Origin: Candidatus Sulfidibacterium hydrothermale
GTDB lineage: Bacteria > Bacteroidota > Bacteroidia > Bacteroidales > F082
Length of the DNA: 64,000 bases
Direction: 5' to 3'
Assembly: GCF_020149915.1 (NCBI RefSeq)
Contig: NZ_CP083760.1
Span: forward strand, 1,302,001 to 1,366,000
Shown: one piece after another, positions 1 through 64,000 of the stretch
Position numbering within the stretch: the first letter of the stretch is position 1
Layout of the letters: each line of letters starts with the position of its first letter
Program-made: the position numbers and the translations under genes
Notes under the pieces: generated by a model
Database searches by the model: none
What the model was told of the DNA's origin: nothing
Seen by the model: the letters and a program-made list of their open reading frames with translations, nothing else

Positions 1-537
1 CAATTTATGGGCATCGGTGGCGACAAAGTTAATGTGGTCCGGTCTTATTTCGCACAAAACGCCGGACATTACTGGCCGTAACTCATCATTCCCGGTGGCA
101 AAAAGGGTTTTGCTAAAAGCATTTACCAATAAAGAAGCGTTGAGTTTTACCGAAATGGTATTTTCCAGTTTAGGAATCTGGGGAAACTCGTCGCTATTAT
201 GTCCAATCAGCTTGTATTTTCCTTCCCCCGCCATCAATTGCACTTCCTGGGAAGCCATGTCCACGTTAAAGGTTACAGGAATATTGGGGAATGTTTTGGT
301 GATTTCCAGTAACATCCGGGCCGGAATGGCAATTTTTCCAGGATTCTCGGCCATTTCCACCTGTACGGTAGCCGAAATGGTGGTTTCCAGGTCGGAGGCT
401 GTGATTTTCAGCGTTTTTTCTTCGGATAATTCAAATAAGAAATCGTCCAAAATAGGCAAGGTGTTGCTGCTGCTCATCACGCCGCTGAGCTTTTGTAAAC
501 TTTTCAGCAAATTGGCACTTGATATGATAAATTTCAT
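1..537 (-). CDS. dnaN: DNA polymerase III sliding clamp, beta subunit (partial, N-terminal part)
   Basis: This is the 5' part of the beta clamp gene, cut by the window edge; 179 codons are visible and the frame stays open to base 1. The start is the ATG read from 537, giving MKFIISSANLLKSLQKLSGV, a typical clamp N-terminus. Further in, the segments SDLETTIS, RPVMSGVLCEI and INFVATDAHKL are recognisable clamp motifs. The clamp is a ring-shaped homodimer that tethers DNA polymerase III to DNA during replication. A Bacteroidota promoter box lies about 22 bases upstream of the start. Plus-strand reading frames over the same bases are antisense shadows. Confidence 0.93.
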   Translation of the reverse strand, partial: MKFIISSANLLKSLQKLSGVMSSSNTLPILDDFLFELSEEKTLKITASDLETTISATVQVEMAENPGKIAIPARMLLEITKTFPNIPVTFNVDMASQEVQLMAGEGKYKLIGHNSDEFPQIPKLENTISVKLNASLLVNAFSKTLFATGNDELRPVMSGVLCEIRPDHINFVATDAHKL

Positions 538-558
538 GGTGTTAGTATTTTCTTTTTG

Positions 559-566
559 CAAAAATA
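559..566 (-). promoter_or_regulatory. Promoter -7 box for dnaN
   Basis: On the minus strand the bases read TATTTTTG, a full match to the Bacteroidota -7 consensus TAnnTTTG, 22 bases before the dnaN start codon. No convincing TTTG box was seen at the usual distance upstream. Confidence 0.5.
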
Positions 567-645
567 TTCAAAAAGTAAAAGTAAAAAATTCCGTTAATTG
601 AAGACGGGTTCTTTTCAACAAATTTTTAACAATCTGACGGGGGAT

Positions 646-2133
646 TTATGACGGCTGATTACCCGCTTCCGATGCTGTCCGTTTATTTTCTTTATCGTCT
701 TTGTATCGTCTGATTTTGATGTTCATATAGGCAAAAAAGATGGTCATTAGCGGGCTGATCAGATTGAAAAAGGCGTAGGGAAGATAGGATAGTGTGGGAA
801 CGCCCAAAACGCGTGCTTGTGTAGCACCTCCTGTATTCCAGGGAATTAAAACGGATGTTACCGTACCGGCATCTTCCAGGGTACGGCTCAAAACTTCTGG
901 TTTCAGACCGCGGTCTTTAAAAGCGTCATGATACATTTCTCCCGGAACAACGATAGAAATATACTGGTCAGAAGCGGTGATATTAAAAAAGATACAAGAA
1001 ACCGCAGTGGATGTAATCAGTGTTCCGTCGCTTTTGACCAGTTTCAAAATCGATCGGGTTATTTTTCTGAGCATTCCGTTGGATTCCATGATGCCGCCAA
1101 AGATCATAGCCGACAAAATCAACCAGATGGTGTCCAGCATCCCTTCCATACCACCGGTGGAGAACAGGTCGTTCATTTCTTTATTGGGAGTGACAATGTG
1201 TGTTGGTCCGTAAATGGCCTGCATCACACCAATATAAGATGCTTTGGCATAGTTATCGGTGATGTGGGTCAGGTTTTGGATAATGTGTGGTTGAAAAATA
1301 ACAGCAAAAATACCGCCGAGTAAAACGCCTATTGCCAGTGCGGGTAATGGCGGCATTTTTTTGATAATCACAATAAAGAGAATGACCGGGACCAAAAACA
1401 GCCAGGGCGTGATATGGAATGTTTGTAAAATGGAAGCCTGAACTTCGGCAATATGTTCCGGAGGCTTGCCGCCGTGCAGGTTAAACCCCATGATGAGAAA
1501 AATGATTAAAGTAATGGTAATGGACGGAATGGTGGTGTACATCATGTACCGGATGTGGGTAAAGATATCGGTTCCGGAAACAGCCGGGGCTAAATTTGTG
1601 GTGTCAGATAAAGGAGACATTTTGTCTCCGAAATATGCTCCGGAAACAATAGCTCCGGCAACGACAGCTTTATCAAAGCCCATCGCGTCACCAATTCCCA
1701 GTGTGGCTACTCCGATTGTGGCAATGGTTGACCATGAACTCCCGGTAGCTGTGGAAACAATCATCCCGATAAGCACCGCAGCAAACAAAAAGATTTTGGG
1801 CTTTAGAATGTCAAGGCCGTAGTAAATCAGTGCCGGGATAACTCCGCTGATGAGCCAGGTTCCGGCCAGTGCTCCAATCAGCAGTAAAATCAGAATCGCC
1901 GGCATGGCTGTGCCGATGGTCTTTACGATCTTTTCGCGCATTTCGGTCCAGGTATAGCCCATTCTTAACCCGAGAATCCCCGATAGTGCTGCTGCTGTCA
2001 TTAAAGCCACCTGATTGGCTCCCCGCAGGGTGTCATCCCAAAACATCACGTTCATCGAAAGCAGGAAAATCAAAAAAACAATGGGAATCAAAGATTCTGT
2101 AAGGCTGGGCTGACGCTGAACTTTTTTTGACAT
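646..2133 (-). CDS. nhaC: Na+/H+ antiporter, NhaC family
   Basis: The 495-residue product is a polytopic inner-membrane protein with about 11-12 hydrophobic segments, and its length is normal for NhaC. Family-typical stretches include the glycine/serine-rich ATGSSWSTIATIGVA region (about residues 129-143), the SGAYFGDKMSPLSDTTNLAP loop (about 164-183) and a C-terminal half with TASDQYISIVVPG and WNTGGATQA. NhaC proteins exchange cytoplasmic Na+ for external H+ (or malate/lactate in MleN relatives), so the exact substrate is uncertain. It has its own promoter box upstream and stands apart from neighbouring genes, which suggests a single-gene transcript. Confidence 0.9.
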   Translation of the reverse strand: MSKKVQRQPSLTESLIPIVFLIFLLSMNVMFWDDTLRGANQVALMTAAALSGILGLRMGYTWTEMREKIVKTIGTAMPAILILLLIGALAGTWLISGVIPALIYYGLDILKPKIFLFAAVLIGMIVSTATGSSWSTIATIGVATLGIGDAMGFDKAVVAGAIVSGAYFGDKMSPLSDTTNLAPAVSGTDIFTHIRYMMYTTIPSITITLIIFLIMGFNLHGGKPPEHIAEVQASILQTFHITPWLFLVPVILFIVIIKKMPPLPALAIGVLLGGIFAVIFQPHIIQNLTHITDNYAKASYIGVMQAIYGPTHIVTPNKEMNDLFSTGGMEGMLDTIWLILSAMIFGGIMESNGMLRKITRSILKLVKSDGTLITSTAVSCIFFNITASDQYISIVVPGEMYHDAFKDRGLKPEVLSRTLEDAGTVTSVLIPWNTGGATQARVLGVPTLSYLPYAFFNLISPLMTIFFAYMNIKIRRYKDDKENKRTASEAGNQPS

Positions 2134-2197
2134 ATCCCGGATTGTGTATTTAAGTGATGAGTCTTCCTGTTTGCTGTAGGATGGGCTCTTTTGCTGA

Positions 2198-2205
2198 CAA
2201 AGATA
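2198..2205 (-). promoter_or_regulatory. Promoter -7 box for the NhaC antiporter gene
   Basis: The minus strand reads TATCTTTG here, matching TAnnTTTG, with a leader of about 60 bases before the nhaC start at 2133. Confidence 0.45.
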
Positions 2206-2254
2206 AAAAAAGATTAAGGCCGAAGTCCGGCGTGCCTTTGTTTGTAGGGTTTTT

Positions 2255-3421
2255 TTAGAATGACCATTTCAGCCGCAGATAATACATCTGTCCGTAATTC
2301 CCGAACTCGGTTTTGTCTTTGCCAAAGAAAAGCTGGGCCATGGTAAACAATTGCAGATTTTCGGTCAGACTGAAATCCAGCGACGGGCCGGCAAAAGCGG
2401 AATGGTCAAAAGGATTGTAAATAGAAGAAATATCCGCTTTAATGAGAGGGGTGATTGGATAAGCCACTTCCCCAAACAGATCGAATTTTGACCGTGTAAG
2501 GTTTTTCGGATTCATATTTCCGGTAAAGAAAAAAGTATTTGTGCCGGCTGGTCCGGTGGTTCCGGCACTGTTAAAAAGGAAAGATCCGTGCAGATAAATC
2601 TGGTTGTTACAGGTGTAATTGGCTCCTATGGAGGCAATCCACTGTCCGGTTGTATCCGAAAACCGGTCCAGATTTCTGAAATAGGAAAGCTCTCCGGTAA
2701 ATCCTGCTGCTTTAATTTGTCCGGCCCAGCCCATGCCCATTACCAGGTCTTTTTCCATTACTCCGCCAAGAAATTGCAAGTCATAATTGTGAACGTTGAA
2801 CTTATACATTAGGGCTGCCGTAAGTTGTTGTTTGTTATTGAGTTTTGCCGCGATCTGAAGCGATGAGAGTTCCCCGGTATAATATTGAAAACGGATGGCA
2901 TCGCTGCCGGGACGTTCCACATAATCAAAATCAAAATAATTATAAGTATTAAAAATGTCATTGGGATTCCAGACCAGATTTTGTCCCCAGTTGATCCGTT
3001 GCCGTCCCACGGTGATTTCCAGTTTTTTCAAAGACCATTTCAGATATAGCCTGTCGATGTTTGTGTAAAATAAAAAAGAAGTATCACTGGCCAGCCGAAA
3101 AGTCATGTCCAGCCAGCCATAGTCATTGAGCAGATTGTCGGTGTAGAAAGGGTAAAAGTCGGCCATCATGGGGCCGAAGTTGAAATGATTGCGGATTCCG
3201 GCTGCGATTTTCAGGTTTTTCACCGGATACCATTGCAGGTTGATGCGATTATAAATACCGGATAAATTGGTCCATCTTGTTGTTTCTTTTGGGGCCCAGG
3301 TGGTATTCATGTATTCCAGGAAACCGGTAACCAAAAAGGAATGATTTTCTTGGCCGTAAATCCGGTTTCCTGTAAAGAAAGCAAACAGGATAAAAACCCA
3401 AAAGAGCCTTTTATCATTCAT
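2255..3421 (-). CDS. Outer-membrane beta-barrel protein of unknown substrate
   Basis: No named family was recognised. I chose the internal ATG at 3421 because it opens directly into a signal peptide (MNDKRLFWVFILFAFFTGN, cleavage near GQE); the longer frame would add ten charged residues in front. The mature 360-odd residues alternate polar and aromatic residues in short amphipathic strands and end with a strand finishing in aromatic F, as outer-membrane barrels do. Segments such as GRQRINWGQNLVWNPNDIFN resemble alginate- or phosphate-porin-like barrels of Bacteroidota. The role is probably a passive porin or barrel of unknown specificity. It shares no obvious operon with the hydrolase downstream, although the gap to that gene is only 58 bases. 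Confidence 0.6.
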   Translation of the reverse strand: MNDKRLFWVFILFAFFTGNRIYGQENHSFLVTGFLEYMNTTWAPKETTRWTNLSGIYNRINLQWYPVKNLKIAAGIRNHFNFGPMMADFYPFYTDNLLNDYGWLDMTFRLASDTSFLFYTNIDRLYLKWSLKKLEITVGRQRINWGQNLVWNPNDIFNTYNYFDFDYVERPGSDAIRFQYYTGELSSLQIAAKLNNKQQLTAALMYKFNVHNYDLQFLGGVMEKDLVMGMGWAGQIKAAGFTGELSYFRNLDRFSDTTGQWIASIGANYTCNNQIYLHGSFLFNSAGTTGPAGTNTFFFTGNMNPKNLTRSKFDLFGEVAYPITPLIKADISSIYNPFDHSAFAGPSLDFSLTENLQLFTMAQLFFGKDKTEFGNYGQMYYLRLKWSF

Positions 3422-3478
3422 TCGGGTTGCCCTTTTTCCCTCCGTTTGCATTTGAAATGTATTATTGCCGGATTTTCC

Positions 3479-4411
3479 TTACAGATTGTTTTTTAGGAAT
3501 TCTTCCATTTTCTGAAATACTTTATCTCTTACCTGTTTCTGAGAAAGCAGCAGGTCGTGTACTCCGCCTTCGAAAGAAGCTTTTTCCACATTTTTCCCAA
3601 TAACATCGGCATAATGTTCAATGTCTTTTACGTTGAGAACTGCATCGGCATGTTGCATGTCCGGGCGGTAGTTTCCGGGTTTTACACTTTTGGCTGAATA
3701 CATGACCAAAACCGGACAGGCAATATCCAGTCCTTTTTGCAGCGTTTTTTGGGCGGTATAAATTCCTTTTATCCAGCTGGCATGGATTTTAAAACCGGCA
3801 TCCGGTTTTAGATCCAGATCATAATCCCACTCTCCATTGTGACTTTTGTGCAGGCTGTAACCATATCCTTTGTCGAGGCCTACCGGTGAAGGAAGTTTGG
3901 GGAATGAGCCGGCCAGGGAAACCATTAGCGGAATGAATGTTTTTTTCAAGAATGCCGGAACGTTGAATTCAAAAAACGGGCTGTTCAGGATGAGCGCATC
4001 CACTTTGTTGTCGTTGCGATGTTCGTGGGCATACAAAGCGGCAATTAATCCACCGGTGGAATGTCCGACAAGAACCAGTTTTTCATTTTTTTCCTTTTCG
4101 CGGATAAAAGTCACCGCGGCATCAATATCTTCAAAATATTCGTGATAGTCTTTGAAATCATTGGGCTTTTGGTGCGGCAGGATAGAGCGGCCGTATTTGC
4201 GCAATTCCAGGGCGTAAAAGTTGAAACCCTGCTGATTGGCCCATTCGGCAAAATGGTCCTGAAAAAAATAGTCGTTAAAGCCATGGATGTAAAGCAGTGC
4301 TTTTTTTGAATGGTTTGCCGCTTTTTTTTCAATGAGAGTAGCCACAACTTCTCCTTCATCATCCGGCTTCATTGTCAAAGTATGAAAAGTGTATCCGTTT
4401 TCTTTTTTCAT
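3479..4411 (-). CDS. Alpha/beta hydrolase, serine aminopeptidase/monoacylglycerol-lipase type
   Basis: The 310-residue protein has an alpha/beta-hydrolase fold of the Hydrolase_4 (lysophospholipase/MGL) type. Visible elements are the oxyanion-hole HGFN near residues 43-46, the nucleophile elbow GHSTGG with Ser118, and a late His in the GGVHDLLLS segment. It has no signal peptide, so it acts in the cytoplasm. Family members hydrolyse monoacylglycerols or lysophospholipids, but the substrate here cannot be read from sequence. It reads in the same direction as the barrel gene downstream and may share its transcript. Confidence 0.8.
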   Translation of the reverse strand: MKKENGYTFHTLTMKPDDEGEVVATLIEKKAANHSKKALLYIHGFNDYFFQDHFAEWANQQGFNFYALELRKYGRSILPHQKPNDFKDYHEYFEDIDAAVTFIREKEKNEKLVLVGHSTGGLIAALYAHEHRNDNKVDALILNSPFFEFNVPAFLKKTFIPLMVSLAGSFPKLPSPVGLDKGYGYSLHKSHNGEWDYDLDLKPDAGFKIHASWIKGIYTAQKTLQKGLDIACPVLVMYSAKSVKPGNYRPDMQHADAVLNVKDIEHYADVIGKNVEKASFEGGVHDLLLSQKQVRDKVFQKMEEFLKNNL

Positions 4412-4537
4412 AATGATAATATTTTTGATATCTGTTCTTTACAAATGTACTCAATTTCTATAAAATGCTACAGATGAAGTTTCTGAAAAAAGAAAATTTG
4501 GGCCGTTTAACCGGAAAAAGGACGTTGTTCCGATTTT

Positions 4538-4804
4538 TTATTCGCTGATGGCTTTTTCCGTTATGATGCGGATATTTCTCCGGCTGATAGGACTGGTTTT
4601 TTGAACATTGATTTCTTCAGTAATTCGGCTGGTATGGCATGATCCGCCGGCACACGAAAGGCGTTTTCCGGTTTTGGGGTCACGGATAGAGCTCGAACAT
4701 TGTTTTTTAAACTGACCGTTTTTTAAAACAAACATCTTGATGGCAAATCCTGCAAAGGCTATACTTAAAATAACTACCGAAAGAAGAAATAGTTTTATAA
4801 ACAT
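4538..4804 (-). CDS. Small single-span membrane protein with Cys cluster
   Basis: This is an 88-residue protein with one N-terminal transmembrane segment (about residues 3-26) followed by a basic soluble tail. The tail carries three cysteines, Cys36, Cys51 and Cys56, the last in a C-AGGS-C-H motif. That spacing resembles the small Cys-containing 'membrane or secreted' proteins and NqrM-like maturation factors of Bacteroidota, which are thought to bind metal. The similarity is one of pattern only, so function is unproven. The gene stands alone between two alpha/beta hydrolase genes on the same strand. Confidence 0.6.
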   Translation of the reverse strand: MFIKLFLLSVVILSIAFAGFAIKMFVLKNGQFKKQCSSSIRDPKTGKRLSCAGGSCHTSRITEEINVQKTSPISRRNIRIITEKAISE

Positions 4805-4891
4805 ATTTATCTGTTTCTATAAGACAAAAGTAAATATTTTTCTTGCATGCAAAGAAACCAGACGTATTTTATTTAAGATCCGGATTTGTTT

Positions 4892-5842
4892 TTAGTTAGA
4901 TGATTGAAAATCATTAAGAAAATGATTTAAAACCTGATTGTATTCTGATGCTGCATTTAGGTAAGGAAAATGGCCTTGTTGGTGAAAGGTGTGCACTTTT
5001 GCGTCCGGATAAAGATGTTTTAGTTGTTCCCTGAGTATTTTTGGAATCAAAGGGTCGTTATCCGACTCGAAAATAAGCAAGGGAACGGAATTATTTTTTA
5101 CCGGAATTGGAAATGGTTGGAGTACAATATCCAGCCGGTTGATAAATTGTTTTTTATTGAACGGAAGGCCTTGTAGTACAGCGTATAGCAGCGCATTGTT
5201 TTGTGCTGCAGGTAAAATGACATTGATGAGATTCTTTTTGCTCAACCAATACAAAAGTATTTCTGGCAGGAAAGGGATCATTTTTCGTTTTGTTCGGTTT
5301 TTATTTAACAAGAGATCGTTGGGAGGAAAAGTATTCCCGAAAATGGCTTGTTCTATTCTTTCCGGATGGTGTTGTGTTAAATACTGGACAATATATCCTC
5401 CCATGGAGGTTCCGATCACGGAAAATTGTTGAATTTTTTCTGCTTGAAGGATTTTTAAGATCCCTTTTTCTGCTTTTTCCAGTGTATTGACTTTTTGGGG
5501 GAGTGTAAAAGCTATGGTTTTAAATTGGTTTTCAAAAGCGATGATCTGGTTCCACCAAATATCATAAGCCCCTCCCATGCCATGTATAAACAGTAATGTT
5601 TTTGTGCCTTTTCCTCCTGAATAATAAAACCAGGATTCTCCATTTAATTCTATTTTTTTCAACGGACGGGCGCGAAATTCTTTTAACTTCTGGGCAAATA
5701 CATCGTTTTCCGGATACAATTCAAAAAAATCATGATGGGGCGGAGGCAAAAAGTAAGTTATGGCTATCATGGCCAGTATTAACATAAAAAAGAGAACAAG
5801 TAACATGATTTTGGTTTTTATTTTAACCCGAAGATAAAGCAT
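4892..5842 (-). CDS. Membrane-anchored alpha/beta hydrolase
   Basis: The 316-residue product has an N-terminal hydrophobic anchor (about residues 13-32) and then an alpha/beta-hydrolase domain with HGMGG (about 87-91), the nucleophile elbow GTSMGG with Ser146 and a C-terminal HQQGHFPY catalytic His. It is likely bound to the inner membrane facing the periplasm. Substrate is unknown. The first ATG sits directly against a 42-base palindrome, so translation may really begin at Met13 (position 5806), which would still keep the anchor. Nothing in the neighbourhood names a pathway. Confidence 0.75.
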   Translation of the reverse strand: MLYLRVKIKTKIMLLVLFFMLILAMIAITYFLPPPHHDFFELYPENDVFAQKLKEFRARPLKKIELNGESWFYYSGGKGTKTLLFIHGMGGAYDIWWNQIIAFENQFKTIAFTLPQKVNTLEKAEKGILKILQAEKIQQFSVIGTSMGGYIVQYLTQHHPERIEQAIFGNTFPPNDLLLNKNRTKRKMIPFLPEILLYWLSKKNLINVILPAAQNNALLYAVLQGLPFNKKQFINRLDIVLQPFPIPVKNNSVPLLIFESDNDPLIPKILREQLKHLYPDAKVHTFHQQGHFPYLNAASEYNQVLNHFLNDFQSSN

Positions 5843-5884
5843 TTATTCTGTTTCTCGGAGAAATTTCTCCGAAAAACAGAATAA
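5843..5884 (-). terminator. 42-bp near-perfect palindrome between regulator and hydrolase genes
   Basis: Arms of 21 bases (5843-5863 and 5864-5884) pair with a single mismatch (c5854 against a5873) and no loop bases beyond the centre. On the minus strand it follows the stop of the winged-helix gene at 5898, so it could end that transcript. It has no clean T-run, and it touches the first possible start codon of the hydrolase gene. Confidence 0.5.
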
Positions 5885-5897
5885 TTCATTGAGCAGA

Positions 5898-6191
5898 TTA
5901 AGGGTTTTCAAGGTTCAGATAAGTCTTCATCTTTTCAACGTAATCGGCAAAAGCTTTTTTGCCTTGCGAAGTTATCCGGCAGATTGTTTTGGGGTAGTTG
6001 TTCACAAATTTCTTTTCAATTTCAATATATCCGGCTTCTTTTAACTTTTTCAACTGATGGCTTAAATTTCCTTGTGTTGTGTTGGTTACTTCTTTCAGAT
6101 AATTGAAATCGGCCGATCGGACTTTCATCAGCGTGGAGACAATGATGAGCCGGACTGGCTGACTGAGTACTTTATCCAGTTCCTGATACAT
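5898..6191 (-). CDS. Winged-helix transcriptional regulator
   Basis: A 97-residue one-domain winged-helix protein of the HTH_27/ArsR-MarR-like class. The recognition region is NTTQGNLSHQLKKLKEAGYI (about residues 36-55), followed by a beta wing (EIEKKFVNNYPKTICRI) and a C-terminal helix for dimerisation. No ligand-binding domain is present. It lies 11 bases after a membrane-protein gene, a common pairing in Bacteroidota in which the small regulator represses its own operon. A palindrome inside the operon promoter (6808-6822) is its likely operator; that link is inference from position. Confidence 0.82.
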   Translation of the reverse strand: MYQELDKVLSQPVRLIIVSTLMKVRSADFNYLKEVTNTTQGNLSHQLKKLKEAGYIEIEKKFVNNYPKTICRITSQGKKAFADYVEKMKTYLNLENP

Positions 6192-6202
6192 GGCTCAAAG
6201 GA

Positions 6203-6763
6203 TTAAGATTTCTTTAAAAGATAAGCCGGAATCAGGTAGCCCGTTAAAATGGCAAGAGACAAAATCAATAGTCCCGTTTGGGCGGAAACATAAAGCGAAA
6301 CAATGGTGAAAGCGAAAAATAAAATGCCCCCGGCAATTAAAGGTTTAAATTTCATGGCCATTCCCGAAACAAGTGTCCCTACCCCGGCAAGAAATAAAAT
6401 AAAAATGGTTGTATTGACCTGAAGGACGATAGAAATGAAAACAATCAGGAAAAAAGAAAAACCAATGACAATCCACAAGTATTTCAAAAACATATCGAGA
6501 TATGTTTCGTATCCCCGCTGTTTTCCGTGTTTTTTACCATAAATGACCGATACAATTACACCGATGGGCATCAATATTACCCAGGGAAGATAATTGGCCT
6601 GAAAAGCGGTAAAGCTTATCAATGCATACTGTATAAGGGCGGCTGAAACGGTTAGCCATCCCCAAAATAAATAAAAGAAGCTTTGCTCTTTTATGTTTTC
6701 TTTTGTTTTCTGAATAGCCGAAGTGATGATTTCGAGGCTTTCATGTGCTGTTAAGTTTTCCAT
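6203..6763 (-). CDS. Polytopic membrane protein, function unknown
   Basis: The 186-residue product has a short cytoplasmic N-terminus (about 25 residues) and around five hydrophobic segments over residues 27-183. No catalytic or transport motif was recognised. It is the first gene of a two-gene operon with the winged-helix regulator. Such regulator/membrane-protein pairs often respond to envelope or growth signals, but nothing here shows that directly. Confidence 0.7.
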   Translation of the reverse strand: MENLTAHESLEIITSAIQKTKENIKEQSFFYLFWGWLTVSAALIQYALISFTAFQANYLPWVILMPIGVIVSVIYGKKHGKQRGYETYLDMFLKYLWIVIGFSFFLIVFISIVLQVNTTIFILFLAGVGTLVSGMAMKFKPLIAGGILFFAFTIVSLYVSAQTGLLILSLAILTGYLIPAYLLKKS

Positions 6764-6794
6764 TTTATTTAGTTTTAATTATTAAAGAACTTTG

Positions 6795-6826
6795 CAAAAA
6801 TAATATAGTTTGTAATACAAACCAAA
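6795..6826 (-). promoter_or_regulatory. Complete promoter with operator palindrome in its spacer
   Basis: On the minus strand a TTTG box (6823-6826) is followed by a 20-base spacer and TATTTTTG (6795-6802), a full Bacteroidota promoter. The spacer contains the palindrome GTTTGTATTACAAAC at 6808-6822 (6-bp arms, 3-bp centre). A dimer bound there would block RNA polymerase, so this is the probable autoregulatory operator of the operon at 5898-6763. Confidence 0.65.
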
Positions 6827-6995
6827 TTTTCAGGAGTTTTTTTTAATAAATTCTTTGTAAAGGATAATAAATAATGGGGAAAATATTGAATTATAGCGAG
6901 TTGCTTGTGGGTGTATTTCTGAAAAGGAATGGGCTTTTTGGGTAAAAAGGAGGGATGACAATGTTAAAATACGAGAATTTACCGGTAAAAAGCGG

Positions 6996-7748
6996 TTAAG
7001 ATGTCATGCGAAACGTATAACAGACAATACCGGTAGCCACCGCGGCATTAAGTGATTCTGCCTGGCTGCCGGTTGCTGCCGGAATGGAAACCGGTTCGTC
7101 AATAAACGGGAAAAGGGAGTCCGAAATTCCGTGTGCTTCGCTGCCGATGAGTAAGATCCCTTTTCCGGGTTTTTTCACTTTCCGGATATCCTGGCCATTC
7201 AATACAGCACCAAATATTTTTAATCGGGAGGGCTTTTTTGACAACCAGGAAGATAAATTTGTGTAATGCACACGAACTCTTGCCAGCGAGCCCATAGTTG
7301 CCTGTACCACTTTTGGATTATAGGCATCCACCGTTTCGTCAGAGCAAAGGATCTCTTTTATTCCAAACCAGTCGGCTGTGCGAATGATGGTTCCCAGGTT
7401 TCCGGGATCTTTGATATTATCCAGTGCCAGCACGTAATCTTCCAGGGTAGAAATATCCGGTAATTGATGTTCCGGTTTTTCGATTACAGCTAACACATCC
7501 GATGGATTTTTCAAAGCCGATATTTTTTCCATCTCTTTTAATGAGATGGTTTCCGGTTTTAGGTGCTGTGGTAAATCGGGATGTTTTTCTATCCAGCTTT
7601 CTGTAGCATAAATTTGGATTACCGACAGTGGTCCGGCAATAAAATCCAGTACGTTGACAGTTCCTTCAGCCAAAAACTGCCGGTATTTTCGCCGGTACTT
7701 ATTTAGGTGAAGTGAACGAAGGATTTTAATTTGTGCTTTACTCAACAT
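6996..7748 (-). CDS. RNA 2'-O-methyltransferase, SpoU/TrmH (RlmB-like) family
   Basis: The 250-residue protein carries the three SPOUT motifs: NIKDPGNLGTIIRTADWFG (about residues 111-129, motif 1), LLIGSEAHGIS (motif 2) and IPAATGSQAESLNAAVATGI (motif 3, C-terminal knot). The N-terminal domain (residues 1-100) looks like the L30e-like substrate-binding domain found in RlmB/TsnR relatives. It methylates a ribose 2'-hydroxyl in tRNA or rRNA using S-adenosylmethionine; the exact nucleotide cannot be told. A shared hairpin terminator separates it from rplI. Confidence 0.88.
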   Translation of the reverse strand: MLSKAQIKILRSLHLNKYRRKYRQFLAEGTVNVLDFIAGPLSVIQIYATESWIEKHPDLPQHLKPETISLKEMEKISALKNPSDVLAVIEKPEHQLPDISTLEDYVLALDNIKDPGNLGTIIRTADWFGIKEILCSDETVDAYNPKVVQATMGSLARVRVHYTNLSSWLSKKPSRLKIFGAVLNGQDIRKVKKPGKGILLIGSEAHGISDSLFPFIDEPVSIPAATGSQAESLNAAVATGIVCYTFRMTS

Positions 7749-7766
7749 GTGGCGAAGATAGCAAAC

Positions 7767-7803
7767 AAAAAAGCTCTCACCAAAAGAAGGAGAGAGCTTT
7801 TTT
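7767..7803 (-). terminator. Intrinsic terminator after rpsF-rpsR-rplI
   Basis: A perfect 12-bp stem (7767-7778 with 7792-7803) with a 13-base loop; the outer six pairs are A-T, giving a T-run on either strand. It lies 19 bases after the rplI stop on the minus strand. Confidence 0.75.
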
Positions 7804-7821
7804 AAGATTTTAAAAAAACCG

Positions 7822-8271
7822 TTATTCGGCTTTTACATCCAGTTGCACTTCAACGGCAATGTCTTTATGCAGCTTAACAGTGGCTTTGTAGGTACCTACT
7901 TCTTTAATGGCGTCGCCATTAACTTCAATCTTCTTACGGTCTACTTCCACTTTTTTCTGGTCTTTAATAGCGTCGGCAATCATGATGTTGTTCACCGAGC
8001 CGAAAATTTTACCTTTTGTACTGGCTTTTACGCCAATAGTCAGCTGGGCACCTTCCAGAACTTTAGCCAATTCTTCGGCTTCTTTTCTGATTTTTTCTTC
8101 TTTATAGGCCTGTTGTTTTTTTACTTCGGCCAATACTTTTTTAGCAGAATCGGTGGCAACGATAGCCATTCCTTTTGGGATCAGGTAATTACGTGCATAA
8201 CCGTCTTTTACGGTAATCAGATCGTTTTTATAGCCCAATCCGTTAATATCTTGTTTTAAAATAATCTCCAT
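7822..8271 (-). CDS. rplI: 50S ribosomal protein L9
   Basis: At 149 residues this is a normal L9. The N-terminal rRNA-binding domain MEIILKQDINGLGYKNDLI with GYARNYLIPKGMA is the family signature, followed by the long central helix (residues 40-76) and the C-terminal domain. L9 binds 23S rRNA near the L1 stalk and limits frameshifting. It is the last gene of the rpsF-rpsR-rplI operon, 18 bases after rpsR, and is followed by a strong terminator. Confidence 0.97.
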   Translation of the reverse strand: MEIILKQDINGLGYKNDLITVKDGYARNYLIPKGMAIVATDSAKKVLAEVKKQQAYKEEKIRKEAEELAKVLEGAQLTIGVKASTKGKIFGSVNNIMIADAIKDQKKVEVDRKKIEVNGDAIKEVGTYKATVKLHKDIAVEVQLDVKAE

Positions 8272-8289
8272 TGTAATTTCCTCCCTCTT

Positions 8290-8556
8290 TTATTTTAATA
8301 AGTCAGCAACATAAGGCATTAAAGCAAGATGCCGGGCTCTTTTGATCGCCTTGGCTACTTTACGCTGGTATTTTGTTGAAGTTCCGGTGATACGGCGGGG
8401 CAGGATTTTGCCTTGTTCGTTCACAAAACGGAGTAAGAAATCGGCATCTTTGTAATCGATGTATTTGATGCGATTTTTCTTGAACCGGCAGTATTTTTTC
8501 TTTGTGGTATCTACTGCAATCGGCGTTAAATATCTGATATCTGAATTCTGTGCCAT
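8290..8556 (-). CDS. rpsR: 30S ribosomal protein S18
   Basis: An 88-residue S18 with the core [23 protein letters not shown] and the signature [33 protein letters not shown]18 forms a heterodimer with S6 on the platform of the small subunit, which fits its place between rpsF and rplI in one operon. Confidence 0.97.
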
Positions 8557-8591
8557 GATTTTATATTTTTAAGTTTTTTACCGGGTTTTGT

Positions 8592-8957
8592 TTAAGCTTT
8601 TTCAGCGGTTTCTTCTTTTTTGCTTTCTGCAAATTTCTTCCGCCTTTTTTCGTTGTAAGCAATGGCGTGTTTATCCAGCTTCACGGTGAGAAAACGCATG
8701 ACTTTTTCGTCGCGTTTCATTGCAAGCTCAAATTTTTCAATAAACGATCCGTCAACCCTGTATTCAAACAGATTATAAAATCCGGTTGATTTTTTCTGGA
8801 TGGGGTAGGCCAGCTTTCGCATGCCCCAATTTTCCACATTAACCATCTCACCACCATTGTCTGTGATGAGTTTTTCGTAGGCTTTTACCGTTTCCTTTAC
8901 CTGATCTTCAGATAAAACGGGAGTTAAAATGAAAACGGTTTCATACTGATTTACCAT
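8592..8957 (-). CDS. rpsF: 30S ribosomal protein S6
   Basis: A 121-residue S6. The N-terminus MVNQYETVFILTPVLSEDQV and the segment NWGMRKLAYPIQKKSTGFYNLFEY are characteristic; the C-terminus is a charged Lys/Glu tail typical of Bacteroidota. S6 binds S18 during 30S assembly. It is the first gene of the rpsF-rpsR-rplI operon, with a promoter box 44 bases upstream. Confidence 0.97.
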   Translation of the reverse strand: MVNQYETVFILTPVLSEDQVKETVKAYEKLITDNGGEMVNVENWGMRKLAYPIQKKSTGFYNLFEYRVDGSFIEKFELAMKRDEKVMRFLTVKLDKHAIAYNEKRRKKFAESKKEETAEKA

Positions 8958-9000
8958 CTTTTTGTGAATTAATGAATTAATAATTAAAATTTTTGGTCTG

Positions 9001-9008
9001 CAAAAGTA
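9001..9008 (-). promoter_or_regulatory. Promoter -7 box for rpsF-rpsR-rplI
   Basis: The minus strand reads TACTTTTG, matching TAnnTTTG, with a leader of about 40 bases before the rpsF start at 8957. The same TACTTTTG box stands before rpsU, the tRNA-Val genes and the DPP-IV gene. Confidence 0.55.
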
Positions 9009-9041
9009 GAAAAAATTTGCTTATGGAACCACTTTGCATGC

Positions 9042-9734
9042 TTATTTTCTTTTGAATGTTTCATCCGAAATGATTTTTCCATCATCAAGGGTTACAATCC
9101 GGCGGGCTTTGTCCATAACCCGCTGATCGTGTGTGGCAAAAACAAACGTGGTTTTGTATTTCCGGTTCATTTCGGCCATGATTTCCAGGAGCTCATTGGT
9201 AGAACGTGAGTCGAGATTGGCTGTGGGTTCGTCGGCAATAATGAAGCGGGGTTGCGATGCAAGTGCCCGGGCTACTGCTACCCGTTGCTGTTGTCCGCCC
9301 GAAAGCTGCCCGGGTTTGTGGTCTGCTTTGTCTGCAATTCCTACGGCTTCAAGTAATTCCATGGCTTTTTGGCGGCGAACCTTTTTGGGGACTTTTTGCA
9401 GCTCAAGAATAAATTCGGTGTTTTCACGGGCGGTCAGCACCGGGATCAGATTATAAGCCTGAAAAACAAAACCAGTGTTGTATAACCGGAAGTCGATCAG
9501 TTGTCGAGAAGTAAGTGATTTTAAATTGGTTCCGTCAATGAAGATATCGCCCTGTGAGGGCAAATCCAGCCCGCCTAAGATATTCAGCAAAGTAGTTTTT
9601 CCCGAGCCGGATGGCCCTACAATGGCGGTAAACTCACCTTCTTCAATTTTCAGATCTACGCCGTTAAGGGCTTTTACCGGAACTTTTGTTTCTTCGTAAG
9701 TTTTGTAGATTCCTTTTGTTTCGATGATGCTCAT
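9042..9734 (-). CDS. ABC transporter ATP-binding protein, LolD/MacB type
   Basis: The 230-residue ATPase has Walker A GPSGSGKTT (about residues 39-47), a Q-loop in FVFQAYNL, the signature LSGGQQQRVAVARAL, Walker B FIIADEPTANLD and the H-loop FATHD. Sequence and length match the LolD/FtsE/MacB group that powers mechanotransmission or lipoprotein-release systems. It ends the operon encoding two FtsX-type permeases and a LolA-like periplasmic protein, so it should energise that complex in the inner membrane. Confidence 0.92.
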   Translation of the reverse strand: MSIIETKGIYKTYEETKVPVKALNGVDLKIEEGEFTAIVGPSGSGKTTLLNILGGLDLPSQGDIFIDGTNLKSLTSRQLIDFRLYNTGFVFQAYNLIPVLTARENTEFILELQKVPKKVRRQKAMELLEAVGIADKADHKPGQLSGGQQQRVAVARALASQPRFIIADEPTANLDSRSTNELLEIMAEMNRKYKTTFVFATHDQRVMDKARRIVTLDDGKIISDETFKRK

Positions 9735-9755
9735 GGTTTCTTGCTTTCGTTGTTT

Positions 9756-10994
9756 TTAATTCATTTCGCGTAAAGCGGTGGCCGGCTGCAGGCGAAGTGC
9801 TTTCAATGCCGGAGATATGCTGGATAAAATGGCAATGAGTACGACCAGCAGCATGCTGAAAATATAAAACGGGGTATTTACCCGGAAAAAGATTCTTGAA
9901 CTGTAACCAATATAATTTAATCCGGCAGCCACACTGGAAAGATCAAACCCAACGGTTGCAAAATGATGAATAATCCAAATGCTAAGCAGCAAGCCGACAA
10001 GCGCACCGGTTAAAGAAAGAAAAATGGTTTCGAGCATGATGAGCGTGAAAATTCTGCGTTTGTTCATGCCAAGGGCCATGAGCATGCCGATTTCGCGGGT
10101 GCGTTCCATCACGGCCATGAGCATGGTGTTGATGATGGCAAAAGCCAATGCTGCAAGAATGATAATCAGAAATAGATAAGAAAAATAGTCCATCAGGGCA
10201 ATCATGGATTTGAGCAGCGGTTGTATTTGTTCCCAGCTTTGGATAACTATTTGGTGTTGCTTGATTTTATCTTGAAAAAGTTGCTGCAGTTGTTGCATTA
10301 CCGGTTGGGTTTGCTGATTGCTTTTCAGCCGGATAGCTATTTCGTTTCCTGTTTTTGTTGCGGCACCGGTTAACGTACGGAGGTCTTTTTTATTCACAAA
10401 AACATGGGTTTCGTCAAAACGGGTATTGGCTGTTTTGAAAATCCCGGTGATGAAAAAAGCACCGTTCAGAATGGTTCCGGAAGTATCGGTCAGGGTAACG
10501 ATCAGCTTATCGCCAAGCTGTAAATTTAGTTTATGGGCCAGCTTTTGTCCGATAATGGCCGGAATTTTTTCTTTTTCAGAAAGATATTTTCCCTGGATGA
10601 TATGTCGGTACAAGTCACTTACCTTTTGTTCCGATACCGGATTTACGCCATAAAGTGTAATGCCGGATGCTGCACTGGCTGATGCGGCCATGGCGTCGGT
10701 TTTAATACGCAGGCTGATTCCTTTTACCTCAGGAAGTTTTTCTGTTTTTTCTATCATCCGGTTGGCTTGATGAATACTGTCTTGTATTTCGCCTTTCAGC
10801 AGAAAGGCCGGAGTGTGAATCTGAATGTCGGAAATTTCGTTGGCAATGGCCGCATTGACCCGCTGATCTGTCATCCCCGATATAAATCCGTCGGAAACCA
10901 CAGCCCCGATAATTCCGACAGCAACAGATAGCAAAATAACCATGCTGCGCAGTTTGTTTCGCCAAAGATTTCGCCAGGAGAGAGAAAGTAACAT
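9756..10994 (-). CDS. ABC transporter permease, FtsX/MacB type (second permease)
   Basis: The 412-residue protein has the FtsX/LolC-type plan: one N-terminal membrane helix (about residues 14-36), a large periplasmic MacB_PCD-like domain (about 40-260) and three C-terminal helices. The stretch MERTREIGMLMALGMNKRRI between helices is the family coupling motif that contacts the ATPase. It lies 12 bases after a similar permease and 21 bases before the ATPase gene, so the two permeases probably form a heterodimer comparable to LolC/LolE. The substrate is inferred to be a lipoprotein or lipid. Confidence 0.88.
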   Translation of the reverse strand: MLLSLSWRNLWRNKLRSMVILLSVAVGIIGAVVSDGFISGMTDQRVNAAIANEISDIQIHTPAFLLKGEIQDSIHQANRMIEKTEKLPEVKGISLRIKTDAMAASASAASGITLYGVNPVSEQKVSDLYRHIIQGKYLSEKEKIPAIIGQKLAHKLNLQLGDKLIVTLTDTSGTILNGAFFITGIFKTANTRFDETHVFVNKKDLRTLTGAATKTGNEIAIRLKSNQQTQPVMQQLQQLFQDKIKQHQIVIQSWEQIQPLLKSMIALMDYFSYLFLIIILAALAFAIINTMLMAVMERTREIGMLMALGMNKRRIFTLIMLETIFLSLTGALVGLLLSIWIIHHFATVGFDLSSVAAGLNYIGYSSRIFFRVNTPFYIFSMLLVVLIAILSSISPALKALRLQPATALREMN

Positions 10995-11006
10995 CTTTTT
11001 GGGGTT

Positions 11007-12230
11007 TTAGTGTCTGAATGCTTTTAGAATTTGAAAACGTGACAGATAAATTACCGGATAAAGCGCAGATAAAAAGGATAGCGCAAAGACGATAACGACT
11101 TGGCTGATAAAAACATGGGCTTTTACGGAAAAGGGCAATACCGGCTCAATATTGAATTGCAAATACATTTTGGCCATTTCGCCGGTGATGGGAATGGGAT
11201 GCGTATGCAAATAAAAAATAATGGGGGAAGCCAGCACCAGTCCAATGATGATGCCCAGGACAGAAATAATGATGGTTTCGAAAATGCTTACAAGAATCAG
11301 TTTCCGGCGTTCCATCCCAATGGCAATCATTACGGCATATTGCCGTCGTTTTTCCATTGTCATCATCAAAACGGTGCTGAATATTCCAAAAGCGGCTACA
11401 ATGTATAAAATCAGTAACATAATTTGTCCTGAAATATTATCTACCCGAATGGTTTGCAAAATGTCGGATAACATGGTTTTCCAGGTAATGACTTCGTAGT
11501 GTGGCCCGATTTTCTTTTCGATTCGATTTTTTACCTCCTTTAATTTTTCCGGGTCGTTTAAAAAGATGCTGATGCGGGTAAGAAGTCCGGGCTGGTAGGG
11601 ATAAACGAAATCCTGTGCTGTTTTCAAATTCATGTAAACCACGCTGCTGTTCATTTTTAGTGAGGGTAAATGAAAGATTCCGGCTACCCGGTAGATTCCG
11701 AAAGCCGTAATTCCCCGGTATCCTTGTCCGAGTAAAACCAGCGTGTCGCCGGGTTTCATTTTCAGAAATTCGGCCAGTTTATCGCCCAGTAAAACATCAT
11801 TTTTTCCCGGAGTAAGGTAATGACCGCGTACGATTTTTCCGGAGAGTTTGTTTTGTTTATCGTATTGCCGGGCTTCAATACCGTCTATCAGTACGCCGCG
11901 GGTTTGTTTTTTATACGAAGCCAGCGAAAAGGTCTGTAATCCGGGAAGGATCAAACGGATATCCCGGATTTGCCCCAGTGTTTTAGCCAAATTTTTTTTA
12001 TAGAAAAAAGCACGGTTAATGGTCTGGTTGGCCTGATATCCCGTGTCGTGAATTTGTAAATCGCCGGTTTGGCTTACGCCTGCCCGTATCATCTGTTCGT
12101 ATGAACCAAACTGCATCGACCGCATAATCAGGGCCAGCCACAGAGCTAAGACCACAGCCCCGGTGGTGAGAAGGGTTCTTTTCCGGTTGCGCCACAAGTT
12201 TCGCCAGGCTATTTTTAAAAGCGTATTCAT
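11007..12230 (-). CDS. ABC transporter permease, FtsX/MacB type (first permease)
   Basis: The 407-residue product has the same architecture as its neighbour: MNTLLKIAWRNLWRNRKRTLLTT opens the first helix, a periplasmic domain follows, and the last 150 residues hold three helices with the coupling motif MEKRRQYAVMIAIGMERRKL. The NLWRN start is shared with the second permease, a sign of gene duplication. It follows the LolA-like gene by 25 bases, so the operon pairs an extraction pump with a periplasmic carrier. Confidence 0.88.
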   Translation of the reverse strand: MNTLLKIAWRNLWRNRKRTLLTTGAVVLALWLALIMRSMQFGSYEQMIRAGVSQTGDLQIHDTGYQANQTINRAFFYKKNLAKTLGQIRDIRLILPGLQTFSLASYKKQTRGVLIDGIEARQYDKQNKLSGKIVRGHYLTPGKNDVLLGDKLAEFLKMKPGDTLVLLGQGYRGITAFGIYRVAGIFHLPSLKMNSSVVYMNLKTAQDFVYPYQPGLLTRISIFLNDPEKLKEVKNRIEKKIGPHYEVITWKTMLSDILQTIRVDNISGQIMLLILYIVAAFGIFSTVLMMTMEKRRQYAVMIAIGMERRKLILVSIFETIIISVLGIIIGLVLASPIIFYLHTHPIPITGEMAKMYLQFNIEPVLPFSVKAHVFISQVVIVFALSFLSALYPVIYLSRFQILKAFRH

Positions 12231-12255
12231 GTTGTTTTGTTCTTTGTGGATGGGG

Positions 12256-13032
12256 TCAGTAGCTTTTGGGGCGAATATTTTTCATGTTTTGGATAGAGAA
12301 AAAGTTTTGGTCAATTCCTTTGATATCAAATTCCTGATGCCGAATATCAATCGTGGTTTTATGTCCTTTTTTGATATTAGAAGTCATTTCGAGATGTGAG
12401 GGCAACAACCGGCCTCCCATCATTTTAATTTGGGAAGCGGTTTCCGTTTTTATCCGTTTGCCGTGTGTATCGTAAAACTCCATTTTTAAGGTGATGAAGT
12501 GTTTCCGGGTAATCCACATTTTTATCTTTCCCCATACTACAGCCGCATCCGGAAGCGGAGTCAGCCGGATAACGGCACAATCGTAACCGTTGAGTTTTTC
12601 GTCGCCGACAAAAGTGTGGGTGTAGTCGGTGATGATGCTGTTTTGTTTCATTAAGTCGTTGTTGGTAAAATCAGATCCCATCCATGCCTGCATCATCATC
12701 GATGGGGGAATTTTGATCATCCGGTTGATGGCCGGAATATAATTCCACATGTTTTTCTTTGATTTTAAAAAGACTTCGCCGCGATCACGGACGGGAGAAA
12801 GAATGTAAGTGAGATAATAGTCTTGTCCGAGCGACCAGTTTTGCATGCTGATGCTGCGTTGCCATGACGGCCTGATAATCGTCATGTCCATAACGCTGAA
12901 ACTGCTTTTCCCAAGAAACAGGTTGTATGACCGGGTAACCATTTCTTTCGCCGAGAGTTGTTGCGCATTGGTTTGTCCGGTCTGAAACAAAAAAACAAAC
13001 AAAATTAAAAGCAACTGAAACCGTGATTTCAT
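12256..13032 (-). CDS. LolA-like outer-membrane lipoprotein-sorting protein
   Basis: I chose the ATG at 13032 because it starts a clear signal peptide (MKSRFQLLLILFVFLFQTG, cleavage after the TNA-Q region) and avoids overlap with the regulator gene upstream; 258 residues result. The mature part resembles the LolA-like family annotated as outer membrane lipoprotein-sorting proteins: a half-barrel built of strands such as YLTYILSPVRDRGEVFL, WNYIPAINRMIKIPPSMM and GYDCAVIRLTPLP. The likely role is a periplasmic shuttle for a lipid or lipoprotein released by the co-encoded ABC pump. It is not the main cellular LolA with certainty. Confidence 0.8.
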   Translation of the reverse strand: MKSRFQLLLILFVFLFQTGQTNAQQLSAKEMVTRSYNLFLGKSSFSVMDMTIIRPSWQRSISMQNWSLGQDYYLTYILSPVRDRGEVFLKSKKNMWNYIPAINRMIKIPPSMMMQAWMGSDFTNNDLMKQNSIITDYTHTFVGDEKLNGYDCAVIRLTPLPDAAVVWGKIKMWITRKHFITLKMEFYDTHGKRIKTETASQIKMMGGRLLPSHLEMTSNIKKGHKTTIDIRHQEFDIKGIDQNFFSIQNMKNIRPKSY

Positions 13033-13042
13033 AGGGCTTGGT

Positions 13043-13618
13043 TTAAATGAATTTTTCCATAATAAGGGCTTTGATTTCATCCAGCGGATATTCTTCCGGG
13101 CTCAACATAAAGTCGATGGCGACTCCGTCTAAAACTGCACCGAGTAAAAGGCTTTGGGTTTCGGGGTAACGTACTCCTTTTTTTTGGTAGTATTTTGTTA
13201 GTGCAGTAATAAAAGGAGAAACCAACTCAAAGATTTCGCCTTTGACCAGGGCAATGACTGCCGGTTGAGTAATTACGGCAATGTATAAACTCCAATAGGA
13301 GGCCTCTTTCTGCAACAGGGCAAAATTTTTCTCGATCAGCTCTTTGAAACGACTTTCCGTAATTTCTTTCTCAAAATCAAAATCGAGTTTTTGCATCATC
13401 TGGCGGATGCCTTCCAGGATAATTTCTTTAACCAGTGCTTCTTTATTGGCAAAATAATTATAAAGTAAGCCTTTGGAAATGCCGGCTTTGGCGGCTATTG
13501 TGCTGATAGATACCCCCGAAAAGCCGTTTTTTGCAAAGAGTTCCATCGCGGCTTCTTCGATAGCCGCTTTCCGGTTTTTCCGGATTTCGTTGAATTGTTG
13601 TCTGGTTTTGGGCGACAT
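13043..13618 (-). CDS. TetR/AcrR-family transcriptional regulator
   Basis: The ATG at 13618 gives a 191-residue protein beginning MSPKTRQQFNEIRKNRKAAI; the longer frame would read through its own operator. The N-terminal helix-turn-helix is VSISTIAAKAGISKGLLYNYF followed by ANKEALV, a textbook TetR pattern. The remaining residues form the helical ligand and dimer domain. It is the first gene of an operon with the LolA-like protein and ABC transporter (10-base gap). A near-perfect palindrome directly upstream of its start is the probable operator, implying autorepression of the whole operon. Confidence 0.9.
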   Translation of the reverse strand: MSPKTRQQFNEIRKNRKAAIEEAAMELFAKNGFSGVSISTIAAKAGISKGLLYNYFANKEALVKEIILEGIRQMMQKLDFDFEKEITESRFKELIEKNFALLQKEASYWSLYIAVITQPAVIALVKGEIFELVSPFITALTKYYQKKGVRYPETQSLLLGAVLDGVAIDFMLSPEEYPLDEIKALIMEKFI

Positions 13619-13625
13619 GGTTTTT

Positions 13626-13650
13626 TTGACTGAACGTTCGGTCAAAAATA
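13626..13650 (-). promoter_or_regulatory. TetR operator overlapping the operon promoter
   Basis: Positions 13626-13645 read TTGACTGAACGTTCGGTCAA, a 20-bp palindrome with nine of ten pairs matching. It overlaps a minus-strand -7 box TATTTTTG at 13643-13650 and ends 7 bases before the regulator's start codon. Placement and shape fit a TetR-family operator. Confidence 0.7.
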
Positions 13651-13660
13651 CGAAAAAAAT

Positions 13661-13687
13661 AAACCGCATACTCAAAAGATGCGGTTT
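13661..13687 (-). terminator. Intrinsic terminator after the DUF3467 gene
   Basis: A 9-bp stem AAACCGCAT/ATGCGGTTT with a 9-base loop lies 13 bases after the stop of the gene at 13700. On the minus strand it runs into ATTTTTTT, a good T-run. It isolates the rpoBC cluster from the TetR operon. Confidence 0.65.
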
Positions 13688-13699
13688 TTAATAATTTCT

Positions 13700-14023
13700 T
13701 TATGCCTGAGCTGTAGGACCGCCCATGGAAAAAGGCGGCATTCCTCCTTCAGGGGTTTCTTTTATCGGGCCGTAAACCGATTCAAATTTACGGAGGTTAT
13801 CCTGCAATGCTTTGAACAGCCTTTTGGCGTGTTCCGGAGTGAGAATAATCCGTGATTTTACCTTGGCTTTCGGGGCTCCGGGCATCAGTTTTACGAAGTC
13901 AAGTACAAATTCGGCATGGGAATGGGTGATGATAGCCAGATTGCAATAAACTCCTTCGGCCATTTCTTCACTCAGTTCGATGTTGATTTGATTTTGCTGG
14001 GGATTGTTGTTGTCGTTTTCCAT
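13700..14023 (-). CDS. DUF3467 family protein
   Basis: The 107-residue protein matches the DUF3467 pattern: INIELSEEMAEGVYCNLAIITHSHAEFVLDFV, PGAPKAKVKSRIILTPEHAKRL and a final helix KALQDNLRKFE. Family members are small soluble proteins found near rpoC in many Bacteroidota; their function is not established. It starts 80 bases after rpoC, behind a terminator-like hairpin. Confidence 0.85.
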   Translation of the reverse strand: MENDNNNPQQNQINIELSEEMAEGVYCNLAIITHSHAEFVLDFVKLMPGAPKAKVKSRIILTPEHAKRLFKALQDNLRKFESVYGPIKETPEGGMPPFSMGGPTAQA

Positions 14024-14044
14024 GCGTTGATGTTTTTAGAATAA

Positions 14045-14087
14045 AAAAGCTGTTACGGAAAGTTTTTTCTCTTCCGCAACAGCTTTT
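14045..14087 (-). terminator. Terminator after rpoC
   Basis: Arms 14045-14060 and 14072-14087 pair over 16 positions with one mismatch, with an 11-base loop. The outer A-T pairs supply a T-run on the minus strand. It begins 16 bases after the rpoC stop codon. Confidence 0.7.
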
Positions 14088-14102
14088 AAAAATTGTTCAA
14101 TA

Positions 14103-17100
14103 TTAACCTTCGGTTTCTTCTTCGATTGATTCCAAGTCATTGGCACTGGCCATCATGGCATCATGCTCTTCTTTGGAATAAACAATCAGATCGTCGTATT
14201 CTTTCAAGCCGGTTCCGGCCGGAATTTTGTGTCCGACAATTACATTCTCTTTCAGTCCGTTCAGGGTATCCTGTTTTGCATTAATTGCAGCCAGGGTAAG
14301 TACCTTGGTAGTTTCCTGGAACGAAGCTGCTGAGATGAAACTGTCGGTTTGCAGTGATGCCCGTGTAATTCCCTGCAGCACCTGGCGTGCAGTGGCCGTT
14401 TGGGCATTCCGGGCCTGAATCAGTTTTTTGTCACGACGACGCAGGGTGGAGTTTTCATCCCGCAGTTTACGGGCAGTGATAATCTCTCCTTTGCGGACGG
14501 TTTCTGAATCGCCGGGATCGACTACGACTTTCATACCAAAGATTTCGTCGTTCACTTCCTGAAACTTGATTTTGTTTACCAGTTCGCCTTCCAGGAAACG
14601 GGTGTCGCCCGGATCTTCCACTTGTACTTTCCGCATCATCTGACGAACAATGACTTCGAAATGTTTGTCGTTGATTTTTACTCCCTGCAACCGGTAAACT
14701 TCCTGGATTTCGTTTACAATGTATTCCTGAACGGCCATCGGTCCTTTAATAGAAAGGATGTCGGCCGGGGTAATAACTCCGTCAGAAAGTTTGGTTCCGG
14801 CTTTTACGAAGTCATTTTCCTGAGCCAGGATTTGTTTGGTTGTCGGAACAAGATAGCGTTTCTCTGCACCGGTTTTCGATGTGATGATGATTTCACGATT
14901 TCCACGTTTGAGTTTCTTACCGAACGAAACCACACCGTCGATTTCGGAAACCACAGCCTGTTCAGAGGGATTACGGGCTTCAAACAGCTCGGTAACCCGC
15001 GGAAGACCACCGGTAATGTCACCGGCTTTACCAAATACACGCGGGATTTTTACCAGCAGGTCACCGGCCTTAATTTCGGCACCTTCTTCCACCACAATGT
15101 GGGCTCCCACAGGCAGGTCGTATTGTTTCAGAATATTTCCGTCTTTATCCAGAATCTTAATGTTCGGGTTTTTGGTTTTTTGTTTGGTTTCAATAATCAC
15201 CTTTTCAAAATACCCGGTTTGTTCGTCTGATTCAACACGGTAGGTCTGGCCTTCCACAATATTTTCAAAGGCTACTTTACCACCAACTTCAGACAGGATA
15301 ACGGCGTTAAACGGATCCCATTCGTTGATCAGATCGCCTTTTTTCACTTTGTCTCCATTCTTGAAATAGAGTTTGGAGCCGTATGAAATGTTGGCCGATG
15401 ACAGAATCACACCGGTTTTCGGATCGATCAGTTTCATTTCGGCAGAACGTCCGGTAACAATATCGTAGGTGTTGCCTTCGCTGTCGGTATAAGGTACACT
15501 ACGCAATTCTTCGAATTCCAGTACTCCGTCGTGTTGTGCTTCCAGTCGGGAACTGGCTGCTACGTTAGAAGCAGTACCCCCTTGGTGGAAGGTACGCAGA
15601 GTAAGCTGTGTACCAGGTTCTCCAATCGACTGGGCTGCAATAACACCAACCGCTTCACCCCGCTGTACAAGATGTCCTGAAGCCAGGTTACGTCCGTAAC
15701 AGTTGGCACAAACCCCATGTTTCGATTCGCAGGTAAGTACCGAACGGATTTCCACTTGCTCGATACCGGCTTCTTCGATTTGTTGTCCCAGCTCTTCCGT
15801 AATTTCCTGACCGCCTTTTACAATGACTTCACCCGTTTTGGGATGATAAATATCGTGAACAGCTACACGACCCAAGATACGGTCATACAACGATTCTACG
15901 ATTTCTTCATTTTTCTTCAGGGCGGTTACCGTCAAACCACGAAGGGTTCCACAGTCTTTTTCAGAAATAATTACATCCTGAGCCACGTCAACCAAACGAC
16001 GGGTCAGGTAACCGGCGTCAGCTGTTTTCAGAGCGGTATCCGCCAAACCTTTACGAGCACCGTGAGTAGAAATAAAATATTCCAAAACCGACAATCCTTC
16101 TTTAAAGTTGGAAAGAATCGGGTTCTCGATAATTTCATTTCCGGCAGCACCGGCTTTTTGCGGTTTGGCCATCAGACCACGCATTCCGGAAAGCTGACGA
16201 ATCTGTTCTTTCGAACCCCGGGCGCCGGAATCCAGCATCATGTAAACCGGGTTAAATCCATCGTTGTCAGAAGCCAGCTCTTTCATGACGATATTGGTCA
16301 GTCGGGAGTTGGTATGTGTCCAGATATCAATGATCTGATTGTATCGTTCGTTGTTGGTGATGAATCCCATGTTGTAGTTATTCATCACTTCTTCTACTTC
16401 TTCTTCCGCTTTTTTGATCAGCTCTTCTTTTACTTTAGGAACGATAATGTTTCCTAAGTTAAAAGAAAGTCCACCCACAAAGGCCATGTAATATCCCAGG
16501 TTCTTGATGTCATCAAGGAACTGGGCAGTAACAGCGTTTCCGGTGGTTTTCAGTACTTCGCTGATAATATCGCGAAGTGCTTTTTTGGTCAGCAGCCGGT
16601 TGATGAAACCGAATCCTTCCGGTACTTTTTCGTTAAACAGTACCCGTCCTACAGTGGTTTCCACCAGTTTGTTCACCAGCTTGCCATCTTCTTTGATGTT
16701 TACTTTCACTTTGATGATGGCGTGCAGGTCAACACGTTTTTCGTTGTAGGCAATGCGCACTTCTTCCGGAGAATAAAAGGTCATGCCTTCTCCTTTAACA
16801 GGATGTTCTTTGGTGCTTTTCCGGGCTTTGGTAATGTAATAAAGTCCCAGTACCATGTCCTGCGAAGGAACCGTAATTGGTGCGCCGTTGGCCGGATTCA
16901 GAATGTTGTGTGAAGCCAGCATCAGAATCTGGGCTTCAAGAATGGCTGCATTTCCCAAAGGAACGTGCACGGCCATCTGGTCACCGTCAAAGTCAGCGTT
17001 AAAAGCTGTACAAGCCAGCGGGTGCAACTGGATGGCTTTTCCTTCCACCAGTTTCGGCTGGAATGCCTGGATACCCAGACGGTGCAGGGTAGGAGCACGG

Positions 17101-18413
17101 TTCAGCAGAACCGGATGCCCTTTCAGAATATTTTCAAGGATGTCGTAAACAACGGCATCTTTTCTTTCCACGATTTTCTTTGCCGATTTCACGGTTTTTA
17201 CAATACCGCGTTCCAGCAAACGACGAATGATGAACGGTTTGAACAATTCGGCTGCCATATCTTTCGGCAATCCGCATTCGTTCATCTTCAGCTCAGGACC
17301 GACAATAATTACCGAACGACCAGAATAGTCAACACGTTTACCGAGCAAGTTCTGACGGAAACGTCCTTGTTTTCCTTTCAGGCTGTCGCTCAACGATTTC
17401 AGCGGACGGTTCGATTCGGTTTTTACCGCGCTCGATTTCCGTGAGTTGTCAAACAATGAATCCACAGCTTCCTGCAACATACGTTTTTCGTTACGCATGA
17501 TAACGTCAGGCGCTTTGATTTCGATGAGCCGTTTCAGCCGGTTGTTACGGATAATTACCCTGCGGTACAGGTCGTTCAGGTCAGAAGTGGCAAAACGTCC
17601 ACCATCGAGCGGAACCAGAGGCCGCAATTCCGGAGGAATAACCGGAACGATTTTCACGATCATCCATTCCGGACGGTTTTCTTTCCGTTTACGGGCATCG
17701 CGAAAAGCTTCAAATACCTGAAGACGTTTCAGGGCTTCGGCTTTTCTTTGTTGCGAAGTTTCCGTATTGGCTTTATGCCGCAACTCGAAAGATTCTTTGT
17801 CGAGATCCAAACGGACGAGCAGATCATGAACGGCTTCTGCTCCCATCTTGGCAATGAATTTATCCGGATCGGAATCATCAAGATATTGATTTTCCGAAGG
17901 CAGGGTGTCCAAAATGTTCAGATACTCTTCTTCGGTAAGAAAATCCATTTTTTTGATGCCGTCGGCTTCTTTAATTCCGGGCTGGATCACCACATACCGT
18001 TCGTAGTAGATGATGGATTCCAGTTTTTTGGTTTGAAGTCCGAGCAGGGCTCCAATTTTATTCGGTAAAGAGCGGAAAAACCAGATGTGAACTACAGGAA
18101 CCACCAATTCGATGTGTCCCATCCGTTCGCGTCTTACTTTTTTCTCCGTTACTTCCACGCCACAACGGTCACATACAATGCCTTTGTAACGAATTCGTTT
18201 ATATTTTCCGCAGTGACATTCATAGTCTTTCACGGGGCCGAAAATTCTTTCGCAGAAAAGGCCGTCGCGTTCGGGTTTGTAGGTGCGGTAGTTAATGGTT
18301 TCAGGTTTCAGTACTTCGCCATGCGACCGTTCCAAAATGGATTCGGGCGAGGCGAGACTGATGGTGATTTTGTTAAAACTATCCGGTACTTTACTATCTT
18401 GTCTGAAAGCCAT
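14103..18413 (-). CDS. rpoC: DNA-directed RNA polymerase subunit beta'
   Basis: At 1436 residues this is full-length for Bacteroidota. The N-terminal zinc site [20 protein letters not shown], the active-site motif [15 protein letters not shown] that binds catalytic Mg2+, the trigger loop region and the second zinc motif [17 protein letters not shown] are all visible. Beta' forms the clamp and half of the catalytic site of RNA polymerase. It follows rpoB by 35 bases and is the last gene of the core cluster before a terminator. Confidence 0.99.
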
Positions 18414-18448
18414 ATCAGATTTTTATTTTATGAGAATCAAAATTTAAA

Positions 18449-22258
<3,810 letters not shown>

Positions 22259-22344
22259 GGCACAATAGTTTTAAGTTATGAACAAGCCGGCATGGATAAT
22301 TTTCTGCCGGCAAAAAATTGAAAGAATGATGTATAAGAACAAAT

Positions 22345-22386
22345 AGGCGAAGCCTCTATCCCATATCGGGATAGAGGTTTTCGCCT
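22345..22386 (-). promoter_or_regulatory. Long hairpin between rplL and rpoB (attenuator or processing site)
   Basis: Two stacked stems: a 10-bp inner stem (22353-22362 with 22368-22377) and a 7-bp outer stem (22345-22351 with 22380-22386) separated by a small internal loop. There is no clear T-run after it on the minus strand. Its place between the stalk-protein genes and rpoB matches the attenuator/RNase III region known in enterobacteria, although the sequence itself is unrelated. Confidence 0.55.
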
Positions 22387-22405
22387 GTAAAATAGAAATA
22401 AAGTA

Positions 22406-22780
22406 TTACTTGATTTCGACTTCAGCACCAGCTTCTTCAAGCTGTTTTTTCAGTGCTTCAGCTTCGTCTTTGGTCACGCCTTCTTTGATTGCTTTAGGAG
22501 CAGAATCAACAAGTTCTTTCGATTCTTTCAATCCGAGACTGGTGAGTTCTTTAACCAGTTTTACTACGGCAAGTTTGGACTGACCGGGAGCTTTCAGAAT
22601 AACATCAAAAGCGGTTTGTTCTTCAGCAGCAGCTTCAGCACCACCGGCAGCGGGGCCAGCAACAACTGCAGCAGCAGCGGGTTCAATACCATACTCTTCT
22701 TTCAAAATTTCAGCCAGTTCGTTTACTTCTTTTACAGTGAGGTTAACTAATTGTTCTGCAAATGCTTTTAAATCTGCCAT
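22406..22780 (-). CDS. rplL: 50S ribosomal protein L7/L12
   Basis: A 124-residue L7/L12 with the N-terminal dimer domain, an Ala/Gly/Glu-rich hinge (about residues 35-52) and the C-terminal factor-binding domain [20 protein letters not shown] with [20 protein letters not shown]. It forms the mobile stalk that recruits translation GTPases. It follows rplJ by 64 bases in the usual order. Confidence 0.98.
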
Positions 22781-22844
22781 TTTTGTATAATTTAAATTGT
22801 GTTATAAATGCTAATTAATTTTCTTGTATTCAATATTTTTCGCC

Positions 22845-23366
22845 TTATTCGCTTTTTTCGGATAAGGTTTCGAGAATTCCAGACAGTTTGTGGCCGCCGG
22901 ATTTCAATGCCGAAAGGACATTGTTCATAGGTGACTGTAGCAAGGAAATTACATCGGCAATCAGTTCGTCTTTCGACTTGATGGAGGCCAGGAATTCGAG
23001 TTGTTCGTCCCCAAGGTAAGTCATCTCCTCAATGTAGGCGGCTTTTAAGATGGGGTATTTCGATTTTTTCCGGAACTCTTTGATCACTTTTGCCGGGGCA
23101 CTGCCCGATTCGGCAAACATGAGCGATGTATTTCCTTTGAGTGCTTCGTATAACTCATCGAAATCTCTTTCCGATTGCTCCATGGCTTTGCGCAGCAAGG
23201 TATTTTTTACCACACGCATTACAATGCCACGGTTAAAGCACATTCTTCTGAGTTTACTGGTGTCTTCCGCATTGAGTGTGGAGACATCGGTAAGATAGAA
23301 GTTATGATGCTCAGACAGCTGTTGGGCAAGAGATTCGATTAGTTGTTTTTTATCTTCTTTTCTCAT
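22845..23366 (-). CDS. rplJ: 50S ribosomal protein L10
   Basis: The 173-residue L10 anchors L7/L12 dimers to the ribosome. Recognisable parts are the N-terminal MRKEDKKQLIESLAQQL, the segment RRMCFNRGIVMRVVKNTLLRKAM and the C-terminal helix for L12 binding. It lies 18 bases after rplA. Confidence 0.97.
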   Translation of the reverse strand: MRKEDKKQLIESLAQQLSEHHNFYLTDVSTLNAEDTSKLRRMCFNRGIVMRVVKNTLLRKAMEQSERDFDELYEALKGNTSLMFAESGSAPAKVIKEFRKKSKYPILKAAYIEEMTYLGDEQLEFLASIKSKDELIADVISLLQSPMNNVLSALKSGGHKLSGILETLSEKSE

Positions 23367-23384
23367 AACAATTGCTTGTTTTTA

Positions 23385-24080
23385 CTAGGCATTAACCGAT
23401 TTAGGATCCACGGCAACACCCGGACTCATGGTGCTCGACAAATAGATACTTTTCACATAGTTTCCTTTGGCGGCAGCCGGTCGCAGTTTGATAATGGTAT
23501 TCAACAATTCGGATGCATTTTCAAAGAGTTTTTGATCTTCAAAACTCACTTTGCCAATGGGCGAATGAATGATACCGTATTTATCTACTTTAAAATCAAT
23601 TTTACCGGCTTTGGCTGCTTTAACAGCGTTGCCAACATCCATGGTAACCGTTCCCGTTTTAGGGTTCGGCATTAAACCGCGCGGGCCAAGAATCCTTCCG
23701 AGTTGTCCTACTTTAGGCATTACACTCGGCATGGTTATTACTACATCTACATCGGTCCAGCCGCCTTTGATTTTTTGGATGTACTCATCCAATCCTACAA
23801 AGTCGGCTCCTGCTGCTTTGGCTTCCTCCTCTTTATCGGGTGTACACAGTACGAGAACCCGCAAATCTTTACCGGTACCATGGGGAAGGGTTACTGAACC
23901 TCTCACCATTTGGTTGGCTTTTCGCGGGTCTACGCCAAGGCGTACACTCAAATCAACTGAAGCATCAAATTTAGTATAGGTGATTTTCTTTACTAATTCA
24001 ACGGCTTCTGCTAAGGAGTACTGTTTGTTCTTGTCGAATTTGGCCAAAGCTTCTTTGTGTTTTTTTGACATTTTTGCCAT
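23385..24080 (-). CDS. rplA: 50S ribosomal protein L1
   Basis: The 231-residue L1 has the signature [21 protein letters not shown] with GRILGPRGL just before it. L1 forms the mobile stalk at the ribosomal E site and in many bacteria represses the rplKA transcript. It follows rplK by 20 bases. Confidence 0.98.
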
Positions 24081-24100
24081 ATTCTCCTCCTGTTAACAGA

Positions 24101-24544
24101 TTAATTACTTGCGGGAAATTCACCCTTAATAGTTACACCCATACTTCTTGCCGTACCGGCAACCATACGCATGGCCGATTCCACGGTGAAAGCATTTAAA
24201 TCTTTCATTTTGGCTTCGGCAATGGCTCTTACCTGATCCCAGGTAATGCTGGCTACTTTTATTCGGTTAGGTTCTGCCGAACCTTTTTTCAGTTTGGCAG
24301 CTTCCATGATTTGTACGGCCACCGGTGGTGTTTTGATGATGAAATCAAAGGACTTATCTTTGTAAACAGTAATGATAACAGGGATGACCTTGCCGGCCTG
24401 ATCCTGTGTACGGGCATTGAACTGTTTACAAAACTCCATGATGTTCACCCCTTTGGCACCTAATGCCGGTCCGACGGGTGGGGATGGGTTTGCAGCACCG
24501 CCTTTAATCTGTAGTTTAATTAATCCTATTACTTCTTTTGCCAT
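24101..24544 (-). CDS. rplK: 50S ribosomal protein L11
   Basis: A 147-residue L11 with the N-terminal [20 protein letters not shown] motif and the C-terminal RNA-binding [16 protein letters not shown] motif. It sits at the GTPase-associated centre of 23S rRNA and is needed for the stringent response. It follows nusG by 31 bases. Confidence 0.98.
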
Positions 24545-24575
24545 TTTAAACCCATTGTTTAAAATTAGTCAATAA

Positions 24576-25121
24576 CTACTCTTTCTCTACCTGCATGAAA
24601 CCCAGTTCAAGCGGTGTTTTACGACCAAAGATCTTCACCATCACTTTCAATCGTTTTTTCTCTTCGTTGATCTCTTCGATCACGCCGCTAAAACTACTGA
24701 ATGGTCCATCGATAACGGTAACGGTTTCACCGACAATAAACGGAATGTTCACCTCTTCACCTTGTTCGGCCAATTCATCCACTTTTCCAAGGATCCGTTT
24801 CACTTCGGCCGGACGGATAGGGTCGGGGCGTCCTGCAGTACCAAGAAAACCCAGTACATCAGGAATATTCCGGATAATGTGCGGAATTTCGCCGGTAAGC
24901 TCGGCCTCTACCAATACATAACCGGGAAAATAATTACGCTCTTTGCTGATCTTTTTCCCCTTACGAATTTGGTAAACCTTTTCGGTGGGAATGAGAACCT
25001 GCGAAATATAATCCTCAATGCCGAGACGCTTAATCTCATTCTCAAGGCGTTCTTTCACTTTCTTCTCTTTACCACTGATGGCTCTGACCACATACCATTT
25101 TTTACCGGAATCTTCGTTCAT
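24576..25121 (-). CDS. nusG: Transcription termination/antitermination protein NusG
   Basis: The 181-residue NusG has the NGN domain (KKWYVVRAISGKEKKVKERL to GYVLVEAELTG) and a C-terminal KOW domain (VGETVTVIDGPFSSFSGVIEEI). It binds RNA polymerase and links it to the leading ribosome or Rho. The position between secE and rplK is the conserved bacterial order. Confidence 0.97.
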   Translation of the reverse strand: MNEDSGKKWYVVRAISGKEKKVKERLENEIKRLGIEDYISQVLIPTEKVYQIRKGKKISKERNYFPGYVLVEAELTGEIPHIIRNIPDVLGFLGTAGRPDPIRPAEVKRILGKVDELAEQGEEVNIPFIVGETVTVIDGPFSSFSGVIEEINEEKKRLKVMVKIFGRKTPLELGFMQVEKE

Positions 25122-25193
25122 CTCGCAGGCAGGTTCTGATTAGTTATTAACAAGTTAAAAATATATTTAATTCGAACAGTACGTTTCAACCGA

Positions 25194-25391
25194 TTAAAAA
25201 AGGCCGTAAAACCTTTGAAGGATGGTTGAAAAGGTGAAATCCATCAAATAAACCACAATTGCGATTATTAGGGAAGCAACGGATACCACAATAGCACTGT
25301 TCTGCAGCTCACTCCACGTAGGCCAGGACACTTTGTGCATCCATTCGTTATTAACTTCTTTCAGGTAGTTAACAATACTAAATTTTGCCAT
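25194..25391 (-). CDS. secE: Preprotein translocase subunit SecE
   Basis: A short SecE of 65 residues with one transmembrane helix (about residues 32-54), preceded by the conserved amphipathic YLKEVNNEWMHKVSWPTWSELQ. It clamps SecY in the Sec translocon. Its gene lies 17 bases after tRNA-Trp and before nusG. Confidence 0.96.
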   Translation of the reverse strand: MAKFSIVNYLKEVNNEWMHKVSWPTWSELQNSAIVVSVASLIIAIVVYLMDFTFSTILQRFYGLF

Positions 25392-25408
25392 TTTTTTAAG
25401 CTATTTTG

Positions 25409-25481
25409 CACGGGTGGTAGGAATCGAACCCACAACCAACGGTTTTGGAGACCGCTACTCTACCAATTGAGCTACACCCGT
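25409..25481 (-). tRNA. tRNA-Trp (anticodon CCA)
   Basis: The 73-base cloverleaf on the minus strand has a perfect 7-bp acceptor stem (ACGGGTG with CACCCGT), a T-arm with GGTTCGATTCC and the anticodon CCA in loop CTCCAAA. CCA is not encoded. It lies between tuf and secE, as in many Bacteroidota. Confidence 0.96.
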
Positions 25482-25501
25482 ATTGCCTTTTTAGCAGTCA
25501 A

Positions 25502-25529
25502 AAGGCATCCCGAAATATCGGGATACCTT
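25502..25529 (-). terminator. Possible terminator after tuf
   Basis: A 12-position stem with one mismatch (25502-25513 with 25518-25529) and a 4-base loop sits 33 bases after the tuf stop. On the minus strand it is followed by a short T-run (TTTTGAC). It may only reduce read-through into tRNA-Trp and secE. Confidence 0.45.
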
Positions 25530-25561
25530 CCAACCGTGATTATTTTATTGACTGGTTTTGA

Positions 25562-26752
25562 TTAGTCGTCAAGAATTTCAGTTACCTGACCAGCACCTAC
25601 GGTACGACCGCCTTCACGAATAGCAAAACGCAGACCTTTGTCCATAGCAATGTCAGAGATCAGTTTTACTTCGATAGAGAGGTTGTCACCAGGCATAACC
25701 ATTTCCACACCGTCGGGAAGAATAACTTCACCGGTTACGTCGGTTGTTCTGAAATAGAACTGAGGACGGTATTTGTTGTGGAACGGAGTGTGACGACCAC
25801 CTTCTTCTTTTTTCAGAATATAAACTTCTGCTTTGAAGTGGTTGTGAGGGGTTACTGAACCAGGAGCGGCAATAACCATTCCCCTTTTGATTTTATCTTT
25901 GTCAATACCACGCAACAGCAATCCGGCATTGTCACCAGCCATACCTTCGTCAAGAATTTTGCGGAACATTTCCACACCGGTAACTACCGATTTCATTTTG
26001 TGAGCACCCATACCAATGATTTCAACAGGATCACCAGTATGAATAACACCGGTTTCAATTCTACCGGTAGCTACAGTACCACGACCAGTAATGGAGAACA
26101 CGTCTTCAACCGGCATCAGGAACGGTTTATCTTTGTCACGAACAGGTTCCGGAATCCAGGTGTCACAGGCATCCATCAGTTCGTAGATTTTTTCAACCCA
26201 TTTGGGCTCTTTATTCAGGGCACCCAAAGCAGAACCTTGGATAATCGGTGTATTATCGCCGTCGAAGTCATAGAAGCTTAACAGGTCGCGAATTTCCATT
26301 TCAACCAGTTCAAGCAGTTCTTCGTCGTCAACCATATCTACTTTGTTCATGAAAACAACGATACGGGGAACACCTACCTGACGAGCCAGAAGGATGTGCT
26401 CACGGGTCTGCGGCATAGGACCGTCAGTAGCAGCAACAACCAAAATAGCGCCGTCCATCTGAGCAGCACCAGTTACCATGTTTTTCACATAGTCAGCGTG
26501 ACCAGGACAGTCAACGTGAGCGTAGTGACGATTATCAGTTTCGTACTCTACGTGAGCGGTGTTAATGGTAATACCCCTTTCTTTTTCTTCGGGAGCATTG
26601 TCAATGGAATCGAATGACTTAAACTCTGCCAAACCTTTGTCTTGAAGTGTTAGCGTAATGGCAGCCGTTAAAGTGGTTTTTCCATGGTCAACGTGACCGA
26701 TAGTCCCAATATTTACGTGCGGTTTGGAACGTTCAAATTTTTCTTTAGCCAT
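25562..26752 (-). CDS. tuf: Translation elongation factor Tu
   Basis: The ATG at 26752 gives the normal 396-residue EF-Tu starting [20 protein letters not shown]. The GTPase motifs G1 GHVDHGKT, G3 DCPGHADYV and G4 NKVDM are present. EF-Tu carries aminoacyl-tRNA to the ribosome. The reading frame remains open upstream through the tRNA-Thr gene, but that extension is tRNA sequence and not protein. The gene is preceded by four tRNA genes and likely shares their transcript. Confidence 0.98.
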
Positions 26753-26809
26753 ATTAAAAATGTTAAAAATTAATGTTTGTTTGATTACTTTATTTCTATT
26801 TCCTACCTG

Positions 26810-26881
26810 AGCCGAGGACGAGAATTGAACTCGTGACCCCTTCCTTACCAAGGAAGTGCTCTACCCCTGAGCTACCCCGGC
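26810..26881 (-). tRNA. tRNA-Thr (anticodon GGT)
   Basis: A 72-base cloverleaf with acceptor stem GCCGGGG/CCTCGGC (one G-T pair), T-arm GAGTTCAATTCTC and anticodon loop containing GGT. It is the last of four tRNAs preceding tuf. Confidence 0.95.
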
Positions 26882-26888
26882 AATCCTG

Positions 26889-26961
26889 AGCGGGAAACCG
26901 GACTCGAACCGGCCACCTACAGCTTGGAAGGCTGTCGCTCTACCAGATGAGCTACTCCCGC
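26889..26961 (-). tRNA. tRNA-Gly (anticodon TCC)
   Basis: A 73-base cloverleaf; acceptor arms GCGGGAG and TTCCCGC pair with one G-T, the T-arm holds CCGGTTCGAGTCCGG, and the anticodon loop CTTCCAA gives TCC. Only seven bases separate it from tRNA-Thr. Confidence 0.95.
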
Positions 26962-26990
26962 TTGTCAAACCTTATTATTAAGGTTTTTTC

Positions 26991-27075
26991 TGGTGGGGGG
27001 AGGAGGATTCGAACCTCCGAAGGCTAAGCCAACAGATTTACAGTCTGCCCCGTTTGACCGCTTCGGTATCCCCCC
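26991..27075 (-). tRNA. tRNA-Tyr (anticodon GTA)
   Basis: A class II tRNA with a long variable arm and anticodon GTA. The acceptor stem is GGGGGGA with TCCCCCC and, unlike its neighbours, the 3' CCA is encoded (26991-26993). 85 bases including CCA. Confidence 0.95.
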
Positions 27076-27101
27076 GGTTTTTTTCAAGATGTTTATGAAC
27101 T

Positions 27102-27176
27102 GAGCCAGCAGAGGGATTCGAACCCCCGACCGGCTGATTACAAATCAGCTGCTCTGGCCAACTGAGCTATGCTGGC
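27102..27176 (-). tRNA. tRNA-Thr (anticodon TGT)
   Basis: A 75-base cloverleaf, acceptor GCCAGCA with TGCTGGC, T-arm GGGGGTTCGAATCCCTC and anticodon TGT. It is the first tRNA of the tRNA-tuf transcript. Confidence 0.95.
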
Positions 27177-27240
27177 AGTTTTACCGCTTGCTTTGAATCA
27201 GTTTCTTTTCTTTGTTTTCAATACTTTCAGAACACTGCCA

Positions 27241-27273
27241 AAAAAAAGCAGACCTTCTCTCAAAAAGGTCTGC
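27241..27273 (-). terminator. Terminator after hpf
   Basis: A perfect 9-bp stem GCAGACCTT/AAGGTCTGC (27248-27256 with 27265-27273), 8-base loop, followed on the minus strand by eight T residues. It separates the hpf operon from the tRNA-tuf transcript. Confidence 0.8.
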
Positions 27274-27328
27274 AAAAATAGAATGTTTCATTGAAATTAC
27301 CAAACTATTTTTTCAAAAAGTTTAAAAA

Positions 27329-27625
27329 TTATTTTTTGAACCGTTCTTTATACTTTTCAACTTGTCGTTTGAGTGCGTCAATAGCCTGATCAACAGACTC
27401 TTCAAAGGTTCTGGTTTGTTTCTTGGCAAACAATTCCTCCCCTTTCATCAGTAGCCGGATTTCGGCAATTTTGTTCTCGCGGGTTTCACTTTTGTCTAAT
27501 CTTAAAACCACATCCGAATCCAGAATCTGTTCGTGAAAACCGAAAAACTTCTGTAACTTGCGTTCAATGAAATTTTCCAGCTTCTGATCCGCTTTGAACT
27601 TGACTGATTTCACATTTACTTTCAT
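27329..27625 (-). CDS. hpf: Ribosome hibernation-promoting factor (short HPF/RaiA family)
   Basis: At 98 residues this is the short type, with the beta-alpha-beta-beta-beta-alpha pattern and core segments VKSVKFKADQKLENFIERKLQKF, DVVLRLDKSETRENKIAEIRL and TRTFEESVDQAIDALKRQVEKYK. Such proteins bind the 30S A/P sites in stationary phase. It lies one base after the recombinase gene, so the two are co-transcribed, and a strong terminator follows. Confidence 0.9.
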   Translation of the reverse strand: MKVNVKSVKFKADQKLENFIERKLQKFFGFHEQILDSDVVLRLDKSETRENKIAEIRLLMKGEELFAKKQTRTFEESVDQAIDALKRQVEKYKERFKK

Positions 27626-27626
27626 G

Positions 27627-28520
27627 TTAACCTCCTTTTTTTAAGCGGGCCCTGGGATGGGCCTGAGAATATATTGATTTTAACTGTTCAATGCTGGTAT
27701 GCGTGTAGATCTGCGTTGCCGTCAGATCAGCATGCCCCAACAGTTCTTTGATTGCATTTAATGATGCCCCGTGGTTTAACAGGTGGGTGGCAAATGTATG
27801 ACGGAGTACATGCGGACTCTTCCGGTCGGGCATATAACCTTGTAAAGCTTGGTGTACAATACGGTAAATCAATTTCGGATATGCTTTTGTCCCTTTGTCG
27901 GTAACAATAAACCGGTTGGTATCGGTTGTTATTGTTTCTTTTGCCTGAAGATAGCGTTTCATTTCGGCAGCCAGTTCTCCTGAGAACGGAATGATCCGCT
28001 CTTTGTTTCTTTTTCCGGTTACTTTCAACCGGTTTTCGTCAAAGTCAATATCCGAAGTTTTTAGTAAAAGCAGTTCGTTGAGCCGCATGCCGGTACCATA
28101 AAGCAATAAAACAACCATTCGGTTCCGTTTCGTACCGAAATCATCACCTATATATACCTTATTTAATAAAGACTGCATTTTGTCTTCGTCCACAAAAACC
28201 GGTAATGGTTTCCCCTTTTTTAAACTGTGAATATTCTGTACCGGGTTTACGGCAATCATTCCCGATTTTAAAAGGAACCGATAGTAGGCTTTTAGTGCAC
28301 TAATTTTTCGGTTAATACTTGATGGCGAAAGATCCTGGTCCATCAGATGAACAATCCACGACCGGATCATCTCCATATTGGCTTTCGCCGGTGATGGTAT
28401 CGCAAACGTCTCTTCTAAAAAGGTACTAAATGTCGTTAAATCGTTCCGGTAGGCAAGGAGCGTGTGTGCGGAACTCCGTTTTTCGGTTTGCAGGTATCTA
28501 ATAAATTGATTCACGCTCAT
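27627..28520 (-). CDS. Tyrosine recombinase, XerC/XerD type
   Basis: The 297-residue protein has the SAM-like core-binding domain (residues 1-90) and the catalytic domain with Arg146 (GTGMRLNEL), Lys170, His237 and Arg240 (HVLRHTFATH), His263 (LGHADL) and the nucleophile Tyr272 (IYTHTS). All six catalytic positions are intact. Size and lack of a neighbouring element suit a chromosome-dimer-resolving Xer protein rather than an integrase. The sequence does not decide between XerC and XerD. Confidence 0.9.
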   Translation of the reverse strand: MSVNQFIRYLQTEKRSSAHTLLAYRNDLTTFSTFLEETFAIPSPAKANMEMIRSWIVHLMDQDLSPSSINRKISALKAYYRFLLKSGMIAVNPVQNIHSLKKGKPLPVFVDEDKMQSLLNKVYIGDDFGTKRNRMVVLLLYGTGMRLNELLLLKTSDIDFDENRLKVTGKRNKERIIPFSGELAAEMKRYLQAKETITTDTNRFIVTDKGTKAYPKLIYRIVHQALQGYMPDRKSPHVLRHTFATHLLNHGASLNAIKELLGHADLTATQIYTHTSIEQLKSIYSQAHPRARLKKGG

Positions 28521-28528
28521 ATAAACAG

Positions 28529-28580
28529 AAAAAACTTTGATTCAAAGATAAGAAATCTTTTTACTGAATCAAAGTTTTTT
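28529..28580 (-). terminator. Terminator after rpsU
   Basis: A perfect 16-bp stem (28529-28544 with 28565-28580), whose loop holds a second small stem (AAAGAT/ATCTTT). The outer pairs are six A-T, giving a T-run. It lies 28 bases after the rpsU stop and just before the recombinase start. Confidence 0.75.
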
Positions 28581-28607
28581 CTCTCGAAAAATCCTAAAAA
28601 AGCTTAA

Positions 28608-28802
28608 CTAACCTTGTTCGGCCTGACGGAGCTTCTGAATGTAAATGGCTTTCAGTTTTTGCTCTCTTCTTCTCACGGAAGGTTTGGTGTAACGTTGACG
28701 TTCGCGCAAAGCACGCATGGTACCGGTTTTTTCAAACTTCCGTTTGAAACGTTTCAGGGCTCTGTCAATGTTTTCGCCTTCTTTTACAGGAATAATAATC
28801 AT
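28608..28802 (-). CDS. rpsU: 30S ribosomal protein S21
   Basis: A 64-residue, highly basic S21 beginning MIIIPVKEGENIDRALKRFKRKF, with a basic second half. S21 contacts the 16S rRNA 3' region. In Bacteroidota it helps hide the anti-Shine-Dalgarno sequence, which fits the general lack of Shine-Dalgarno sites here. It is a single-gene transcript with its own promoter box and terminator. Confidence 0.95.
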   Translation of the reverse strand: MIIIPVKEGENIDRALKRFKRKFEKTGTMRALRERQRYTKPSVRRREQKLKAIYIQKLRQAEQG

Positions 28803-28856
28803 TGTAAATACCTACTTTCTTTTTAGTTAATAATAAAAAATGATTATTTCGGACGG

Positions 28857-28864
28857 CAAAAGTA
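28857..28864 (-). promoter_or_regulatory. Promoter -7 box for rpsU
   Basis: The minus strand reads TACTTTTG, matching TAnnTTTG, with a leader of about 50 bases before the rpsU start at 28802. Confidence 0.55.
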
Positions 28865-29208
28865 TAAAAATTTTGAATAATCCCTTCACCGCAATAAAAT
28901 TTATTGTGTAAAGTTGGTGTTGGCTAATTTTTATTTTGATGTATTGATAATATCTTCATTATTATTACCCAGTTTTCGCTGAATTCATAATGGGTAATTA
29001 CTGGGTGGTAAAAAGATAATGTTCGGAAAAAATATTAATTGTGGGTGGGCCTCCCGAAACGGGCGGGGCGGCGTAGGCGTGAATGCTGGAAATCCTACAG
29101 CACCGAACAAAAGCGCTTGCGTTTCGGTTGATAAACCGGTTCTTTTGCCGGTGATGTTGATTTTCAGCAGAGCGGGCAGAAGCATCCGTTTCGGGCCGCT
29201 TTCTTTGG

Positions 29209-29236
29209 TTCATTTCTTGGCGGGACAAGAAATGAA
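29209..29236. repeat. Inverted repeat inside a GC-rich intergenic block
   Basis: Perfect 11-bp arms TTCATTTCTTG and CAAGAAATGAA with a 6-base loop. The surrounding 29040-29240 is much richer in GC than the flanks. From general memory, similar intergenic blocks recur in Bacteroidota genomes; copy number here is unknown. Confidence 0.5.
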
Positions 29237-29335
29237 CAAGAAAACAAAGAACAAAAAGGTGTGTATCTATCTGACAATAAAGAATCTGGTGTAAATAAAT
29301 TTGTTGGATAGAAATTTTTCCTGGTTTAAATCATT

Positions 29336-29417
29336 GAACCCCTTCGGGGTTCTGCTTCTTGTTATTTTTATTCCGCGGGTTTCACCCGTGGTTAATTTAT
29401 TTAATCCCTTCGGGATT
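29336..29417. repeat. Cluster of three REP-like palindromes
   Basis: Three short hairpins, each with a TTC loop, stand at 29336-29352 (GAACCCC/GGGGTTC), 29373-29391 (CCGCGGGT/ACCCGTGG, one G-T) and 29403-29417 (AATCCC/GGGATT). The regular loop and spacing of 21 and 11 bases suggest a repetitive extragenic palindrome unit rather than separate terminators. Confidence 0.6.
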
Positions 29418-29600
29418 CCGCAAAACCATTTTGGAAAAGAGGAGAAACCATAATGGATATATGACACAAGCCTTTTTCTTCATCAAAACCAGCTGGTATC
29501 GCATCAAAAGATGAATTAGCCTTGATGTTTGGTCTTAATAGACGAGAATCAGTTATTTTTTGTTGGTCGAAAGACTCTTATGGAGAACGTAGAAAATAAT

Positions 29601-29644
29601 CCCCCCTTCATCGTTTAGGCGTCTGCTTGGACAATGAAGGGGGG
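29601..29644 (-). terminator. Hairpin after the DPP-IV gene
   Basis: Perfect 11-bp arms CCCCCCTTCAT and ATGAAGGGGGG with a 22-base loop, 71 bases after the peptidase stop. On the minus strand ATTATTTTCT follows. It may terminate the peptidase transcript; the loop is long for an intrinsic terminator. Confidence 0.5.
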
Positions 29645-29715
29645 ATGCGTTTTTGCTGAGGAAGCTATTGCGTAGTCCACGGTAGCTGCCCCATTCGTTA
29701 TTACCCAGCTGTTCT

Positions 29716-31932
29716 TTATTTCAGATATTTCAAGATGAAATCGGTCATTTTGGTGTACAAATGATACCGTGTGTTTCCTCCATAAATGCCGTGATTTTTA
29801 TTGGGATAAACCATCATGTCGAATTGTTTGTTGGCACTTACCAATGCCGAAATCATGGTCATGGAGTTAATCGGGTGTACGTTATCGTCGCCACTGCCAA
29901 AGATCAGTAAATAATGTCCTTTCATTTGGTTAACATATTTCAGTGGTGAGTTTTCATCGTATCCTTCTTTGTTTTCCTGGGGAGTACGCATGTACCGTTC
30001 GGTGTAAATGTTGTCATAAAACCGCCAGTTGGTAACCGGAGCTACAGCTACAGCTGTGCTGAATACACCGGCGCCTTTGGTAATGGCCAGGCTGGCCATA
30101 AAACCGCCATAACTCCAGCCGAAAATGCCGATGCGGGTGCTGTCAACGTAAGGAAATTTCGCTATGCGTTTGGCGGCTTCAATTTGGTCGGCAATTTCAT
30201 ATTTCCCTAATTGGAGATAGGTCATTTTTTTGAATAATTCGCCACGGGCTCCGGTGCCCCGGTTATCTACCGAGATGACAACAATCCCTTTTTCTGCCAG
30301 CATCTGGAACCAAAAATAGTTACTCCAGCCCCATGAGTTGGTTACGGTTTGAACTCCCGGACCTCCGTAAACATACATCAGCACAGGGTATTTTTTCAGC
30401 GGATCAAAATGCGGCGGTTTAATAATCCAGGCATTCAAATTCACCTGTTTCCCGTTCGGAAGTTTAAATTCGGGCGATTGTATGGTGAAAAACTCTTTTT
30501 TGCTCAAATCATATTGTTGCATCTTTTTGATAAAAGCCTGATTGTCTTCCAGTACGCGGATTTGCTTTCCGGTGTAGTCGTTTACAGTAATATAAGGTGG
30601 GGTGTTTGCATCGCTCCAGGTGTTGATGTAGTAGTCGAAACTTTTGCTGAAAACGGCATCGTTGGTACCGGTGCGGGTTGAGATCATGTGCATTTTTCCT
30701 TTCAGGTTGACCGCCATAATATCGCGGTCGAGCGGAGAAGTTTTGGCTGCCTGAAAAAATACCAGCTTTTTGGCCGGATTGTAGCCGTACACTTTCATAA
30801 CATCCCAGTGCCCTTTGGTGAGTTGTCTCTCTTTTTTACCGGTCATGTCTTCCAGGTAAATGGCATTGTAACCGTTTTTTTCGGAAGTAATCAGAAACTT
30901 TTTCCCGTCGGGAAGGAAAGTCAAGTCATCGGTGATGTCAATGTAATATTTATTGTTTTCGGTATAAATAATTTTACTTTTTCCGGTGTTGGCATCAGCC
31001 ACCAGGATGTCCAGGTGGTTTTGCAGGCGGTTTAATCGTTCGATGGCCAGCTTGTCTGCCTGTGTTGTCCATTTAATACGGGGAATATACTGATCCGGAT
31101 TAGGGCCTACATCCATTTTAACGGTTTTGCCGGTAGCCAAATCGTAGGTGTAAATCTGTACGATGGAGTTGTTTTCTCCGGCTACCGGATATTTATAGGT
31201 GTATTCTTCGGGATAAGCACTTTTTCTCCCGTGATAAAACGGCAGCGTGTACTGTTTTACTTTGCTTTCGTCAAACCGGTAAAAAGCAATCTTTTTTCCG
31301 TCGGGTGACCAGAAAAAGGCTTTGGTAAAACTAAATTCTTCTTCGTAAACCCAGTCGCAGGTTCCGTTGATGATTTTGTTTTTCTTTCCGTCAAAAGTGA
31401 TTTGCTTTTCCTCGCCGGTTTTCAGATCTTTGATAAAAATGTTGTTATCTCTCACAAAAGCCACTTTGTTCCCGTCCGGCGAAAAGTCGGCAAGCCGTTG
31501 TTTCCCTTTATCGGAGAGCGGGGTTAGTTTTTTTGTTTTTGAATCCCAGATATAATCGTATGAAATGCGCGAGTGCCGATAAATGTGTTCGGTTTGGGTG
31601 GGGAAAATAAATTTGGTTTCGTCTTTATTTACCGAGAAATCCCCAATTTGAATCGGGGTTTTCTTTCCTTCAGGGATCAATTCTTTTCCGTTGACCAGTG
31701 TGTAAACCGAATCGCCGGTTTTGTAGTCAAATACGACGATGGAACCGTTTTTGATTTCGGTGTATTGTTTTCCGTTGTTCAGCGATACAATGCCGTGGAC
31801 CGTTTTAGGATAAAGTGAGTAATTGGTCCATAAATCCCGGAGATTAACATCTTTTTTTTCAGATTGGGAAAACCCGGTTTGGCTGTATACCATGAAAAGT
31901 ACAACCAAAGAAAACTGGATAAATTTTTTCAT
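29716..31932 (-). CDS. Dipeptidyl peptidase IV-type serine peptidase (family S9)
   Basis: The 738-residue protein has a signal peptide (MKKFIQFSLVVLFMVYSQTGFSQ), an N-terminal beta-propeller (about residues 30-480) and a C-terminal alpha/beta-hydrolase domain. The catalytic Ser607 is in GWSYGGF, Asp683 in GSGDDNVHP and His714 in NKNHGIYGG. In the propeller, CDWVYEEEFS carries the Glu pair that in DPP-IV binds the substrate amino terminus. It should remove Xaa-Pro or Xaa-Ala dipeptides in the periplasm. It is a single-gene transcript. Confidence 0.92.
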   Translation of the reverse strand: MKKFIQFSLVVLFMVYSQTGFSQSEKKDVNLRDLWTNYSLYPKTVHGIVSLNNGKQYTEIKNGSIVVFDYKTGDSVYTLVNGKELIPEGKKTPIQIGDFSVNKDETKFIFPTQTEHIYRHSRISYDYIWDSKTKKLTPLSDKGKQRLADFSPDGNKVAFVRDNNIFIKDLKTGEEKQITFDGKKNKIINGTCDWVYEEEFSFTKAFFWSPDGKKIAFYRFDESKVKQYTLPFYHGRKSAYPEEYTYKYPVAGENNSIVQIYTYDLATGKTVKMDVGPNPDQYIPRIKWTTQADKLAIERLNRLQNHLDILVADANTGKSKIIYTENNKYYIDITDDLTFLPDGKKFLITSEKNGYNAIYLEDMTGKKERQLTKGHWDVMKVYGYNPAKKLVFFQAAKTSPLDRDIMAVNLKGKMHMISTRTGTNDAVFSKSFDYYINTWSDANTPPYITVNDYTGKQIRVLEDNQAFIKKMQQYDLSKKEFFTIQSPEFKLPNGKQVNLNAWIIKPPHFDPLKKYPVLMYVYGGPGVQTVTNSWGWSNYFWFQMLAEKGIVVISVDNRGTGARGELFKKMTYLQLGKYEIADQIEAAKRIAKFPYVDSTRIGIFGWSYGGFMASLAITKGAGVFSTAVAVAPVTNWRFYDNIYTERYMRTPQENKEGYDENSPLKYVNQMKGHYLLIFGSGDDNVHPINSMTMISALVSANKQFDMMVYPNKNHGIYGGNTRYHLYTKMTDFILKYLK

Positions 31933-31956
31933 TGTAATTGTCTTTTTATTTTTTTA

Positions 31957-31964
31957 CAAAAGTA
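31957..31964 (-). promoter_or_regulatory. Promoter -7 box for the DPP-IV gene
   Basis: The minus strand reads TACTTTTG, matching TAnnTTTG, 24 bases before the start codon at 31932. Confidence 0.5.
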
Positions 31965-32041
31965 AGAAATGAAAACCGGAGATTCCACAAAATCAGCGAA
32001 AACATTTTTTTGGGAAAAAGCATTTCTTTCAAAGAATTTTT

Positions 32042-32049
32042 TACTTTTG
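32042..32049 (+). promoter_or_regulatory. Promoter -7 box for the tRNA-Val genes
   Basis: TACTTTTG on the plus strand, matching TAnnTTTG, 47 bases before tRNA-Val(CAC). Confidence 0.5.
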
Positions 32050-32096
32050 CAACCCCGATAAAACGGGTAAAGTTCGTATTTATTCTGGCTTAAAAA

Positions 32097-32171
32097 GGGA
32101 CATTAGCTCAGTTGGTTTAGAGCATTGCTTTCACAGAGCAGGGGTCACTGGTTCGAATCCAGTATGTCCCA
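32097..32171 (+). tRNA. tRNA-Val (anticodon CAC)
   Basis: A 75-base cloverleaf with perfect acceptor stem GGGACAT/ATGTCCC, D-arm GCTC/GAGC, anticodon loop TTCACAG and T-arm ACTGGTTCGAATCCAGT. Anticodon CAC reads GTG valine codons. CCA is not encoded. Confidence 0.93.
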
Positions 32172-32189
32172 CTACCTTTTTGTTTTTCA

Positions 32190-32212
32190 GGGACATTAGC
32201 TCAGTTGGTTTA
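32190..32212 (+). pseudogene. Truncated tRNA-Val copy (5' 23 bases only)
   Basis: These 23 bases repeat exactly the first 23 bases of tRNA-Val(CAC) at 32097, covering acceptor 5' arm and D-arm start. The match then stops and unrelated sequence (CCTGCCCGCCG) follows. No anticodon or T-arm remains, so it cannot make a tRNA. It lies between the two intact valine tRNAs. Confidence 0.85.
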
Positions 32213-32238
32213 CCTGCCCGCCGAACTATAATAACAAA

Positions 32239-32313
32239 GGGACGTTAGCTCAGTTGGTTTAGAGCGCTTGCTTGACAGGCAAGAGGTCACTGGTTCGATT
32301 CCAGTACGCCCCA
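32239..32313 (+). tRNA. tRNA-Val (anticodon GAC) with acceptor-stem mismatch
   Basis: A 75-base cloverleaf with anticodon stem CTTGC/GCAAG, loop TTGACAG (anticodon GAC) and T-arm ACTGGTTCGATTCCAGT. The acceptor arms GGGACGT and ACGCCCC leave an A4-C69 mismatch, where a G4 would pair. The rest of the molecule looks normal, so it is probably functional. GAC reads GTC/GTT codons. Confidence 0.9.
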
Positions 32314-32319
32314 CACCTC

Positions 32320-32341
32320 ACCGGAATCTTCCGGTTTTTTT
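32320..32341 (+). terminator. Terminator after the tRNA-Val genes
   Basis: A short stem ACCGGA/TCCGGT (32320-32325 with 32330-32335), 4-base loop, followed by a T-run to 32341, seven bases after the tRNA end. Confidence 0.65.
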
Positions 32342-32456
32342 ATGTCCGGAGTTTTCTGTTTCGTTCGTGAAATATGCCGTTGTAACTTGTTGGCCGCTTT
32401 TTCGAATTACAAAATTTTCTTTTGTACCTTTAACCGCTGATTTAAAATTTAACATC

Positions 32457-33533
32457 ATGCTGACAAAATGTATTTTAATCATTTATCCGGAAGTTTATGA
32501 AACCAAGCTGGCTATCTTTAAAAATAATGATCCGGTTTTCCTGAAAACCATTCGTCATAGTCAGGAAGAATTATCAAAATTTAAAACTATTCCCGAACAG
32601 ACGACCTTTCGTAAAAACAGCATTTTAAATGAATTGAAGAAAAATGATCTGGATTTATCGAATATAGAAATCATTATGGGGCGCAGCGGGATGGTGAAAC
32701 CGGTGGCGCAGGGCGTTTATGAAATTAACCGGGCGATGGTGAATGATTTGACGGTGGGCGTGATGGGGATGCATGAAACCAATCTCGGAGGCCTGATTGC
32801 TTATGAAATAGCCCGTGAGTGGGGTAAAAAAGCATATATGGCCAATCCGGTAGTGGTGGATGAACTCTCGGAAGTGGCACGGGTAACCGGTCATCCGGAA
32901 TTTGAAAGAAAATCCATTTTCCATGCTTTGAACCATAAACATGTGGCTTGTAAGTATGCCAAAACCATGAATAAAAATTATGAAGATCTGAATCTGATTA
33001 TTTGCCATATCGGCAGCGGGGGAATTTCCATCGGTGCCCATCAGCATGGCCGGGTAGTAGACGTGAATCAGGCCTTTGACGGCGGAGGCCCTTTTTCTAT
33101 TCGTCGTACCGGAACCCTGCCGGTCGGACAACTGGTGCATTATTGCTTTCACAGCGGGAAAACCGAAGCGGAAATCATGGAGATGATCACTTCCAAAGGC
33201 GGGTATTACGCTTATCTCGGAACGGACAATATTGACAAAATCAACCGGCTGATTGCCGAAGGTGACGAAAAAGCCACTTTTATTTCACGGGCGTTGGCGT
33301 ATGCTGTTTCCAAAGAAATAGCGTCGCATTATGCTACGCTTGAAGGAAAAGTGGATGCCATTATCCTGACCGGGATGATTTTTGACAGTGAGCAGTTTCT
33401 GGAAAATGTAAAAAAACGAATTGGCGGTATTGCCCCCATTGCCCTTTATCCTTCGGTAAATGATTTTGAAGCTTTAGGACGATACGGAATGATGGTCCTG
33501 AAAGGAGAAGTGCAGGTAAAAGTTTACGAATGA
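32457..33533 (+). CDS. buk: Butyrate kinase
   Basis: The ATG at 32457 gives 358 residues, the normal length for butyrate kinase; the frame upstream is tRNA and spacer sequence. ASKHA-fold motifs are visible: ILIIYPEVYETKLAIF (phosphate 1), NLIICHIGSGGISIGAH (phosphate 2), FDGGGPFSIRRTGTLPVGQL and AIILTGMIFDSEQF (adenosine). It makes butyrate and ATP from butyryl-phosphate and ADP, or acts on branched-chain acyl phosphates. The usual partner phosphotransbutyrylase gene is not next to it nor elsewhere in this window. Confidence 0.92.
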   Translation: MLTKCILIIYPEVYETKLAIFKNNDPVFLKTIRHSQEELSKFKTIPEQTTFRKNSILNELKKNDLDLSNIEIIMGRSGMVKPVAQGVYEINRAMVNDLTVGVMGMHETNLGGLIAYEIAREWGKKAYMANPVVVDELSEVARVTGHPEFERKSIFHALNHKHVACKYAKTMNKNYEDLNLIICHIGSGGISIGAHQHGRVVDVNQAFDGGGPFSIRRTGTLPVGQLVHYCFHSGKTEAEIMEMITSKGGYYAYLGTDNIDKINRLIAEGDEKATFISRALAYAVSKEIASHYATLEGKVDAIILTGMIFDSEQFLENVKKRIGGIAPIALYPSVNDFEALGRYGMMVLKGEVQVKVYE

Positions 33534-33593
33534 CGTTTTTTATACCGGTTGTTTTAAAAATGTGCTAAAAATGCATTTTGATTTGTAATGGGA

Positions 33594-35252
33594 TTATAAT
33601 CTCCGGAAAGTAATTTCGTTATTCAGTATTTTTAGAAGGTGTTCAGAATATTCGTTCAGATACGGAAGAATACCTTCTTCTTTAAATTCTTCAAGCAGCT
33701 CTTGTTTGGTTTTTAAGTGACCGAATGTGCCTGTCCGGATGTTCCCCGGAAGGGCTGTTTTATCGCCGTAAACAGAAACTTGTTTTTGGGTACTTCTGAT
33801 TCGGGAGGGAAGGGCAATCATGCCAAGCATTACCGGATGCTCTGGTTTGCGGACGTCCCATATTTCAATACGTTCGTTTGTCATTAGCAGGGTTTGTGTG
33901 AGGATGGTTTTAACGTATCCCTCATGTTTTGACAGCCCTTTTACATTCTGCGCTTTGAGCTGGTTGTATTGAGATTCCGTGATGGTTTCGGTAACCGGTT
34001 TCCCGTCTTTCATCACTTGTTGGGTATAAGTTACGTATCGCCCGATGGAAGTTTTGGGCGCCGTGCGGATAAACTCAGGGGGATTCTTTTCGTCTTTATT
34101 TAGTTTAATCAAAATAAAACCGTTTCCTAACCGGCGGGCAAAGAGTGGATAGTTATCCGGATAATTCAGGTTGATGTTGGTCATTGCGTTGGTAAGGCGC
34201 GGAAAATGGATGTAGGGCGGAGTATCCCGTGAAATTATTCCTGAAAGCTCATAAGGCTCGATGGCTTTTCCGTTTGGATTGATGACAATGACTTCTGCTA
34301 CCGAGCATCTTTCCGCTTTTTGTGCCCGGGCAGCCGCATCAAGATATCCGGGAATCCATTGATCTGCCTGTTTGTACAGGTTAGCTGCTTCGGCTTCAGA
34401 TTGAAAAGTTCCTTCGGTTTCTTTGGCTTTTGCAGCCTGATACAACAGCCATGCTCCTTTGATGTTTACCTCCTTTAGTAGTGCGGCAGTATTTTTATAA
34501 TCCGGGACGTATTGAATGGTTTTTGAAAGATATTTTTTTGCATCCATCAAGTCATTCAATTGTCTGGAAGAAGCAAGTTGGGCGCCTTTCTGATAAAATA
34601 AGCTGGCGAGCATCGGGTTACTGTTGTTATAATTGGGGATAAATGTATTGGCTTTGTCAAAATAGTAAACCGCTTTGAACCGGTGAGAAAAATCAGGATA
34701 CATTTTGTAAATCCGCATGCCTTCTTCGTAATAAATGGCAGCACTTTCGTGGTTTATTTCATTTTGATACGCATTGGAATATTTTTTCGCCAGGGCAAAG
34801 TGTTCGAGTGCTTTTTGACGTTGTGTAAAATCAGTCGTGCTGTGAATAATTTGAAGTGCTGCTTTCATGTGAGCTGCAGCTGCCTTGGCCCGTGCTTCTT
34901 TTAACAATGGCCGGTAATCTTTAACCTGTAACGGGATGGTTTTTCCTTTGCAGGAAATTACTCCGTCGGGGAACATTTCCAGTATGTCGTTGAGTTTGAT
35001 CCAATCAGGTATGGCATCGGCCAGCTGATCATATCCAAAAGGATTGCTGGCTGCATTTTTTTCAATGACCGACATGGCCCATAAAGCTTTTTTATACTCG
35101 GTTTTAAACTTTTTAAAATGCCGTTTGGTAATCTTTTTGTTTAGCTTTTCGGCTTCTTTGGTTGCTTCTTTTACGGCTTGCTGACCCAAGACAGCTGGAG
35201 AGAAAAATAAAAGTAAAGACAATGAAATCAGAAATAAAGTAATGCGTTTCAT
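33594..35252 (-). CDS. Secreted protein of unknown function with helical repeats
   Basis: I do not recognise a family. The 552-residue product has a signal peptide (MKRITLFLISLSLLLFFSPA, cleavage near LGQQ). Residues 25-320 are mostly helical with repeated motifs of the kind AANLYKQADQWIPGYLDAAARA and AKKYLSKTIQYVPDYKNTAALL, resembling degenerate TPR units about 35-50 residues long. The last 230 residues are mixed alpha/beta and hold YVTYTQQVMKDGKPVTETITESQY. It is probably periplasmic or surface-exposed. It is a single gene, convergent with butyrate kinase. Confidence 0.6.
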   Translation of the reverse strand: MKRITLFLISLSLLLFFSPAVLGQQAVKEATKEAEKLNKKITKRHFKKFKTEYKKALWAMSVIEKNAASNPFGYDQLADAIPDWIKLNDILEMFPDGVISCKGKTIPLQVKDYRPLLKEARAKAAAAHMKAALQIIHSTTDFTQRQKALEHFALAKKYSNAYQNEINHESAAIYYEEGMRIYKMYPDFSHRFKAVYYFDKANTFIPNYNNSNPMLASLFYQKGAQLASSRQLNDLMDAKKYLSKTIQYVPDYKNTAALLKEVNIKGAWLLYQAAKAKETEGTFQSEAEAANLYKQADQWIPGYLDAAARAQKAERCSVAEVIVINPNGKAIEPYELSGIISRDTPPYIHFPRLTNAMTNINLNYPDNYPLFARRLGNGFILIKLNKDEKNPPEFIRTAPKTSIGRYVTYTQQVMKDGKPVTETITESQYNQLKAQNVKGLSKHEGYVKTILTQTLLMTNERIEIWDVRKPEHPVMLGMIALPSRIRSTQKQVSVYGDKTALPGNIRTGTFGHLKTKQELLEEFKEEGILPYLNEYSEHLLKILNNEITFRRL

Positions 35253-35555
35253 GGTTTGATATTTTTATCAGACAGGGCTTTTTGCCGATCAAAAAGTTTT
35301 TCAAATACCTTTTAATGCCGATTGAAAATCAAAATGTACTTTTGGTTCATTTCAATCCCCAAAACGCTTGATTTAATATCGGTATTTACCATTCTAGATT
35401 TTAAAATGCACGGTTAGCGCATTTTAAAATACAATTGGTATAACCGGCTTTTCCTCAATCGGATGTAAATATAAGAAAAAAATTATTTGGGGTCTGCACA
35501 GAGTAAGCCCGGTGTTAAATCCATACAAAAAACCGGAATTGGGTTCTTTAGGTGG
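35253..35555. other. Intergenic stretch with an AT-rich palindrome
   Basis: About 300 bases between the unknown secreted-protein gene and the serine hydrolase gene, with no credible coding frame. A perfect 12-bp inverted repeat ATTTTAAAATGC/GCATTTTAAAAT at 35398-35409 and 35419-35430 encloses a 9-base loop. It may terminate the hydrolase transcript or act as a binding site. Confidence 0.5.
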
Positions 35556-36782
35556 TTAGTGCATTTTAGGTTTTGCCGACAAAGGGAGGGCTTCGCCAAG
35601 CGGAAGAGTGTCCGAACGGATGATTTTCCAGAAAGTTGCAGATCCTGGGCCATGATCGGTGTTTGTCAGGACAATAAGTGTTTTATGGTGTTTCATGTCC
35701 CGAATATTGAAAGAACGGAATCCTTTCCACCAGCCAAAGTGATAAACGGTGCTGTCCATGCCACCGCGGATACGCCAGCCAAAACCGTAATTGTCTTTTC
35801 TTCGCCAGTAGTGGGGACTTCCGGGAACAAATGCTTCGCGCAGGACGGAGTCGGGAAGCAGGGTGAACAAATCCCACGAACGATCAAATTTATATAAATC
35901 CAAAGCCGAACAGTAAATGTTTTTGTCGCCCAAAACGCCGTTAAGATAATCATTTGTCATCCGGCGCCATCGCCACCCGCGTAAATACCAGCCCGGTACT
36001 CCCTTGTCAACATACAAAGGCACTTTTTTTAGCCCGCGCATGGTGTACACAAAGGAAGAGTCCATGTGCAAAGGCTGAAAAATATTTTTCCGGATAAAAT
36101 CCTCGAAATGCTCTCCGGTAACCGCTTCCACCACGTTAGCCAGTAAAGCATAGTTGGTATTGCAGTAATGAAAACCGTGGTTTGGTTTGAAATAAACGGT
36201 GGGTTTGTATTTTTCGAACAACGCCAGCATGTCGTCGTTGTTCATGGGAATTCTTTTGTTTTTCCACTCTTTTTGGGCCAGGCTCATATAACGGGGCAAT
36301 CCGGTCCGGTGGTTCATCATTAATCGTAGCGTAATCCCCTCGTAGGGGAAGTCCGGAAGATATTTTCGTATATCGGTGTCATAATCTACTTTTCCCCGGT
36401 GTTTTAAGATCATAATGGCCAGTGCCGAAAACATCTTTGAGCCGGAAGCCAGCTGAAAAGCGTCACCGGTTTGAAGCGGGTCGCGGTGTCTTCGTTCATT
36501 CCGGTAACCATAGGCTTTGTCCAGGATAATACGCCCCTTTTCGGCATACAAAACCACGCCGTTAAAGCCGGTACGCCTTCGGAGATGTAAAAAAATCCGG
36601 TTTAGCTCTTTGGCTTTTTGTTGTATGATCAGACTGTCGTAAGAAGAATAAGGGATAAAATGGAGGGAATCGGCAGCCGTAGTTACCGGATGGTCCGGCT
36701 TTACGTGTTGCCTGCAGCCATATAAAAGGAACGCCGACAAGCCGGCGACAATCAGGATAAAATACGAAACTCTTTTTCTCAT
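35556..36782 (-). CDS. Serine hydrolase, beta-lactamase class C fold, lipoprotein
   Basis: From the ATG at 36782 (408 residues) the protein opens with a lipoprotein signal ending LLYGC. The three class C/penicillin-binding motifs are present: SGSK (SxxK nucleophile, in FQLASGSKM), YCN (YxN, in HYCNTNYALL) and HFG (in VYHFGWWKGF, the KTG equivalent). Such proteins act as D-aminopeptidases, esterases or peptidoglycan hydrolases more often than as beta-lactamases. It is likely attached to a periplasmic membrane face. No neighbour tells its substrate. Confidence 0.85.
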   Translation of the reverse strand: MRKRVSYFILIVAGLSAFLLYGCRQHVKPDHPVTTAADSLHFIPYSSYDSLIIQQKAKELNRIFLHLRRRTGFNGVVLYAEKGRIILDKAYGYRNERRHRDPLQTGDAFQLASGSKMFSALAIMILKHRGKVDYDTDIRKYLPDFPYEGITLRLMMNHRTGLPRYMSLAQKEWKNKRIPMNNDDMLALFEKYKPTVYFKPNHGFHYCNTNYALLANVVEAVTGEHFEDFIRKNIFQPLHMDSSFVYTMRGLKKVPLYVDKGVPGWYLRGWRWRRMTNDYLNGVLGDKNIYCSALDLYKFDRSWDLFTLLPDSVLREAFVPGSPHYWRRKDNYGFGWRIRGGMDSTVYHFGWWKGFRSFNIRDMKHHKTLIVLTNTDHGPGSATFWKIIRSDTLPLGEALPLSAKPKMH

Positions 36783-36981
36783 ACGAAAGGGCAAAACTAA
36801 AAAAAATATAGCCTGTTTGGGCGAATTCCGGTTCGTGCCGGTCGAAAAAACAGGCGTATTATCCGTTATGGGAGAGGAAAAAGCGAAGTGAAAACGAAAG
36901 GTGTATTATTAAATATTTGTTTTTTAACTAGATACTTAAAGTGGTATGAGTTTTGCACTTTTTTGTTAAAAAAGTTGAAAA

Positions 36982-37272
36982 ATGATTCTTCTCGCTTTTG
37001 TTTTGTTTTATGTCTTGCTGGTGGTGGCTTCCGCCGTTTATCTGTGGCGAAATCCGGCAGACCGTTACGGGCAGGAAGGTTTTATGACTTTATTCCTGAA
37101 AAAGAAAACCTCTCTATTTTCCGGCCGGGGAAAAGTTTCACGTTTTGTGATGACTTATAAATGTCCGCATTGTGGTTTTGAAACTTCTGATCCGGTTTCG
37201 TCGTGTCCCCATTGCCGGGCCGAAGGAAAAAAAGTTTCGATGGTTTCGTTGCCTTCTCTTCTCCCCGGATAG
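36982..37272 (+). CDS. Small membrane protein with zinc ribbon
   Basis: The 96-residue product has one N-terminal membrane helix (MILLAFVLFYVLLVVASAVYL), a basic linker, and a C-terminal zinc-ribbon with two CPHC knuckles (KCPHCGFET and SCPHCRAEG, about residues 60-83). The four cysteines should bind one Zn2+. I do not recognise a specific family. It lies upstream of fbp on the same strand with 103 bases between and may be transcribed separately. Confidence 0.6.
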   Translation: MILLAFVLFYVLLVVASAVYLWRNPADRYGQEGFMTLFLKKKTSLFSGRGKVSRFVMTYKCPHCGFETSDPVSSCPHCRAEGKKVSMVSLPSLLPG

Positions 37273-37341
37273 GTGCGGTAATCTGCCCGGAATATTTCTT
37301 CCGGATTAACGCTTTGCCGGTTTCATTTCATACAGGTTTAT

Positions 37342-37349
37342 TACCTTTG
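37342..37349 (+). promoter_or_regulatory. Promoter -7 box for fbp
   Basis: TACCTTTG, matching TAnnTTTG, 26 bases before the fbp start at 37376. Confidence 0.45.
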
Positions 37350-37375
37350 TCCGCATAATCATTGTTGCCATCGCT

Positions 37376-39355
37376 ATGCAGAAATTTGATGAAAATGCCT
37401 TTCCGGTGAATACACTGGAAAAAGAAATTAAATACCTCCGCCTGCTTTCCGACCGCTTTCCTAACATACAGGATGCCAGTACAGAAATTATCAACCTGGA
37501 AGCAATTTTAAATCTTCCTAAAGGAACCGAACATTTTCTGAGTGACATTCACGGCGAGTATGAAACCTTTAGCCATGTTTTAGCCAATGCTTCCGGAGTG
37601 GTACGGAAAAAAATTGAAGATGTATTTGGGAAAACTCTCCGTTTGAAAGATAAACGGCTTTTGGCCACCTTGATCTATTATCCCGAAGAAAAGCTGGATT
37701 TGGTGTTGAAAGAAGAAGAAGACCCGGATGAGTGGTTTTTTATTACGCTGCAACGTCTGATTAAAGTGGCCCGTGCGGCAGCATCAAAATATACCCGCTC
37801 AAAGGTGCGGAAAGCCATGCCGCCTTCGTTTTCGTATATCATTGTGGAATTATTGAATGAAAGTGGCGAAGATAAAGAAGAGTATTTTGAAGGCATCATC
37901 AACACCATTATTGAAATTCATCGGGCCGAAGCATTTATCATCGCCATTTGCCGATTTATTCAGCATTTGCTTATCGACCGGCTGCATATTATCGGTGATA
38001 TTTTTGACCGTGGACCTTCTGCTGAAAAAGTGATGGACCGTCTTGTTGATTACCATTCGGTAGATATTCAGTGGGGAAATCATGATATTCTTTGGATGGG
38101 AGCTGCCTCCGGAAGCTATGCGCTGATTGCCAATATGATTCGTGTTTCTTTGCGGTATAATAATCTGGATACACTGGAAGATGCTTATGGCGTTAATCTT
38201 CTTCCGTTGGCTACCTTTGCCATGAAAACATATAAAGGGGATCCCTGTAAACCTTTTGCGGCAAAATCCGGCGACGACGGAAAAGATGCTGAGATTATCC
38301 GGCAGATGCATAAAGCCATTTCGATTATTCAGTTTAAACTGGAAGGACAGGTGGTACAGCGGAATCCGCATTTTCAGATGGATGACCGTTTGTTGCTGGA
38401 TAAAATCGATTATGAAAAAGGAACCATCACCCTGAAAGGGAAAACATATGAGTTGCTGGACAAGCATTTTCCTACCATTGATCCGGAAAATCCGTATGTG
38501 CTGACGGAAGAAGAGCAGGAGGTAATGGAAAAATTGGGAAATAGCATTAAAAATAGTCAGCGATTGCAAAATCATATTGAATTTTTGTTTTCACACGGAA
38601 GCATGTATCTGACATTTAATGCCAACCTGTTGTATCATGGTTGTATTCCGATGGATGACAACGGGAAGTTTTCCGCTTTTCAGATAGAAGGCTCTTCTTA
38701 TTCCGGAAAAGCGCTCTGCGATCATTTTGATCGTGTGGCCCGAAAAGCTTACCATTACCGGTTTAACCGAAAATATGAAACCACGGCGGATTATTTGTGG
38801 TATTTGTGGTGTGGGGCACAGTCTCCGCTATTCGGGAAAAATAAAATGGCCACTTTCGAGCGCTATTTTGTCGCCGAAAAAGAAACCCATGAAGAAGGAC
38901 GGAATCCGTATTATAAACTGGCTTATGAAAGTGAAGCGGTTTGTAACACCATCTTGAAAGAGTTTGGCCTTACCGGTAAAAATTCACGAATTGTTAACGG
39001 TCATGTACCTGTAAAAGTAAAAAAAGGAGAAAGTCCTATCAAAGCCAATGGAAAATTATTTGTTATTGACGGCGGCATGTCTCTTCCTTATCAGAAAGTG
39101 ACCGGAGTGGCTGGTTATACCTTGATTTATAACTCTTACGGACTGGTTTTGGTGGAACATGAACATTTTGATTCAAAACGGCAGGCCGTGGAAGATGAAA
39201 AAGATATCATTTCAAAACGAATTTACATAGAAACCAATGCTGTGCGAAAAAGGGTACGCGATACCGATATCGGAAAAGAATTGCTTACCCAGATCAGTGA
39301 CCTGAAAATGTTGTTGACGGCTTACCGGAAGGGACTGATTAAAGAACGTTTTTAA
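37376..39355 (+). CDS. fbp: Fructose-1,6-bisphosphatase, class 3
   Basis: The 659-residue enzyme matches the class 3 (Firmicutes-type) family, which is about 650 residues long and unrelated to the ordinary class 1 enzyme. The metallophosphatase motifs are [14 protein letters not shown] (Asp57, His59), [16 protein letters not shown] and [16 protein letters not shown]. It hydrolyses fructose-1,6-bisphosphate in gluconeogenesis. The aspartate kinase gene follows after a few bases and a PPi-PFK gene lies 1.5 kb further on. Confidence 0.95.
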
Positions 39356-39367
39356 TTTTTGTTTTTG

Positions 39368-40645
39368 ATGTTGCGGATATTGAAGTTTGGCGGGGCACTG
39401 CTGAAAGATAAACAGGGGATGCAGCAACTGTGCTCCATTGTGCAAAATTTTAATGGACAGCCACTGGTTGTGGTCGTTTCCGCACTGGGAAAAACAACCA
39501 ATGCTCTGGAAGAGTTATTACAGCTTGGCTTTGAAAAAGAGGAGGCTCTTCTTGAAAAAAAATTCAACGAATTAAAGAAAAAGCATACAGAACTTGTTGA
39601 TGCTTTGCGGTTCCAGCCGGATCATCCGTTATTTCTGAAGCTGGAAGAGTTGTTCGGCCGGCTGTGGGAAGCTTTGCATCGCCTTCCGGCCGATCCGTAT
39701 CGGGCTTACGACTGGGTTGTTGGCTTTGGCGAGCTTTTTTCTTCAGAGATTGTACAGACGTGGTTGCTGAAAAACAGATTACCGGTGAAGTTGGTAGATG
39801 CCCGCCAGTTGCTGGTTACCGACGAAAATTTTACCCGGGCTTCTATACATTGGCCATATACTCAAAAAACCATTGATGCCCGTTGCCAGCCTCTGCTTCA
39901 ACAAGGAAAAATTGTTTTAACACAGGGATTTATTGCCGGCAGCGAAAAAGGAAATCCGGTAACCCTCGGCCGGGAGGGTTCTGATTTTACTGCAGCAGTG
40001 TTGGCTTACGCTTTGGATGCAACGGAAGTCTGTATCTGGAAAGATGTTCCCGGACTGATGAATGGCGATCCGCGAATTTTTCCGGATGTGGTTCAGCTGC
40101 CGCATGTTTCTTATAACGAAGCAATTGAGTTGGCTTTTTATGGTGCTTCGGTCATCCATCCCAAGACTATTCAACCGCTGCAAAGAAAAAAGATTCCGTT
40201 GAAGGTTTGTTCGTTTTATTCTCCGGAAACAAAGCCTACCCTGATTGATGCCGATGAGTCGGATGATTCTAAAATACCGAATATCATTTTGAAGAAGAAT
40301 CAGACTTTGCTGAGTATCAGTTCCCGGAATTTGTCTTTTATGGCAGAAGAGAATCTGAAAACGGTTTTTTCTGTTTTCAGCCGGTATAAAATCCATGTCA
40401 ACTTGATGCAGAATTCAGCGGTGAGTTTTTCTGTTTGTTTTGACCAAAATCCCCGGAAATTGCAAGCTGTGTTTCAGGCATTGCAGGAATTATTTATCTT
40501 GAAATATAACGATGGTCTGCAATTATTAACCGTTCGTCATGATGATGGAAAAGTTTTTGAAAAACTCCTTCGCGGGAACGAAATTTATTTGTTGCATGAA
40601 AACCGTACTACCCGCCAGGTTTTAATGCGTCCGGTGAAAAAATAA
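39368..40645 (+). CDS. lysC: Aspartate kinase (monofunctional)
   Basis: The ATG at 39368 gives 425 residues with MLRILKFGGALLK at the N-terminus; a TTG nine bases earlier is an alternative. Kinase motifs are KFGG (6-9), VVVVSALGKTTNAL, TLGREGSDFTAAVLAYAL and the aspartate-binding WKDVPGLMNGDPR. After about residue 300 come the regulatory ACT domains. It phosphorylates L-aspartate, the first step to lysine, threonine and methionine. It lies just behind fbp and may share its transcript. Confidence 0.92.
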   Translation: MLRILKFGGALLKDKQGMQQLCSIVQNFNGQPLVVVVSALGKTTNALEELLQLGFEKEEALLEKKFNELKKKHTELVDALRFQPDHPLFLKLEELFGRLWEALHRLPADPYRAYDWVVGFGELFSSEIVQTWLLKNRLPVKLVDARQLLVTDENFTRASIHWPYTQKTIDARCQPLLQQGKIVLTQGFIAGSEKGNPVTLGREGSDFTAAVLAYALDATEVCIWKDVPGLMNGDPRIFPDVVQLPHVSYNEAIELAFYGASVIHPKTIQPLQRKKIPLKVCSFYSPETKPTLIDADESDDSKIPNIILKKNQTLLSISSRNLSFMAEENLKTVFSVFSRYKIHVNLMQNSAVSFSVCFDQNPRKLQAVFQALQELFILKYNDGLQLLTVRHDDGKVFEKLLRGNEIYLLHENRTTRQVLMRPVKK

Positions 40646-40689
40646 CAAAATTTATAGAAAGAACTGCTTCGCCTCTTTTCTGCATTTTC

Positions 40690-40697
40690 TATCTTTG
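40690..40697 (+). promoter_or_regulatory. Promoter -7 box for the phosphofructokinase gene
   Basis: TATCTTTG, matching TAnnTTTG. The leader before the start at 40820 would be about 115 bases, unusually long here. Confidence 0.4.
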
Positions 40698-40819
40698 TGG
40701 TTCATTTTTAAACAAATGAAACGAACATAGATTTTTTTAATCACAATACATGAGATGATTGAAAAAATGGTGTACAAGTGTAGCGGTTACATAAATAGAG
40801 AAAATAAAATTTTAAACAG

Positions 40820-42037
40820 ATGAAAGATACAATAGCCATTTTATGCGGTGGTGGTCCGGCTCCCGGAATTAACTCCGTGATTAGTTCGGTATCCATGGCC
40901 TTTCTTGATGCCGGTTACCGGGTTTTGGGTATTCATGAAGGATATAAAGGATTACTCGCGGAAGAACCTCAGGTTCAGGAAATCGACTTTAAATTTGCTG
41001 ATGATATTCATAAAAGAGGCGGCTCGGCTTTAAAAATGAGCCGTTATAAACCCAAAGATAATGAATTTAGTACCCAATTTTTTGTGGATTTCAACGTAAA
41101 ACTGTTGGTAACCATTGGTGGCGACGATACGGCCTCTACGGCCAACCGGCTGGGGAAATTCCTGCGTGAGCACGACGTGGATATTCAAAATATTCATGTT
41201 CCTAAAACAATTGACAATGACCTTCCGCTTCCTGACAATACCCCAACTTTCGGCTATCAATCAGCTAAACAAGAGGGAGTGCGTATTGCCCAGACGGTAT
41301 ATGAAGATGCCCGTACCAGTGGTAACTGGTTTGTTACAGCGGCCATGGGACGCGAAGCCGGCCACCTGGCGTTTGGAATTGGCGCTGCCAGTCATTTCCC
41401 CATGATCGTTATTCCGGAGATGTTTAATAAAGTGGAAGTGACTTTCGACCGGATTATTAAACTGATTATCTCGGCTATTGTAAAACGGAAACTCCTGGGA
41501 ATTAACTATGGAGTAGCCATTGTGAGCGAAGGCGTTTTTCATTTTATGTCCGATGAAGAAATTAAAAATTCAGGAATCGACTTTACTTACGACGAACACG
41601 GACATCCGGAATTGGGGAACGTGAGTAAAGCCCATATTTTTAATGTTTTACTACAACGGCGGTTGAAAGAACTGGGACTGAAAGTGAAAAGTCGTCCGGT
41701 GGAACTGGGATACGAACTGCGTTGTGTACAGCCTACGGCTTTCGATTTGATGTATTGCGGTTTGCTGGGATACGGTGTGAAAAAACTTTTTGATGAAGGA
41801 CGTACAGCCTGTATGGTTACCGCTTCGAACAGTGGTAAAATAGCTCCGTTGTACCTTGAAGATGTTTCCGATGAAACCGGCAAAGTGTTACCGAGACTGG
41901 TGGATATCAACGGAGAAAAACCGAAATTGATTTTCGAACACGGGTTACAGTTTATTGAACCGGGCGATTATGAAGAAGCCAAAATTTACCTGGAAAAACC
42001 GGAAGATTATGATTTCCGGAGAATTTTGGGATGGTAA
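40820..42037 (+). CDS. pfp: 6-phosphofructokinase, pyrophosphate-dependent type
   Basis: The 405-residue protein is a group II phosphofructokinase. The donor-specificity motif reads TIGGDDTAS (Gly100-Asp103) in place of the ATP-type GGDGS, together with PKTIDND (Lys129-Asp134). In studied enzymes that Asp-Lys pair selects pyrophosphate over ATP. PPi-PFK is reversible, converting fructose-6-phosphate and PPi to the bisphosphate and phosphate. Proximity to fbp suggests a local sugar-phosphate cluster. The donor is inferred from the motif only. Confidence 0.88.
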   Translation: MKDTIAILCGGGPAPGINSVISSVSMAFLDAGYRVLGIHEGYKGLLAEEPQVQEIDFKFADDIHKRGGSALKMSRYKPKDNEFSTQFFVDFNVKLLVTIGGDDTASTANRLGKFLREHDVDIQNIHVPKTIDNDLPLPDNTPTFGYQSAKQEGVRIAQTVYEDARTSGNWFVTAAMGREAGHLAFGIGAASHFPMIVIPEMFNKVEVTFDRIIKLIISAIVKRKLLGINYGVAIVSEGVFHFMSDEEIKNSGIDFTYDEHGHPELGNVSKAHIFNVLLQRRLKELGLKVKSRPVELGYELRCVQPTAFDLMYCGLLGYGVKKLFDEGRTACMVTASNSGKIAPLYLEDVSDETGKVLPRLVDINGEKPKLIFEHGLQFIEPGDYEEAKIYLEKPEDYDFRRILGW

Positions 42038-42058
42038 CCTGAAATTATGATGTTTTTT

Positions 42059-42091
42059 AAACGGCGTTCGCGAATTTTCCGGACGCCGTTT
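42059..42091. terminator. Hairpin between convergent phosphofructokinase and GH5-like genes
   Basis: A 9-bp stem AAACGGCGT/ACGCCGTTT with a 15-base loop, 22 bases after the plus-strand stop. Neither side has a strong T-run, so it may be a weak bidirectional terminator or a shield from exonucleases. Confidence 0.45.
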
Positions 42092-42164
42092 GTGTTATCT
42101 GTATTTTACTTGGAGATTAATGGTTGTCCAATCATCGCTTTTTACAGGAAGAGGGATGGCTTTT

Positions 42165-44567
42165 TTATTCCTTGATGATTTTAAATGATGATTTCTGATT
42201 AGCGAACAGAACTTCCCCGAAATAGATGCCGCTCGGAAACGGTAAGCTGATTTTTACTTCCGGGGGGTACAGCCCGGAAAAGGTTTTGATTAACCGTCCC
42301 TGCACATCTCTGATTTTTAATTGAAAAGGCCCCTGTTTTTTTTCGGTTTGCAGAACAAAATAATCGTGTGCCGGATTGGGATATATTTTCACACCGGCGG
42401 GCGTATGTGCCGGCCGGATGCCGGTAATATCCGTTGGGTAACAGGCTGAAGTAACCGTGTAGCCGTTCAGGGTGATTTGTACGGCATAATTTCCGGATGA
42501 GTCGGGGGTAAACGACTGGCTTGTGGCCCCGTTCACAGGATTGTACAGGTTGTTACAATCGCACCAGCGGTAATCGGCGCCGGACTGGTTGGCTGTCAGC
42601 GTGGAACCGGTTACGGTTACCGTGGTATCCACTGGAATTTTTTGTCTTACTTCCGTAGGATATCCCCGATAAACATCGTAAAATAATTCTCTGAAATCCA
42701 GATTGTTGAAAATGAAATAATCGCGCGACTGGTTTTGGAAACTGATCAGTTTGTTGTTGAGCTGATAGGCCGTGGCATCTTTCCCGCTGATGTACCGGTC
42801 CACCAGATTTCTGTATTGACTGTTGGCTGTTCCCTGGTAGTAACCGCCCAGCCGGTACTGGGTGCCTTCGGACGTGTATTGATAATCGGAACCAATGAGT
42901 TGTATCAGCCGGTTTTCCAGTTGCCGGGTGACTGTGTTGATGCTGTCGGCCAGTGCTTTCACCGTGTTGTTATCGGCGGTAATGCTTTTGTTCATCAGAC
43001 TTCTGAGCTGCCCGTTGATGTCCTGAACCGAATTGGATTTGAAAGAATAACTGTCGTGATGCAGCCGTTCGCCGGGCCAAAGATAAATATTGAGTTTCGG
43101 ATTTTTATAGAAAAACTGGGTTAAACCGGTTTTGTCGATGGTAACGGCATCGCCTGTCGTGCGAATGGAAAAAACGGCATTTTGCAGCGTGCCGTCCCAA
43201 CCGGCATTTATTTTCAGATGAAGTAATACAGGATGTCCTTTTTGTACGGTTTTAACAGTGCTTGCATCGCTGAAATTGCCGCCGCCGGCCGAGCCTTCCA
43301 ATACAAACTGCACGGTACTGGTTCCCTGCGAAGAAACATAAGCCAGTACGTCATAAACTCCGGGACCGTTGTTTTTTAATGCCAGTGTAACATCCTGCGA
43401 AAGGGTGAGGTGTCCGTCGGCAGTAGCCGGAAATTGAAGGAAATGGTTTTCGTTTTTCAGCTCTATCGTGTAATTTCCGCCGGTAACGGTCCATTTTTTC
43501 ATGCCGTCTTCAAATCCGGGATTACTCAGCATGTTCCACCAGACAGAAGGCCCTTCGGTCATGATTTTCTGAAAGCCGGGATAAAGCCATTCGCCGGTTT
43601 TTCCGTTGTGGTTTCTGTCCATTTCGGCATCGAAAAGAGAAGTGGCGCCGTCGAAAAACATCAGGTAAGCCGACGGGATGCCCCGGTCGATGAAACGGCG
43701 GGTAACCTGATAGGCAATGGGGCGGGCTACCCACATTTCGTTATCTGTATTTTTGGCATTCCAGGCGCCGCTCCAAACCACCTGTTTGGTGGAATCCATG
43801 TATTCCCAGGCCTGTTCTACCAACCGGATGTTGTCGCGGGCATCGGGTTTTAAAACGTGAAAATCCCACATGAAATACCGGCCGGCCCCTTTAGGAACCG
43901 GGTTGTAAGCCTGTGTCATAAAATATTTTGTTCCGGGGCCGTACGGATTGGACGAAGCGTCAGCCGGCGGAATTTTGAAGTAGATGATAATCCGGTCGGG
44001 ATTGGTTTTTCTGATTTCAGCCGTGATGGAATCGTAGTAGTCCATGATGCGGTGCGGGTCGCTGTTGTGTACGAGTGTCCAGGGTTCTACAAACAAATCG
44101 AAAATCAGCCGGTGGCTTTTGTTTTTAAAACGGTTGGCCACGTAACCCCACCAGGCAGCCATTTTGTGCAAATCGCCCGGATTGTCCTTTGTAAGTCCGT
44201 AAAAAGTCAGTACCACGCCGAGGTTTTTATTCAGCAAGTCGGTGATAATGGAATCGGTTTGATCCAGCAAGGCATCGTCGGCAGCGTCGTAAGGCGGACC
44301 GTCGGCAATGGCTTGCATCATGGGATTGTTGTCGCCCTGGTAGCGGATGCGGACACTCTGGTATCCGGCAGCGACCAGCGAATCGCCGTAAGCCGGCTTA
44401 TAAGGTGCCGAAAATCCGATGTTTACGTTGCCGGCCTGCGGTTCCATCAGGATACCTTTTCCGAGCATGGAAACTGCCTGTGCCGGCGAAAGCGGCGGGT
44501 CGGGGGGTTGGGCCGACAAAGCCAAAACAAACAAACTGATAAAAACGGTCAATGCTGATTTTTTCAT
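42165..44567 (-). CDS. GH5-like glycoside hydrolase with changed active site, CBM-like module and T9SS sorting domain
   Basis: The 800-residue protein begins with a signal peptide (MKKSALTVFISLFVLALSAQ). Residues 35-310 align by pattern to GH5: SVRIR (Arg73/75), RLIFDLFVEPW with Glu161 in the acid/base place but Val for the usual Asn, and WDFHV with His237. The nucleophile strand reads WSGAWN, with Ala268 where GH5 has Glu, and Tyr123 stands where a His is usual. Residues about 346-480 (NPGFEDGMKKW) look like a CBM4/9-type module, followed by a helical region, an Ig-like domain and a type A T9SS C-terminal domain (KIYPNPAHDYFVL). It is last in the PUL. Either a divergent hydrolase or a binding protein. 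Confidence 0.72.
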   Translation of the reverse strand: MKKSALTVFISLFVLALSAQPPDPPLSPAQAVSMLGKGILMEPQAGNVNIGFSAPYKPAYGDSLVAAGYQSVRIRYQGDNNPMMQAIADGPPYDAADDALLDQTDSIITDLLNKNLGVVLTFYGLTKDNPGDLHKMAAWWGYVANRFKNKSHRLIFDLFVEPWTLVHNSDPHRIMDYYDSITAEIRKTNPDRIIIYFKIPPADASSNPYGPGTKYFMTQAYNPVPKGAGRYFMWDFHVLKPDARDNIRLVEQAWEYMDSTKQVVWSGAWNAKNTDNEMWVARPIAYQVTRRFIDRGIPSAYLMFFDGATSLFDAEMDRNHNGKTGEWLYPGFQKIMTEGPSVWWNMLSNPGFEDGMKKWTVTGGNYTIELKNENHFLQFPATADGHLTLSQDVTLALKNNGPGVYDVLAYVSSQGTSTVQFVLEGSAGGGNFSDASTVKTVQKGHPVLLHLKINAGWDGTLQNAVFSIRTTGDAVTIDKTGLTQFFYKNPKLNIYLWPGERLHHDSYSFKSNSVQDINGQLRSLMNKSITADNNTVKALADSINTVTRQLENRLIQLIGSDYQYTSEGTQYRLGGYYQGTANSQYRNLVDRYISGKDATAYQLNNKLISFQNQSRDYFIFNNLDFRELFYDVYRGYPTEVRQKIPVDTTVTVTGSTLTANQSGADYRWCDCNNLYNPVNGATSQSFTPDSSGNYAVQITLNGYTVTSACYPTDITGIRPAHTPAGVKIYPNPAHDYFVLQTEKKQGPFQLKIRDVQGRLIKTFSGLYPPEVKISLPFPSGIYFGEVLFANQKSSFKIIKE

Positions 44568-44611
44568 TTTATCCTGTTGGGTTTATGTGTCAAACGGAAG
44601 TTTCGTAAGGT

Positions 44612-45709
44612 TTAGTGCACTTGGTTTATTGCGTTGTACAATGCTTCGGCAAACAACCGGGCCCCTTTCGGGGTGAAATGTACCACATCCTTACTGCCTT
44701 TGGGTTTCATGTTTTCAGGACCTGTCAGGCTTTTTCCGTCAATCAGAAAAAGATTTTTATATCCTTTTTTTTGAAATTTTCTGACCACATCTGCTTCAGC
44801 CTGCCGGATTTCATTCAGCGAAACCGTTCCGTGTTTGGGTTGTTGCCGGTAGGTAAAAGTCGGGGTGATGCAGTAGATTTTGGCTTTAGGATGGTCTTTT
44901 AAAAGAATAGATAAAAGTTTGGTATAGCGCGGGATAATTTGTTTTTTGGGTGTGTAACCTTTGTTCCAGTCGTTGTAGCCCCATAAAATGGTGATCACGT
45001 CCACTTTTTTACCGGCAAGTTCCAGCGCAAAAGGCCACGATATTTTTGAACCGCCCACGGCCAGGTTATACAATTGCCATCCTTCTTTTTGTGCCAGTAT
45101 CCAGGGCCAGGTTTGAAATCCGGCGGTTTGGCCGGTGCCCTGCGTAATGGAATTGCCGATGGCTACATACACCGGTTTGTCTTTCTGCGGTGCCGCGGCA
45201 AAATGACTTCCTTTATCCGTTTCTATTCCGTTGAAATTTACGCCGTAATAGGGCGGGAAGACAATTTCCCATACGGCTGTTTTCCCGTCAGGATTTTGGA
45301 AAGCAATACCGTTAAAAGCGGTGTCTTTTCGCGGAAGAACAGCAATCTGTTTATAAAGTTTTCCGTTCTTAAAAACACCAAAAACCGAATGCCGGTGGCT
45401 GGTTCCTTTGCGTGGCGAAAGCAGGATTTTGATGTTTTTGCTGTCGGAAACAAAAGAAAGCGTGACCCCCGACTGGGTAAAAGCATTTTTCGGATTGGCT
45501 TCGGTTTCGGGTATGTCGATAATTTTCTTTTCATGCCGGTTGATAATCATTTTGTTGTCCGTTTTTTTCAGGAAAAAAGCACCTTCAATCCGGATGCGGT
45601 TGTCGTTTGGCTTAATAAACTGTTTGGCATTTTGTGCCTGAAGGGGAAGACATGAAAAAAGTATCACGGATAAAAAAATCAGACTTCCTGTTTGTTTTAA
45701 AAGCTTCAT
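44612..45709 (-). CDS. SGNH/GDSL-type carbohydrate esterase
   Basis: The 365-residue protein has a signal sequence (cleavage near LQAQ; Cys20 is a weak lipobox alternative), an N-terminal beta-rich domain (about residues 30-170) and an SGNH domain. Block I is AIGNSITQG with Ser187, block III is WGYNDW with Asn246 and block V is DVVHFTPKG with Asp341 and His344. The two-domain plan is like CE2/acetylxylan esterases, so removal of acetyl groups from the PUL glycan is the likely role. It lies three bases after a sulfatase gene. Confidence 0.85.
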   Translation of the reverse strand: MKLLKQTGSLIFLSVILFSCLPLQAQNAKQFIKPNDNRIRIEGAFFLKKTDNKMIINRHEKKIIDIPETEANPKNAFTQSGVTLSFVSDSKNIKILLSPRKGTSHRHSVFGVFKNGKLYKQIAVLPRKDTAFNGIAFQNPDGKTAVWEIVFPPYYGVNFNGIETDKGSHFAAAPQKDKPVYVAIGNSITQGTGQTAGFQTWPWILAQKEGWQLYNLAVGGSKISWPFALELAGKKVDVITILWGYNDWNKGYTPKKQIIPRYTKLLSILLKDHPKAKIYCITPTFTYRQQPKHGTVSLNEIRQAEADVVRKFQKKGYKNLFLIDGKSLTGPENMKPKGSKDVVHFTPKGARLFAEALYNAINQVH

Positions 45710-45712
45710 TTC

Positions 45713-47407
45713 TTAAAATTTCATTTTTCCTATTTCACTGTCTTTGTATCCGATACGCGTTCCCATGGTGTAAAGGTATTTCCCTTTCGGAATCACCAAC
45801 GGTTGGTCATACACCTTCCATCCGGCATTTAGCCCGGGTTTAAAATCTTTATCGCTGATGAGATAAGCAATGGAAGCCCCTTTGGTATCGCAGGAAAGAG
45901 TAACCATGCGGCCTTTTTTGGTGATGTGCACACGGTCGGTAACCGGCTGGATGCCTTTGGGCCACATTTGCAAAAACATCTCTTTTTCGGGGATGGAACC
46001 CATGTCGCCCACGCGGGCCTGCCAGTTGTCCATCGCTTTGCGCAATTCGGCGATTTTGGCTTTGTATTTCGGATCGTCAATCAGGTTGTGCAGTGTTTCC
46101 GGGTCGTTTTTGATGTCGTACAGTTCTTCGGGTACTTTTTGCAGCCGAAACCAGTAAAGCTGGTCTTTGTTCAGCCTGCCGAGTTGCATCAGCCGCAGCA
46201 TGTCGCGCATCATGTCCATTTGTTTGCGGTATTTGATGTCTTTGTAGCACGGCAGGTTGGTGTGGTAGTTTCTGACGTACATGTAACGGTGGTCGCGTAC
46301 CACACGGTTGCGGTCGGTGATGCCGTCGTAACGGTCGCCGGAAGCAAAGATGTATTTCCGTTCGGTTTTGGCACGCTGCGGGCCGAGAAAAGCCTGTCCC
46401 TGCATGTACGCCGGAATGGGAACGCCGGCAATGGATAATACGGTGGGGGCCAAATCGACAAACGAAATAAGTTCGCTCACATGGCCGTTTTTGATTTTAC
46501 CGGGGCCGGGGCCGTATTTTTTCATGTATCGGGGCGGAATGCGTACGATGAACGGCACATGCAGTCCCGATTCGTAGTTCACGCGTTTGCCGCGGGGCAA
46601 CGGGCCGCCGTGGTCGCTGAAAAAGAAGATGATGGTTTTGTCGTACAACCCGGCTTTTTTCAATGCCCGGATTTTTTCACCGATTTGTTTGTCCAGCACT
46701 TCGATGTTGGAATAATTCCGTGCAACATCCTGCCGTACAATGGAATCGTCCGGGAAATAGGACGGCAGCGGAACACTGTCCGGCGATACGGTTTGCGGTT
46801 TGTTTTTCCGTTTCCATATCTGCGATTCGTGTGTTACAAAATGGTTATAAACCGAAAAAAACGGCATGCCTTTGGGGGCGTGTTTCCATTCGGCTTTTTT
46901 GTTGTTTTCATCCCAGGCGGTAACCGGTGCGGCAAACTGATAGTCGGTTTTGTCGTTGTTGGTGCAGTAGTATCCCGCTTTGCGCAGATATTCAGGAAAA
47001 CATTTTACGTAAGGCGGGATAACTGCCGAGTAAAGCGGTACTTTGTTGCCATTGATGTCCACGGCAATACTCGGACCCGAATAATCGCGTTTCCCCCACG
47101 AATGCACATCGTGCGCCGTGCGCATGTGCATGGTGCCGATGGAAGTGGGATACATGCCGGTAATGATGTCGGAACGGCTGGGGGCACAAACCGGTACCAC
47201 GGCAAAAACATTGTCGAAAACAATTCCTTCTTTGGCCAGTTGATCCAGGTTGGGTGTGTGTGCGGTAGAATCACCGTACATGTCGAGATACGGACTGATG
47301 TCTTCGCAGGTAAGCCACAGAATGTTGGGGCGGTCGTCGTTTTTTTTCTGGGCCACCACCGGAAAGACCGTGAAAAATACAAAAACGAGCAGTAATAACT
47401 TTTTCAT
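45713..47407 (-). CDS. Sulfatase, family S1 (heparan N-sulfatase-like)
   Basis: The 564-residue periplasmic sulfatase has a signal peptide (MKKLLLLVFVFFTVFPVVAQ). The modification motif is VCAPSRSDIITG with Cys74, which is converted to formylglycine by an anSME enzyme not found in this window. Metal ligands come from CEDISPY (Glu35-Asp36) and FFSDHGG. The CEDISPY/VCAPSRSD pattern is close to sulfamidase-like S1_8 members, but substrate class cannot be fixed by eye. It follows the next sulfatase gene after a long hairpin. Confidence 0.92.
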   Translation of the reverse strand: MKKLLLLVFVFFTVFPVVAQKKNDDRPNILWLTCEDISPYLDMYGDSTAHTPNLDQLAKEGIVFDNVFAVVPVCAPSRSDIITGMYPTSIGTMHMRTAHDVHSWGKRDYSGPSIAVDINGNKVPLYSAVIPPYVKCFPEYLRKAGYYCTNNDKTDYQFAAPVTAWDENNKKAEWKHAPKGMPFFSVYNHFVTHESQIWKRKNKPQTVSPDSVPLPSYFPDDSIVRQDVARNYSNIEVLDKQIGEKIRALKKAGLYDKTIIFFFSDHGGPLPRGKRVNYESGLHVPFIVRIPPRYMKKYGPGPGKIKNGHVSELISFVDLAPTVLSIAGVPIPAYMQGQAFLGPQRAKTERKYIFASGDRYDGITDRNRVVRDHRYMYVRNYHTNLPCYKDIKYRKQMDMMRDMLRLMQLGRLNKDQLYWFRLQKVPEELYDIKNDPETLHNLIDDPKYKAKIAELRKAMDNWQARVGDMGSIPEKEMFLQMWPKGIQPVTDRVHITKKGRMVTLSCDTKGASIAYLISDKDFKPGLNAGWKVYDQPLVIPKGKYLYTMGTRIGYKDSEIGKMKF

Positions 47408-47441
47408 TTGTATAGCATTTTGTTTCTTTTCTGTTTTCTTT

Positions 47442-47483
47442 GGATATCTGTTCCGGCTGCATTGCAGCCGGAACAGGTTATCC
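47442..47483 (-). promoter_or_regulatory. Long hairpin between two sulfatase genes
   Basis: A perfect 13-bp GC-rich stem (47448-47460 with 47464-47476) with an ATT loop, extended by GGATA/TATCC beyond a small internal loop. No T-run follows on the minus strand, so mRNA stabilisation or processing is more likely than termination. Confidence 0.6.
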
Positions 47484-47494
47484 GCGAACCTAAT

Positions 47495-48958
47495 TTAACG
47501 TATGAGCTTTTTCTTTGTCTTTTCGTAAGCATGAATCTGTGTTTTCCAATCGTTTAGTTCTTTATCCAGTTTTTTCGCCAGCTCTTTTTTCCCTTGTACA
47601 AGGTTGTTGGTTTCGCCCGGGTCTTTTTTCAGATTGTACAGTTCCAGCCGGTGTTGCGGATAGTAATCAATGAGTTTGTAGTTCCCCACACGGATGGCCG
47701 AGCAGGTGTGGTCGCCGGTTTGGTTGGGACGTCCTTTGGGCGAATGCCAGAACAGGGTGCGGTCAACGGTTTTCCCGGTTTGCATAAAAGTTTTCATGCT
47801 TATCCCGTCGATGTGCTGGCGGGGTTTCAGCGGTAACCCGCACAAGTCGAGCAGGGTAGGGTAAATGTCGGTATTGACGGTTACCTGTTTGCAATGATGT
47901 TTCGGGGTTAGTACCGGGTCGTAAATAATAAACGGCACCTGAATACCGCCTTCGTAAACATGTCCTTTTCCGGCACGCAGCGGCAGGTTGGCCGTAGCCA
48001 GCTCGCGGTGACTGTTGATTCCGCGGTTCGACAGTCCGCCGTGGTCGGATGTGAAAACAATGATGGTGTTGTTTAAAATGCCTTCCTGTTTTAAAACGTT
48101 GATGATTTTACCGAGGCTTTTGTCCACGCTTTCGATCATGGCAGCATACACGTAGTTGTCCTGATGGGTTTTGGTTTGTCCGTCTTTCATTAAATAATCA
48201 GGACCGGAAAAATGTAGTGTGGACACTTTGGCTTTGTATTTTTGAATCAAAGCTTTGGGCGCCTGAAACGGAGTGTGGACACCGTAATGGCAAAGCATAG
48301 CAAAAAACGGCCGGTTTTTGTTTTCTTTGATAAACCGGATGGTTTCCTGTGTCAGCCGGTCGGTCAGATATTCACCGGGTTTCCCGTCATCGAGTCCGAT
48401 AATGGGACGATGGTGTTTTTCGCCTTTTTTGTTTTTATCCTGGCTGACGTTGTAGGGATAAAAATAGGAAATGGGCGCGCCGGCACTGCAACCGCCTTTG
48501 TTGATATCGTACCCTTTGTATTGTGGCCAGTCGGTTTCTTTTTTGCCGAGATGCCATTTCCCGGCAAAAAAGGTGTGATAGCCGTTGTCTTTAAAAGCCT
48601 GCCCGATGGATGTATCGTTGGCAGCCAGGGCATCGCCGGGACCGGGAATCTGGTTGCGTGCCGGGAATTTTCCGGTCTGAATGGCATAGCGCGAAGGCGT
48701 GCAGCGCGGATGGCTGGCGTAGGCATGGTCAAATTCGATGCCTTCTTTGGCCAGCTTGTCGATATTCGGTGTTTCGTACAGTTTTGAACCGTGCGACGAC
48801 AGGTCATAATATCCCAAATCGTCCACAACAAAAATCAGTACGTTCTTTTTTTGTGGTTTTTGGATGCCGGTTGCCTTGACAAAGAAAAGCATCAGCAGAA
48901 TAATAGCAGTGGCAGTGGCAAAAGTTTTCCATACCAATTGAAAATCGGCCTTTTTCAT
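47495..48958 (-). CDS. Sulfatase, family S1 (arylsulfatase A-like)
   Basis: The 487-residue protein has an N-terminal hydrophobic segment (about residues 12-28) that can serve as signal peptide or anchor. The formylglycine motif is HPRCTPSRYAIQTG with Cys86. Metal-site residues include VVDDLGYYD (Asp46, Asp47) and FTSDHGG; the mid-protein AGKWHLGKK segment holds the usual Lys and His. The overall pattern is close to N-acetylgalactosamine-6-sulfatase-like bacterial S1 enzymes acting on polysaccharide fragments. It begins nine bases after the sulfatase-GH10 fusion gene. Confidence 0.92.
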   Translation of the reverse strand: MKKADFQLVWKTFATATAIILLMLFFVKATGIQKPQKKNVLIFVVDDLGYYDLSSHGSKLYETPNIDKLAKEGIEFDHAYASHPRCTPSRYAIQTGKFPARNQIPGPGDALAANDTSIGQAFKDNGYHTFFAGKWHLGKKETDWPQYKGYDINKGGCSAGAPISYFYPYNVSQDKNKKGEKHHRPIIGLDDGKPGEYLTDRLTQETIRFIKENKNRPFFAMLCHYGVHTPFQAPKALIQKYKAKVSTLHFSGPDYLMKDGQTKTHQDNYVYAAMIESVDKSLGKIINVLKQEGILNNTIIVFTSDHGGLSNRGINSHRELATANLPLRAGKGHVYEGGIQVPFIIYDPVLTPKHHCKQVTVNTDIYPTLLDLCGLPLKPRQHIDGISMKTFMQTGKTVDRTLFWHSPKGRPNQTGDHTCSAIRVGNYKLIDYYPQHRLELYNLKKDPGETNNLVQGKKELAKKLDKELNDWKTQIHAYEKTKKKLIR

Positions 48959-48967
48959 CGTAGTTAC

Positions 48968-51900
48968 TTACTTTAGTTTTCTCAGATTTATGTTATCCAC
49001 ATAGGAAAAACCTTTGTCGGTATTTCCCCATTTTTGAATAATGATTTTTACATTCGGATGGCTTCCGGTGGTAAACGGAACGCGGATTTCGGTGTATTGG
49101 GTTGCCCCTGTTCGTTTGGCAACGGGCTTGGAATTGCCGTCAACTTCAACTTTTACGGTTATCTTATCACCGGTATCATTTTTTACATAAGCCGTGAGTA
49201 CGTAACGGGTATTGGGTTTCAGTCCTTTTACCTGTTGTTTGATTCCCGATTTGGGGCCCATGGCAATGCAGGTTTTTCCGGCAAAGGCATTGTCGGTATC
49301 TGTTTCGGTATCCCCCCATTTCAGCCAGTTTTTCATCCCGTTCTCAAATCCGCCGTTTTTGATAAATCCGCCATGAAAAGTGGTAGCAGATGTTTCCGGT
49401 ACCGGAAATTCAAGTTTCAGATCATCAGGATGTTCCAGTATTTTCTGAAAAGCGTAATAAGCCGGTTTGGCCCGCAGCTCGTGGTCGAACATATAGCGGT
49501 GTCCGTTGTTATATTTGCCGTTGCCGTCCTTTAAACCCCATGTGTTGCAGGCTACAACCCCCGAATGGCGTTTGCTGAGCAGCACTTTTAAAATGTTGCC
49601 GTAAGCCATGGCTTGAATTTTTGCCGCTTTGTCGTTGTAAGGACCGGCTATTTTGTCGTCCAGCTCGGTAACATGAAATTCCATGCCGTGAGCGTGGGTC
49701 CAGTCAATAAGTTTGCCAAGATATTTCAAGGCTTTGGGGTCAAGTCCCACGTTATTATCCGGTTTCAGGTGAGCCTGCCAGCCGATGGCATCCACCCGGT
49801 ATCCTTTTTTCTTCAGGTATAGCACCGTGGATTTTACTTTGTTCCATACCACCGGATCCATGGTCAGGTGCTGGTTATACACCAGCTTGATGTTCGGATC
49901 GGCATATTTTGTGGCAATTTCAAAAGCTTTTACAATGTAAATCGGGATGCCGTCTTTGTTCAGCCCGATTTTTAACCAGGGATTTTCCCACTGGTGGATT
50001 CCCGGTTTAGGGCCGAACCATTTTCCGCCTTTGTCCACGGTTTCGTTAACCACATCCATCCATTTAACCGTTTTGCTGCCCTGAAAATGCTTGCATTCGG
50101 CTGTCATGTATTCGGTCATGTTTTGTAACAGTTCGGCCGGTGTACGGTTGTCTTCTTTGGCCCAAGGTGAGCATTGCGGGCTTACCGGCCCGTGCAGGCG
50201 TACGACGATGTCGTTCTTTTGGGCAAAGCGGATTACCTTGTCGATTTTTTGCCAGTTCCATTTTCCGGGTTCGGGATGAACAGCATGTTGTTTTACAGCA
50301 TTAGCCGGCGTGGTGTACGAAAATTGTTCAGCCAGCAGGCGACTTTTTAGGGTGCCGATGCTTTGATAATCGATGGTGGCCCCGATATACACTGTGCCGG
50401 GTTTGAAATTTTTTGCTACCAGCTGACGCAAAGCCGGGCCTTTGGGCTTGCCCGGAATTTCGCCGGCGGTAACCGTTAAAGTGCCGGCATTTGCGGCAGC
50501 CTGTCCTTTCAGTACCTGGCTGTCCAAAAAGCGGTGAAGCGTATCCTGCAGCTTTTTCAGTACATCGGCATATTTTTTGTTTTTTGCCAGATTACGGGTT
50601 TCCAGCGGATCTTCCACATAATCATACAGTTCGGTAGCGATGGGGCGGATGCCTTTTCGCGGCTGTGTGCTTTTGTACGATTCGTACCATTCGGTGTAAC
50701 GATAGCGCCGGGTGCGGATGGAATAACCCATGCCGCCTTTGCCGCCGCGGGTGGGCCATTGCGAGATAGCAAAATCGCGTTTCGGCTTTTCCCCGTTCAT
50801 CAAAGGAATCAAACTGAATCCCTGAACGGCTTTATCGGGTTTTACCCCGGCCAGCCGGCAAACGGTAGGGAAAATGTCCAGCGATTCTACCGGAATGGCT
50901 GTTTTTCCGGGTTTTATCTCCGGCGAATAGATGATCAGCGGCAGCCGGGTAGCCTGTTCAAAATTGGTATGTTTGGTCCATAGGTTGTGGTCGCCAAGAT
51001 GCCAGCCGTGGTCGCCCCACAGTACGATGATGGTATTTTTATCCAGACCGGTTTCTTTCAGTTTGTCCATGAGTTTTCCTATCTGGGCATCCACATACGA
51101 AGCACAGGCGTAGTATCCGTGAATCAGATGGCGTTGTTTGGCGGTTTCTAACAGTCCGTCTTTGGGATACACCGGCGGGATGTCGGTGTATGAACGTAAT
51201 TCGGGGCTGTGATGATAGGCCAGTGCCGGTCCGCCTTTCGAATGCTTTTGAAATTTGGCCAGCGGTACCTTTTTTTCGTCATACATATTCCAGTATTTGG
51301 CGGGGGCCACAAAGGGCAGGTGTGGTTTTTTGAATCCCACCATCAGCATAAACGGCTTTTTTTCTTTGGCAAACTGATCCAGCTTGTTCAGCGCTTCCCG
51401 GGCAATTACCCCGTCGAGATAAATGTCGTCGGGACCGTCCACTTTTTCGGTGGAAGGTTTGTAGTTTTTTCTGACGAAGTTGGCTAACTTTTTTCCTTTC
51501 AGTCCTTTGGCTTTGCCTAAGTCTTCGTAAAACCGGATCTTGGCTTCGTGTTCGGGCGAACGGTAATAACCCAGAAGCGGCCGCGAAACCGTCCAGGGTA
51601 AATGAGCCGGCTGTACGTACGGAATGGTCCACGAGCGGCTGTCGTGACCGTGATCGACGCTGCGCGGGTCGAAAACTTTACCAATGCCGTAAGTGATGTA
51701 TCCGTTTTCTTTAAAGAGCTGCGGCAATGTGATCACGTTGGGATTTTTGGCTCTGATTTTGGTGTGCAGATTCCATACTTTGGTACGGTCGGGACGCAGC
51801 CCGGTGAGCATGCTGGCACGCGACGGGGCACAGACGGCCTGTTCGGTATAGGCCTGTTGAAAAAGAAATCCTTCTTTTGCCAGCCGGTCGATGTTCGGGG

Positions 51901-52054
51901 TTTTGGCAAATTTGTCGCCATAAGCGCCAATGGTGGGCTTCAGGTCATCCACAGCAATAAAAAGTACGTTCAGTTTTTGCGGCTTGTTTTGCGAGAATAG
52001 TGAAAAAGGCAGCATCAGTGCCCATAAAGAGATGTAAATCAGTTTCCGTTTCAT
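48968..52054 (-). CDS. Fusion protein: S1 sulfatase + GH10 xylanase + carbohydrate-binding module
   Basis: A single uninterrupted frame of 1028 residues with a signal peptide (MKRKLIYISLWALMLPFSLF). Residues 25-515 are a sulfatase of the iduronate-2-sulfatase type: metal residues DDLKP (Asp36-Asp37), formylglycine motif VCAPSRASMLTG with Cys75, and LWGDHGWHLGDH (Asp348, His349). A linker rich in Ala/Gly/Pro follows (515-545). Residues 545-880 are GH10, with acid/base Glu671 in WMDVVNETV and nucleophile Glu797 in FHVTELDD, both intact. Residues 895-1028 are a CBM4/9/22-like jelly roll (NGGFENGMKNW). It would remove sulfate and cut the xylan backbone in one molecule. It is central to the PUL. 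Confidence 0.88.
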   Translation of the reverse strand: MKRKLIYISLWALMLPFSLFSQNKPQKLNVLFIAVDDLKPTIGAYGDKFAKTPNIDRLAKEGFLFQQAYTEQAVCAPSRASMLTGLRPDRTKVWNLHTKIRAKNPNVITLPQLFKENGYITYGIGKVFDPRSVDHGHDSRSWTIPYVQPAHLPWTVSRPLLGYYRSPEHEAKIRFYEDLGKAKGLKGKKLANFVRKNYKPSTEKVDGPDDIYLDGVIAREALNKLDQFAKEKKPFMLMVGFKKPHLPFVAPAKYWNMYDEKKVPLAKFQKHSKGGPALAYHHSPELRSYTDIPPVYPKDGLLETAKQRHLIHGYYACASYVDAQIGKLMDKLKETGLDKNTIIVLWGDHGWHLGDHNLWTKHTNFEQATRLPLIIYSPEIKPGKTAIPVESLDIFPTVCRLAGVKPDKAVQGFSLIPLMNGEKPKRDFAISQWPTRGGKGGMGYSIRTRRYRYTEWYESYKSTQPRKGIRPIATELYDYVEDPLETRNLAKNKKYADVLKKLQDTLHRFLDSQVLKGQAAANAGTLTVTAGEIPGKPKGPALRQLVAKNFKPGTVYIGATIDYQSIGTLKSRLLAEQFSYTTPANAVKQHAVHPEPGKWNWQKIDKVIRFAQKNDIVVRLHGPVSPQCSPWAKEDNRTPAELLQNMTEYMTAECKHFQGSKTVKWMDVVNETVDKGGKWFGPKPGIHQWENPWLKIGLNKDGIPIYIVKAFEIATKYADPNIKLVYNQHLTMDPVVWNKVKSTVLYLKKKGYRVDAIGWQAHLKPDNNVGLDPKALKYLGKLIDWTHAHGMEFHVTELDDKIAGPYNDKAAKIQAMAYGNILKVLLSKRHSGVVACNTWGLKDGNGKYNNGHRYMFDHELRAKPAYYAFQKILEHPDDLKLEFPVPETSATTFHGGFIKNGGFENGMKNWLKWGDTETDTDNAFAGKTCIAMGPKSGIKQQVKGLKPNTRYVLTAYVKNDTGDKITVKVEVDGNSKPVAKRTGATQYTEIRVPFTTGSHPNVKIIIQKWGNTDKGFSYVDNINLRKLK

Positions 52055-52156
52055 GCGTTTCTTGTTTAAATATAATTTCTACGGGAAAGTATCCGACAGA
52101 AAAAGTTCTTTAAGATTATTTATGCGGCCTTTTATCAGACATTTCCCGGGCCGTAA

Positions 52157-53104
52157 TTATTCCTTGTTTTTCTGTTTTTTTATTGGGTAAATGGCACTTT
52201 TGGGGATTTTTATCTGTACGTGGCCGGATAAAAATCCGTGGTTTACCAAAAAGTTGTCTGCCTGTTGTAATGTTTCGTAGTAATAACGATTTTTTGTGCC
52301 GGGGGGATAGCCCATTTTTTTGGCATAACCAAAATTGAAAAAAGTGTGTTCGCCGCCCGGATAAATTTTTACGGTGCAGTCGTTTCCTGCTTTTTTCATT
52401 TTTTCTTCAAACCGCAATGCCGTGGGTTTGGGCAATACTTTGTCTTTGTCGCCCACCATGACCAACACCGGCGGAAGTCCCGGCCGGATGTTGTCAATGG
52501 GCGAAAATGCCTGCCACGACAGGCGGTAAGGTTTTATTTCGTTCACAATTCGTTGGTGTCCGTATCCGTTTTTGCTGACATCGAGTACCGGGTTGAATAG
52601 CAACAAAGCATCGGGACGGAAATCTGCCGGCGGAATATTTTGGTTAATCGTAGTATCCAGTGCTGTCATGATGGCGAGATGTCCGCCTGCCGAGCCGCCG
52701 CCGGCTACAATTTTATCCGGATTAATATGGAAAGCCGCGGCATGTTTTCGTACCCATGCCATGGCACTTTCGGCATCTCGCACCGCTTCCACAATGGTGG
52801 TGTGGTTTTTATTGCGTAACCGGTATTCAGGACAAAATACGGTCATTCCCCTGTTGGCGAAATAACGGGCATGCCGGTACATGTAAGCCGGCTTTCCGTT
52901 GTTCCATCCCCCGCCGTGAAACAATACCAGTGCCGATTTTTCCGGATTCTGATGTTTCGGTAAAAAGATGAATATTTTTAAAGCCACCGGTCCGGCTTTT
53001 TTATAAACGATGGCCGTATCGGGGGCAAAAGCCGGTTTCTGGGCCTGCAACCCGGCAGCCCACATCAGAAAAACGAAAAACAGAAATTTGTTCCGGATAT
53101 TCAT
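52157..53104 (-). CDS. Alpha/beta hydrolase, acetylesterase (BD-FAE/Aes-like)
   Basis: The ATG at 53104 gives 315 residues with a signal peptide (MNIRNKFLFFVFLMWAAG, cleavage near LQAQ). Motifs are the oxyanion HGGGW (63-67), nucleophile elbow GGSAGGH with Ser138, and a late catalytic His in GGEHTFF. This is the pattern of the hormone-sensitive-lipase/BD-FAE group, which removes acetyl or feruloyl groups from xylan in other organisms. The position after a sulfatase and before the GH10 fusion supports a deacylating role, by inference. Confidence 0.86.
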   Translation of the reverse strand: MNIRNKFLFFVFLMWAAGLQAQKPAFAPDTAIVYKKAGPVALKIFIFLPKHQNPEKSALVLFHGGGWNNGKPAYMYRHARYFANRGMTVFCPEYRLRNKNHTTIVEAVRDAESAMAWVRKHAAAFHINPDKIVAGGGSAGGHLAIMTALDTTINQNIPPADFRPDALLLFNPVLDVSKNGYGHQRIVNEIKPYRLSWQAFSPIDNIRPGLPPVLVMVGDKDKVLPKPTALRFEEKMKKAGNDCTVKIYPGGEHTFFNFGYAKKMGYPPGTKNRYYYETLQQADNFLVNHGFLSGHVQIKIPKSAIYPIKKQKNKE

Positions 53105-53130
53105 TGTCTTTTTTTGTTGCATCAGAAAAT

Positions 53131-53167
53131 CAAAAAAGTAACAGGGCGACTATTCCCTGTTACTTTT
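53131..53167 (-). terminator. Intrinsic terminator inside the PUL, after a sulfatase gene
   Basis: A perfect 13-bp stem AAAAGTAACAGGG/CCCTGTTACTTTT (53134-53146 with 53155-53167), 8-base loop, with six or more T residues following on the minus strand. It begins 17 bases after the sulfatase stop at 53185 and should separate transcripts or cause partial termination. Confidence 0.75.
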
Positions 53168-53184
53168 GATGGAAAAGTGTTATG

Positions 53185-54795
53185 CTAATTCAGTTTTCCA
53201 AAATCTTTATCGGTAATTTCCCTGAACTGCTGCAGGCTTCCGGTGTCTTTCACCTGCTTCATCAGTGCTTTCAGTTGCTTTTTCATCTTCGCGATAATGT
53301 CAGCATATTGTGGATCGTTGATCGCGTTATGCAGTTCGTCGGGATCTTTTTTCAGATCATAAAATTCCCATACGTCAATGTCGTAATAGAAATGGGCGAT
53401 TTTATACCGTTTGGTGCGCATGCCGTAATGCGGTTCCACATGGTGCCACCACGGGAATTCGTAGTAATGATAATATACTGCTTTACGCCACGGAACGTTC
53501 TTTTTTCCTTCGATGATATCTTTGAAACTGCGTCCCTGAACCCCTGCGTTGGCGGGTGGCTTGATGCCTGCAAAATCGAGGAAGGTGGGGGCGAAGTCCA
53601 CATTTGAAATCAGCGTGCTGTCCACCTGTCCGGCTTTCAGTTTGGCGGGATAACGCATCAGGAATGGCATACGGAACGACGGTTCGTAGATAAAACGTTT
53701 GTCGAAAAAGCCGTGGTCGCCGAGATAAAATCCCTGGTCGGAAGTATAAACCACAATGGTGTTTTTAGCCAGTCCGTTTTTGTCCAGAAAGTTAAGTACG
53801 TCACCCACTTTGTCGTCCACCGATTTTACGCAGGCCAGGTAATCTTTGATAAACCGCTGGTATTTCCATTTACGGGCTTCCTGTTCGGTTTTACATCCGG
53901 GGGGCATCCAGTCTTGACCGGGTTTGTTGCCGTACGAATACCATTCGTGCAGTGCTTTGCCTTTCAGTCCTTTGGGTGGTTTGAGCTTCATGTCTTTATG
54001 ATTCAGGAAGTCCATGGTCATCCAGGTGTTGCCTGCTGTTTTTTCGCGGGTTTTGTAGTTGTCGTTAAATGTGGGCGGATAAGGCATTTCCACATTCGGA
54101 TACATGTTTTGGTATTTTTTGTCCGGGAACCAGTTACGGTGCGGTGCTTTAAAGTGCAATAAAAGCAGGAACGGTTTTTTGCCGTCTTTTACACGGTTGA
54201 GCCAGGCCAGAGCCGAGTCGGCTGTGATGTTGGTGGCGTAACCTTTGATGACCACTTTTTTACCGTTGTAGTTGTACAGCGGGTTCCAGTAGGTTCCCTG
54301 CTGGCCGGGATTATCATGATACATGAAAAAATCAAAGCCACGGGGAACGGTGCCGAGATGCCATTTTCCGAACATGGCAGTGGTATAACCGTGTTTCTGC
54401 ATTTCCTGCGGATAGGTCCACTGGTTGGGATCAAAATGGCCGCCGTGTTCGTTTTTGTAATAATGATTCTCGTTGCTGTATTTTCCGGTGATGATGGTAG
54501 CCCGGCTGGGACCGCAAAGCGAGTTGGCACAATACACCCGGTCGAAACGGATTCCTTCTTTGGCAATCCGGTCGATGTTGGGGGTCGGAAAATATTTGGC
54601 GTAACGCTTGTTGTAAGCGCTGATTGCCTGTGTGGTGTGGTCGTCGGCCATGATGTAAATGATGTTGGGCCGGCTGTCTTTTGCCTGAGCTTTTTTTGCC
54701 GTTGTGGAATGACACGAAGTCATCAGTACCGAAAAGGAAAACAAGGCGGCAGAAGCCAACAGGAAAGAAAAAATAATTTGTTTTGTTCTTTTCAT
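53185..54795 (-). CDS. Sulfatase, family S1 (GlcNAc-6-sulfatase-like), probable lipoprotein
   Basis: The 536-residue protein has a signal ending in LMTSC (Cys28), a plausible lipobox. The formylglycine motif is NSLCGPSRATIITG with Cys94; the Gly after Cys is allowed in C-x-P-S-R. Metal residues are MADDH (Asp51-Asp52) and YTSDQGFYLGDHG. The pattern of SLCGPSR and KWHLG is like S1_11 members that cleave 6-O-sulfate from sugars. It directly follows the GH3 gene (17 bases). Confidence 0.92.
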   Translation of the reverse strand: MKRTKQIIFSFLLASAALFSFSVLMTSCHSTTAKKAQAKDSRPNIIYIMADDHTTQAISAYNKRYAKYFPTPNIDRIAKEGIRFDRVYCANSLCGPSRATIITGKYSNENHYYKNEHGGHFDPNQWTYPQEMQKHGYTTAMFGKWHLGTVPRGFDFFMYHDNPGQQGTYWNPLYNYNGKKVVIKGYATNITADSALAWLNRVKDGKKPFLLLLHFKAPHRNWFPDKKYQNMYPNVEMPYPPTFNDNYKTREKTAGNTWMTMDFLNHKDMKLKPPKGLKGKALHEWYSYGNKPGQDWMPPGCKTEQEARKWKYQRFIKDYLACVKSVDDKVGDVLNFLDKNGLAKNTIVVYTSDQGFYLGDHGFFDKRFIYEPSFRMPFLMRYPAKLKAGQVDSTLISNVDFAPTFLDFAGIKPPANAGVQGRSFKDIIEGKKNVPWRKAVYYHYYEFPWWHHVEPHYGMRTKRYKIAHFYYDIDVWEFYDLKKDPDELHNAINDPQYADIIAKMKKQLKALMKQVKDTGSLQQFREITDKDFGKLN

Positions 54796-54812
54796 TTTTA
54801 TTTATTTAAAAA

Positions 54813-57125
54813 TTATTTGATTACCAATACTTTGCCTTTTAAAAGGTCTTTGTTTCGCGATGAAGAACCCACCATGATGGTAAATGTTCCGGGTTCCACC
54901 ACGTATTTTGACTGTGCATTGTAATAAGCCAGTGCAGCAACCGGAAGATGAAATGTTACCGTGCGGGTTTCACCTTTTTTCAACAGTACCCGTTGATAGG
55001 CTTTCAGCTCTTTTACCGGCCGGGTGGCAGTAGAATAATCATCGCGGATGTAAAGCTGGACGATTTCCACGCCGTCGCGGTTTCCGGTATTGGTCACTTT
55101 TACCGATGCGGTAATGGTGTCGTTCAGGTGCACCTGTTTGGGAAGTTGTAAACCGGCGTATTTGTAGGTAGTATAGCTGATGCCGTAGCCAAAATGCCAC
55201 AACGGACTGCTCGGAATATCCACATATTTATGCAGATAAGCCGACGGCAGATGGTTGTAAATCATGTGAACTTGTCCTACGCTGTAAGGAATGGTGATGG
55301 TTAGTTTTCCGGAAGGATTAACGGTTCCTTTTACCACTTCGGCAATGGCCTGTCCGCCAAAAGCACCCGGTTCCCAGGCTTCGATAATGGCCGGGATGTT
55401 TTTCTTTATCCACGGCTCGGCCAGCGGACGTCCGTTGACGAAAACGACTACCACATTTTTGTTTTTAGCATAAATTTCTTTGATCAGTTTCAACTGATTT
55501 CCCATCAGGTTAAGCGTTCCGCGGTCCACATTTTCGCCACAGTTTTTTTCTTTGTCGTCGTAGCGCAGTGAGTTGGAACCCACCACTACAATTACGGCAT
55601 CGTAACCGGCGGCTTTGGAAACCGGTTTTTTCAGCAGTTCGTCGTTAGGATGAAGAAGACTCTCGCCGCTGTTGATAAAGTCAACCTGTGCACCGGAAAA
55701 GATTTCTTTAAACCCTTCGTAAACCGTAGTTACATGGTCGTCAGGCTGGCGGTAAGCCCAGTCGCCGAGAATGCGCTGGTTGTTGGCATTCGGACCGGTT
55801 ACCAGGATTTTTTTAGCCCCTTTCAGTGGTAGCAGTCCGTTGTTTTTCAGTAAGATGATGTCTTCGCGGGCAGCACGTAAAGCCAGCTTTTGGTGTGCCG
55901 GGGTGAAAAGTGCTTTTTCGGCTTTCTTTTCGTTGACAAAAGGCGAATCGAACAGACCGAGTTTAAATTTGGCATAGAGAATTTTCCGGGCAGCATTATC
56001 GATGTATTTTTCGTCTAATTTTCCGGTTTCAACCGATTTCTCGACCGATTTCAGAAAACGGGGACCATGCATGTGCATATCCATACCGGCTTCGATGGAC
56101 TGCCGGTAGGCTGCGTCGTAACTTGGTGCAGCATGATGCAGGGTATAAATCCGTTCCATGTCCATCCAGTCGGAAACCACAAAGCCCTGAAAACCCCATT
56201 CGTTTCTGAGTACGTCGGTCAGCAGGAATTTGTTTTCGTGACAGGGTGTTCCCGAAATTTCATTATGGGCTGCCATGATGGTGTAAACGTGTGCTTCTTC
56301 CACCTGGGCTTTATACGGCGGCAGCCACACATTGCGCAGGCGCCGTTCGGAAGCGTCCAGCGGAGCGGCATTCAGCCCGTTGAAAGGTTCACCGCCGCCG
56401 GTCATGTGTTTGGCACAGGCAAGGATGTTGTTTTTCCCCCAGTTTCCCTGATAACCTTCGGTAAAATCTACACCGAGACGGGTTACCAGAAACGGGTCTT
56501 CGCCAAAAGTTTCGCCGGTGCGTCCCCAGCGCGGGTCGCGGGCAATTTCCACATTGGGCGAAAATGTCCAGTGCATACCGGTAGCCCGTACTTCTGCTGC
56601 GGTAGCTTTGGCAATTTGGTACAACAGGCTGTCGTCCCACGAGCTGGACAGTGAGAGCTGTGTGGGATAAACCGTTGCCCCGTAAATCAGAGCATGGCCG
56701 TGGATGGCGTCAATACCCAAAAGCAGCGGAATTTTCAGCCGCGACTGCATCGCCAGCCGTTGTAATTCGTTGGCTTCGCGGGCATCTTTTACATGCAAAA
56801 ATGAGCCGATCTTTCCTTCCCGCGTCAGTTGTTTCAGGTCGTTGATACTCAGATGCGGATACATGCCGTACTGGTCATCCCCTTTCAGGTTTTTTCCTTT
56901 CAATTTTTTGATGGACTCACGCACGTGTTCCAGTCCGACGTACTGACACATCTGCCCGATTTTTTCCTGCAGCGTCATCCGTTTCATCAAATCGTCCACC
57001 CGCTGGTTTACCGGCAGGTTTGGATTCAGATAGGCCGGCGCTTTTTCTGTTTGTGCCCAAACAGAAACCGAAAGAAAAGAAAATACAACGGCCATTAAAA
57101 GACCTATATTATTTTGAAATTTCAT
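54813..57125 (-). CDS. Glycoside hydrolase family 3 (beta-glucosidase/beta-xylosidase, BglX-like)
   Basis: The 770-residue protein has a signal peptide (MKFQNNIGLLMAVVFSFLSVSVWAQ) and the full GH3 plan: a TIM-barrel domain (about residues 40-370), an alpha/beta sandwich with the acid/base region and a C-terminal fibronectin III-like domain (about 670-770). Substrate-pocket and nucleophile motifs are LLGIDAIHGHA, FSPNVEIARDPRWGRTGETFGEDP, KHM and GFVVSDWMD with Asp319. GH3 of this type removes terminal beta-linked glucose or xylose in the periplasm. In the context of GH10 a beta-xylosidase role is likely but not proven. Confidence 0.93.
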   Translation of the reverse strand: MKFQNNIGLLMAVVFSFLSVSVWAQTEKAPAYLNPNLPVNQRVDDLMKRMTLQEKIGQMCQYVGLEHVRESIKKLKGKNLKGDDQYGMYPHLSINDLKQLTREGKIGSFLHVKDAREANELQRLAMQSRLKIPLLLGIDAIHGHALIYGATVYPTQLSLSSSWDDSLLYQIAKATAAEVRATGMHWTFSPNVEIARDPRWGRTGETFGEDPFLVTRLGVDFTEGYQGNWGKNNILACAKHMTGGGEPFNGLNAAPLDASERRLRNVWLPPYKAQVEEAHVYTIMAAHNEISGTPCHENKFLLTDVLRNEWGFQGFVVSDWMDMERIYTLHHAAPSYDAAYRQSIEAGMDMHMHGPRFLKSVEKSVETGKLDEKYIDNAARKILYAKFKLGLFDSPFVNEKKAEKALFTPAHQKLALRAAREDIILLKNNGLLPLKGAKKILVTGPNANNQRILGDWAYRQPDDHVTTVYEGFKEIFSGAQVDFINSGESLLHPNDELLKKPVSKAAGYDAVIVVVGSNSLRYDDKEKNCGENVDRGTLNLMGNQLKLIKEIYAKNKNVVVVFVNGRPLAEPWIKKNIPAIIEAWEPGAFGGQAIAEVVKGTVNPSGKLTITIPYSVGQVHMIYNHLPSAYLHKYVDIPSSPLWHFGYGISYTTYKYAGLQLPKQVHLNDTITASVKVTNTGNRDGVEIVQLYIRDDYSTATRPVKELKAYQRVLLKKGETRTVTFHLPVAALAYYNAQSKYVVEPGTFTIMVGSSSRNKDLLKGKVLVIK

Positions 57126-57135
57126 ATTTAACCGA

Positions 57136-57228
57136 TTAAAGAAAATAAACCAAAAGCATGATAACGACCAGCAGAAACAGAATTAATCCGGTTTGAATCA
57201 ATGCGTATTTTTTGTCGCTATGCTGCAT
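57136..57228 (-). CDS. Possible 30-residue single-span membrane peptide
   Basis: An open frame reading MQHSDKKYALIQTGLILFLL and ten further hydrophobic residues (ending MLLVYFL) lies ten bases before the GH3 start. It has a charged N-terminus and one membrane helix. No ribosome-binding site is expected in this phylum, so the start rests on the ATG alone. It could also be a chance frame; conservation in related loci would decide. Confidence 0.4.
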   Translation of the reverse strand: MQHSDKKYALIQTGLILFLLVVIMLLVYFL

Positions 57229-57244
57229 GATGTCATGTGTAAAA

Positions 57245-57277
57245 TATCCGGTGGCTGATAAAACCAGCCACCGGATA
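57245..57277 (-). terminator. Hairpin after the SusC-SusD-binding-protein genes
   Basis: A perfect 13-bp stem TATCCGGTGGCTG/CAGCCACCGGATA (57245-57257 with 57265-57277), 7-base loop, followed on the minus strand by TTTTACAC. It lies ten bases after the stop at 57287 and could partly terminate the transcript before GH3. Confidence 0.65.
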
Positions 57278-57286
57278 ATGACCGTG

Positions 57287-58837
57287 TTATTCTTCAATTA
57301 CACCAAAGTCTTCGGTATATTTAAAAGTCAGGTTGTCCAGCATCCATACCGATTTGGTTTTGGTTGCTGAAGCACTGTTGTCGTAGTGCCATTTCAGATA
57401 GATTGTTGACTGGGAAAGATCGATGTTTTCCATCAGAGGTGCATCCGTAGTAATGTATACCCCGGAACCAGATGTTGCCCAGTTGGGATCATCAGGAGCC
57501 ATTAAGTCGTTCCAGGTGATCTGATCGTACGAATATTGCAGGGTTCGCACGGTTTCGGCATAAACCGGATCCTGTTTGGCACCCCAGCCATTACGCTCAT
57601 CAAACACAATCTGAAGTTTGCTTCCGTTCCAATCGCTGGAGAGTTTAACGGCAGCGATAATCCAGGAATTGAATGTGGCATCTGCGCCATGATATCCTTT
57701 GGCATATCCACCGCCATCTGTAAATGATGTGGCAGAAGCTGCATCGGCACCATAAGTAATGGTTCCGTCTCCAAACTCAGCATCGGTGTAAGCGATTTCT
57801 CCCCATTTGGTCATGATGGTGATGGTGAACAAATCGGTAAAATCGAAGGAGATTCCTGATGAGTTGGTTACTCTAACGCCTACGACGTAGCTTCCTTCGG
57901 GCAGGTTCGCATTGGCAGCAATCGAAACTTTCCCATCGGTGTCAATAGACAGCGCATCTTTTACGGCCTGTGGAACGGTATCTGCCAGAATGATTTCCCA
58001 TCCGCCGTCAGAGTTCATTCCTGTCAGAACAGGCTTTTGAGAAGTATAAGGCGTTACCGGTGATACGGTTACTTTGTGTAAAGTATCGGTTCCGTTAGAT
58101 TGTGTGTACAAAATGGCCGGTGGAGCTCCTACATGAACAACAACGACATTTTTGAAAACTTTTACACCGAGATTTGTTTTTGCCAAAATAGTAAGCGTAT
58201 CGGTAGAATTAGGTGCAGCATCCACTGTTTTATTGATTTTTCCGTCAGAATCAATGGAAAAACCTTTTACAGCCGGGTCGATGGAGTAATCAACAGAAGT
58301 AATGGACTGGTCGGGTGATTCGTCTTTGTAAGTGACGGTAGCAATTACTCCTTGCTGCAACACATTGGCATAAACAACCGGATTATCCACTGAGATACTT
58401 ATGGGAACATCCAGAATACTTAATTTAAAAGCAGTATCTACTACGGCTATTCCGGTGGGATTCGACATGAATACCGAAACCGAAAAAGATCCCGGCGTGA
58501 TGGAGTTGGTTGTATTGTCATACGTGATAACTCCTGTTGTTTTGTCGATGCTAAATTTGCTATAAATGAAAGATCCTCCATCTGAAGCAATAATTGTGTC
58601 GATACCAAAAGTATAAACACCTTCTACCTGGTAGCTTGGCGTGTCTGATTTAATCAAAGCACTGACAGGATAGGATTGCAATGCGTCATATTTCAGATCA
58701 ACGTTGGCCGTTGTAACGGGCGTGGGATGATAGGGCGTGTAGTCCTCCGGAAATTTCTCGGTACACGAAGTAATGTATAACAATCCCGCAAGGAAAACCC
58801 AAATGATATTTTTATTTTTATAAGATAATCTTTTCAT
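57287..58837 (-). CDS. Putative surface glycan-binding lipoprotein (SusE/F position)
   Basis: The 516-residue protein follows SusD by five bases. It starts with a lipoprotein signal (lipobox YITSC, Cys25) and then has about three tandem beta-sandwich domains with recurring D-G-K-I/V-turn motifs (FSIDKTTGVITY, FSIDSDGKINK, LSIDTDGKVSI). The last 160 residues form a jelly-roll-like domain with FGDGTITYGADAAS and WYD/WML aromatic residues, typical of carbohydrate-binding or anchor domains. The family is not recognised beyond SusE-like position and features. It probably captures the glycan at the cell surface. Confidence 0.75.
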   Translation of the reverse strand: MKRLSYKNKNIIWVFLAGLLYITSCTEKFPEDYTPYHPTPVTTANVDLKYDALQSYPVSALIKSDTPSYQVEGVYTFGIDTIIASDGGSFIYSKFSIDKTTGVITYDNTTNSITPGSFSVSVFMSNPTGIAVVDTAFKLSILDVPISISVDNPVVYANVLQQGVIATVTYKDESPDQSITSVDYSIDPAVKGFSIDSDGKINKTVDAAPNSTDTLTILAKTNLGVKVFKNVVVVHVGAPPAILYTQSNGTDTLHKVTVSPVTPYTSQKPVLTGMNSDGGWEIILADTVPQAVKDALSIDTDGKVSIAANANLPEGSYVVGVRVTNSSGISFDFTDLFTITIMTKWGEIAYTDAEFGDGTITYGADAASATSFTDGGGYAKGYHGADATFNSWIIAAVKLSSDWNGSKLQIVFDERNGWGAKQDPVYAETVRTLQYSYDQITWNDLMAPDDPNWATSGSGVYITTDAPLMENIDLSQSTIYLKWHYDNSASATKTKSVWMLDNLTFKYTEDFGVIEE

Positions 58838-58842
58838 GGTCT

Positions 58843-60366
58843 TTAGTTTTTAATGTCTTCATTGGTGTTGATTTCACTGGCTGGTATGGGCAGGTGCATT
58901 ACACTTTCGTCATTGTCCAGCAGGGTTACATCAATTTTCGGGTTGAAAGTCGGTGCTGTATTGTGGGGGACAATAACATTTTCGCGGAAAAACTGATATC
59001 CGCGTCGGCGGTTATTAAACCAGTCGTGTCCTTCTCCCAGCAGCTCAAAACGGTATTCTTCCATAATGGCTTTACGGAAACCTTCCTGACCGTTGTAATA
59101 TTCAGCTTGCGGTTTTAATCCCACGCGATCGAGTACCTGGGTTACATAGCCCATTTGTTCACCGTTCTGCAGTTCGTTGGAAATTTCAGCCAGCATCAGC
59201 AGCAGATCGGCATAACGGTATACAATGAAGTTTTTGTTATTTACATTAGATGTGTTTTTCGGGTTCTTTTCCCAATATTTATAAAGGTAGGGAAATCCGT
59301 TTCCGAAATAGGTGCGGTTAGTTGAAGGATAAACTTTTACCAGTTTATTTCTTTTTACATTGAAATATTCGCTGATAAAAGTCTGGGCAATTCGTGGGTC
59401 ATTGGGATAAACAGAAGCCTGAAGATCATAAACTTCGGGATTGATTTTCAGACGTCCCCAGGTTTTTCCTTCGGTGGCACCGTAAGCTGTGAAGAGCCGC
59501 GGATAATTGCTTGCCTGTATTTCGTTGAACTGCAGTTCAAAGATCGATTCTACAGTGTTGTCGGTATTTTCGTCCCACAAAGTGGCATAATCGCTAACCA
59601 GCTGGTATTTTCCATACACTTCTTTGGCTTCGTTGTAGGCCAGTTGCCAGTAATTGGCGTTCGGATCTGGCTGAATGGATTGATCTGCGGTAGCCAGTGT
59701 CATATATACTTTGGCTTTTAGCATGCTGGCCGCTTCGGCAGCCGGATAACCTTTACGTTCTTTTCCTTTAGGATACATCAGCGTTTTGGCGATATCCGCA
59801 TCCTTAATGATTTGAGCGTAAATGTCTTTGGACGGCGATTTGGGCATGTTTATCGTGGATGGCAGCGTGGGAGCTAACCGCAACGGTACATCACCCCAAA
59901 GCCGTACCAGATTGAAATAGTTAAAAGCCCGCAGGAAATAAGCTTGTCCCAATACGTCATTCATTCCTTCCTGATCGGAATTTGCCGGATTGTCAATCGG
60001 TTTCATGGACGCAATAATGTCATTGGCACGTCCGATGGCCTGATAGCTTTGTTTCCAGACTCTTTCAAGGTGCGGAGTGCTGTTGAGCGGTTGCAAGGAG
60101 CATAAATGCACGTTGTCAGATTGTGTGTTTCTGTTTCCTTTTCCCGAGACAAAGAAACCGGAGTTTCCGTAAGTCAGATAAAGGAATTGGTGGGAGTAGT
60201 CTCCGTAGTTGACCATGGCGTTATATACACCGTCCAGCGAAGACCGGGCATTGTCAAGCGTGGCATAAGCACTGTCGTTTGACATAAATGGCGGTGTCTC
60301 CGTCAGGCTGCACGAAGCCACGAGGAAGGCCATTGTTATTGAAATGATGTATTTATAAATTTTCAT
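58843..60366 (-). CDS. SusD-like nutrient-binding lipoprotein
   Basis: The 507-residue protein (from the ATG at 60366; an ATG 18 bases earlier is an alternative) has a lipoprotein signal ending LVASC with Cys19. Typical SusD features are the helical TPR-like core, RAFNYFNLVRLWGDVPL and the C-terminal YRFELLGEGHDWFNNRRRG. With its SusC partner it forms the lid of an outer-membrane oligosaccharide importer. It lies 29 bases after SusC. Confidence 0.95.
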   Translation of the reverse strand: MKIYKYIISITMAFLVASCSLTETPPFMSNDSAYATLDNARSSLDGVYNAMVNYGDYSHQFLYLTYGNSGFFVSGKGNRNTQSDNVHLCSLQPLNSTPHLERVWKQSYQAIGRANDIIASMKPIDNPANSDQEGMNDVLGQAYFLRAFNYFNLVRLWGDVPLRLAPTLPSTINMPKSPSKDIYAQIIKDADIAKTLMYPKGKERKGYPAAEAASMLKAKVYMTLATADQSIQPDPNANYWQLAYNEAKEVYGKYQLVSDYATLWDENTDNTVESIFELQFNEIQASNYPRLFTAYGATEGKTWGRLKINPEVYDLQASVYPNDPRIAQTFISEYFNVKRNKLVKVYPSTNRTYFGNGFPYLYKYWEKNPKNTSNVNNKNFIVYRYADLLLMLAEISNELQNGEQMGYVTQVLDRVGLKPQAEYYNGQEGFRKAIMEEYRFELLGEGHDWFNNRRRGYQFFRENVIVPHNTAPTFNPKIDVTLLDNDESVMHLPIPASEINTNEDIKN

Positions 60367-60395
60367 GTCTTTATATTTTTTCATTCGATGATTAA

Positions 60396-63300
60396 CTAAA
60401 ATCTGATGTTAAGGCCGATAATATACGTCCTGGCACTGGGAAAAGCATTCCAGTCAACGCCTTGAATGTTCCCGTTGTAGAGGAAGCTGGTTACGTTCGG
60501 ATCATACCCGCTGTATCCGGTGATGGTCAGAAGGTTTTGTGCAGAAGCGTAAACATGAAGTTTTTGAACGGTATGTTTTACAGGAATATCGTATCCGATA
60601 GTCAGATTGGTAATTCTGAAATAACTTCCGTCTTCAATGATCCGGTCGGTAATAGCCGGGGCACCCTGGTCACCCTGGTACAGTACGCGCGGATAGCTGT
60701 TGGACGGTTTGTCCGGACGCCAGGCGTCGTGGTATGCTGCAGGATTTAAATTGCTTTCAGAACCTGTGGCCGTATAATATTCAATGGCAAGTCCGTTGGC
60801 AATCTGATTGCCGTAAGTTCCGTATGCCGTTACTGTCAGCGAGAGACGTTTGTAGGTGAAATCCAGATTGAAACCGTAAGTAAAATCAGGATTAGGATTT
60901 CCGATAAAGGTTCTGTCGTTCAGGTCGATTTTTCCGTCGCCGTTCAAATCGACAATCTTCACATCTCCCGGCTGGAATCCCGGAAGGATATTCGGATCAT
61001 CGGCCTGGTAAATGCCATCGGTTTTCCAACCCCAAAACATGCCGATGGGTTGTCCCACCATAAAAATGTTGGCCGGGCAGTGGAAATAGTTTCCGGTGGA
61101 AACCGGGTCACCCATGTAAAAGGATGCCATGGTTTCTTTTCCGTCAATATATACCGGAGCATCCGGAATACCGAGATAGAGAATTTTATTGCGGTTGAAT
61201 GAAATATTTCCGCCGATGGAAAGGTTCATGTCTTTTTTGGCGATGGCTACACCATTTACCGAGATGTCTATCCCTTTGTTGGAAATGGAACCGCGGTTGA
61301 TCATCATCACCGAATATCCGGTGGAAGAAGGAAGAACCATTTTCTGTAACAGGTCATCGGTTTCTTTATAATAAGCATCTACCGTAGCGGTGAGTTTCCC
61401 GTTAAAGAATCCCAAATCGAAACCTACGTTGGTTTGTGTGGTGGTTTCCCATTTTAATTTAGGATTGGCAATATTAACCGGAACAAATGCAATACCGGTA
61501 GAGTTGTCTGCCTGTGCATAATAGGCGATATCATAATTTGCGAAAGTCTGGTAAGGCGAAATGGCCTGGTTTCCGGTTTGCCCCCATCCGGCACGAACTT
61601 TCAAAAGACTGAAAACATTTAATTTTTTAATAAAACTTTCTTCTGAAGCCAGCCATGCCAGCGAGAAAGAGGGGAAGAAACTGTATTTGTTTCCTTCGGC
61701 AAACTTGGAAGATCCGTCAGCACGGAAAGTTACAGTGGCAATATATTTTCTGTCGTAAGAATAATTCAACCGGGTAAGGAATGAATTCATCACCTCGGTA
61801 GTTGGAGAAGTTTTTAAAGGAGCCGTAATCAATGAGCCGTATTGCGGGCCGTCTACCGTAAATGTTGTTGTGGAAAAGTCGGTTACTTCGTAAGAACTGT
61901 TTACCCGGTAAATTCCGTCGTAAACATATCCGGCCATGGCATTGATGGAGTGTTTCTTTTTGAAAACACGGTTATAGAGGAGCAGGTTGTTCACTACCCA
62001 TGAGTATTTTTGTAAGCTTCCCATAGACAGCCGTCCGTTGGAAGCAGCACCCTGGAAAGTGGTCAATCCGTACCAGCGTTTTCTTTCTTTGGTCCAGATG
62101 TTGGCTCCGCCGGTGATCTGGAATTTGAGCCCTTTAATGGGAAGCTGGTAAGTGGCCCGCAGAGAAGCTTGCGAACGAAGCTGTTTGGAAACATCTTCAA
62201 AATCGTTCAGCCAGGAATACGGATTAGAAAGTCCAAGATCGATATCCAGATTTTCTACGTCATCGCCAATGATGGGACTGTAGGTGAGAACACTTTTGAT
62301 GAAACTCCGGTTGGCACCGGCCTTGTCTCCATCCTGGGCAAAAGTACCTTGACTATAGTAAAGGGACAACCGTCCGTCAATTTTAAATTTTTTGGTAAGG
62401 TTTTCGGTCAGGTTGATTCGGAAAGAACCGGACTGCATTCGTGAAGTGCTTACAATACCGGATACATCGGTATAATCGGCCGAAACATAAAAGGTTCCTT
62501 TTTTGGTTCCGCCACTAAAAGAAGCCCCAGCAGTATAAGTCCACCCCGGTTTGTAAATTTCATCCTGCCAATTTACGGTTCGGCTGGGAGTTTTGCTGAT
62601 AACTGGCTGACCGTTTTCATAAGTTACGGTATAAACCTGATTGTTATCAATATAAAAATTGGGATTTTGGCCGTTCATGATGGCCACTTCATTCCGGTAC
62701 TGGGCGTAGTCAACACCATCTAAAACGGAGAGCTTTTTACTGATGTTGGAGATTCCGGTGGTAAAATAACCATCGATGTTCATTTTTCCGGAACGGCCTT
62801 TTTTTGTGGTAATTAAAACCACACCATTGGCACCGCGTGAGCCATAAATAGCAGTGGCCGATGCATCTTTAAGTACTTCGATGCTGGCAATGTCGCTGGG
62901 ATTTAAACCGGCCAAACCGTTTTGTTTTTCTGAGAGTGAGTTACCGTCTTTTTGGGCCATGGCCGCATCTTCGCCGGCAGAAGTGATCGGTACACCATCG
63001 ACTACATACAAGGGTTGGTTGTTTCCGCGTAAGCTGTTGATACCGCGAATTTGCACGCTAATTCCCATTCCCGGGTTTCCATTGTTGCTGATTACCTGTA
63101 CACCGGCAGCACGACCCTGTAACAACTGGTCGACTGTGTTGTATTCGCGGGCTACGTTGGTTTTTACTTTTACCGTGGAAGTAGCACCGGTAACGTCGCT
63201 TTTACGCATGGTACCATAGCCGACAACGACGAGTTCGTTCAACTGGTTGTTGATGACATGCATCACCACGTTAATGGTTTTTCGGTTTCCTACATATTTG

Positions 63301-63533
63301 GAAACTTTTTGGTAACCAATGTAACTGAATACCAGTGAATCCGTTTTTTTTGCCACAATTTTGTAAACCCCGTCTGCATTGGTTACGGTACCGTTGGTGG
63401 TCCCTTTAATAACGACGTTTACACCGGGCAAAGAGGTTCCGGACTGTTCAGTTACTCTTCCCGTGACCAGATGTTGCCCGTAACCCGTGGCTGTCATCAG
63501 GCTGAGAAGAATAATTGCAAGTAAAGATCTCAT
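60396..63533 (-). CDS. SusC-like TonB-dependent outer-membrane transporter
   Basis: The 1045-residue protein has a signal peptide (MRSLLAIILLSLMTATGYGQ), a carboxypeptidase-D-like regulatory domain (about 21-100: VTGRVTEQSGTSLPGVNVVI), a TonB-box region near LNELVVVGYGT, a plug with QIRGINSLRGNNQPLYVVDGVPI and a C-terminal 22-strand barrel ending in NIRF. This is the ordinary SusC arrangement, without an extra anti-sigma-interacting domain. It imports glycan oligosaccharides into the periplasm. It is the first gene of the sus transcript. Confidence 0.97.
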   Translation of the reverse strand: MRSLLAIILLSLMTATGYGQHLVTGRVTEQSGTSLPGVNVVIKGTTNGTVTNADGVYKIVAKKTDSLVFSYIGYQKVSKYVGNRKTINVVMHVINNQLNELVVVGYGTMRKSDVTGATSTVKVKTNVAREYNTVDQLLQGRAAGVQVISNNGNPGMGISVQIRGINSLRGNNQPLYVVDGVPITSAGEDAAMAQKDGNSLSEKQNGLAGLNPSDIASIEVLKDASATAIYGSRGANGVVLITTKKGRSGKMNIDGYFTTGISNISKKLSVLDGVDYAQYRNEVAIMNGQNPNFYIDNNQVYTVTYENGQPVISKTPSRTVNWQDEIYKPGWTYTAGASFSGGTKKGTFYVSADYTDVSGIVSTSRMQSGSFRINLTENLTKKFKIDGRLSLYYSQGTFAQDGDKAGANRSFIKSVLTYSPIIGDDVENLDIDLGLSNPYSWLNDFEDVSKQLRSQASLRATYQLPIKGLKFQITGGANIWTKERKRWYGLTTFQGAASNGRLSMGSLQKYSWVVNNLLLYNRVFKKKHSINAMAGYVYDGIYRVNSSYEVTDFSTTTFTVDGPQYGSLITAPLKTSPTTEVMNSFLTRLNYSYDRKYIATVTFRADGSSKFAEGNKYSFFPSFSLAWLASEESFIKKLNVFSLLKVRAGWGQTGNQAISPYQTFANYDIAYYAQADNSTGIAFVPVNIANPKLKWETTTQTNVGFDLGFFNGKLTATVDAYYKETDDLLQKMVLPSSTGYSVMMINRGSISNKGIDISVNGVAIAKKDMNLSIGGNISFNRNKILYLGIPDAPVYIDGKETMASFYMGDPVSTGNYFHCPANIFMVGQPIGMFWGWKTDGIYQADDPNILPGFQPGDVKIVDLNGDGKIDLNDRTFIGNPNPDFTYGFNLDFTYKRLSLTVTAYGTYGNQIANGLAIEYYTATGSESNLNPAAYHDAWRPDKPSNSYPRVLYQGDQGAPAITDRIIEDGSYFRITNLTIGYDIPVKHTVQKLHVYASAQNLLTITGYSGYDPNVTSFLYNGNIQGVDWNAFPSARTYIIGLNIRF

Positions 63534-63820
63534 AAAGCTTTGTTTTAATTTTTGAAAATAATTTTTTTTGGTAAAAAATGTTAAAATTTCACATGGCCAA
63601 ATATAGATCAGTAAAAACCGAAACAGGTTTGCCTGTGGTTAAAATAGGTTGAAATGAGGTTTAAATATGGAAAATATTTCTTCCATAAAACGATTGCGGT
63701 GTTGTTCGTGATTTGGATGATAATGCTTTGAAATATAAATCGTTAAACCTTATATGATGGGGTGTGATTTTGTACAAAAAAGTTGGATTCCGTACGAAGG
63801 CCTGTGTGTAGTAGTCAAGA
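63534..63820 (-). promoter_or_regulatory. Promoter region of the PUL
   Basis: The 287 bases between the regulator and SusC contain no gene. On the minus strand TATATTTG (63598-63605) matches the -7 consensus with a leader of about 60 bases. An inverted repeat ACAGGTTTGCCTGT (63623-63636) takes the place of a -33 box, which suggests activator-dependent initiation. Confidence 0.6.
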
Positions 63821-64000
63821 TTATTTTTTTTGATCGGTCAAAAATGATGAAGGAGATTTCCCAAATTGCCGTTTAAAAGATGTACTGAAATATTTGGCAT
63901 CGGTAAACCCGCAACGGTAAGCCACTTCATTGACATTAAAACGTCTTGTGAGCAATAATTTTTTTGCATGATTCAGGCGGATCATCCGGATAAATTCGGC
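63821..64000 (-). CDS. AraC-type DNA-binding domain of a PUL regulator (partial, C-terminus)
   Basis: Sixty codons of the C-terminus are visible, cut by the window edge. They encode the second half of an AraC-family domain: EFIRMIRLNHAKKLLL and NVNEVAYRCGFTDAKYFSTS followed by FKRQFGKSPSSFL. This combination is found in the C-terminus of hybrid two-component regulators of polysaccharide loci as well as in simple AraC proteins, and the window does not decide which. It ends 287 bases before susC on the same strand and is the likely activator of the PUL. Confidence 0.85.
   Translation of the reverse strand, partial: AEFIRMIRLNHAKKLLLTRRFNVNEVAYRCGFTDAKYFSTSFKRQFGKSPSSFLTDQKK

Follow-up and report, generated by a model that had tools for sequence, protein, structure and literature searches.

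The 64,000-nucleotide stretch analysed here (the window) contains a complete polysaccharide-utilization locus (PUL) of the Bacteroidota type, comprising a SusC/SusD pair, co-directional enzyme genes and a regulator, all on the minus strand. The regulator is of the HTCS type, and its 3' end (63821-64000) lies in the window, with the gene running on to 67735 outside it. It is followed by a SusC-like TonB-dependent transporter (60396-63533; TIGR04056, 861.7 bits), a SusD-like lipoprotein (58843-60384; PF07980 and PF14322) and a probable surface glycan-binding lipoprotein (57287-58837), which is assigned by position and lipobox and has no family match. The enzyme genes are a glucosidase/xylosidase-like GH3 (54813-57125) that scores below every NCBIfam cut-off, sulfatase A (53185-54795; S1_11-like, CGPSR), an alpha/beta hydrolase resembling BD-FAE and acetylxylan esterases (52157-53122), a sulfatase-GH10 fusion gene (48968-52054), sulfatase B (47495-48958; S1_16-like, CTPSR), sulfatase C (45713-47407; S1_8-like, CAPSR), a GDSL esterase (44612-45709) and a GH5-like glycosidase with a T9SS sorting tail (42165-44567), the last two identified by Pfam. 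Sulfatase subfamily labels used throughout (S1_7, S1_8, S1_11 and S1_16) are those of the nearest PDB entries and not SulfAtlas assignments. Pfam searches found no ulvan lyase, and no galactanase or fucanase family, among the genes of the window locus. Between the genes for sulfatase A and the esterase (53134-53167, minus strand), a 13-pair hairpin with a T-rich tail behind it may act as an attenuator or terminator within the operon. Adjoining the HTCS gene is a cytochrome c554/HEAT/TPR protein (L189:5907-8195; genome 1369907-1372195); a 37% identical homologue (L188:7308-9578) adjoins the related locus of G471, a distant genome.

The fusion gene encodes 1028 residues in one frame with zero internal stops, as the first-pass annotation had reported; the reading strand, minus, and the ATG start are added here. 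Residues 1-22 (51989-52054) form a Sec signal peptide devoid of a lipobox cysteine, recognised by eye and modelled as a helix at residues 2-21. The sulfatase domain and its C-terminal subdomain span residues 29-508 (50531-51970), with Pfam matches to Sulfatase (PF00884) at 29-404 (E 4e-52) and SGSH_C (PF16347) at 354-508. A linker (residues 513-545; 50420-50518) leads to the GH10 domain (residues 553-870; 49445-50398), for which the PF00331 match (E 1e-46) covers profile positions 9-309 of 311, and a profile match to PDB entry 1vbr has an E-value of 4e-40. The C-terminal jelly roll (residues 898-1028; 48971-49363) is a CBM4_9/CBM16-type module, matching PF02018 at 898-1009 (E 3e-12; 47.4 bits against a cut-off of 25.9) and the PDB entries 8xmz (E 2e-15) and 2zez (E 2e-6); a literature search for the 8XMZ paper returned nothing relevant. 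An AlphaFold2 model computed from a 21-sequence alignment has a mean pLDDT of 83, low values being confined to two linkers (below 50 at 517-525, and 885-909) and a few loops. The model does not fix with certainty how the domains are arranged relative to one another (pTM 0.60), and predicted strands at 916-1026 form a beta-sandwich consistent with a jelly roll. All catalytic residues named previously are exactly in place, and the sulfatase and GH10 domains are complete as had been proposed. They comprise D36, D37, D348 and H349 together with Cys75 (51830-51832), the formylglycine precursor in a CAPSR motif of the C-x-P-S-R type, which with R79 identify an S1 formylglycine-type sulfatase, and the two GH10 glutamates, Glu671 (50042-50044; DVVNET) as predicted acid/base and Glu797 (49664-49666; HVTELD) as predicted nucleophile.

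A sequencing or assembly error that joined two genes could explain such an architecture, and unfused S1_7 and GH10 genes are indeed adjacent in another genome (G444). A homologue scan, made in one pass over 84,980 species genomes, argues against this. The full three-domain protein occurs in an open frame in L016, L017 and L018, and as copies truncated by contig ends in L019 and L020, with 60-71% identity to the window protein in the best segment. The five are metagenome-assembled genomes of uncultured Bacteroidales or Marinilabiliaceae, except L016, which is labelled Chlorobiota. These independent assemblies share frame, linker and domain order, and the linker is read through in the same frame in all five. 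Across the linker, pN is 0.20-0.33 and pS 0.68-0.84, such that nonsynonymous changes are far rarer than synonymous ones (only pN and pS were used, dN/dS being meaningless where synonymous sites are saturated); this pattern indicates a linker frame that has been conserved under constraint. The missed stop or frameshift that had been feared at residues 515-545 is thus refuted, and we regard an artefactual join as practically negligible. In four marine uncultured Bacteroidetes genomes (L021-L024) a sulfatase and a GH10 domain likewise share one frame, separated by approximately 130 residues with a helical stretch and lacking the CBM. The idea that the fusion is unique to the window genome is therefore rejected, and the search for other sulfatase-GH10 architectures suggested at the outset found them in both groups.

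The sulfatase domain is closest, by both sequence and fold, to PDB entry 6HHM, titled family S1_7 (E 2e-82 in a sequence search of the PDB; best Foldseek PDB match of the model, with a TM-score of 0.89 on the target and 35% identity). This entry is Formosa agariphila P18_S1_7, reported as an endo-acting 2-sulfo-D-xylose sulfatase of ulvan degradation, in which P32_S1_8 is reported as an exo-acting 2-sulfo-xylose sulfatase (PMC9096561). P18_S1_7 differs from the window protein in that it is not fused to a glycosidase, is only some 35% identical and acts on ulvan, where xylose is next to rhamnose. Since cgsB, listed as a kappa-carrageenan 4-O-sulfatase (PMC9096561), also belongs to S1_7, we treat xylose-2-sulfatase specificity as a lead only, taken from P18_S1_7. 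The combination of S1_7-like and S1_8-like sulfatases with GH10, GH3 and esterases, and with no ulvan lyase, favours a xylan carrying xylose 2-sulfate as the substrate.

In phylogenetic analysis, the GH10 domains fused to sulfatases in the two lineages group with an unfused GH10 from L014; this subclade has full SH-aLRT support and is set off by a very long branch at its base (2.5 changes per column). The subclade shares its family, both catalytic glutamates and most -1 subsite residues with GH10 endo-beta-1,4-xylanases such as Thermotoga XynB (1vbr), retaining the Asn, Lys, His, Asn-Glu, Gln, His and Glu of that subsite as well as one Trp. In contrast to XynB, two conserved subsite tryptophans, one after the conserved His and one near the C-terminus, are absent from all nine subclade members aligned. 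NQ replaces the usual ND, and the subclade has an invariant WENPW motif of its own. We take the missing residues to be the equivalents of Cex W84 and W281. These GH10 tryptophans line the glycone subsites, and their loss has probably widened or remodelled the pocket. With the tryptophans gone from the whole subclade, which sets it apart from canonical GH10 xylanases, activity on plain beta-1,4-xylan is not to be assumed. The earlier description as a GH10 xylanase consequently holds for the family and both glutamates, and fails insofar as it implies an ordinary xylanase.

Among 395 genomes drawn from across the phylum, the GH10 subclade was found only in the window genome and in three distant ones, G217, G444 and G471. 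In the latter three it is unfused, and each of the four sulfatases of the window has a homologue in the surrounding locus. In G444 the two genes are neighbours on one strand with the S1_7 gene immediately upstream of GH10, which is the domain order of the fusion. This association of unfused genes, and the G444 gene order, are the strongest evidence that the sulfatase and GH10 activities serve one pathway. An exception is the L014 gene, from a genome (G021) of the window's own family, where no sulfatase was found in the locus. The subclade as defined here can serve as a sequence marker for such loci. The G444 GH10 has a T9SS tail, and the same locus contains a second S1_7 sulfatase fused to a CBM4_9 module, also with a T9SS tail (L187:13761-15986); in this carrier the equivalent reactions may take place on the cell surface. 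Marine flavobacterial-type loci (L021-L039) contain two additional divergent GH10 genes.

Proteins combining a sulfatase domain with GH10 have been described before. Krueger et al. 2019 count them among the conserved components of PULs that are predicted to target sulfated xylan in North Sea Formosa, Aurantivirga and Polaribacter (PMC6794258), and a sulfated beta-xylan PUL was predicted in Formosa by Kappelmann et al. 2018 (PMC6298971). The pattern given by the former (sulfatase-GH10, GH3 and two additional sulfatases, with SusC/D and the same predicted substrate) recurs in the window with a third additional sulfatase, the match being one of description and not of sequence. On that descriptive basis, the window protein differs in its Bacteroidales-type genome, C-terminal CBM4_9 and short linker; the last two also distinguish it from the L021-L024 versions. 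The architecture is therefore neither unique nor unreported, the present case being a Bacteroidales-type member with an added CBM. A comparable sulfatase-glycosidase fusion is Formosa agariphila P36, for which an S1_25 sulfatase and a GH78 were shown experimentally to act in turn on one glycan in ulvan degradation (PMC8511951). P36 nevertheless uses another sulfatase subfamily and another glycosidase, and attacks ulvan oligosaccharides from their non-reducing end. In the literature searched, we found no biochemical study of any sulfatase-GH10 protein and no measured activity for the GH10 subclade. Predictions from PULs place sulfated xylans among the major glycans of algal blooms, the enzymes concerned being deduced from gene content; the fusion would join two key steps, endo-2-O-desulfation of xylose and subsequent GH10 cleavage, in one protein.

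The fusion is real, intact, conserved and functionally coherent, and most likely represents an endo-desulfating xylanase of a sulfated-xylan locus. Judged from sequence, it is fairly probable that the product is an exported bifunctional enzyme that removes the 2-O-sulfate from xylose within sulfated xylan and cuts the chain so exposed. Following export, the CBM would hold the chain and Cys75 would be oxidised to formylglycine, enabling the S1_7 domain to desulfate internal xylose residues at O-2. Cleavage of the exposed beta-1,4-xyloside bond by the GH10 domain would follow, by retaining double displacement with Glu671 as acid/base and Glu797 as nucleophile. After import of the resulting oligosaccharides by SusCD, the remaining three sulfatases would complete their breakdown together with GH3 and the esterases. 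The ordinary signal peptide, lacking both lipobox and T9SS tail, indicates that the fusion probably acts in the periplasm. The locus substrate is probably a sulfated xylan-type glycan that is also acetylated. Desulfation and cleavage of a sulfated xylan by one polypeptide, as put forward in the first-pass annotation, thus remains the best-supported reading in view of 6HHM, the PUL context and the linkage of GH10 with sulfatases.

Some observations do not sit easily with a sulfated xylan: S1_7 is not monospecific, and the L014 locus has a subclade GH10 with no sulfatase. The missing tryptophans add that the GH10 substrate may not be beta-1,4-xylan at all, and the S1_11-like and S1_16-like sulfatases, together with an alpha-L-fucosidase encoded in the G217 locus, suggest a mixed glycan. 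The substrate could accordingly be a sulfated heteroglycan with xylose as one part, for example one containing fucose or galactose, in which GH10 cuts a linkage other than that of plain beta-1,4-xylan. The relatives of the S1_11-like and S1_16-like enzymes that act on galactose or hexosamine sulfates would fit this, as would the long stem and distinct WENPW motif of the subclade and the presence of a second GH10 gene at the G217 locus. It is nonetheless unlikely in our estimate, given that the -1 subsite core is kept and that galactanase and fucanase families are missing from the window locus. The two steps might also run in reverse, with a GH10 that tolerates or even requires sulfate releasing sulfated oligosaccharides for the sulfatase to trim, and a fusion that merely ensures co-export. 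Without the bulky tryptophans, the glycone side may be open enough to accommodate a sulfated xylose. Furthermore, related sulfatases are unfused in the same kind of locus, implying that the fusion is dispensable for function; any benefit that it confers is presumed. On the other hand, the endo mode reported for the closest sulfatase of known structure would suit desulfation that precedes or accompanies chain cleavage, and we consider the reverse order possible but doubtful. Desulfation of a sulfated xylan preceding cleavage remains the preferred sequence of events.

The activity of S1 sulfatases depends on formylglycine formation. The window genome (G000) is a single contig, 99.2% complete, with six PF00884 proteins, and profile and motif searches recovered no recognisable FGE or anSME in it. 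Two PF03781 proteins were rejected as FGE candidates, as they read as GldK and GldJ and do not have the FGE cysteine pair. A radical-SAM protein at genome position 13682 was rejected as an anSME (46 bits against a cut-off of 349), and no radical-SAM protein in this genome approaches that cut-off. Neither maturase was recognised in G021, G444 or G471, despite their Cys-type sulfatase genes, which leaves four of the five locus-carrying whole genomes examined without a recognisable maturase. The fifth, G217, has a canonical FGE, and in the marine flavobacterial-type loci (L021-L039) an FGE gene lies within approximately 10 kb of the S1_7 sulfatase. One could read the gap as meaning that the sulfatase half is inactive in its host, the protein being a GH10 enzyme with a passive or binding domain. 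This seems very improbable, since CxPSR is kept in all four PUL sulfatases, the domain is under strong constraint, and a canonical FGE does occur in G217 and in the marine flavobacterial-type loci. We tentatively raise the possibility, though not the expectation, that the locus sulfatases are matured by some means other than FGE or anSME. Otherwise, either the known maturases have diverged beyond the models used here or the assemblies missed them; to miss them four times is unlikely, though not all four genomes are closed. If real, the gap would suggest that Bacteroidota have a way of making formylglycine that has so far gone unrecognised.

The sulfatase tree bears on the origin of the fusion. 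The Bacteroidales fusions form one clade, which includes one unfused tandem copy; this S1_7 sulfatase without GH10 (L018:8211-9854) is directly upstream of the L018 fusion gene. The L021-L024 fusions instead group beside twelve unfused flavobacterial-type sulfatases, in all of which the helical extension lying between the L021-L024 domains is also present. As these neighbours are unfused yet already possess the extension, two separate fusions appear the simpler reading, with one fusion gain and later losses as the less favoured alternative. A further combination occurs in Pontiella sulfatireligans (L048:18854-21322), with GH10 preceding the sulfatase in a frame that runs past the end of the locus examined. 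Its GH10 is canonical-looking (331 bits) and falls outside the fused subclade, and in view of this and the reversed domain order we rejected it as an instance of the same fusion and count it as a separate combination.
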